Part shown: positions 1 to 33,186 of the stretch, in pieces
Layout: each line of letters begins with the position of its first letter
Numbering within the stretch: position 1 is the first letter of the stretch
Assembly (NCBI RefSeq): GCF_002154725.1
Contig: NZ_MTAW01000203.1
Location: 1-33,186 of the forward strand
Source of the DNA: Nostoc sp. 106C
Lineage (GTDB): Bacteria > Cyanobacteriota > Cyanobacteriia > Cyanobacteriales > Nostocaceae
DNA: 33,186 nt
Direction: 5' to 3'
Translations under genes and position numbers: made by a program
The notes under the pieces: model-generated
The model's database searches: none
What the model was told of the DNA's origin: nothing
The model's input: only the letters and a program-made list of their open reading frames with translations

Positions 1-2
1 CC

Positions 3-3000
3 TATCTTAAAAGAATTTTAGGAGATAGAGCCGAAAATATAGAGCAAGCGATCGCAGCTTTTGTTGGAGCATTAGAAATTCATACCCGTACTGCCTTTCC
101 CCAAGAATGGGCAATCATACAATATAATCTGGGGGAGGCTTACCTTAAAAGGATATTAGGTGAAAAAGCCGAGAATCTGGAGTTGGCGATCGCTGCTTAT
201 ATAAACGTACTAGAAGTTACTCGCAGCAGATTTCCTGAACTATGGGCATTAGTGCAATATAGTCTGGGGATTGCTTACTGTGAGAGAATTTTAGGAGAGC
301 AAGCTGAAAACATCGAACAAGCGATCGCTGCTTTCTCAGGTGCATTGGAAGTTCTTACTCGCAGCGCCTTTGCCGAAGGTTGGGCAGATACGCAATATAA
401 GCTGGGTAATGCTTATCTTAAAAGAATTTTAGGAGATAGAGCCGAAAATATAGAGCAAGCGATCGCTGCTTATACTGCTGCACTAGAAGTTCATACCCAA
501 ACTGCTTTTCCTCAAAATTGGGCACAAACGCAAAGAAATCTGGGGGCTGCTTACTTTCACAGAATCAGGGGAGATAAAGCCGAGAATATCGAAATGGTTA
601 TTGTTATTTGCACTGCCGCACTAAAAGTTTATACCCGCAATGCTTTTCCCCACAATTGGGCAGATATGCAAAATAATTTGGCCAATGCCTACTATTACAA
701 AATCAAGGGAGATAGAGCCGAGAATATCGAAATGGCGATCGCAGCTTGGAACGCCGCCTTAAAAGTTTACACACGTAGTACCTTTCCCCAAGAATGGGGA
801 AGGGGACAAAATGATCTAGGGCTTGCTTACTTTGAGAGAATATTAGGAGAGCGATCTGAAAATATAGAGATTGCGATCGCAGCTTTCTCAGGTGCATTAG
901 AAGTTCGTACTTGCACCAGCTTTCCCGAACAATGGGCAGATACGCAAAATAATCTAGGTAATGCTTACCTTAAAAGAATCAGGGGAGATAAAGCCGAGAA
1001 TATAGAAATTGCGATCGCTACTTACACTGCTGTACTTGGTGTTTGTAATCGCACCAGCTTTCCCGAACAATGGGCAAATACGCAAAATAATCTAGGTAAT
1101 GCTTACCTTGATAGAATCAGGGGAGATAAAGCTGAAAATATCGAAATTGCGATCGCTACTTACACTGGTGTACTCGATGGTTGCAATCGCAACGTCTTCC
1201 CAGAAAAATGGGCAATGACGCAATATAATCTAGGATGTGCTTACCTCGATAGAATTAGGGGAGATAGAGCCGAAAATGTAGAAATTGCGATCACAGCATT
1301 GTCTGGGGCAATGGAAGTTTTCACCTGCAACGCCTTTCCCCAAAATTGGGCAGAGACGCAACATAATCTGGGATTTGCTTATCACAAGAGAATCAGGGGA
1401 GATAAAACTGAAAATATCGAAATTGCGATCGCGGCTTATACTGCTGCACTAGAAGTTTTCACCTGCAACACCTTTCCCCAAAATTGGGCAGAGACGCAAA
1501 ATAATCTGGGAACTGCTTACCACGAGAGAATATTGGGCGAGAAAGCAGAGAATATTGAAATTGCGATCGCAGCTATTTCTGAAGCAATGGAAGTTTTCAC
1601 CTACAACGCCTTTCCCCAAAAATGGGCAGATACCCAATATAATCTGGGTAATACTTACCGCGAAAGAATCGAGGGAGCTAAAGCTGAAAATATCGAAATT
1701 GCGATCGCGGTTTATACTGCTGCACTAGAAGTTTTCACCCGCAACGCCTTTCCCGAAAATTGGGCAAAAACGCAAGTTAATCTAGGACTGGCTTATTATG
1801 ACAGAATATTGGGTAATAAAGCCGAGAATTTAGAACGAGCGATTGCAGCTCATACTACTGCACTGGAAGTTTATACCCGTAGCGCCTTTCCCGAAAATTG
1901 GGCATTAGCGCAAAATAATCTAGGACTGGCTTACCGTGACAGAATATTAGGTGAGCGAGTCCAAAATATTGAAATGGCGATCGCAGCTTTTTCTGGGGCA
2001 TTAGAAATCCGTACCCGTAGTGCCTTTCCCCAATACTGGGCAGATACCCAAAATAATTTGGGTACTGCTTACACAAATAGAATATTAGGTGAGCAAGTCC
2101 AGAATATTGAAATGGCGATCGCAGCTTTTTCTAAGGCATTAGAAGTTCATACCCGTAGTGCCTTTGCCGAAAAATGGGCAATGACACAAAATAATCTGGG
2201 TACTGCTTACAGAGAAAGAATATTGGGTGAGAAAGCCGAGAATATTGAAATGGCGATCGCTGCTTATACTGCGGCACTAGAAGTTCGTACCCGTAACGCC
2301 TTTCCTCAAGATTGGGCAAAGACGCAAAATAATTTGGGTGGTGCTTACAGTCAAAGAATATTAGGTGAGCAAGCCGAGAATATTGAAATGGCGCTCGCTG
2401 CTTATACTGCGGCACTGGAAGTTTCTACCCGTAGCGCTTTTCCAGATGATTGGGCAATGACGCAATCTAATCTGGGGAATACTTACCTTTACAGAATCAG
2501 AGGAAATAAAGCTGAGAATTTAGAACGAGCGATAACTGCTTTTACTGCTGTACTGGAAGTTTACACCCGTACTGTTTTTCCTTACGATCATGTCCAAACT
2601 TTATTCATGCTGGGTATTGTCTATCAAGAAGCAAATCAATTTGATTTAGCTTACAGTAAGTTGGCTGCATCCATAAAAATAGTGGAATCTTTGCAAGGAG
2701 AAATTGTTTCTGAAGAGGCAAAGCGTAAACAAGCAGAAGCATGGAACAAACTTTATAGACGCATGGTAGAAGTTTGCCTAAAATTAGGCAATATTAAAGA
2801 AGCGATTGAATACGTTGAGCGGAGTAAAAACCGTAACTTAGTTGAACTTATTCTCAACCGCGATCTCAACACCTTCTTCCCTCAACAAGTTGTAACTCAA
2901 CTAGAGCAACTGCGAAACGAAATAGCAATAAGTCAGTATCAACTCCAAAATGGCAAAGCTGAAAATCCAACAGCCCTAGATCAATATCTTCAAGAGTTAC

Positions 3001-4253
3001 GAACCAAACGCCAAGAATTACAAGATCAATACTTGCCTATTGGTTCTGGTTTTAATTTTGACTTATTCCAAGCAACTTTGAATAACAACACAGCGATTAT
3101 AGAATGGTATATCGCTAGAGAGAGAATTTTCACGTTTGTTATCCAGTCTAATGGACAAGAAGTAAATTTCTGGCAATCTCAACCAGAAGACTTAAACTCT
3201 CTGTGGGATTGGCAAATTGAATATATCAGGGACTACGCCGCATACGTAGAAAATAACCAAAACCATCAATGGCAGGATCAGCTAGAAGAACGCCTGAAAA
3301 AGTTAGCAGAAATTCTGCATATAGAGGAAATATTAGCCTATATACCTAAACACTGCGACAGACTAATTCTCATTCCCCATCGCTATTTGCACTCGTATCC
3401 TCTCCATACTTTACCTGTAGGGCAATCATACTTAATAGATTTATTTTCCAATGGTGTAGGCTATGCCCCTAGTTGCCAATTGCTACAACAATTACAACTC
3501 CGCCAACGCCCTGATTTTCAATCTTTGTTTGCCATCCAAAATCCGACTGAAGACTTATATCAAGACTATGAAAAAGATTTAGGAGCAGTTGCAGCTATTA
3601 ATAAACAGTTTTCTGATTCTTATATTTTGAAGCAAGACAAAGCCAAAAAAGCAGCAATATTCAACTTCAATGAAAATATCAACAATGTGACACTAAATAA
3701 AGAATTGCTCAAGGCTAACTGTGCCTTTTTCTTCTGTCACGGTTACTTTAATCCTCTGTCTCCCCTAGATTCTGGTTTACAGTTAGCTGATGGAAACCTG
3801 ACTTTAGCAGATATCATTACTCACTTCAAACTAGAAAACTGTCGCCTAGTCACTCTTTCAGCTTGCGAAACTGGTATTACAGATTTCACAAGCACTAGTG
3901 ATGAATACATTGGTTTACCCAGTGGCTTCTTATTAGCAGGTAGTACCAATGTAGTTAGTAGCCTCTGGGCTGTGAATGCTACAGCTACTGCATTATTGAT
4001 GATTAAATTTTACGAAGAATTACAGCAGCAAAATAATATTACATTAGCTTTAAATACAGCGCAACGATGGCTAAGGGATACTACAGCAACAGGATTTCGA
4101 GATTGGCTGAGTAAATCACTACTAAGTTTGGTTTGGCAGATAGAACTGGATAAATACTTTACTCAAATTGAGATAGATAAAGATAAAACTTATAAACCCT
4201 TTGAATCGCCTTATTATTGGTCTGCTTTTTGTGCTATAGGTAAAGGAGTTTAA
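3..4253 (+). CDS. TPR-repeat CHAT-domain (caspase-like) protein, 5' partial
   Basis: A giant sensor-protease type protein. The frame is open from base 3 through the left edge, and the same repeat is already present there, so the true start is outside the window; a TTG at 183 falls inside a repeat and is not credible as the start. Eighteen 46-residue TPR-like units (consensus AENIE-AIAA...ALEV.TR.AFP..WA.TQNNLG.AY..RI.G) run from 30 to 2510, followed by a degenerate unit and more canonical TPR helices to about 2880, a helical linker, and a C-terminal CHAT domain (about 3300-4250). The CHAT dyad is intact: His in FFCHGYF (codon 3738) and Cys in LSACETG (codon 3864). CHAT proteins are caspase-clan cysteine peptidases, often fused to TPR sensors. 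The stop is 3 bp before the next gene, so it heads a three-gene operon. The substrate is unknown; protease activity is inferred from the dyad. Confidence 0.93.
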   Translation, partial: YLKRILGDRAENIEQAIAAFVGALEIHTRTAFPQEWAIIQYNLGEAYLKRILGEKAENLELAIAAYINVLEVTRSRFPELWALVQYSLGIAYCERILGEQAENIEQAIAAFSGALEVLTRSAFAEGWADTQYKLGNAYLKRILGDRAENIEQAIAAYTAALEVHTQTAFPQNWAQTQRNLGAAYFHRIRGDKAENIEMVIVICTAALKVYTRNAFPHNWADMQNNLANAYYYKIKGDRAENIEMAIAAWNAALKVYTRSTFPQEWGRGQNDLGLAYFERILGERSENIEIAIAAFSGALEVRTCTSFPEQWADTQNNLGNAYLKRIRGDKAENIEIAIATYTAVLGVCNRTSFPEQWANTQNNLGNAYLDRIRGDKAENIEIAIATYTGVLDGCNRNVFPEKWAMTQYNLGCAYLDRIRGDRAENVEIAITALSGAMEVFTCNAFPQNWAETQHNLGFAYHKRIRGDKTENIEIAIAAYTAALEVFTCNTFPQNWAETQNNLGTAYHERILGEKAENIEIAIAAISEAMEVFTYNAFPQKWADTQYNLGNTYRERIEGAKAENIEIAIAVYTAALEVFTRNAFPENWAKTQVNLGLAYYDRILGNKAENLERAIAAHTTALEVYTRSAFPENWALAQNNLGLAYRDRILGERVQNIEMAIAAFSGALEIRTRSAFPQYWADTQNNLGTAYTNRILGEQVQNIEMAIAAFSKALEVHTRSAFAEKWAMTQNNLGTAYRERILGEKAENIEMAIAAYTAALEVRTRNAFPQDWAKTQNNLGGAYSQRILGEQAENIEMALAAYTAALEVSTRSAFPDDWAMTQSNLGNTYLYRIRGNKAENLERAITAFTAVLEVYTRTVFPYDHVQTLFMLGIVYQEANQFDLAYSKLAASIKIVESLQGEIVSEEAKRKQAEAWNKLYRRMVEVCLKLGNIKEAIEYVERSKNRNLVELILNRDLNTFFPQQVVTQLEQLRNEIAISQYQLQNGKAENPTALDQYLQELRTKRQELQDQYLPIGSGFNFDLFQATLNNNTAIIEWYIARERIFTFVIQSNGQEVNFWQSQPEDLNSLWDWQIEYIRDYAAYVENNQNHQWQDQLEERLKKLAEILHIEEILAYIPKHCDRLILIPHRYLHSYPLHTLPVGQSYLIDLFSNGVGYAPSCQLLQQLQLRQRPDFQSLFAIQNPTEDLYQDYEKDLGAVAAINKQFSDSYILKQDKAKKAAIFNFNENINNVTLNKELLKANCAFFFCHGYFNPLSPLDSGLQLADGNLTLADIITHFKLENCRLVTLSACETGITDFTSTSDEYIGLPSGFLLAGSTNVVSSLWAVNATATALLMIKFYEELQQQNNITLALNTAQRWLRDTTATGFRDWLSKSLLSLVWQIELDKYFTQIEIDKDKTYKPFESPYYWSAFCAIGKGV
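30..2510 (+). repeat. 18 tandem 138-bp repeats encoding 46-aa TPR-like units
   Basis: Eighteen in-frame coding repeats: seventeen units of 46 codons and one of 45 codons (the unit from 168 to 302 lost one codon near EVTRSRF). Fourteen of the 18 carry an exact HIP1 octamer GCGATCGC at the same place, over the Ala-Ile-Ala codons; the first are at 48, 186, 321 and 459. Units starting near 582, 1272, 1824 and 2373 have lost the octamer. Neighbouring units are very similar at DNA level, which suggests duplication and gene conversion. Confidence 0.93.
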
Positions 4254-4256
4254 GCG

Positions 4257-4634
4257 ATGTCAATTTACGACAATAATATCCAGGCTTTTATTGAAGTAAT
4301 TGAACTGCAACCTGATGTGATTTCCACCGACGACTGGGCTGAATTGCAGCAAATTTCTAGTAATTTGTCAGCAGATAAAGAGGAAATTGCCGAATTCATT
4401 GAAAATTGGTTGCAACCAGAATCCCGTAGTCAAATTCTCCAAGCTTACAGACAGCAATTAAAATTAATCAGTTCTTCACACCCTATCGATTTAAATATAA
4501 ATTTAGGAATAGGTGGAAGTAAATCGCCAACTCCACCAAACCAACCTAGCCCATCATCTAAAGAACTTATAGAGAATACTATAAAAAAGAACTCTCCTTT
4601 ATCTGACAAGCAACAATCTCAGCAACAACCGTGA
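4257..4634 (+). CDS. Small helical protein between CHAT protein and membrane protein
   Basis: A 125-residue protein of no family I can name with certainty. Residues 1-75 look alpha-helical with a conserved-looking core (IQAFIEVIELQPDVIS, then DDWAELQQ and IAEFIENWLQ); residues 85-125 are Pro/Ser/Gln/Lys-rich and probably disordered. It starts 3 bp after the CHAT gene stop and ends in a 4-bp overlap with the next gene, so the three are almost surely co-translated. Small helical domains next to CHAT or caspase-like genes in bacteria are often effector-associated (death-like) adaptor domains; that role is inferred here from position, size and helicity only. No catalytic motif, signal peptide or membrane segment is visible. 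Confidence 0.8.
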   Translation: MSIYDNNIQAFIEVIELQPDVISTDDWAELQQISSNLSADKEEIAEFIENWLQPESRSQILQAYRQQLKLISSSHPIDLNINLGIGGSKSPTPPNQPSPSSKELIENTIKKNSPLSDKQQSQQQP

Positions 4635-6022
4635 AGAATTTCAGCCTCAGCCTCTATGCTTTTCATCTCCGCCACACCCTAACTGAACTTCCCGATGAAG
4701 TTGTGACAGATGCTAATCTATTGTGGGAAAATCTGGCGAAAGTAGGTGAAAATGCGCTTTTATTTATTGGCTTGAAAGATTTACGCTCAAAATTAATTTG
4801 TTATCAAAATAATGTATACGAACCCAAGCGTGAACAAGGAAGAAAAACAGAATGGTTAACTGATGCGGGAAGTTTAGATTTAGGTAGTCTGCCAACAACA
4901 GATGGCTTTAAAATTAATGCTAATCTTCAGCCTTTTTTGCTTAACGATACCTACGCAGTTGATTTAACTCTGTTTCCAGAATCACCAAACATCTCAATTG
5001 ATATACCAAAACTGCAACATTTTAAGCCAATTTCCCTACTACCAGCTAATATTAAACCATCTTTAGGGCAAACATTATGGATTTATGGAGAAGTAAATCC
5101 AAATGAAGATTGTGACGCACTAGCTCAACAATTTACTACAGCTTTAGTAGCAGGTACAAATTTAAATCCGGTGCAGATAAATAAAGGAGAACTTTTTGGT
5201 AGTCTGTTATTTGAATACCAAGCACTTGACCCCAATGAACCAGATAATCCAGCTAAACAATGTCAGATTTCAATAATAATCAACAATAGTCAGTCTTCAA
5301 CAGTAACACTTGCAGAAACTGCCTATGATTGGTTGCTAAATTTACTTTGTAGCTATCATAAAATACTTTACATTTACCACCTAGCTCGTCAACGCTACCG
5401 AGAAGCGAGAACAATTTATAGCGATTTAGAAAAGAAAATACAAAAATTTAACAGCCTGCAAAGTAACTCGCAAATCCAATTAACTGACTTAAAAAGCTTA
5501 ATGGCAGAGATTCCCCAAAAAAGCTTTGATTACACCCAATGTTTGCAAGATTTACAAACGCACCACACAGCAATTACTACTAACATTACTAATTACAAAA
5601 TTTGCTTAGATAAAATTCAAACTATTGGTAACGGGAACAGTCCCCAATCCTGGCAAGATTTTCTGCAAAAAGACTGTCATAAATGGCAAGAACAAATCCA
5701 AACAGATATTAACTATCTTGCTCCAGGTAAAGAACTATTTGGGCAACTGGTTGATACTATCCGAGGTATAGTAGAAACACAACAAGCCGAGAGCGATCGC
5801 TCTTTAGAACGGACAATTCAAATCTTAGGCATCGGCTTTGGTGGCGGTGCAATAATCTCCAGTGTAGTCGTCCAACATATCGACAAACTCAACAAGCCTT
5901 TAGCAGCTATATCTCCTGATAACCAACCTCATCCCTTTTACGCATCCTTGCTTTTAAGTTTTTTTGCTACATTGTTATTTATCGCCTTGGGTTGGTTAAT
6001 CACCAAACGCAGTAGGACATAA
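4631..6022 (+). CDS. Protein with large soluble domain, coiled coil and two C-terminal membrane helices
   Basis: A 463-residue protein, family not recognised. It starts with GTG in a GTGA overlap with the preceding gene. Residues 1-235 are a mixed alpha/beta soluble region; 240-390 are strongly helical (LARQRYREARTIYSDLEKKI onward) and likely coiled coil; 396-414 (IQILGIGFGGGAIISSVVV) and 437-457 (YASLLLSFFATLLFIALGW) are membrane helices joined by a loop of about 22 residues, with a basic tail KRSRT. The order soluble domain, long helices, two terminal membrane helices resembles the layout of CorA-type channels, but the GMN motif of CorA is absent. As last gene of a TPR-CHAT operon it is a plausible target or effector of the predicted protease, for example a membrane-permeabilising protein released by cleavage. 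That is inference; a plain membrane anchor is equally possible. Confidence 0.82.
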   Translation: MKNFSLSLYAFHLRHTLTELPDEVVTDANLLWENLAKVGENALLFIGLKDLRSKLICYQNNVYEPKREQGRKTEWLTDAGSLDLGSLPTTDGFKINANLQPFLLNDTYAVDLTLFPESPNISIDIPKLQHFKPISLLPANIKPSLGQTLWIYGEVNPNEDCDALAQQFTTALVAGTNLNPVQINKGELFGSLLFEYQALDPNEPDNPAKQCQISIIINNSQSSTVTLAETAYDWLLNLLCSYHKILYIYHLARQRYREARTIYSDLEKKIQKFNSLQSNSQIQLTDLKSLMAEIPQKSFDYTQCLQDLQTHHTAITTNITNYKICLDKIQTIGNGNSPQSWQDFLQKDCHKWQEQIQTDINYLAPGKELFGQLVDTIRGIVETQQAESDRSLERTIQILGIGFGGGAIISSVVVQHIDKLNKPLAAISPDNQPHPFYASLLLSFFATLLFIALGWLITKRSRT

Positions 6023-6044
6023 GGGAGATAAACAATTCAAAATC

Positions 6045-6070
6045 GCGAAGCGTTGCGAGCGCAGCGAAGC
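6045..6070. repeat. GCGAAGC-bounded small dispersed repeat
   Basis: Two direct copies of GCGAAGC (6045-6051 and 6064-6070) flank a small hairpin TGCG-AG-CGCA. GC-rich elements of this kind are common between genes of Nostoc-type genomes. It lies just after the membrane-protein gene of the CHAT cassette. Membership in a named repeat family was not tested. Confidence 0.4.
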
Positions 6071-6112
6071 AATCTGAAATGTTTTTGCCTATTGCCTTCT
6101 TGCCAAACAACG

Positions 6113-6168
6113 AATGACAAATACCCAATGACAAATAACAAATGACAAATGACATATAACAAATCACC
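6113..6168 (+). repeat. Heptanucleotide tandem repeat (STRR type), consensus AATGACA
   Basis: Eight consecutive heptads in register: AATGACA at 6113, 6127, 6141 and 6148, with variants AATACCC (6120), AATAACA (6134), TATAACA (6155) and AATCACC (6162). Short tandemly repeated repetitive sequences with a 7-bp unit are typical of heterocystous cyanobacteria. The array runs through the start codon of the following ABC transporter gene. Confidence 0.8.
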
Positions 6169-6874
6169 AATCATTCGTTTAGAAAATATCTATAAAATCT
6201 ATGGTAGTGGTGAAACTGAAGTCAAAGCACTCAATGATGTGAATTTGACTATTAATGAAGGCGAGTATTGTTCAATTATGGGCCCTTCTGGTTCCGGTAA
6301 ATCCACAGCCATGAATATTATCGGCTGTCTAGATCGCCCCACCTCTGGGAGTTACTATCTAGATAACCTTGATGTAGCGCAAATGGAAGATAAAGCATTG
6401 GCGCACATTCGCAACATCAAACTAGGGTTTGTATTTCAACAATTCCACCTATTACCTCAACTCACAGCCCTAGAAAATGTCATGCTGCCAATGGCGTATG
6501 CTGGAATCAATGCTAACGAAAGACGCGATCGCGCTACCGAAGCCTTGATTAAAGTCGGCTTAGAAAAGCGTCTCAACAATAAACCCACTCAACTATCTGG
6601 TGGACAACAACAAAGAGTAGCGATCGCCCGGGCCATTGTCAACCGTCCCGTCGTCCTCCTAGCCGATGAACCTACTGGCGCACTAGATTCACGCACTACC
6701 CAAGAAGTAATGGATATATTTAGCGAATTGAACGCCAGTGGAATTACAGTAGTTATGGTCACCCATGAACCAGATGTGGCGCGTCAAACTCAGCGTATTG
6801 TTTGGTTCCGCGATGGTGAAGTTGTTCACTCTTATTTAACTCCAGCCGATTTAACTCATTTGGCTGCATCGTGA
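6149..6874 (+). CDS. ABC transporter ATP-binding protein (MacB/LolD/DevA type)
   Basis: A 241-residue ABC ATPase that would power an export-type transporter of the MacB/LolD/DevA group. Visible motifs in order: Walker A GPSGSGKST, Q-loop FQQFHLLPQL, signature LSGGQQQRVAIARA, Walker B VVLLADEPTGALD, and switch histidine VTHEPD. Length and motif spacing match the family. The ATG at 6149 is inside a heptad repeat and has no Shine-Dalgarno sequence; no better in-frame start exists downstream before the conserved PIIRLENIYKIYG. The usual partners (a membrane-fusion protein and a FtsX-like permease, as in devBCA) are not next to it in this window, so its permease must be encoded elsewhere. The next gene starts 6 bp after its stop. 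Substrate unknown. Confidence 0.93.
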   Translation: MTYNKSPIIRLENIYKIYGSGETEVKALNDVNLTINEGEYCSIMGPSGSGKSTAMNIIGCLDRPTSGSYYLDNLDVAQMEDKALAHIRNIKLGFVFQQFHLLPQLTALENVMLPMAYAGINANERRDRATEALIKVGLEKRLNNKPTQLSGGQQQRVAIARAIVNRPVVLLADEPTGALDSRTTQEVMDIFSELNASGITVVMVTHEPDVARQTQRIVWFRDGEVVHSYLTPADLTHLAAS

Positions 6875-6880
6875 ACTATT

Positions 6881-7314
6881 GTGATTACCTACAAACTTCA
6901 TTTAGAAAATGTCGATTGGGAGGAGATGAAAGCCACACTCAGTCAGGATAACTTTGACAACGGCAGAACTCCTGAGCAACTCAAAATATCCTTTACCAAT
7001 AGTTATCGTACTTGCATTGCTTATGCAGGCGATGTCATAGACAAACCGCTACGCGTTTACGCATCATTGGTACAGCACGTGTACTATCGGATGGTATTTG
7101 TAATGCTTACATCGTTGATGTCTGGACATTCACTCCTTACCGTCGCCAAGGAATTGCTAGTACAATGATGCGAATACTATTAGATGAATTGCCTGGTCAA
7201 CACGTCTGTTTATTTACTGATGATGTTGTAGATTTTTACCAACAACTTGGTTTTAAAAAACTAGAAACTTGCTTGGAGAAAGTAGTTGGTAAATGGCTAG
7301 TTAATGACCATTAG
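6881..7314 (+). pseudogene. GNAT acetyltransferase, frameshifted by a 29-bp insertion
   Basis: Two overlapping frames together make one GNAT-family N-acetyltransferase. The N-terminal half reads from GTG 6881 (VITYKLHLENVDWEEM to CIAYAGDV); the C-terminal half reads in another frame from about 7066 (IGTARVLSDG, then VDVWTFTPYRRQGIAS, the acetyl-CoA binding signature, then CLFTDDVVDFYQQLGF) to the stop at 7312. Deleting bases 7039-7067 restores an uninterrupted frame ...CIAYAGDVIGTARVLSD..., exactly as a GNAT would read. The insert is flanked by TCAT at 7035-7038 and 7064-7067. As it stands, translation from the start ends at 7168 with an unrelated tail lacking the acetyl-CoA site, so the gene is probably dead unless the frame is rescued. 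Substrate unknown. Confidence 0.88.
7039..7067. repeat. 29-bp insertion in GNAT gene, SDR-like small mobile repeat
   Basis: The segment consists of 25 new bases plus a 4-bp duplication TCAT, and it contains a compact hairpin GCGT-TT-ACGC (7053-7062). Its removal restores the acetyltransferase frame exactly. Size, hairpin and target duplication resemble the small dispersed repeats (about 21-27 nt) described from Nostoc genomes. Family identity was not checked. Confidence 0.65.
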
Positions 7315-7408
7315 ATATAAAATAATATCATTTTGGAGCAATTATTAATTACGAATTTAACATCAAAATATATTTCTGTTTATTAAACACTAAATCTTAT
7401 GTTTTTAT

Positions 7409-7437
7409 GGCTAATAACTGGTTTATAGTTATTAGCC
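7409..7437. terminator. Perfect 11-bp stem-loop between convergent genes
   Basis: GGCTAATAACT (7409-7419) pairs perfectly with AGTTATTAGCC (7427-7437) around a 7-nt loop. It lies between the plus-strand GNAT remnant and the 3' end of the minus-strand HCP gene, where a bidirectional terminator is expected. No T-run follows the stem on either strand, so it is not a textbook intrinsic terminator; mRNA end protection is another possibility. Confidence 0.5.
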
Positions 7438-7453
7438 TTGACATCGTTACCAA

Positions 7454-7984
7454 TTACAAACTTGATGTTTTGCCAGTTTGTGCTTGTGTTTCAATAGGCT
7501 TGACATCACTGTAGCCCATATTGCCTGCGATCGTTCGCAGCACAGAAATTTGCTCTTCAAATTCTAATCCTTCAAGTTGGGAAAGTAGATTGTCAATACT
7601 ATCTGTAGTTTCATAATCGTCTGGGATATCAACTATCTTATCTCCCATACCTACAGCCCAAGCATACCAGACCAATAGCTGATTATTTTCTTTTATAGCG
7701 CCATATGCACGAGAATAATCTGTAGCCTCGCGATTAACAATTTGGCGCATAATCGCCAATTGCTCTTCATCTGATAACTCCAAATAATCTCCTAGCAAGA
7801 TTGGTGCTAAATTAGGTTCGGCAGCAGCAGGCGCAGCGGGAGTAATAGAATCCCCCATTTTTTCATAAACAAAATACAGCCATGCTAATTTAGCGTCGGT
7901 ATCTAAGGCATTAAAAGCTTCTACTGTTTTTTGAGTTTCATTAGTCAGAGCTTGAGAAATGTTTTTATCTTGGCTAGCTGTCAT
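7454..7984 (-). CDS. Helical carotenoid protein (OCP N-terminal-domain homolog)
   Basis: A 176-residue homolog of the carotenoid-binding N-terminal domain of the orange carotenoid protein. HCPs bind a keto-carotenoid and quench singlet oxygen or phycobilisome excitation in the cytosol. Family features seen: an opening helix with VEAFNALDTDAKLAWLYFVY (compare the OCP region around Tyr44), a Pro/Ala linker, LGDYLELSDEEQLAIMRQIV, NNQLLVWYAWAVGMG (region of OCP Trp110), and a closing helix LEGLEFEEQISVLRTIAGNM. The protein stops after the helical domain, so there is no fused C-terminal domain; a CTD homolog lies at 11321. Start chosen at 7984 because GGAG lies 8 bp upstream; a TTG at 8002 would place that site inside the gene. 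The HCP clade cannot be fixed from sequence reading alone. Confidence 0.92.
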   Translation of the reverse strand: MTASQDKNISQALTNETQKTVEAFNALDTDAKLAWLYFVYEKMGDSITPAAPAAAEPNLAPILLGDYLELSDEEQLAIMRQIVNREATDYSRAYGAIKENNQLLVWYAWAVGMGDKIVDIPDDYETTDSIDNLLSQLEGLEFEEQISVLRTIAGNMGYSDVKPIETQAQTGKTSSL

Positions 7985-8198
7985 TGTTAATCTCCAAGGC
8001 AATTTAACTTATTAAACTTAGGGTTAACAGAGTTTAAGAATTAGAATCTACCCCCAATGGAAAGAGATTTATTATGCGCAACTTGCAGATTTTATCTATC
8101 TTTTAATAGAAGTAAGAATATCTCCCAAGGTGCCAATGATATGACAGATGGCTTTGATACGATGACTTCAGCAAGTAAAAAATACCTAGGAGTGATTT

Positions 8199-8573
8199 AT
8201 GCCTGATGAAGTAAAGCCCAATGTCAACGAAGCTCCTACCCATGACGCACAATTAGCAGCTGAAAACATAGCTGCTGGCGAAGAAGAAGCGCCAAAGGTA
8301 GACTTTGAAGCTGATTACGCGGCTGCACAGCAATTTAGTGTAAGTGAGGTTGACCGCACAGGTGAAGGTGCTAAAGCAGCCCAAGCAGCAACAGCGCCTC
8401 AACACGAAGTTTCAAAACCAGAAGAAGTCAGAACTGAAGCGCAAGCAACTGGTAATCCTGATGATTATGCAGATATGGCTAAGGACGTTGGTGGTTCTAA
8501 AACAGAAGGTGTAACTAACGTCGATGATGATTTAGTAGAAAAAGCTTTAGAAAAGGGCCAATCAAAAAATTAA
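8199..8573 (+). CDS. Acidic Ala/Glu-rich, probably disordered protein
   Basis: A 124-residue protein of unknown family. It is rich in Ala, Glu, Asp and Lys with no Cys or Trp, and has no signal peptide, membrane segment or catalytic motif; the composition predicts intrinsic disorder and solubility. A clear AGGAG lies 7 bp before the ATG, which supports real translation. It is divergent from the HCP gene across about 210 bp, so the two could share a regulatory region. The look recalls stress-induced hydrophilic proteins of desiccation-tolerant cyanobacteria, but no LEA repeat is evident, so this is only an analogy. Confidence 0.75.
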   Translation: MPDEVKPNVNEAPTHDAQLAAENIAAGEEEAPKVDFEADYAAAQQFSVSEVDRTGEGAKAAQAATAPQHEVSKPEEVRTEAQATGNPDDYADMAKDVGGSKTEGVTNVDDDLVEKALEKGQSKN

Positions 8574-8590
8574 CTTCAATCAATAGTCAA

Positions 8591-8613
8591 AAGTCCTTAG
8601 TTATAAAGGACTT
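8591..8613. terminator. Stem-loop after the acidic-protein gene
   Basis: AAGTCCTT (8591-8598) pairs with AAGGACTT (8606-8613) around a 7-nt loop, 18 bp after the stop codon at 8573. Its position fits transcription termination of the acidic-protein gene, but there is no strong T-run. Confidence 0.45.
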
Positions 8614-8650
8614 CCAATCACAGCTATTTTCAGGTACATAACCTACGGGC

Positions 8651-8677
8651 TAAGGGCACAGCATTGCTGTGCCCTTA
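8651..8677. repeat. Perfect 12-bp-stem hairpin, dispersed repeat
   Basis: TAAGGGCACAGC (8651-8662) and GCTGTGCCCTTA (8666-8677) form a perfect 12-bp stem with loop ATT. Near-identical GGGCACAGCATTGCTGTGCCC hairpins recur in Nostoc-type genomes, as I recall. It sits between two convergent genes and may also serve as terminator or mRNA end protection for the minus-strand HAD gene at 8713. Confidence 0.6.
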
Positions 8678-8712
8678 CGATAGCTGTAGTTCAAAACTAC
8701 TAATTACTTTGA

Positions 8713-9348
8713 CTATTGATTAATTAAAATTCTTAAAAGCTCACTCGGATGGTGAATCAAAAAGTCTGGTTTTTGTTTGGCTAGAACTTCTGGTGAATTA
8801 AATCCCCAAGTGACTGCAATCACCTTGATATTAGCTTTTTTCGATGCTTCTATATCTCTGGTTTCATCTCCAACATAAATAACTTCTTGGGGTTTAAGTT
8901 GCTTTTGCCTTAATACATTATTGATGATAGTTGTTTTGCCAAAAATTGTAACGCCTGAATATATAAAGTCGAATAAACTACCTAAATCATTGATTTTGAG
9001 GAATTCAGTTACATTATCTTTAGAATTAGAAGTGATAATTCCAAGTTTATACCCGTGAGCCTTAAGTTCGATTAAGGCTTCTTTCATGCCTGGTATAGGT
9101 TTAAATTCATGAATCTTATTTTTTAATTCAGATTTAACTTTTTTAAGTAAAAAAGGAATCTTTAAAACAGAAATACCTGAGTACTTAATAATTTCTCGAG
9201 AAGTTAAGTTTCTGAGGAGAGCTAACTCCTGAGGAGTTATTTGTACATAATCAAACTCTAAAGCCAAACGATTAGCAATACTTACAAGAGCATGTACTGT
9301 ATCTGCAATCGTGCCATCAAAATCAAAAATAATTACTTTCTGCGTCAT
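8713..9348 (-). CDS. HAD-superfamily hydrolase, phosphoglycolate-phosphatase-like
   Basis: A 211-residue haloacid-dehalogenase-type phosphatase. Motif I is FDFDGTIADT (nucleophile Asp9, acid Asp11), motif II is the Ser of GIITSNS, a candidate motif III Lys is in IFGKTT, and motif IV is VGDETRD. A helical cap between motifs I and II makes it subfamily I, like Gph/PGPase, pyrophosphatase PpaX and related enzymes. The substrate cannot be read from sequence; 2-phosphoglycolate is the default family guess for a phototroph. The start codon lies inside the end of queG (26-bp overlap), so the two are probably translationally coupled, although no functional link between tRNA queuosine synthesis and this phosphatase is evident. 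Confidence 0.88.
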   Translation of the reverse strand: MTQKVIIFDFDGTIADTVHALVSIANRLALEFDYVQITPQELALLRNLTSREIIKYSGISVLKIPFLLKKVKSELKNKIHEFKPIPGMKEALIELKAHGYKLGIITSNSKDNVTEFLKINDLGSLFDFIYSGVTIFGKTTIINNVLRQKQLKPQEVIYVGDETRDIEASKKANIKVIAVTWGFNSPEVLAKQKPDFLIHHPSELLRILINQ

Positions 9349-10297
9349 TCTGTTGCCTAGATGCGTCTAGATTAGCACGGGCATTACGTCGTAACATTTC
9401 TGGTTTAATCCGCCGCAAGGCTGAGGCCGGAAATTGTTGCTCCCACTCCTCATCTGTGATTTCTGCTAATTCTATCAGTTTGGGTGCCAGATTCCCAGGA
9501 TAAGGATTAAATTCTGCCACATCAGTGCCCTGGGCGAAACGTAGATTCCACGGGCAAACATCTTGGCAGATATCACAACCTGCAACCCAGCCTTGTAAAT
9601 TTGATTTGACTGTTTCTGGTAATTTTTCTGCCCGATTTTCAATCGTATGATATGCAATGCAGCGATTAGCATCTACTACATAAGGACTAGTAATTGCATT
9701 AGTAGGACAAGCGTCAAGACAGCGAGTACAGGTTCCACAATGTTCTGTAGATGGGCGATCGCTTTCTAGTTCCAGATTAGTAAAAATCTCTCCCAAAAAT
9801 ACCCACGAACCATACTCTCGCGTAATCACATTTCCGTTCTTGGCAATCCAACCAATACCAGCTTTTTGTGCCCATACTTTATCCTGTACGGGGCCTGTAT
9901 CTGCATAATAACGAGCCTGAATACCTTCACCAAGTAATTGTAGCCAAGTACTCAATGCCTTGAGTTTCTTGTGCATCACCTTGTGATAATCTCTCCCCCA
10001 GCCATAGCGAGAAATCTTGGCGTATTCCTCACCTTTAGGATGTTGATGAGGTGTGTAGTAATTCAGAGCCACACAAACAAGCGATCGCACTTCTGGCATT
10101 ACTAAGCGAATATCCTGACGCTTCGGGTTAGCCATCCATTCCATGTCAGCGTTATATCCTAGTGATATCCATGCTTGCAACCGCTGCGCCGCTGTCTCAT
10201 CTACCCCATCTACAGCAGCAATTCCAGCTTTGTGAAACCCTAACTCTTTGGCTTTTTCTTTGATCGCATCGCTGCTGATTACGGCATATTTACTCAT
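9323..10297 (-). CDS. queG: Epoxyqueuosine reductase QueG
   Basis: A 324-residue cobalamin- and iron-sulfur-dependent enzyme that reduces epoxyqueuosine to queuosine in tRNA, the last step of queuosine synthesis, in the cytosol. Seen in sequence: YYADTGPVQDK containing the catalytic Asp133; the first 4Fe-4S ligand run CGTCTRCLDACP (Cys187, 190, 193, 197) with NRCIAYHTIE after it; the second run CDICQDVCPWN (Cys241, 244, 248); and a C-terminal HEAT-like helical tail. Length and motif order match the family. The start was taken at the ATG before KYAVISSDAIKEKA; only weak ribosome-binding complementarity is visible. It overlaps the HAD gene by 26 bp and leads a two-gene transcription unit. Confidence 0.96.
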   Translation of the reverse strand: MSKYAVISSDAIKEKAKELGFHKAGIAAVDGVDETAAQRLQAWISLGYNADMEWMANPKRQDIRLVMPEVRSLVCVALNYYTPHQHPKGEEYAKISRYGWGRDYHKVMHKKLKALSTWLQLLGEGIQARYYADTGPVQDKVWAQKAGIGWIAKNGNVITREYGSWVFLGEIFTNLELESDRPSTEHCGTCTRCLDACPTNAITSPYVVDANRCIAYHTIENRAEKLPETVKSNLQGWVAGCDICQDVCPWNLRFAQGTDVAEFNPYPGNLAPKLIELAEITDEEWEQQFPASALRRIKPEMLRRNARANLDASRQQNDAESNYF

Positions 10298-10691
10298 TTA
10301 TCTTAGGTAAATTTTGCTTAATCTATGCCTATTTGATTATAATGCATACAGCCAATAGCACTGTTAAATAACTTTTATTTCCAGTTTATTAATAAATAAT
10401 CCGAAATATAAAGCAACCCAGAATGTTGCAAGTCTTCCCAGCAATTGAGTGTTAGCAACCTTTGATAATTGCAGGCTAAGCACTTTCAATCTTTAATATT
10501 TTCTCTGTTGTTGTGGGACTTGTGAAAAAGACTCAGCTCATGCTGCGGGACAAGATTTTATGCAGATGTTTTGTAATCTGTTAGGCGGCGAGTCCGTACA
10601 TTGTGGTATCTGTCCTTTCAATGAATTCGGTGATGTCTTTGAAATTAACGATACTTATCATTAGGTCAAAATTTTCTTCTAAAAGCAAAAA
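10298..10691. other. 394-bp gap with an ORF remnant
   Basis: The gap contains the probable queG promoter region on its left and, on the plus strand, the start-less open frame at 10497-10664 described separately. No tRNA, CRISPR or strong terminator was seen. Confidence 0.6.
10497..10664 (+). pseudogene. Cys-rich ORF remnant, family unknown
   Basis: An open frame of 55 codons without a plausible start codon. It contains protein-like text: CGTCEKDSAHAAGQDFMQMF, then LGGESVHCGICPFNEFGDVF, then a stop. An internal ATG at 10560 lacks a ribosome-binding site. The pattern small-residues-HA-G-DFMQ-F-LG-VH-G-I looks like part of a conserved alpha/beta domain, so I read it as the 3' remnant of a lost gene; chance cannot be excluded. 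Confidence 0.35.
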
Positions 10692-11051
10692 ATGATGCTT
10701 ATAAATCGATTATTTAAAGGACTTGCTGTTGTATTGACACTAATAGGAGGCATAGTAATTATTTGGTTAGTAGTTAACTTAGTACAGTCGCAGCTTAGAA
10801 TATTGTCCCCTCGTCTTGAAGGTGGTTCTTTAGGCATAGGGCTTACTTTAGGTTTTCAGGCTCAAAAGACTCAACTAAATCTCATACTTTTGTTCATTGC
10901 TAGCGCAGTTGAGACTGCCTTATTCTGGCTACTAGTAGTTCTTGATATTATCTCTCGATACCGTGGTTTAATAGCTACTTTAACCTTGTTTATTTTCGTT
11001 GGAATTGTCGTTTTTATTGTTTACAGTCAGTATTTAAAGATATTAGGTTAA
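10692..11051 (+). CDS. Small three-helix membrane protein
   Basis: A 119-residue predicted inner-membrane protein of unknown family. Three hydrophobic segments are visible: about 9-31 (GLAVVLTLIGGIVIIWLVV), 61-83 (LNLILLFIASAVETALFWLL) and 92-112 (LIATLTLFIFVGIVVFIVY). Two adjacent ATG codons (10692 and 10695) could start it and neither has a strong ribosome-binding site. There are no catalytic or transport motifs. It sits between two ORF remnants and upstream of the CTD homolog, with 269 bp before that gene, so an operon with it is unlikely. Confidence 0.65.
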   Translation: MMLINRLFKGLAVVLTLIGGIVIIWLVVNLVQSQLRILSPRLEGGSLGIGLTLGFQAQKTQLNLILLFIASAVETALFWLLVVLDIISRYRGLIATLTLFIFVGIVVFIVYSQYLKILG

Positions 11052-11074
11052 GTTTTTGTTGTGAGGATATTTAA

Positions 11075-11233
11075 CACTCCAATACTGTCAGTGCGAGTAA
11101 AGCCTACACCACTGATACGGTAAAGGTGAGTACGCAAGTCAAAAATGGGGGCATTAATTATGCAACGCTAAAAATTTATAGTGTAGATGCGCCACAGATT
11201 TACAACCTCCATCCAGAGGAAGAATTACTTTGA
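11075..11233 (+). pseudogene. ORF remnant without start codon, family unknown
   Basis: Fifty-two open codons follow a stop at 11072 with no ATG: SNTVSASKAYTTDTVKVST, then NGGINYATLKIYSV, then LHPEEELL and a stop at 11231. The residue pattern is protein-like and beta-rich, as in a secreted or repeat protein fragment, but I cannot name it. With the remnant at 10497 it suggests gene decay on both sides of the small membrane protein. Confidence 0.3.
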
Positions 11234-11320
11234 AATTAAGAATCTATCCCATTAGCAGCTTTTTTTTTACCTGCTTTTGGCGTGAAATTAATCTTTAGCT
11301 AGCGTAATCAAGGAAATTTT

Positions 11321-11743
11321 ATGACACAGCCAAGTGTTGTGGAAAATGTCACCGAAGAATTCTCAATAGAGGGAATTACAGAAAGCAGCATACTGCGTTA
11401 CTTTCAAAGTTTGAATGCAGGAGAATTTGCGGCAACAGCTGCCTTGTTTGCAGAAGATGGTACTATGTATCCACCATTTGAATCTGGTTTTGTCGGTCCA
11501 GATGCGATCGCTGGATATCTAGAAAAAGAGGCTCAGGATATTAAAGCCGATCCACACAAAGGAATTACCGAGATTTTAGAAAATGAGCAAATTCAAGTTC
11601 AGGTAGCAGGCAAAGCCAAAACTTCCTGGTGTAGTGTTAACGTTTTATGGGTATTTATACTCAATCAACAACGACAAATTACAGCAGCCAAAATTAAGCT
11701 TTTAGCTTCTCCTCAAGAGTTACTTGCGTTGCGTCGCGATTAA
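11321..11743 (+). CDS. OCP C-terminal-domain homolog (CTDH, NTF2-like carotenoid carrier)
   Basis: A 140-residue NTF2-fold protein homologous to the regulatory C-terminal domain of the orange carotenoid protein. CTDHs form dimers that bind a keto-carotenoid and hand it to HCPs. Residues that align with OCP include ILRYFQSLNAGEF, ALFAEDGTMYPPFESGFVGP, then TSWCSVNVLWVFILN and the closing LLASPQELL. Trp110 is in the place of the OCP Trp that hydrogen-bonds the carotenoid keto group. Cys104 lies where Anabaena CTDH has a redox-active Cys, as I recall the literature. AGGA lies 9 bp before the ATG. Unlike typical arrangements, the HCP partner is 3.3 kb away on the other strand. Confidence 0.92.
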   Translation: MTQPSVVENVTEEFSIEGITESSILRYFQSLNAGEFAATAALFAEDGTMYPPFESGFVGPDAIAGYLEKEAQDIKADPHKGITEILENEQIQVQVAGKAKTSWCSVNVLWVFILNQQRQITAAKIKLLASPQELLALRRD

Positions 11744-11853
11744 TTAGCTAGCAGCCAAGTTAATTCACTACCAGTAAGTACAAAAATTCTTGTTTGAATT
11801 TTGAATTGTTTTAACTTTGGCTAGCGATAGTTCTGATGAGCACACAGGGAGTT

Positions 11854-12279
11854 TCAAGTAACTAGTTCTGGTAAGGTAGCTTCTAACTTCAAACAGTTAG
11901 CACCATCTACTTGCAACTGATACTCTACCTTATCCATCAAACGATTCATAATCAGCCAACCGTAGCCACCTTCTTGTTTTTCTAGAGGGTTTGGCGGAAA
12001 GTAAGTAGACATATCGAAGCCTTCGCCATAGTCCCATACTTCTAAAGCGAGATCCCGGTCTTTCAGTTCTAAACGTAGTAAAACTGGCAAATTAGCCTGT
12101 TCTTTGTGGGCATGACGCACTACATTAGAGTAGGCTTCAACCAAAGCTAGTCGCAAACGACTTGATTGCCGTGACCAATCAACCGATTCTCCTAACTGGA
12201 TTTTCAAGCATCCCAGCAACCAGTTTTCAACGATATTTAAAAAATTTAAGTCACTTGGTACATGCAGCTCACTTTTCAT
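11854..12279 (-). CDS. RsbW-like serine kinase / anti-sigma regulatory factor
   Basis: A 141-residue GHKL-ATPase of the RsbW/SpoIIAB type, which either phosphorylates an STAS anti-anti-sigma factor or binds a regulator. ATP-site boxes are visible: N-box ALVEAYSNVVRHAHK, G1 DYGEGFD, and G2 GGYGWLIMNRLMD. It starts 3 bp after the stop of the upstream phosphatase gene, so the two form an operon and presumably one partner-switching circuit. No STAS (RsbV-like) protein or sigma factor gene is in the window, so its partner lies elsewhere. Confidence 0.9.
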   Translation of the reverse strand: MKSELHVPSDLNFLNIVENWLLGCLKIQLGESVDWSRQSSRLRLALVEAYSNVVRHAHKEQANLPVLLRLELKDRDLALEVWDYGEGFDMSTYFPPNPLEKQEGGYGWLIMNRLMDKVEYQLQVDGANCLKLEATLPELVT

Positions 12280-12282
12280 TAC

Positions 12283-13956
12283 TTACAAAACCTCCATTGA
12301 GAGTATAGTTTGATCGTCTTCTTGAACTGGGTTGTTTGCTTGGATGCGAGTGAGTAAATTGCCAAGAGAGAGTGGTTTTGGTTCCTGTTGTAACAGTTGC
12401 CAAAGTCCGTCTTGATTCAGCATAGATCGGCTAAAGGGCTGACCGCCATCTTCAGCATTTTTACAGTTAAATACAGTATTTGATACCATTGCCTCAGTAA
12501 TTCCATCACTAGCTAACAGCAGGGTATCTTTAGGATTCAGTACTAAGCGACCAGACTCTGCCTGCCACTTAGGTAAGATACCTAAGGGAACGCTACGAAC
12601 CTTGAGATAATGGGGTTGTGCGTCCGCAGTCGTGGGTGACGCCCATAGTAAAGGATAGATGTGACCAGCATTGGCATAGACTAGTTCTTTCGTGCTTGGG
12701 CTATAACAAGCTAGGACGAGTGTGATAAAGCAATTGTTGCTAATCAAGTCATCGCACATAGCATGATTAAGATTCTGCATAACTATATTCGGCTCAGCTG
12801 GGGTTTCTTGAGATAATTCCCGCCGTAATACCGAAATCGCACTAGCCATGAACAAAGCTGCTGGCACACCTTTACCGGAAACATCACCTACTGCTAGCCA
12901 TAAGTTCCCTTTCGGATGAACAAACACTTCAAAAAAATCTCCTCCTACTTCCCGAGCCGCATAGCAGCAAGCTTGCACTTTCACGCCCTTAATTTCAGGT
13001 AAACTTTGTCGTAGCAGGTTATTTTGAATTTGGCGAGCTACTTCTAATTCAGCTCTGATTTGGTGCTGTTTTTCTTGGAGGCGCTGATATAGTTTTGCTT
13101 GGGAAAGGGCTAAGGCTGCTTGTTCAGCAACGCCGGCAATTAGTTGAATGTCTTCATCTTGCCAGGAATGATCGTGTCCTCTTTGATAAAGGGCAAGAAC
13201 AGCTAGCAGGTGTTGCTGGTAAGACAAAGGCACAACCAGTTGGTGCCAAGGGTTACTCTCATCTGTACTTTGAGTAAGTTGATACTGACGAGTTTCCAGC
13301 ACTTTTTCAATTAAATAGCCAGGGTCGAAAACGAAATTTGAGGTATTGAAATTAGGATCTTGGTAGGAGAACAGATCTGATGTTAGGCAATCGCCCTCTA
13401 CTGGTTTGAGAAAGCAACAAGTAGTTTCAAATGCTTCTCCAATAGTTGCTACAATCTTTTGCAACATGCTGTCGTAATCTAACGACTCTCGGATTGCTGT
13501 GGTTACAGCATTAAACAAAGATTCTCGCCGCAAAGCGCGGCGCAACTCTTGAGTGCGTTGCTTAACTAAACGATAGGTATCAGTAGCTTGTTCAACAAGC
13601 GCTTTCAGCCTTTGGGGATTCCAAGGTTTAGTGATGTACTTGAATACCTGACCTGAGTTAATTGCATCCACCAAGTCTTCAACATCAGTAAACCCAGTCA
13701 GCAAAATGCGAATTGTATCTGGAAAACGCTCTACTGTGCGGCTCAAGAATTCAGTGCCGTTCATTTCTGGCATTCTTTGGTCAGAAATAATCACAGCCAT
13801 CTCGCCTTCTTTGTCTAGGATTTCTAGTGCACTAAGGGCATGATTGGCTTGATATACTTCAAAATCTCGTCTAAAAGTGCGGTAGAGTAAATCTAAGTTA
13901 TCCGGCTCATCATCTACCACCATGAGCTTAAGTTTGCATACCTCTATTTCAGTCAT
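12283..13956 (-). CDS. Response regulator with GAF and PP2C (RsbU/SpoIIE-type) output
   Basis: A 557-residue signalling phosphatase. Domains in order: REC (about 8-125; acidic pair DDE near 15, phospho-acceptor Asp59 in IISDQRMP, Lys in ITKPW), coiled linker, GAF (about 150-295), and PPM/PP2C phosphatase (about 330-557) with metal-site motifs VGGDFFEVF, AVGDVSGKGVPAALFMA, LASDGITEAM and QEDDQTILSM. It should dephosphorylate a phospho-serine STAS protein when its REC domain is phosphorylated. The RsbW-like gene follows after 3 bp. The upstream 186-bp gap separates it from a NarL-type regulator gene on the same strand. The cognate histidine kinase is not identifiable; two kinases lie downstream at 17432-21695. 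Confidence 0.94.
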   Translation of the reverse strand: MTEIEVCKLKLMVVDDEPDNLDLLYRTFRRDFEVYQANHALSALEILDKEGEMAVIISDQRMPEMNGTEFLSRTVERFPDTIRILLTGFTDVEDLVDAINSGQVFKYITKPWNPQRLKALVEQATDTYRLVKQRTQELRRALRRESLFNAVTTAIRESLDYDSMLQKIVATIGEAFETTCCFLKPVEGDCLTSDLFSYQDPNFNTSNFVFDPGYLIEKVLETRQYQLTQSTDESNPWHQLVVPLSYQQHLLAVLALYQRGHDHSWQDEDIQLIAGVAEQAALALSQAKLYQRLQEKQHQIRAELEVARQIQNNLLRQSLPEIKGVKVQACCYAAREVGGDFFEVFVHPKGNLWLAVGDVSGKGVPAALFMASAISVLRRELSQETPAEPNIVMQNLNHAMCDDLISNNCFITLVLACYSPSTKELVYANAGHIYPLLWASPTTADAQPHYLKVRSVPLGILPKWQAESGRLVLNPKDTLLLASDGITEAMVSNTVFNCKNAEDGGQPFSRSMLNQDGLWQLLQQEPKPLSLGNLLTRIQANNPVQEDDQTILSMEVL

Positions 13957-14142
13957 ATTTGACTTTAACTTTTTAGATACTTGAATGACAAATTAGTGTA
14001 ATTTTTATCACACTTAATAAATAATGGCATAATCAAAAACTAACTCTATTAGAGAAGTTACCCACTTTGAACTGAATATTTCTGTTAAAGCTGTAAATTT
14101 CTCTGAAAATATGCTTGAGAGGCTAAATTTCTAGAGTTAATG

Positions 14143-14859
14143 CTACCCGACCAGCCCAGAACGCAAGGCGCGAACTGCGGCTTGGGTGCGATCGTCAGCA
14201 CACAACTTGTTCAAAATATTCCGGACGTGAGTTTTCACCGTCCCTACTGTGATGTAAAGTCTCTCTGCGATCACTGCATTGCTACAACCTTCGACAATCA
14301 ACTGTAACACTTCTAATTCTCTTTCTGTGAGGATGTAAGGATCTATATGCTCCTGAGTCTCCCCAGACTCAGAATTATTAATGTGAGATTTTGTATTTAA
14401 TGATACTGTATCTTGTTTTGCTGGATTTTGTTGTGCTTGTTGTAATACAATCCTGGCGATCGCAGGATCGATCCAAGCGTTGCCATTGTAAGTTACTCGC
14501 ACTGCTTCCAGCAAATTATCGAATTTAATATCCTTCATACAGTAAGAATCAGCCCCAGCTGCAAAAGCTGCTAGTACTGCTTCTTTGTTATCACGTAGTG
14601 TCAAAATTAACACCTTAGTTCTTAACTCTGCGCCACTAGTCGACTTCAACTCACGTGTCAGCTCAATGCCATCTTTATCTGGTAAGCCAATATCGACAAT
14701 CGCAATATCCGGTTGTAGCGTTTTGAGCATTTTTAGACCTTCCGCAGCATTGGCAGCTTCTCCTACAACTTCAATTTCTTCTTTTTGCAGTAGTGCTGTC
14801 CGAATACCCACACGGGTGAGGTCATGATCTTCAATTAGAGCAATACGAATTCTACTCAT
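14143..14859 (-). CDS. NarL/FixJ-family response regulator
   Basis: A 238-residue DNA-binding response regulator. The REC domain spans residues 1-125 (IEDHD at 9-13, phospho-acceptor Asp56 in IAIVDIGLPD, Thr in ILTLRDN, Lys in YCMKDI); a Gln/Ser/Asn-rich linker follows; and a LuxR-type helix-turn-helix lies at about 170-238 (LTERELEVLQLIVEG, then VGTVKTHVRNILNKL). The start was chosen at ATG 14859 because GGAAG lies 6 bp before it; the TTG six bases upstream is less likely. A 744-bp gap precedes it. Its kinase and target genes cannot be told from sequence. Confidence 0.93.
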   Translation of the reverse strand: MSRIRIALIEDHDLTRVGIRTALLQKEEIEVVGEAANAAEGLKMLKTLQPDIAIVDIGLPDKDGIELTRELKSTSGAELRTKVLILTLRDNKEAVLAAFAAGADSYCMKDIKFDNLLEAVRVTYNGNAWIDPAIARIVLQQAQQNPAKQDTVSLNTKSHINNSESGETQEHIDPYILTERELEVLQLIVEGCSNAVIAERLYITVGTVKTHVRNILNKLCADDRTQAAVRALRSGLVG

Positions 14860-15603
14860 AGTCAACTTCCGCCCGTTACACTACCTTAACTGTAAAACCG
14901 AGTTTACTTAGAACCTGTAGGAGATGCAGTTGTAAGAGATCTGTACAAAACTGTAGAAGTGCTTTGTGAGCCAAGCTAACACGCAAAGGCATTACCAGTA
15001 CCACAGCATTCACTTCCTTAGGGAACATTACTATTCAATAATAGAATCAAGAGGGATAGACCCTAACTCTAAGGGTTTGGCTCAATTAGTGAAATTATGC
15101 TTGCTATTGATATAGGCTGACAAAAGCTCATAGACAAAGCGAGCTATTCCCAATATGTTTAGATTGCAGGTGAACTATTTTCCTCAAAGCGACTTCGGGT
15201 AGAGTAGTTTCCCCAAAAGGAGTTAGCTTGAAACTAACGACCTTATGCTAAGAGTATACTGGCTAGGATGAGGCTTGCGTTATCTTTAGCGACTGCTGAC
15301 ATTTATTCAAACATCTGCTGAATAAAAAGCTGCAAATTTTTTTGCTCATCTAGCTTTTAACAATTGCATTAGTCTTATTACTTAGTTAACTACCTATTTT
15401 ATATAAGATATATTTATTACTATATATAATCAATATACAGTCTTCATACAAGCTTTTGAATCACCCTCGGAAGATAATTTACTTAGTTTTATCGATGCCA
15501 GAAACGAATTATATGTTGCTAAAATTACAACAGCCAATATATTAAAAAATTTGATAGACTAACGTTCGTGAGACTGTGGTGTGAGCCTAAGTAAAAATCA
15601 GCT
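14860..15603. other. 744-bp gap, no protein gene seen
   Basis: This lies between the divergent NarL regulator and WecG-type genes. No open frame with a start and ribosome site was found. Features seen: a small hairpin GTTAG-CTTGAAA-CTAAC around 15223-15239 and a TA-rich block at 15395-15440 containing TATAAT at 15425-15430 with no good -35 box. The length is large for two promoters, so an unannotated small RNA is possible; none could be recognised. Confidence 0.5.
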
Positions 15604-16359
15604 ATGTCTAAACCGCCTAAAGCGTTTTCAGTGTTGGGAATACCAGTTCATGTGATGGCTAACTATCCAAGCTGGTTAATAGAATGCCTGCAACAAGGTA
15701 GAGGAACTCATGTGGTTACGCTCAATGCAGAAATGACTATGCAGGCAGAGCGTAATAGTTCCTTAGCTACAATCATTCAAAATGCTGAGTTAGTCATTCC
15801 AGATGGAGCAGGAGTAGTTCTGTATTTGCGATGGCTATTATGGCAAAAAGTGCAACGTTGTCCTGGTATTGAACTAGCAGAAACACTCTTACGAGAACTA
15901 GGACAACAGCATACAAGCACTAAGGTGTTTTTCTATGGAGGAGCACCTGGGGTAGCCGCAAAAGCAGCAGAGTTTTGCCAACGACAAATTCCTAGTTTGA
16001 ACATAGCAGGGACTCACTCTGGCTACCATTCTCCCGAAGAAGAAGAAAAATTGCGAGAAACTCTCAGCCAATTGCAGCCACAAGTCATTTTTGTGGGTTT
16101 GGGAGTACCACGTCAAGAGTTATGGATTGCTCAAAACCGCTATCTGTGTCCGCAAGCAATTTGGATTGGTGTTGGTGGTAGTTTCGATATTTGGTCTGGG
16201 ACGAAAACCCGCGCTCCGGCTTGGTTAGGAAATAATAATTTAGAGTGGCTGTATCGCCTTTATCAAGAGCCTTGGCGCTGGCGGCGGATGTTGGCTTTGC
16301 CAGAGTTTGCTCTCAAAGCTTTTGTTTATCACTTGACTGCAAGAGGTGCAATTAGTTAG
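15604..16359 (+). CDS. WecG/TagA/CpsF-family glycosyltransferase
   Basis: A 251-residue GT26-family glycosyltransferase. The family moves an N-acetyl-mannosamine-type sugar onto a lipid-linked acceptor during exopolysaccharide or wall-polymer synthesis, at the inner face of the membrane. Motifs seen: VVTLNAEMT (Thr39, Asn41), IPDGAGVV (Asp67, the position of the catalytic Asp in TagA), a Rossmann-type strand VFFYGGAPGVAAKAAEF, and VGLGVPRQELWI. The C-terminal basic, aromatic helix (NNLEWLYRLYQEPWRWRRML) is the membrane-association appendage of the family. ATG follows a weak AAAAATCAGCT leader. The ftsE gene follows on the same strand after 129 bp with a hairpin between them. Sugar donor and acceptor are unknown here. 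Confidence 0.93.
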   Translation: MSKPPKAFSVLGIPVHVMANYPSWLIECLQQGRGTHVVTLNAEMTMQAERNSSLATIIQNAELVIPDGAGVVLYLRWLLWQKVQRCPGIELAETLLRELGQQHTSTKVFFYGGAPGVAAKAAEFCQRQIPSLNIAGTHSGYHSPEEEEKLRETLSQLQPQVIFVGLGVPRQELWIAQNRYLCPQAIWIGVGGSFDIWSGTKTRAPAWLGNNNLEWLYRLYQEPWRWRRMLALPEFALKAFVYHLTARGAIS

Positions 16360-16452
16360 TTACTGGCAGAAAAACTCTGAGTCCCGAGTTGTTAGTGGTA
16401 ATTACTTAGTATTAAGGTGCTCAAAAAACTGAGATTTTTGTTTGGAAATTTG

Positions 16453-16479
16453 TGATTCCTAGGTCATGCCTGGGAATCA
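16453..16479. terminator. 11-bp stem-loop just upstream of ftsE
   Basis: TGATTCCTAGG (16453-16463) pairs with CCTGGGAATCA (16469-16479), ten Watson-Crick pairs and one G-U, loop TCATG, followed by TTATTTTG. It could terminate the glycosyltransferase transcript. It ends 9 bp before the annotated ftsE ATG, so it might instead be part of the ftsE leader. Confidence 0.55.
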
Positions 16480-16488
16480 TTATTTTGT

Positions 16489-17277
16489 ATGGAATTTCAA
16501 ATCTTGGATCTCATTTCTAACAATTCAGTAATGCCAGTATTAACGAATCAGCCAACGAATCACAAAGTTGTTCCTAAAGAGGACAATGACAACCAAAAGC
16601 ATAGTAGCAATAGTGCTGCAATCTTGCAATTGTGTTCAGTCACAAAAACCTACACCAACGGCTGTCATGCTTTGTTGGATGTGAACTTAGAAGTAAAAAA
16701 GAAAGAATTTTTATTTATCACAGGACCAAGTGGTTCTGGGAAATCAACTCTGTTGAAACTACTGTATGGCCAAGAGTTAGCCACACAGGGCGAAGTGATT
16801 GTTGATGAGTGCAACATGGCGGATATGCGAGGCGATCGCTTGTCATTGCTGCGGCGACGCATTGGCATTGTGTTTCAAGACTACAAACTAATTCCCCAAC
16901 GCACAGTGGCAGAAAATGTGACTTTTGTACTACAAGCTCAAGGGTATACCCGCAAAGAAATCCAACGCCGTTTAGAACCGACATTAAAGCTGGTAGGTTT
17001 GCTTTCTAAAGCTGATTGCTTTCCAGATCAACTTTCTGGTGGAGAGCAACAACGGGTGAGCATTGCTAGGGCGATTGTTGGAACACCACCACTGCTTTTG
17101 GCAGATGAACCCACGGGAAACCTCGATCCAGATAATTCTTGGCAAGTAATACAAATTCTCCAAAAGTTAAATTCCTTTGGCGCAACAGTAATTGTTACTA
17201 CCCACGATGAACAATTAGTTCGCAGGTGCAATCATCCCGTAGTACAAGTTCGCAATGGATGCCTATCTCGCAAATAG
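16489..17277 (+). CDS. ftsE: Cell-division ABC ATPase FtsE
   Basis: A 262-residue ABC ATPase of the FtsE type, which with membrane partner FtsX couples ATP hydrolysis to peptidoglycan hydrolase control at the division site. Motifs in order: Walker A GPSGSGKST, Q-loop FQDYKLIPQRTVAEN (the sequence style typical of FtsE), signature LSGGEQQRVSIARA, Walker B LLLADEPTGNLDP, and switch His VTTHDEQ. The ABC fold begins at about residue 45 (ILQLCSVTKTY); residues 1-44 are a polar extension not found in most FtsE proteins. The ATG at 16489 and an in-frame ATG at 16531 both lack a ribosome site, so the start is uncertain. No ftsX is adjacent. Confidence 0.88.
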   Translation: MEFQILDLISNNSVMPVLTNQPTNHKVVPKEDNDNQKHSSNSAAILQLCSVTKTYTNGCHALLDVNLEVKKKEFLFITGPSGSGKSTLLKLLYGQELATQGEVIVDECNMADMRGDRLSLLRRRIGIVFQDYKLIPQRTVAENVTFVLQAQGYTRKEIQRRLEPTLKLVGLLSKADCFPDQLSGGEQQRVSIARAIVGTPPLLLADEPTGNLDPDNSWQVIQILQKLNSFGATVIVTTHDEQLVRRCNHPVVQVRNGCLSRK

Positions 17278-17431
17278 TAACAAGATTAATCTAGATAAAT
17301 CTAAACTCCAGTTGTAAATAAGAGGTATTCATCACATAAATAAGCAATATTACTTGATATGAAAATTACAGATGCTAGGCATTTTTCCTAATTTCTCTAC
17401 TGTCCGTATCATCCATGCTACTAGGTAATGC

Positions 17432-18898
17432 CTATATCTGAGCTATGAAAGGAGATGCTTGACTCTGTATAGAGTTTTGAGATAAATCCAGACTTTCACA
17501 CCAAATAGAAGCAGACAAGTTTTTTTGGTGAATTGGAATTTCAATTACAAACTCTGCACCTTTTCCCGGATTAGAGATACAGTACAACGAGCCATTGTGT
17601 TTTTCAACTACAATCTGATGGCTAATCGACATCCCTAACCCTGTTCCTTTACCCGCAGGTTTAGTTGTGAAGAAAGGATCGAACAATCGCTTTTGGACTG
17701 CTGCTGTGATTCCTGGCCCATTATCAGCAATCCGAATCGCAATGCGATCGCTTCCGATAATCTCTGTATGAATCCGAATTATCGGCGATAGGCTAGAACC
17801 AAAAGTCTCGGTATTCCCCATTAACTCTTCCAAAGCGTCAATTGCATTGCTAAGGACATTCATAAAAACCTGGTTCATTTTCCCCGCAAAGCACTCAACT
17901 GGAGGTAAATTACCATATTCTTTAATTACTTGAATAGCTCGATAGCCTGGTTTCGCCTTCAAGCGATGGTCAATCATCATTAGCGTACTATTTAACCCTT
18001 CGTGGATATCGACTGTTTTGACTTCAGCTTCATCATGGCGAGAGAAATTGCGAAAAGATTGGACTATTTCCTGAATCCTTTGAGTTCCGAGTGCCATTGA
18101 AGAGACAATTTTTGGTAAATCTAAGCTGAGAAACTCTAGATCGATTTCTTTGCTTTTCTTTAATATCTCTGGAGTGGGTTGAGGAAATTGAGTCTGATAG
18201 AGGTTGATGAGTTCTAACAAATCCCTAATATAGCAACTTGCATGTTCAAGATTGCCATGTATAAAATTGATTGGATTATTAATTTCATGTGCAACACCTG
18301 CAACTAACTGACCTAATGTAGTTAATTTTTCTGTCTCAATTAGCTTAACTTGAGCTTTTTGTAAATCGTGCAGTGCTTGAGAGAGTTCTTTTGTTCTTTT
18401 TGCCACTCGTTGTTCTAATTCTTGAGTAAGTTTCTGCAAAGCCAATTCGGTTGCAGCTCGTTCTTCAATTTCTTGTTGAAGAAGTCCATTTTGTTTTTCC
18501 AAAGCTCTACTAATATTTTGCAGCTTTAGGTGAATTTGAATACGGGCTAAGGCCTCTGGTTGCTGAAATGGCTTGGTAATATAGTCCACAGCACCTAAAG
18601 AAAGACCCTTAACCTTATCTACTGGGTCAGTAAGGGCAGTCATAAAAACGATCGGAATATGTTGTGTTTTTGGATTTGCCTTTAATCTAGAGCATGTTTC
18701 AAATCCGTCAATTCCTGGCATCATTACATCTAACAAAATCAGTTCTGGTGGGTCATATTCAACTTGCTTAATTGCACTTTCCCCGTTAGTTGCAACTGCC
18801 ACATCAAATCCTGCTTCTGTAAGAGCTTCCGAAAGTACTTCTAAATTTGTAGGAGTATCGTCAACGATTAATATTAAATTTGTATCTTGGTTTTGCAT
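17432..18898 (-). CDS. REC-histidine kinase hybrid (cytosolic)
   Basis: A 488-residue soluble signalling protein with an N-terminal receiver and a C-terminal kinase. REC spans residues 6-125 (VDD at 12-14, phospho-acceptor Asp57 in LILLDVMMPG, Lys109 in YITKPF). A long coiled coil runs about 128-190. HisKA has phospho-acceptor His204 in LVAGVAHEINNPINFIHGN, and the HATPase_c has N-box MNVLSNAIDALEE, G1 ADNGPGI, F-box FDPFFTT and G2 GTGLGMSIS. No membrane segment is seen. The receiver should be fed by another kinase; the transmembrane hybrid kinase just upstream on the same strand (130-bp gap) is an obvious candidate donor, giving a phosphorelay. Signal and output are unknown. Confidence 0.93.
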   Translation of the reverse strand: MQNQDTNLILIVDDTPTNLEVLSEALTEAGFDVAVATNGESAIKQVEYDPPELILLDVMMPGIDGFETCSRLKANPKTQHIPIVFMTALTDPVDKVKGLSLGAVDYITKPFQQPEALARIQIHLKLQNISRALEKQNGLLQQEIEERAATELALQKLTQELEQRVAKRTKELSQALHDLQKAQVKLIETEKLTTLGQLVAGVAHEINNPINFIHGNLEHASCYIRDLLELINLYQTQFPQPTPEILKKSKEIDLEFLSLDLPKIVSSMALGTQRIQEIVQSFRNFSRHDEAEVKTVDIHEGLNSTLMMIDHRLKAKPGYRAIQVIKEYGNLPPVECFAGKMNQVFMNVLSNAIDALEELMGNTETFGSSLSPIIRIHTEIIGSDRIAIRIADNGPGITAAVQKRLFDPFFTTKPAGKGTGLGMSISHQIVVEKHNGSLYCISNPGKGAEFVIEIPIHQKNLSASIWCESLDLSQNSIQSQASPFIAQI

Positions 18899-19028
18899 CT
18901 TTTTATCTTTAAATTCTTATTTAATTGAATTTTTTGAAAATCGATATATTATAAAAGTGAGAAAACTATGATTAGCCTGCGTAGTAGAAATAAGAGTTAA
19001 TAAAAATAAGCCTGTGCTGCTGAATCTT

Positions 19029-21695
19029 TTAAGTATTTATATATTTTTCTATAACAGCTTGAATTTCTTCTATTTGAAAACTTTGAGCTAAAGCTTGAAT
19101 TTTTTGAGTAAATTGTATAAACATCCTATCCTTTTGTTCTAGTTTACTTAATTGGTTTTGTATAGCTTTTATTCTACCTTTTAAAGCTAGTTCATATAAC
19201 TGTTGGAGTTCTTCAATTGGAGGAAGAACTATTTCTTTTGTCATTGGTAATGATGTTAGAGTTTCTTCATAAATCCATTCTAAATTTAGATAATTCTGTA
19301 ATTTTTCAAATAGCTCAGATGCTTGCACAGGTTTAGGAAGAAAGTCATCACTGCCAGCATCTAAACTCCTCTGCTTATCAGAGTCAAAAACACTTGCTGA
19401 TGATACAATTATCTTCAAATCTCCCCAATTCGGGGAATTTCGCAAATTTTGTATCATATCCAATCCATTCATGACTGGCATATTAATATCAGTGATTATC
19501 AAGTCAGGTACAAATTCAGCAATTTTCTCTAGTACTTCTTGACCATCTTCAGCCTCTAAAATTTCAAAACCAATGGGTTCCAATAGATTAACTAATACAG
19601 AGCGATTTTCCCAGTGATCGTCTACTATAAGAATTCTTCTCTTTTCGCCTTTAAAACTAAAAATTTTTCCTTGTTGAGAAACTTTAGATTTATCTGCCCA
19701 TTCTATTGATTCAGGGACTTCTACATCAAACCAGAAGATACTACCTTTTTCTGGTTGGCTTTTTACTTCTATATTTCCACCCATGATCTCAACAATTTTC
19801 TGACTAATAGCTAATCCTAATCCAGTTCCTTCGGATTGTTTTTTTACATTACCTACTTGCTCAAAAGGTAAAAAAATTTTTTCTAGTTGTTCGCTAGTCA
19901 TACCTACACCAGTGTCTTCTACCACGAAGCGAATATGGTAGGTTGATGGTTTGTCCTTAGTACGATTTTTACTATATTGAAACTTAACTTTAAATGTGAC
20001 AGTACCTTTCTCAGTAAATTTGATAGCATTACCTAGTAAATTAATCAAAACTTGACGCAAGCGTTTTTCATCGGCTTGAATATCCATTGGCAGTTGCTCA
20101 TCTGGTTGATAAACAAAGTTAATACCCTTTTGTTCAGCTTTAATGCGACAAATTTCAGAAACTGCCTGGAGAAAAGAAGGAAAATGAAAACTTGTAGGAT
20201 ACAATTCCATTTTCCGAGCTTCGATTTTGGAGAGGTCAAGAATATCATTAATTAGAGTTAAAAGGTGTGAGGCACATTGATTAATAATATTGATACCTTT
20301 CTGCTGTTTCTCTGTCAGATTTTTTGAAGCTTGCAGAATTTGTGCATATCCTAAAATTCCGTTCAGAGGCGTGCGTAGTTCATGGCTCATGTTAGCAAGA
20401 AATTCGCTCTTGGCACGATTGGCACTATCAGCTAATTCTTTGGCTTCCTTAAGTTCAACTGTGCGTTCCTCAACTCGAAATTCTAAGTCCTCGAATGACT
20501 CCTTTAATTGAAGTGTCATTTGCTTAAAAGACTGTGCCAAAATTTCTATTTCATCGGAATTATGCGACTCAAAATTTTGGAACTTGTGATGATTCGCAAC
20601 TACTGTACCATCTTGACTCAAACGAAGTGCTCTTTGGGCATCAGCTTCTGCTAGCTTCTGGCACTCTTCAAGAATGGGTTGCAAACGATTATTGAGTTGA
20701 CGGATAAATAAAGTTACGACTAATGCTAGTACCGTACCAGCGCCTAAAGCACCGCCAACTGCAATAGATAATACTGGGGCTAATACAACCGACTGGGGTA
20801 CTACTGCTAGCATCAACCAGTTTGTTCCTTTCACCTTTTGAAACACCCAGTATTTACCCCTGTCTTGGATAAATCCATCATCATCGGCTTCAATTTTCTG
20901 CCATATATTCCTCAACTCTGGTATGTCCTTATAGGTAGCCAGTGACTTGGCTTTCTCTGGTTCTGGAGGATATGCCAGTAAATTTCCGTGTTCGCTTAAA
21001 ATAACAAAATAACCGCCTCCTCTTGTTACAGGAACTTTTACTTTTTCACCTATAGCGGTTACATTGATATCTAATCCCGTTACACCAATTAAATTGTTAT
21101 GATCATCAATTATAGGGCCTGTATAAGTTGTTAAAGTCAGCCCATACCATTTATAAGGCTCATACCAGATATCTTTTCTCGCTTTTACAACTTTCTGATA
21201 ATAACTTTGCTTCTGGTAGTTATCGTCCTTAAAAAGTTCTGCATAACGGACATTATCATAGGGTTTTGGTAAAACTTTACCTATCTGACCAGAAGTTTTT
21301 TGATCGATATAAAAGTATGGCCAATACCATTGATTATGTGGCACAAGTTGGTAAGATGTTTGACCAATACCAAGCCCCATTGTTAGAGGCGATCGTTCTT
21401 GGAAGATATCAAAAACTAATTGTTTATAGGTTTGTGGATCTTTAATACCTTGATGGTGGATAGTTTTAACTGCAGCAGATAGGTTACGCATAGACTGTTC
21501 TACTCTAGCCAGCGATCCCTCAACTGACTTGACTTGTGTGCTTAAATTACCTTTAATTTCATCTTTAGCCCGACTTTCTAGTGCTTGATAGAAGAAGAAC
21601 GACATGCTACCTAATCCTACTAAGGCACCACTCAATACGTGGAAAAATAGCCTAGAACCAATAGAGTTATGTATGAGCTTTTGCTTCATGGCCAT
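19029..21695 (-). CDS. Membrane hybrid sensor histidine kinase with Cache domain
   Basis: An 888-residue sensor kinase. Layout: a membrane helix at about 15-38 ([20 protein letters not shown]); a periplasmic double-Cache type domain at about 40-300 (region with [20 protein letters not shown] and [15 protein letters not shown]); a second membrane helix at about 303-332 ([20 protein letters not shown]); a HAMP-like and coiled linker; HisKA with His438 in [19 protein letters not shown]; HATPase_c ([31 protein letters not shown]); a receiver at about 680-800 ([31 protein letters not shown]); and a helical tail of about 80 residues. Cache domains bind small molecules such as amino or organic acids; the ligand is unknown. 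It lies 5' of the REC-kinase gene on the same strand. Confidence 0.94.
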
Positions 21696-21978
21696 AGCTA
21701 CTATGCTGCTGAAACTGCATGATGTTGCTTTTTTATGTTTCCTAAGTTCTTATAATTAAGAGTTCCCCGATCGTTGAGTAGAATAACAATTGCCACGAAA
21801 TTCCTGAGAGCATCATACAATCGCTTAATGCGGCGCATATAAGGAAAGCTATTCAATAGATTTCGATTTAACTTCTGCACTCTCAATAAAAATTTACTGG
21901 TGTCTAATTCATAGATAGATATTAGAGTGTATTGTTTAAAACTTGAGAATGCGGCTATAGCAGAATTATTCGTGTTAT

Positions 21979-24900
21979 CTAACCTGCTTTAATCATCCGA
22001 TTGACTTGCTGTTTCAATGATTCCTGCACTAATGAATGATTTTCTTCAGTATTGCCAATCGGAGGTTTCAAAAAGCCACTTTGTATGAAATAGGAAAAGT
22101 AAGCACTCAAAAGCTTGCTATCGGCATGGGGGCAGACGATAGAAGTCTCTTTCAGACCCTTGAGGGTATTTTGACAATCAAAGGCTTGAGATGTCAGCAG
22201 AAATGTTTCCAAATAGGTCATCTGAGTTTGAGTATTCTTTTCGGTAAATAGCGATTTAATAGGGATTAAAACATTTTCTTGAAATCTTTCTAGTTGTAGC
22301 AACTCAGCTTGCCATTCTTCATGTGGTAGTAATTGTATTGAGTAGCCTAAACCGCAGATTTCACTCACAAGCTGCTTCCAAGGAAACGGATGAGGATTGA
22401 TAATATGGAAGGCCTTTCCTAAGGATTCTCGTTGTCTTGATAGATGTACTATTGCTTGACTGGCGTAGTCTATAGGAGTTATATTCACCCATTTATCCAG
22501 ATCGGGTGCAGATCCCATTTGAATCATACCTTTGATGATTCTAGCCATTAGGTCGTTTGTGTGATAAGCACCTGTTTGACTATTACCTGAAATCATTCCT
22601 GGTCTGTAGATGCTAACAGGAATTCCTTGATCTTGAGCTGCTATGACTAGCTGTTCGGCAACCCATTTAGTTTGGGTATAACCCCTGGTTAGCTCTTTAC
22701 CATAGGCTAAACGCTCATCTTCTCGGATCGCTGTCTTCCTCGGATGAAAGATTAGAGGCTTAAGTACATCAATAGTTGAGATAAAGTGAATAGGAGTAAC
22801 TTTTCCCTGAGAAGCTAATCTCAAAATTTCTTGGGTTCCGAATACATTGGTAGGTTGCAATGCGCTGTAAGGATAAACTAGGTTTACGAGTGCCCCAGCG
22901 TGATAAATCAGATCAACCTTACTAGCTAAATCTTTAAAATCTTCGTCAGTTAATCCCAATAGCGGTTTTGATAAATCTCCGACTACAGAAATTATTCTAG
23001 AACTTAACTTATCGCTCCAAAGCATGTAACGTTCTAGATTGATTTGAATTTTTTGTCTACCTTCTTCAATATTAGAAGCGCGAACTAGGCAGTAAATATT
23101 TGCTGTTGTTTGTTGTATTAGCTCGTACAAAATAAAAGCACCTAAAAAACCCGTCGCTCCGGTTAAAAAGATATGCTCTGGTTCAATTGCTAATTCTACA
23201 AACTCTACTTGAGGGTGAATTGTTGGGTCTAGAATAACTTCACTCTCCCAGTCCACATGAGTTTCTTCTTTAATAGAAGGAGCATGGCTTGAGGTATCCA
23301 ACATATCAATAGCTTTTATAAATCCAGCTATTGTTGGCTCCTTAAGAACATAGGACAGAGGCAACTCTATTTTCATCGTATTTTCTATACGAGACAGCAA
23401 ATGAACTATTAATAGAGAATGCCCTCCCAGATCGAAGAAGTTATCATAGATTCCGATCGGTTCAATATCTAATATCTCAGACCAAATTTCAGCAAGTTGT
23501 TTTTCCAGCAAAGTGGTAGGTGCAATGTAGACCTCCGTGGAAATTGCTCGGTCTTTTTTGGGCTTGGGAAGCGATCGCCGATCGATTTTTCCATTTGATG
23601 TCAGGGGTAAAGTCTCCATGACTACAAATGCTGAAGGAACCATGTATTCGGGTAATTTCTCCCTAAGAAAGGCTTGTAAAAGGGGAACTACATTAATTTT
23701 GTCGTTTACTTGTATAGGATTATTAGCATAGGCGCTCCAAGGCTTCAATTCCCCTACTGACTCTGGCAACATCAAGATATTCTTTTGGTCTATTGCTTCT
23801 AATTGACTTTGCAATAGCACATCATAAGTACTAGGATTCCTGCACTCAGAGCAAGTAACTTCGGCACTATAAGGTATGTATTGGCCGATGGTCCAAAATT
23901 CTTCTGGATGTACCCCGTTATCTTGAGAAAACTGCTGCAACGATTGTTGTAATTCTCCTACTGTTTTTGGTCTGTTATTACTTGCTAATATTTCCACTGC
24001 CTTTATATCTAGGAAAATCCGAGCATCAGGCACATTGGTAATCTTGATAGTTTGTGGTTGCTGCTCTTGGAGTAATTGGCAAATTAGTTGAAGTGAAAGA
24101 TTATGTTGTTGCCAATCCCAGCATAACGGCTCTGCGTGCGAATACATATTAGTTTCTATATGAAGAATGACATCGAAGCGAAACCTAGTCAGTTCATTTT
24201 GAGATTGACCTCGCTTGAGTAAGGTTTGAACATAACTGATCCGAGGGATATGTTGCTTGACAGCAGAAAAAAAATCTGGATGAAGTACTAGTTCTCTCTC
24301 GTGAAGAATTCGTTCTCTGATTAGCTGCTGGAGTTGATGGCTAGAAAGAGAAGAAATAGCTTGGTTTAGTTGAACTGCGCTGTGAAAAGTTTCTAGTAGC
24401 GGTAAACTACGAACGTCACCAATAAAAATTTGCCCTCCTGGTTTAATCAACTTGACAATCTTCTCAATGACCTGCAACAGATAATCCACGCTAGGGAAGT
24501 ACTGAATTACAGAGTTGATAATCACCGTATCAAAGCTAGCTGGTTCTAATCCTTCAAGTTCATGGGCTGCGCCTTCGGATACCTTGACGTAAGACAAATC
24601 TTGCTTAACAGTCCGCAGTTGCTGCTCTATATGATGGATAGCTTCTGCCGAAATATCAGTACCTACGTAATGACTACAGTGAGGAGCAATGCGAAATAGA
24701 AGTAGTCCCTTTCCACATCCAACCTCTAATACTCGCTGCGGATGTAGAGAAAGAATGCGTTCAACCGTTGTGTCTACCCATTCACACACCTCATCAGCTG
24801 GTATGGGTAGACCAGTAAAACTATCATTCCAGCCAGCCCAGTCTTCTGGTGAATTGGTGTAGTTAGCATTCCACACCTTCTTCCATTCCTGAAGTTGCTC

Positions 24901-26379
24901 AGTAGAACAATGATTGATTGGTTTTGATGACTCCAACTCATCTTGGTGAATTTTAGGAACAACATAAGCGACCAAGCATTTATTTCCTGGTCGATCTTCT
25001 CTAGCAATCACTACTGCTTGTTTTACGGCTGGATGTTTGCTAATAGCTGTCTCAATATCTCCTAATTCAACTCGAAAGCCACGGATCTTAACTTGATAAT
25101 CAATCCGGCCCATGAACTCAATATTTCCATCTGGTAGATAACGAGCTAAATCTCCAGTTTTGTAGAGGCGTGCCCCTGGCTCATTACTAAAGGGATTGGG
25201 AATGAACCTTTCACGAGTTAATTCTGGACGGTTGAGATAACCCCGTGCAACTCCGTAACCACCAATGTATACTTCTCCTGGTACACCAACAGGAGCGAGT
25301 TTAGGGCGATCGTGCTTGCGGCGTGCTGGCTCTTGTAGCAAATAAATCTGTGTGTTAGCAATGGGATGACCTAGAGGTACAAAGCTGCTACCAGGCTCTA
25401 CTTTACATAGCATCGACCAGATTGTGGTTTCCGTAGGCCCATACATATTCCACAAAGAGCCACCCTTTTCCAGCAATTGATTAGCAAGCTCAAGAGTGAT
25501 GGCTTCGCCACCACACAATATTTTCAGTTGCTTATTACCTTGCCATCCAGATTCCAGCAAAAGACGCCAAGTTGCTGGGGTAGCTTGGATGATTGTAGCT
25601 TCAGATTCAGTCAAAATTTTTGATAACTGTTTTCCGTCAGCAACTGCTTCACGACTAACCAATACAATGCGAGCACCTACAATCAGAGGTAAGAAAATTT
25701 CTAAAACTGCGATATCAAAAGAAATTGTCGTAATCGCTAAGAATATATCTTTTTGGGTCAACCCTGGTTCTTGCCGCATAGAACTGAGGAAATTTATGAC
25801 GGCATGATGGGTAATCTGAACACCTTTGGGTTTACCTGTAGAACCTGAAGTATAGATGGTGTAAGCTAAGTTTTCAGCAGTTACTTTACTATCGGGATTT
25901 TCTCTACTGTATTGAGTAATCTGTTGCCAATCAGTATCTATACATACGACCCGTACATTTTCCAGCTTTGGTAATTGCTCGATTAGATGCTTTTGAGCCA
26001 CAAGTATTGGTATCTGGGAATCTTCGATCATGAATTCCAAGCGTTCTTGGGGATAGCTAGGATCGAGGGGTATATAAGCTCCACCAGCTTTGAGTATACC
26101 TAGCAACCCTACGAACATTAAGAGCGATCGCTCTACACAAAGCCCTACTAAAGTCTCTGGTTGAACTCCTAACGTTCTCAGGTAATGGGCTAGTTGATTA
26201 GCTTTTTGATTAAGCTCTTGATATGTTAATTTTTGATCTTGAAAAATGACTGCTACAGCATCAGGGGTTTGTAATACCTGAAATTCTACCAATTGATGAA
26301 TGGAAGGACTTTTCAGATCGCAAAGCAAAGATTTTTCCATATAACCAAATTTGGAAATAAAGATATTCAGAGTACTCAT
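21979..26379 (-). CDS. Orphan NRPS: adenylation(Gly)-N-methyltransferase-PCP-thioester reductase
   Basis: A 1466-residue single-module peptide synthetase. Adenylation domain from about residue 15 (A3 TIYTSGSTGKPKGVQITHH, A5 NMYGPTETTIW, A7 YKTGDLARYLPDG, A8 DYQVKIRGFRVELGDIE). A methyltransferase is inserted after A8 (about 480-860; SAM motif VLEVGCGKGLL near 551). The adenylation domain resumes to A10 (TSNGKIDRRSLP, about 930). PCP has phosphopantetheine Ser988 in DLGGHSLL. The NAD(P)-binding reductase runs from about 1070 (FLTGATGFLGAF; active-site YTQTK near 1233) and should release product as aldehyde or alcohol. By my alignment to PheA the pocket residues are D-I-L-Q-L-G-M-I-W, matching the glycine code except Leu322 to Met. 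There is no condensation domain. Start chosen at 26379, preceded by AAAGGG; an upstream ATG at 26409 is less likely. Predicted product is N-methylglycinal or its alcohol; unproven. Confidence 0.92.
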   Translation of the reverse strand: MSTLNIFISKFGYMEKSLLCDLKSPSIHQLVEFQVLQTPDAVAVIFQDQKLTYQELNQKANQLAHYLRTLGVQPETLVGLCVERSLLMFVGLLGILKAGGAYIPLDPSYPQERLEFMIEDSQIPILVAQKHLIEQLPKLENVRVVCIDTDWQQITQYSRENPDSKVTAENLAYTIYTSGSTGKPKGVQITHHAVINFLSSMRQEPGLTQKDIFLAITTISFDIAVLEIFLPLIVGARIVLVSREAVADGKQLSKILTESEATIIQATPATWRLLLESGWQGNKQLKILCGGEAITLELANQLLEKGGSLWNMYGPTETTIWSMLCKVEPGSSFVPLGHPIANTQIYLLQEPARRKHDRPKLAPVGVPGEVYIGGYGVARGYLNRPELTRERFIPNPFSNEPGARLYKTGDLARYLPDGNIEFMGRIDYQVKIRGFRVELGDIETAISKHPAVKQAVVIAREDRPGNKCLVAYVVPKIHQDELESSKPINHCSTEQLQEWKKVWNANYTNSPEDWAGWNDSFTGLPIPADEVCEWVDTTVERILSLHPQRVLEVGCGKGLLLFRIAPHCSHYVGTDISAEAIHHIEQQLRTVKQDLSYVKVSEGAAHELEGLEPASFDTVIINSVIQYFPSVDYLLQVIEKIVKLIKPGGQIFIGDVRSLPLLETFHSAVQLNQAISSLSSHQLQQLIRERILHERELVLHPDFFSAVKQHIPRISYVQTLLKRGQSQNELTRFRFDVILHIETNMYSHAEPLCWDWQQHNLSLQLICQLLQEQQPQTIKITNVPDARIFLDIKAVEILASNNRPKTVGELQQSLQQFSQDNGVHPEEFWTIGQYIPYSAEVTCSECRNPSTYDVLLQSQLEAIDQKNILMLPESVGELKPWSAYANNPIQVNDKINVVPLLQAFLREKLPEYMVPSAFVVMETLPLTSNGKIDRRSLPKPKKDRAISTEVYIAPTTLLEKQLAEIWSEILDIEPIGIYDNFFDLGGHSLLIVHLLSRIENTMKIELPLSYVLKEPTIAGFIKAIDMLDTSSHAPSIKEETHVDWESEVILDPTIHPQVEFVELAIEPEHIFLTGATGFLGAFILYELIQQTTANIYCLVRASNIEEGRQKIQINLERYMLWSDKLSSRIISVVGDLSKPLLGLTDEDFKDLASKVDLIYHAGALVNLVYPYSALQPTNVFGTQEILRLASQGKVTPIHFISTIDVLKPLIFHPRKTAIREDERLAYGKELTRGYTQTKWVAEQLVIAAQDQGIPVSIYRPGMISGNSQTGAYHTNDLMARIIKGMIQMGSAPDLDKWVNITPIDYASQAIVHLSRQRESLGKAFHIINPHPFPWKQLVSEICGLGYSIQLLPHEEWQAELLQLERFQENVLIPIKSLFTEKNTQTQMTYLETFLLTSQAFDCQNTLKGLKETSIVCPHADSKLLSAYFSYFIQSGFLKPPIGNTEENHSLVQESLKQQVNRMIKAG

Positions 26380-26996
26380 TAGTACCCTTTTGAATTTGTG
26401 GCAGTGCATTCCCTAATTTTTTGCAGTCCAGTCAATCTTGACTTAGACTTATAACTCTGTTTTGAAATTTACATTAGCTTCCTCGATAAAGCATGAAGAA
26501 GCATAATGAAAAAAATAGTATGTTTCATCTTATTAATAAATTTGGCTTGATAGCCTGAGTAATGCCACGGGAAACAGCTTTGAGCTACTTTATTGAGTGT
26601 TTTCCCAATATTGTGTAAATTTTTAAGTGATTTTACGTTTAGAGAAAAAATTTTTTCAAAAAACAAAAAAGAATTGAAATTATTAATTGCACTATATATA
26701 AAGATTGATATTGAAAAGCCTTGAGTATCGATAGTAATAAAACTTCATGAAATTATTATTGATAAATACAAAAAATTTATGTACAACCTGATATTAGAGC
26801 CGGGAAAATTTTTCCCTGTTTTCACACCGTCTCCCTAGGGAAATGGATGAGTAATATTTTATGGTGTGAGGCGATTTAGCACAGTCCCGGTGATTAGGGA
26901 GAAGGTATTTGGCAAACATCTTTGAAAACAGCATAAATTCTCAATTTTTGATGAATTGAGACAGCTTGTTGTTGTTAATTTAAAAACGATATAGCC
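26380..26996. other. 617-bp gap between NRPS and psbA: promoters and inverted repeats
   Basis: No gene was found. Besides the psbA promoter, three inverted repeats are seen: GGGAAAA-T-TTTTCCC (26802-26816), the palindrome TCCCTAGGGA (26832-26841), and TCACACC (26822-26828) against GGTGTGA (26863-26869), which encloses the palindrome. These may be operator sites for light-responsive control of psbA; that is inference. The left part is AT-rich and presumably holds the NRPS promoter on the minus strand. Confidence 0.5.
26909..26937 (+). promoter_or_regulatory. Candidate sigma-70-type psbA promoter
   Basis: TTGGCA (26909-26914) and CATAAA (26932-26937) are separated by 17 bp, matching the -35/-10 consensus at 5 and 4 of 6 bases. 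A start near 26943 would give a leader of about 55 nt. A 7-bp hairpin CTCAATT/AATTGAG (26940-26960) would fall at the very 5' end of that leader, where psbA messages commonly carry stability elements. Confidence 0.45.
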
Positions 26997-28079
26997 ATGA
27001 CCACAACTCTAAGACGAGGCGAAAGCGGCAACCAGTGGGATCGGTTTACTCAGTGGATTACTAGCACTGAAAATCGGCTTTATATTGGCTGGTTTGGTGT
27101 TTTAATGATTCCCACTTTATTGACTGCTACAATTTGTTTCATTATTGCCTTTATCGCGGCACCACCCGTCGATATTGATGGCATTCGCGAACCAGTTGCT
27201 GGTTCTTTGCTCTACGGTAATAACATCATTACTGGTGCTGTTGTACCCACATCTAACGCCATCGGTTTGCACTTCTACCCGCTTTGGGAAGCAGCTTCGA
27301 TGGATGAATGGCTTTACAACGGTGGCCCTTATCAACTCATTGTTTTACATTTTCTGATTGGAATCTTCTGTTGGCTTGGTCGGCAATGGGAGTTAAGCTA
27401 TCGTCTAGGAATGCGTCCTTGGATTTGTGTTGCTTACTCTGCACCTGTAGCTGCGGCGACTTCGGTATTCTTAATTTATCCCATTGGTCAAGGTAGCTTC
27501 TCTGACGGAATGCCTTTAGGTATTAGTGGCACGTTTAACTTCATGCTTGTATTCCAAGCAGAACATAACATTCTGTTCCACCCCTTCCATATGTTTGGTG
27601 TAGCAGGTGTATTCGGCGGTTCTTTATTCTGTGCTATGCATGGTTCTTTGGTGTCTTCGTCGTTAGTTAGGGAGACAACTGAAGCTGAATCGATCAACTA
27701 TGGATACAGATTTGGTCAAGAACAAGAAACCTACAGCATTGTAGCGGCTCACGGTTACTTTGGACGCTTAATCTGGCAATATGCCAGCTTTAACAATTCT
27801 CGTTCCTTGCACTTTTTCTTGGCTGCTTGGCCTGTAGTTTGTATCTGGTTAACAGCTTTGGGTATTAGCACGATGGCATTTAACTTAAATGGGTTTAACT
27901 TTAACCAATCAGTGCTGGATTCTCAAGGTCGTGTAGTTAATACCTGGGCGGATGTGGTTAACCGCGCCAACCTTGGTATTGAAGTAATGCACGAACGCAA
28001 TGCTCACAACTTCCCGCTAGATTTGGCGGCTGGTGAGGTAGTGCCTGTAGCTTGGCTAAATTCTGCAATTCATGGTTAA
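26997..28079 (+). CDS. psbA: Photosystem II reaction-centre protein D1, Gln130 form
   Basis: A 360-residue D1 protein, full length, in the thylakoid membrane; with D2 it carries the electron-transfer cofactors and most ligands of the water-oxidising Mn4CaO5 cluster. Direct residue count gives TyrZ Tyr161, its partner His190, Mn/Ca ligands Asp170, Glu189, His332, Glu333, His337, Asp342 and Ala344, chlorophyll ligand His198, iron/quinone ligands His215 and His272, and Ser264 in the QB site; all are intact. A 16-residue C-terminal extension follows Ala344 for CtpA processing. Residue 130 is Gln, which in cyanobacteria marks the low-light D1:1 form (high-light forms have Glu). It has its own promoter and a strong terminator, so it is monocistronic. 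Other psbA copies are expected elsewhere in the genome. Confidence 0.99.
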
Positions 28080-28101
28080 TACTCGGTTAATATAAATTAA
28101 C

Positions 28102-28130
28102 AGCGCTCTCTAATTAGAGAGCGCTTTTTT
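28102..28130 (+). terminator. Intrinsic terminator of psbA
   Basis: AGCGCTCTCT (28102-28111) and AGAGAGCGCT (28116-28125) form a perfect 10-bp stem with loop AATT, followed directly by a six-T run (28125-28130), 23 bp after the psbA stop. This is the clearest rho-independent terminator in the window. Confidence 0.92.
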
Positions 28131-28354
28131 CGTGGAATCACAGATAGACTCGGAGCAACTAAAGCTGTTGACAAAGGCATTCACCGGCCGCTGCTACGTG
28201 ATTGAGCAGATGGGACAGAAAAATATCTGGTGTTGCCGAGTAAATTTACGAAATTGTGACTCGCTTAGATTAGTAAAATATGACATTTGAGATTTTAAAG
28301 AGATTATTAATAAGCAATTCAATATAAAATCTGAAATTTAAATCTAAAACCAAA

Positions 28355-29746
28355 ATGGCAGACCTCACTCCTAATTCTAGTTTTAGTTTGACGCTCCGCT
28401 TGCAGATTCCCAATCGCGTGGGGATGCTGGCGTCAGTTACACAGGCGATCGCAGCTAATGGCGGGCTACTAGGACAAATTGATTTAATCGAGCAAACCCG
28501 CAAAGAGTCCACCCGCGATATTACTGTGGATGCTGCTAGCACTGAACAAGCTGAAACCATTGTGCAAGCAGTCAAAGCATTACCGCACATTCAAATGCTG
28601 AATGTGTACGATCGCACCTTTAATTTGCATCGCGGGGGTAAAATCAGCATTACCAGCAGAATTCCCTTAAGAAGTGTTTCCGATCTTGCAATGGCTTACA
28701 CGCCAGGAGTAGGTAGGATTTGTACAGCGATCGCCCAAAATCCAGAGGAAGTTCATAACTTAACCATCAAAAAAAATACCGTTGCTATTGTCACTGATGG
28801 TAGTGCTGTTTTGGGTTTAGGAAATCTGGGACCGGCGGCGGCTTTACCAGTGATGGAAGGTAAAGCAATGCTGTTCAAAGAATTTGCTGGAATTGATGCT
28901 TTTCCTATCTGCTTGGCAACTCAAGATACAGATGAGATTGTGCGGACAGTAAAAAATATTGCTCCCGTTTTTGGTGGGGTAAATCTGGAGGATATCGCCG
29001 CCCCTCGCTGCTTTGAGATTGAACAGAGACTACGGCGGGAATTAGATATACCTGTGTTTCACGATGACCAACATGGTACAGCAATTGTTACCTTAGCAGC
29101 CTTGTTTAATGCCTTGAAAATTGTACATAAGTCAATGGCAGAAATACGAATTGTGATTAACGGCGCTGGGGCGGCGGGAGTAGCGATCGCGCGATTACTA
29201 CGCAAAGCTGGGGCAGAAAAAATTTGGATGTGCGACTCTAAAGGTATTATCTCTAACAGTCGTACTGACTTAACAGAAGAAAAGCGCGAATTTGCAGTTA
29301 AAGCCCAAGGTACTTTAGCTGGTGCAATGCAAGGATCTGATGTATTTATCGGCGTCAGCGCACCAGGAGTTTTGACGGTAGAAATGGTGCAATCGATGGC
29401 GAAAGATCCAATTGTGTTTGCAATGGCAAATCCGATTCCAGAAATTCAGCCAGAGTTAGTCACAAAAGATGTTGCTGTTATGGCTACCGGTCGCAGTGAT
29501 TACCCGAATCAAATCAATAACGTTCTCGCTTTTCCGGGAGTATTTCGCGGTGCTTTAGATTGTCGCGCACAAACAATTACCGCCACAATGTATCTGGAAG
29601 CTGCAACTGCGATCGCATCTTTAGTTAAACCTTCAGATTTAGATCCGGAACATATTATTCCTTCAGTATTCGATAAGCGAGTCGCCGCATCTGTGGCTGC
29701 TGCTGTGCAACAAGCAGCGCGTCAAGAAGGTGTAGCGCAGAGTTGA
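28355..29746 (+). CDS. Malic enzyme with N-terminal ACT domain
   Basis: A 463-residue malate dehydrogenase (oxaloacetate-decarboxylating), which turns malate into pyruvate and CO2 with NAD(P) reduction in the cytosol. Residues 10-85 form an ACT-type regulatory domain ([20 protein letters not shown]), suggesting allosteric control by an amino acid or related ligand. The catalytic part starts near 100: [13 protein letters not shown] with the family Tyr, [15 protein letters not shown] with the catalytic Lys, metal-ligand acids in [15 protein letters not shown] and [12 protein letters not shown], the nucleotide fold [16 protein letters not shown], and the NPIPEI and [11 protein letters not shown] loops. 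Length fits the short bacterial class. Cofactor preference cannot be safely read. It is a single-gene unit with a hairpin after it. Confidence 0.95.
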
Positions 29747-29755
29747 TGAATTTAG

Positions 29756-29785
29756 GGGATGGGCAAAGTTGTCCATCCCTTTAAG
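29756..29785 (+). terminator. Stem-loop after malic-enzyme gene
   Basis: GGGATGGGCAA (29756-29766) pairs with TTGTCCATCCC (29769-29779), allowing one G-U, followed by TTTAAGATTT. It begins 10 bp after the stop codon and is probably a terminator with a weak T-tract. Confidence 0.6.
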
Positions 29786-29896
29786 ATTTACCATTGCTTG
29801 ATAACGTTTCCCAAATTCAGCGTTTAATAAGTAGATCAGCTTTTTACGGTGACTTGTACTTAAGCTAAACTGACTACTTATTGAATTTGATGTTTT

Positions 29897-30811
29897 ATGA
29901 ACCTAAAACGCCGTCAATTTTTATTGTTAACTAGCCTTGGAGCCATCACTACAGGATTAGGCTGGATATTAACTCGGCAAAATACTCAAAGCGCTGATTT
30001 AACTGAAGCAGACACAGCGATCGCCGCCAATCCCCTCAAAAAGGACTTGCTACTACGTTTTGTCTCAGTTGCAGATACAGGCACTGGTGCTAAAGGACAA
30101 TATGCTGTAGCTAGGGCGATGACTCTTTATCAAAAACAAAATCCTTACGATTTAGTAGTTTTAGCTGGAGATAACATTTATAACAACGGTGAAATTGAAA
30201 AAATTGGTGAGGTGTTTGAGCGTCCCTATCAAGATTTGCTCAAGCGAGGTGTGAAATTTCAAGCTTGTTTAGGTAATCATGATATTCGCACTGCCAATGG
30301 CGAATTACAACTTAAATATCCCGGCTTTAATATGAAGGGACGCTACTATACATTTAGCCGAGGAAATGTACAATTTTTTGCCCTAGATACTAACGGTAAT
30401 GCTGACTGGAAAAACCAACTAGCTTGGTTAGAAAAACAATTAAGCCTCAGCAAAGCTTCCTGGAAAGTAGTATTTGGACATCATCCAATTTATGCATCAG
30501 GAGCCTATGGCAGTAATCCAGATTTTATTAAAACCTTTACTCCCCTATTTCAAAAATACGGCGTACAACTTTATATCAACGGACATGAACACCATTATGA
30601 ACGCACCCGTGCCATTAATGGCACGACTTACTTAATCTGTGGAGCAGGTGCAGGTAATCGTCCTGTAGGTAAAAATGAATGGACAGAATACTCTACGAGT
30701 AATTTAAGTTTCGCCGCTTATGAAGTGTATGCAGATAGAATAGAATTAAGCGGCATTGGCACTGATAACCGCGTTTTTGATAAGGGAGTTATTAAGTTAA
30801 AGTCAGCTTAA
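29897..30811 (+). CDS. Exported metallophosphoesterase (purple-acid-phosphatase-like)
   Basis: A 304-residue calcineurin-fold phosphatase. The N-terminus MNLKRRQFLLLTSLGAITTG has a twin-arginine motif followed by a hydrophobic stretch, so export by Tat is likely (periplasm or lipid-anchored). Metal-site motifs in order: VADTGTG (Asp), LAGDNIYNNG (Asp, Asn), CLGNHDI (Asn, His), FGHHPIYASG (His), and INGHEHHYERT (His-x-His). The spacing and the GDNIYNNG/HEHHYER signatures match the tartrate-resistant (type 5) acid phosphatase group, which acts on phosphomonoesters; a role in phosphate scavenging is plausible. A putative PHO box was not found by eye. It stands alone on its strand, with a dispersed hairpin after it, before the PtuA-like gene. 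Confidence 0.92.
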   Translation: MNLKRRQFLLLTSLGAITTGLGWILTRQNTQSADLTEADTAIAANPLKKDLLLRFVSVADTGTGAKGQYAVARAMTLYQKQNPYDLVVLAGDNIYNNGEIEKIGEVFERPYQDLLKRGVKFQACLGNHDIRTANGELQLKYPGFNMKGRYYTFSRGNVQFFALDTNGNADWKNQLAWLEKQLSLSKASWKVVFGHHPIYASGAYGSNPDFIKTFTPLFQKYGVQLYINGHEHHYERTRAINGTTYLICGAGAGNRPVGKNEWTEYSTSNLSFAAYEVYADRIELSGIGTDNRVFDKGVIKLKSA

Positions 30812-30836
30812 TCCTTGTTTATCTAATTATATGTAT

Positions 30837-30853
30837 GGTGGGCAATGCCCACC
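30837..30853. repeat. GGTGGGC-AAT-GCCCACC hairpin
   Basis: A perfect 7-bp stem with a 3-nt loop, a form common between cyanobacterial genes. It lies within the upstream extension that would be translated if the ATPase began at 30835, which argues that the true start is the later ATG at 30883. It could terminate the phosphatase transcript. Confidence 0.6.
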
Positions 30854-30882
30854 TATTAATTACTTTCAACATTATTAAGACG

Positions 30883-32220
30883 ATGAAAGTCAAGCGCCTA
30901 AAAATGCAATCCTTTCGTGGAATCGATGATTTGACGCTGAAATTTGATCAGACAGTTGCAACTGTACTTATCGGTATAAATGGCGTTGGTAAATCTAGTA
31001 TTCTTGATTGTATTGCTATTCTTTTGTCACTTCTGATAAGAGAGATTTCTTATGCTGAATCAAGAAGGGTAATAAAAGGAGGAGTCACTTTTCAATTAAA
31101 ATCCAGGAATGAATATGAACAAGCTGTTCCTGGTCAGCCTGATATCAAAAAGCGCGTGTTGAGTAAAGAGGATATCACCAATGGATGTCAGAAAACACTA
31201 AACGAGATTAGTATTTTACTGGAATCGAGGCCATCCACCTGGGTTATTGAAAAGAGTAACAATGAAAGTAGCGAGAAAGCAAACTACGAAAGTAAAGAGT
31301 TTGATGTGATTGCTCAAGATATTTATCGTCGGTGGAACCAGAATCAGAAGACTAACTTACCTTTAGCAGTTTATTACCCAGTTAATCGTGCTGTTATTGA
31401 TGTTGATTTGGAGATTACAGAGGCAAATTCACTTAAACAGATAGATGCTTACGATCAGGCTCTAAATGGATTACGAGTCAACTTCAACAGATTCTTTCAA
31501 TGGTTTCGATCTTTGGAAGATTTGGAAAATGAAGAAAGGCGAGATAACCTTGACTATCGAAATGCTCAACTAGAAGCTGTGAGACAAGCTATTTATTCAC
31601 TAATTCCAGGCTTCTCTAACTTAAGAGTGCGTCGTTCTCCTTTAAGAATGACTGTCAAAAAAGGTCAAGAAGAACTTATCGTTAATCAGCTATCTGATGG
31701 AGAGAAATGCTTATTAGCAATGGTAGGAGATTTAGCAAGACGTTTGGCAATAGCTAACCCAGGTTTATCAGAACCGCTTCAAGGTTGTGGAGTTGTTTTA
31801 ATTGATGAAATTGAACTGCACCTACATCCAAAATGGCAACGAGAAATTATTCCAGCTTTAACAAGAACATTCCCCAATTGCCAATTTATTGTTACTACTC
31901 ATTCCCCTCAAGTAATTAGTCATGTCAAACCTGAAGGAATTTATATTTTAGAAAAAACCAATGAAGGTGTTATCGCCAAACGTCCAGAAAGTTCCTTTGG
32001 AAGAGATAGCAATCGTATTCTAGAAGACCTCATGGATGTTCCAGAACGTCCACAAGAAATTAAGACAAGTCTTTTAGAATTGTTTCGACTGATTGATGCA
32101 GGAAATTTGGAAGGTGCTAGGCAATTACGTCAAGAGTTAGCAGCCGAAATTGGAGTAGATGAACCGGAGTTTGTACGAGCAGATGTACTCATCCGACGGA
32201 AGGAAATTCTCAATCGATGA
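30883..32220 (+). CDS. ptuA: Septu-type ATPase PtuA-like (SMC/RecF-family AAA ATPase)
   Basis: A 445-residue ABC/SMC-like ATPase of the kind that regulates nuclease effectors in anti-phage systems. Walker A GINGVGKSS is at residues 31-39, followed by a long helical insertion (about 60-240), an ABC-type signature NQLSDGEKCLLAM (Ser271), Walker B VVLIDEIELHLHP (Asp308, Glu309) and switch His340 in VTTHSPQVI. The start was set at 30883, directly before KVKRLKMQSFRG; the longer frame from 30835 reads through a dispersed hairpin. It overlaps the HNH gene by 4 bp (ATGA), as expected for PtuA-PtuB. In Septu, PtuA assembles as an ATP-sensing complex that holds PtuB; assignment rests on gene pairing plus motifs. 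No reverse transcriptase or retron RNA gene is adjacent, so it is not visibly a retron. Confidence 0.88.
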   Translation: MKVKRLKMQSFRGIDDLTLKFDQTVATVLIGINGVGKSSILDCIAILLSLLIREISYAESRRVIKGGVTFQLKSRNEYEQAVPGQPDIKKRVLSKEDITNGCQKTLNEISILLESRPSTWVIEKSNNESSEKANYESKEFDVIAQDIYRRWNQNQKTNLPLAVYYPVNRAVIDVDLEITEANSLKQIDAYDQALNGLRVNFNRFFQWFRSLEDLENEERRDNLDYRNAQLEAVRQAIYSLIPGFSNLRVRRSPLRMTVKKGQEELIVNQLSDGEKCLLAMVGDLARRLAIANPGLSEPLQGCGVVLIDEIELHLHPKWQREIIPALTRTFPNCQFIVTTHSPQVISHVKPEGIYILEKTNEGVIAKRPESSFGRDSNRILEDLMDVPERPQEIKTSLLELFRLIDAGNLEGARQLRQELAAEIGVDEPEFVRADVLIRRKEILNR

Positions 32221-32867
32221 AGTACATTAAAAAGAATCAAGAGCCAGAAAAATTTAGCAATTGGAAGGCTCTAGAAAATGATGATTGGAAACCTAATTGG
32301 GATGATAATTTTCAGAAACCTGAGAAAGTAATTGTGCATGATTCTCTGCTACAAGAACAGGGATATATCTGCTGTTATTGTGGAATGCGGATCACCAGAG
32401 AAACAAGCCACATAGAACACTTCAAGCCCCGTAGCAGCTATCCAAATTTGGCGCTGGATTACACAAATCTCATCGCTTCATGTCAAGGAGAAAGTGAAGA
32501 ACCTCCTCCCGTTCCCGTACATTGTGGACATGAGAAAAAGTATTGGTACGATAAGCATCTGATGGTTTCACCTCTGGAAATAAACTGCAATGAGTTCTTT
32601 AAATATCCTGCATCCGGCGAAATTCAACCAACAAATGATCCAGCTAAACAAGCTGCTGCTGAAACAACGATTGAGAAGCTAGCGCTCAATATTAACAAGC
32701 TGCAAAATATGCGGAGAGTAGCAATGGATGCTGCATTGCTGGGTATTGAAGATTTGACTAATGAAGAAAGACAGCAGCTTGCTGAAGGCTATGAGCAACT
32801 CGATAGTAACGGGCAATATACTCCGTTTTGTGCTGCAATTATCTATTTACTGAAGAATTATTTTTAA
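32217..32867 (+). CDS. ptuB: Septu-type HNH endonuclease PtuB-like
   Basis: A 216-residue HNH nuclease. Zinc-type cysteines Cys52 and Cys55 (ICCYCGMRI) precede the catalytic HIEHFKPRS (His65, Glu67, His68), with NLIASCQG (Cys89) and VHCGHEK (Cys103) after it. The CYCG...HIEHFKPRS...LDYTNLIASCQ pattern is that of the PtuB/retron-Ec78 HNH family (TIGR02646, from memory). The C-terminal half is helical. Translation starts in an ATGA overlap with the ATPase gene, so the two proteins should be made together. The expected action is DNA cleavage released when phage infection disturbs the ATPase; target specificity is not readable. All catalytic residues look intact. Confidence 0.9.
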   Translation: MKYIKKNQEPEKFSNWKALENDDWKPNWDDNFQKPEKVIVHDSLLQEQGYICCYCGMRITRETSHIEHFKPRSSYPNLALDYTNLIASCQGESEEPPPVPVHCGHEKKYWYDKHLMVSPLEINCNEFFKYPASGEIQPTNDPAKQAAAETTIEKLALNINKLQNMRRVAMDAALLGIEDLTNEERQQLAEGYEQLDSNGQYTPFCAAIIYLLKNYF

Positions 32868-32933
32868 TCTGCTATGGTGTACGCGATCGCACTATACTAA
32901 ACGGCATTATCTTCAGTTTTCAGGAAATAGTTT

Positions 32934-33143
32934 ATGATTCTTGAGGCAGTGATGCTTCATGTTAAACCTGGGATGGAATCTGATTTTGAATATTCTTTCA
33001 AAAAAGCTTCCAAAATTATTTCTTCAATGAATGGATATTTATCCCATGAACTCCATCGCTGCATCGAAGTTAATGGTAGATATCTATTACTTGTTAGATG
33101 GGAAACCTTAGAATCTCATACTGTTGGATTTCTCAGAGGGTGA
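32934..33143 (+). pseudogene. Antibiotic-biosynthesis-monooxygenase (ABM) fold gene, 3' truncated
   Basis: A 69-residue product with AGGAAATAGTTT before its ATG. MILEAVMLHVKPGMESDFEY opens a typical ABM (dimeric alpha/beta barrel) protein, and LLLVRWETLESHTVGF is the family core. Relatives usually continue about 30 more residues (FR-SP-YQEWK type) and end near 100. Here the frame turns to LRG and stops at 33141. No other frame over the remaining bases restores the family tail, so the gene is truncated by a rearrangement or an inserted element crossing the right edge. ABM proteins are small oxygenases or stress-related; no specific function can be given. Confidence 0.7.
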
Positions 33144-33186
33144 CAACCTACCTATAAAGGTTGCTGCATAAGGGATAGGGCATAGA

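Follow-up and report, generated by a model that had tools for sequence, protein, structure and literature searches.

Three adjacent genes at the start of the window, the 33,186-nucleotide stretch of Nostoc sp. 106C DNA analysed here, encode a TPR-CHAT protein (A), a small protein (B) and a protein with a predicted membrane-spanning tail (C), and comparison across cyanobacterial loci supports the view that they form a conserved unit. We read this unit as a modular caspase-family signalling and regulated cell-death device in which C would serve as the hub, and we give this reading a probability of roughly 0.5. A conflict or cell-death role is likely for the CHAT-B-C unit, with defence suggested by association, and the unit is well placed as a candidate for a cell-suicide or immunity system that has yet to be described. 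No published record of it was found in the accessible text of the open-access literature. The features on which the argument draws are as follows, in window positions.

3..4253, + strand: gene A (TPR-CHAT protein), truncated 5' by the contig edge
3..2660 (right edge approximate), + strand: TPR-like array of A, a putative sensor, with 19 markers and a 46-aa period
3291..4241, + strand: CHAT caspase-fold protease domain of A (Pfam PF12770)
3738..3740, + strand: catalytic His codon, His1246; His in 51/51 C-paired CHAT domains
3864..3866, + strand: catalytic Cys codon, Cys1288; Cys in 50/51 C-paired CHAT domains, with a gap at that column in locus L059
4257..4634, + strand: gene B, 125 aa, fast-evolving, P/S-rich towards its C terminus; may act as an adaptor or an inhibitor
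4631..6022, + strand: gene C, 463 aa, head and 2-TM tail, GTG start
4631..5758, + strand: C head, with an N-domain (~1-235) that co-varies with CHAT and a probable coiled coil (~236-376); three other genomes have the head joined to bDLD1, a bacterial Death-like domain
5759..6019, + strand: C tail, an IRGIVE..QA..DRSLE motif and two TM segments, an exchangeable module; near-identity with Nostoc sp. T09 starts here
5816..5872, + strand: predicted TM1, glycine-rich
5948..6004, + strand: predicted TM2
6129..6137, no strand: right boundary of the accessory segment, from which the DNA resembles that of six congeners that carry neither C nor CHAT at this site

The window begins at the contig end, which leaves the reading frame of gene A open on its 5' side. 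Its array contains 19 repeat markers, in agreement with the at least 18 TPR-like units claimed in the earlier note, and the spacing between them is 46 aa in 17 of the 18 intervals and 45 aa in the remaining one. Residues 1097-1413 were identified as CHAT in a Pfam scan (E 2.6e-45), scoring 155.5 bits against the PF12770 cut-off of 24, and the His/Cys dyad that had been described as intact is indeed present (His1246 and Cys1288). Against the PDB, gene A matched five sequences at E <= 1e-5, all named 'CHAT domain protein', which we take to be Craspase entries. In type III-E Craspase, as outlined in the accessible part of the published descriptions, the TPR-CHAT protease Csx29 is coupled to a partner, Csx30, and the combination of A with B and C resembles this pairing of protease and partner protein. 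The identification of A as Csx29 itself was dropped at an NCBIfam NF041237 score of 84.1 bits against a cut-off of 300.

The ORF coordinates reproduce the gene junctions given in the earlier note: gene B begins 3 nt past the TAA of gene A, and the start of C overlaps the end of B by the 4 bp GTGA. Neither B nor C gave a meaningful-score match to Pfam, NCBIfam or PADLOC models. Hydropathy places the two C-terminal membrane helices anticipated for C at residues 396-414 and 440-458; at an equal hydropathy threshold, 51 C proteins, the window's included, divide into 29 whose tail has two TM segments, 19 with a single one and 3 with three. Solved structures returned only weak coiled-coil-type matches for window C, the best at E 0.013, and a known solved fold was discarded as an identity for it. 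In a joint Pfam scan of 28 C proteins, each family was matched in at most four proteins, among the matches listed. PF20712 (cyanobacterial TRADD-N associated 2-TM), which we take to be the TM module of cyanobacterial apoptosis-like proteins, resembles the C tail as a TM module, but window C has no match to it at E <= 1, and this identification of the tail was likewise discarded. The family was not found in the 28 C proteins among the best 25 of 35 Pfam families, and its four matches in the genome sit on contigs other than the window's. No bDLD, and with it no bDLD effector architecture, was found in window A, B or C at E <= 1 (Pfam). No gasdermin-named match for C appeared in Pfam or PADLOC, the presence of gasdermin models in both libraries being unconfirmed.

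The association of C with caspase-fold proteases was assessed in two samples of loci. The first comprised 68 loci with a C ORF of 400-620 aa, of which 4 lay near a contig edge and 64 were testable; the sample excludes shorter or broken C matches and also L115 and L122, which repeat L096 and L120. At 54 of the 64 testable loci, CHAT lay upstream of C, on the same strand and within 2 kb. For the second sample, 40 loci were fetched, two of them from one genome; a C ORF reaching 380 aa or more was present in 39, 1 of which was at an edge, and CHAT was upstream of C at 34 of 38 testable loci, a set biased to closer relatives because it was picked from the best-match end of the order-wide list. Loci L123-L142, chosen as unusual matches or extra examples, stand outside these counts. 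The earlier note had named homologs lying mostly away from CHAT genes as the outcome that would speak against a unit; the opposite was found, and the three genes do form a conserved unit. The window's genome (8.66 Mb) contains 45 CHAT matches and one full C gene, and set against such numbers per genome the recurrent linkage of CHAT and C exceeds chance.

Several loci depart from the common arrangement. CHAT lies downstream of C in L096; L077 and L119 carry a divergent C14 caspase gene and no CHAT; L118 and L120 combine CHAT downstream on the opposite strand with a divergent C14 gene. The C14-nSTAND1-WD40 genes that adjoin B-C in L077, L119, L126 and L142 (nSTAND1 and WD40 called by Pfam; for C14 the call comes from Pfam in L077, from the record's annotation in L119 and from our own profile in L126 and L142, where the Pfam matches listed stop at 25 families) are comparable with gene A in adjoining B-C, but their products have an NTPase and a beta-propeller for the TPR and C14 for CHAT, and the genes are divergently oriented. 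The C14-type gene of L120, read as L122, encodes nSTAND1 with trypsin.

C was found without either protease at 5 of 64 loci in the first sample and at 4 of 38 in the second. At all four solo loci of the second sample the B match and CHAT are absent together; in that sample a profile match at E <= 0.05 counted as B, whatever its position in the locus, provided it lay on the same strand. Solo locus L065, in the first sample, retains a B-like ORF, as judged by eye. B in the first sample was any correctly placed small ORF, present at 62 of 68 loci and in some of them clearly other than B; the stop of this ORF lies within 30 nt of C at 43 of the 62, 17 of these being 4-nt overlaps. In L091 (E 3.8e-37) and L097 (E 2.7e-5), moreover, CHAT runs on into B in a single chain, with L093 as a weak case (E 0.067), and the fusions in L091 and L097 support a close link between B and CHAT.

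Co-variation was examined in 51 loci in which an ORF of 500 aa or more upstream of C, on the same strand, encodes CHAT. The distance-matrix rho with CHAT was 0.61 for the C head, 0.615 for its N-domain and 0.48 for its coiled-coil part, the last barely above the 0.45 obtained for the tail; tail and head also gave 0.45. All of these values, the tail's included, lay above 300 of 300 permutations, and the decoupling of the tail from CHAT is therefore relative. Where N-domain identity was at least 0.6, CHAT identity was below 0.55 in 0 of 35 locus pairs, and where CHAT identity was at least 0.62, N-domain identity was below 0.45 in 0 of 37 pairs (three lay at 0.47-0.50); where tail identity was at least 0.65, the N-domain was below 0.45 in 28 of 61 pairs. 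These thresholds were set after data inspection, and the pairs are non-independent. Loci L085 and L094 share 0.84 identity in the TPR and 0.95 in the tail around a diverged core (CHAT 0.51, B 0.27, N-domain 0.27, coiled coil 0.31). As judged from such comparisons, C is modular, its N-terminal part co-varying with CHAT and its tail being exchanged. The proposal that CHAT, B and the C head may form a matched set rests on this co-variation and block replacement. Short tail ORFs occur in L051 (8031-8300), L070, L072, L074, L079, L080, L081 (989-1330) and L083; standalone tail genes were considered as a cassette reservoir and the idea was dropped, these ORFs having the appearance of truncated remnants.

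Allelic replacement can be followed at the window's own site. From nt 5759 on, the window's DNA matches that of L044 (Nostoc sp. T09) at 93.7-97.2% identity, in three blocks (5759-7445, 7439-10327 and 11193-16093), and the C heads of the two are 24-29% identical. At the corresponding site, T09 has a different CHAT-B-head allele joined to a near-identical tail and flank; both carriers therefore hold different core alleles at one site. In six other congeners, the downstream genes are conserved starting at nt 6129-6137, and neither C nor CHAT was found upstream of the conserved flank within ~8 kb in five of them and ~0.2 kb in the sixth. The unit is therefore accessory at this site, through gain or loss. 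A broader reading, which we put forward tentatively, would see in CHAT-B-C an inflammasome-like unit that is common among cyanobacteria: a polymorphic protease-adaptor-hub core, block-exchanged through recombination within the TPR repeats and the C tail in the manner of allorecognition or immune-receptor loci, with an output that is in some cases a membrane hairpin and in others a set of Death-domain-recruited proteases.

The C head is not always followed by a membrane tail. In three genomes, represented by L123, L125 and two genes of L124, it runs into bDLD1 at E 1.3e-5 to 5.8e-8, with 25.9-33.4 bits where the cut-off is 25, and trypsin follows bDLD1 in L123 and in one L124 gene. The gene order is CHAT, C head-bDLD1, B, bDLD1-C14 in L125, and CHAT, TPR-CHAT, C head-bDLD1-trypsin, an unassigned gene, bDLD1-iSTAND, MoxR-like AAA, vWA, C head-bDLD1, B in L124. 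The replacement of the TM tail by bDLD1 or bDLD1-trypsin supports a putative output role for C. The motif preceding TM1 is absent from the bDLD1 forms, and it is therefore improbable that all forms of C would be cleaved there. The earlier note had cast C as effector or target and B as adaptor; of this, the output role of C is strengthened by the tail swap, and for B the fusions point more narrowly to a close connection with CHAT.

Linkage, co-variation, tail exchange and bDLD1 replacement therefore support an arrangement of protease, helper and hub with a swappable output. In the cell-death reading that we favour, the TPR array of A would sense a cue and activate CHAT. CHAT, B and the C head would then act together, with CHAT processing B, the C head or both; cleavage of B or C is suggested by the conserved dyad and by the family (Csx29/Csx30). 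C would pass the signal on as the hub, and its C-terminal module would be the output. Usually this would be the 2-TM hairpin, acting at the membrane, as its position, the glycine-rich TM1 and its replacement by effector-type modules suggest; membrane damage and death would follow. In rare cases the output would be bDLD1, coupling to a trypsin-like or C14 protease. A phage or other invader is the most likely trigger, with kin recognition as our second guess. Weighing against the reading are the C genes without either protease, the 19 of 51 tails in which hydropathy finds a single TM segment, the relative nature of the tail's decoupling and the mostly ordinary genes of the flank.

The bDLD1 domain could instead carry the signal into C rather than out of it. 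On a reversed flow, the 2-TM tail would be a membrane sensor or anchor that controls CHAT via B, the targets of CHAT would lie elsewhere, and the variant bDLD1 would be an input from the ternary system. The diverse tail set against the nearly invariant CHAT dyad, the occasional fusion of B to the protease and the position of C head-bDLD1 beside an iSTAND-MoxR-vWA set in L124 would all suit such a flow, but a trypsin-like enzyme in the replacement tail (L123 and one L124 gene) reads as an output and the sensor-like repeats lie on the protease side, and we consider the reversal unlikely. In the accessible text of two papers, PMC7159879 (Kaur et al. 2020) and PMC8195603 (Kaur et al. 2021), the ternary MoxR-vWA-iSTAND/VMAP conflict systems come with EAD/bDLD adaptors, and bDLD1-iSTAND adjoining bDLD1-trypsin is described there. 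Variant C resembles these systems in its bDLD1 and trypsin, and L124, with its adjoining bDLD1-iSTAND, MoxR-like AAA and vWA genes, belongs to their MoxR-vWA-iSTAND type, whereas the common form of C is without such domains in the scanned genes and the C head is without a Pfam model. The combination of MoxR ATPase, vWA and a third component was not found among 16 window proteins scanned with Pfam, on a contig that shows the downstream side of the locus, and the window unit does not count as a ternary system on that basis. The whole word CHAT is absent from the main texts of PMC7159879 and PMC8195603; the caspase-superfamily peptidases mentioned there could include CHAT.

Named hosts of C matches are cyanobacteria throughout. 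Within the window's order, presumably the Cyanobacteriales of GTDB, the C profile matched in 217 of 388 genomes (E <= 1e-20; four candidates scored per genome), and many of the listed genomes have two or more matches. It matched in 47 of 386 genomes of the phylum (E <= 1e-5), and for the class, searched with a single C sequence, matches came from 39 of 388 genomes. Two C queries of plasmid records matched 6 and 12 records, cyanobacterial alone; several records recur among these 18 rows, and seven were inspected. The flank of the window locus, visible on its downstream side and covered by the Pfam scan of 16 window proteins (five of the larger ORFs were left out), contains an ABC ATPase, an orange-carotenoid-protein N-domain, HAD, QueG, two-component and photosynthetic reaction-centre genes, and a Septu-like PtuA/PtuB pair lies ~25 kb from the unit. 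The defence-island setting that had been envisaged thus finds no support in these mostly ordinary neighbours.

Such neighbours would suit a rival reading, in which the unit regulates development or cell division in cyanobacteria and has no part in conflict. The model would be HetF of Anabaena, which the accessible text of PMC8406250 presents as a CHAT-TM-TPR putative protease that heterocyst development requires and that also has a part in cell division. Gene A is like HetF in being a cyanobacterial CHAT/TPR putative protease; HetF differs in its N-terminal CHAT (aa 1-555), in carrying TM and TPR in one chain and in its developmental role (PMC8406250). A regulator of this kind is nonetheless rather improbable here: presence is patchy and several matches occur in many genomes, the unit is absent from the corresponding site in congeners and has copies on plasmids, and the allele differences at one site and the bDLD1/trypsin fusions look like those of a conflict module. 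Last, a TPR-CHAT gene fortuitously placed beside two unrelated genes, conceivable where CHAT genes are as common as in this genome, is hardly credible given that the linkage recurs in both locus samples and that B and CHAT are jointly absent from the four solo loci of the second.

The signalling and cell-death reading of CHAT-B-C bears on a family that has no entry in the three libraries searched and yet is present in more than half of the sampled genomes of one order, usually beside a caspase-fold protease at the loci examined. The one-site alleles in sister species make the specificity of the unit testable. The C family supplies candidate substrates and outputs for the numerous cyanobacterial CHAT genes, of which this genome alone has 45 matches, and the bDLD1 fusions tie C to the bacterial apoptosis-like network.

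The 8.66-Mb genome of Nostoc sp. 106C was found to contain 45 CHAT-domain matches, with only one full-length copy each of the 125-aa gene (B) and the 463-aa gene (C). A weak match resembling the exchangeable C-terminal part of C, which carries two predicted transmembrane segments, was identified on another contig of this genome (L129 on G000:C46, contig positions 15801-16052, E 4.2e-9); it lies near a C14 caspase-GUN4 gene. At four C-bearing loci from the second linkage sample (L163, L167, L169 and L172), CHAT, C14 and B matches were not found, and L167 and L169 share a common neighbourhood.

Three further features were annotated in the window:

7454-8002, (-), Carot_N (N-terminal domain of the orange carotenoid protein), domain scan
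21979-26409, (-), 1476-aa multidomain protein, domain scan
30835-32867, (+), 461-aa AAA ATPase with 216-aa HNH protein, domain scan and PADLOC

The Carot_N gene, which encodes no further domain, adjoins an ABC ATPase gene, and in six congeners this stretch is likewise kept beside the ABC ATPase gene. The multidomain protein combines AMP-binding, methyltransferase, carrier and reductase-type domains, and resembles a single-module NRPS-like reductase. The ATPase and HNH genes overlap by 4 nt, with PtuA (5e-158) and PtuB (8.5e-78) as their respective top PADLOC matches, and constitute a Septu-like anti-phage pair.
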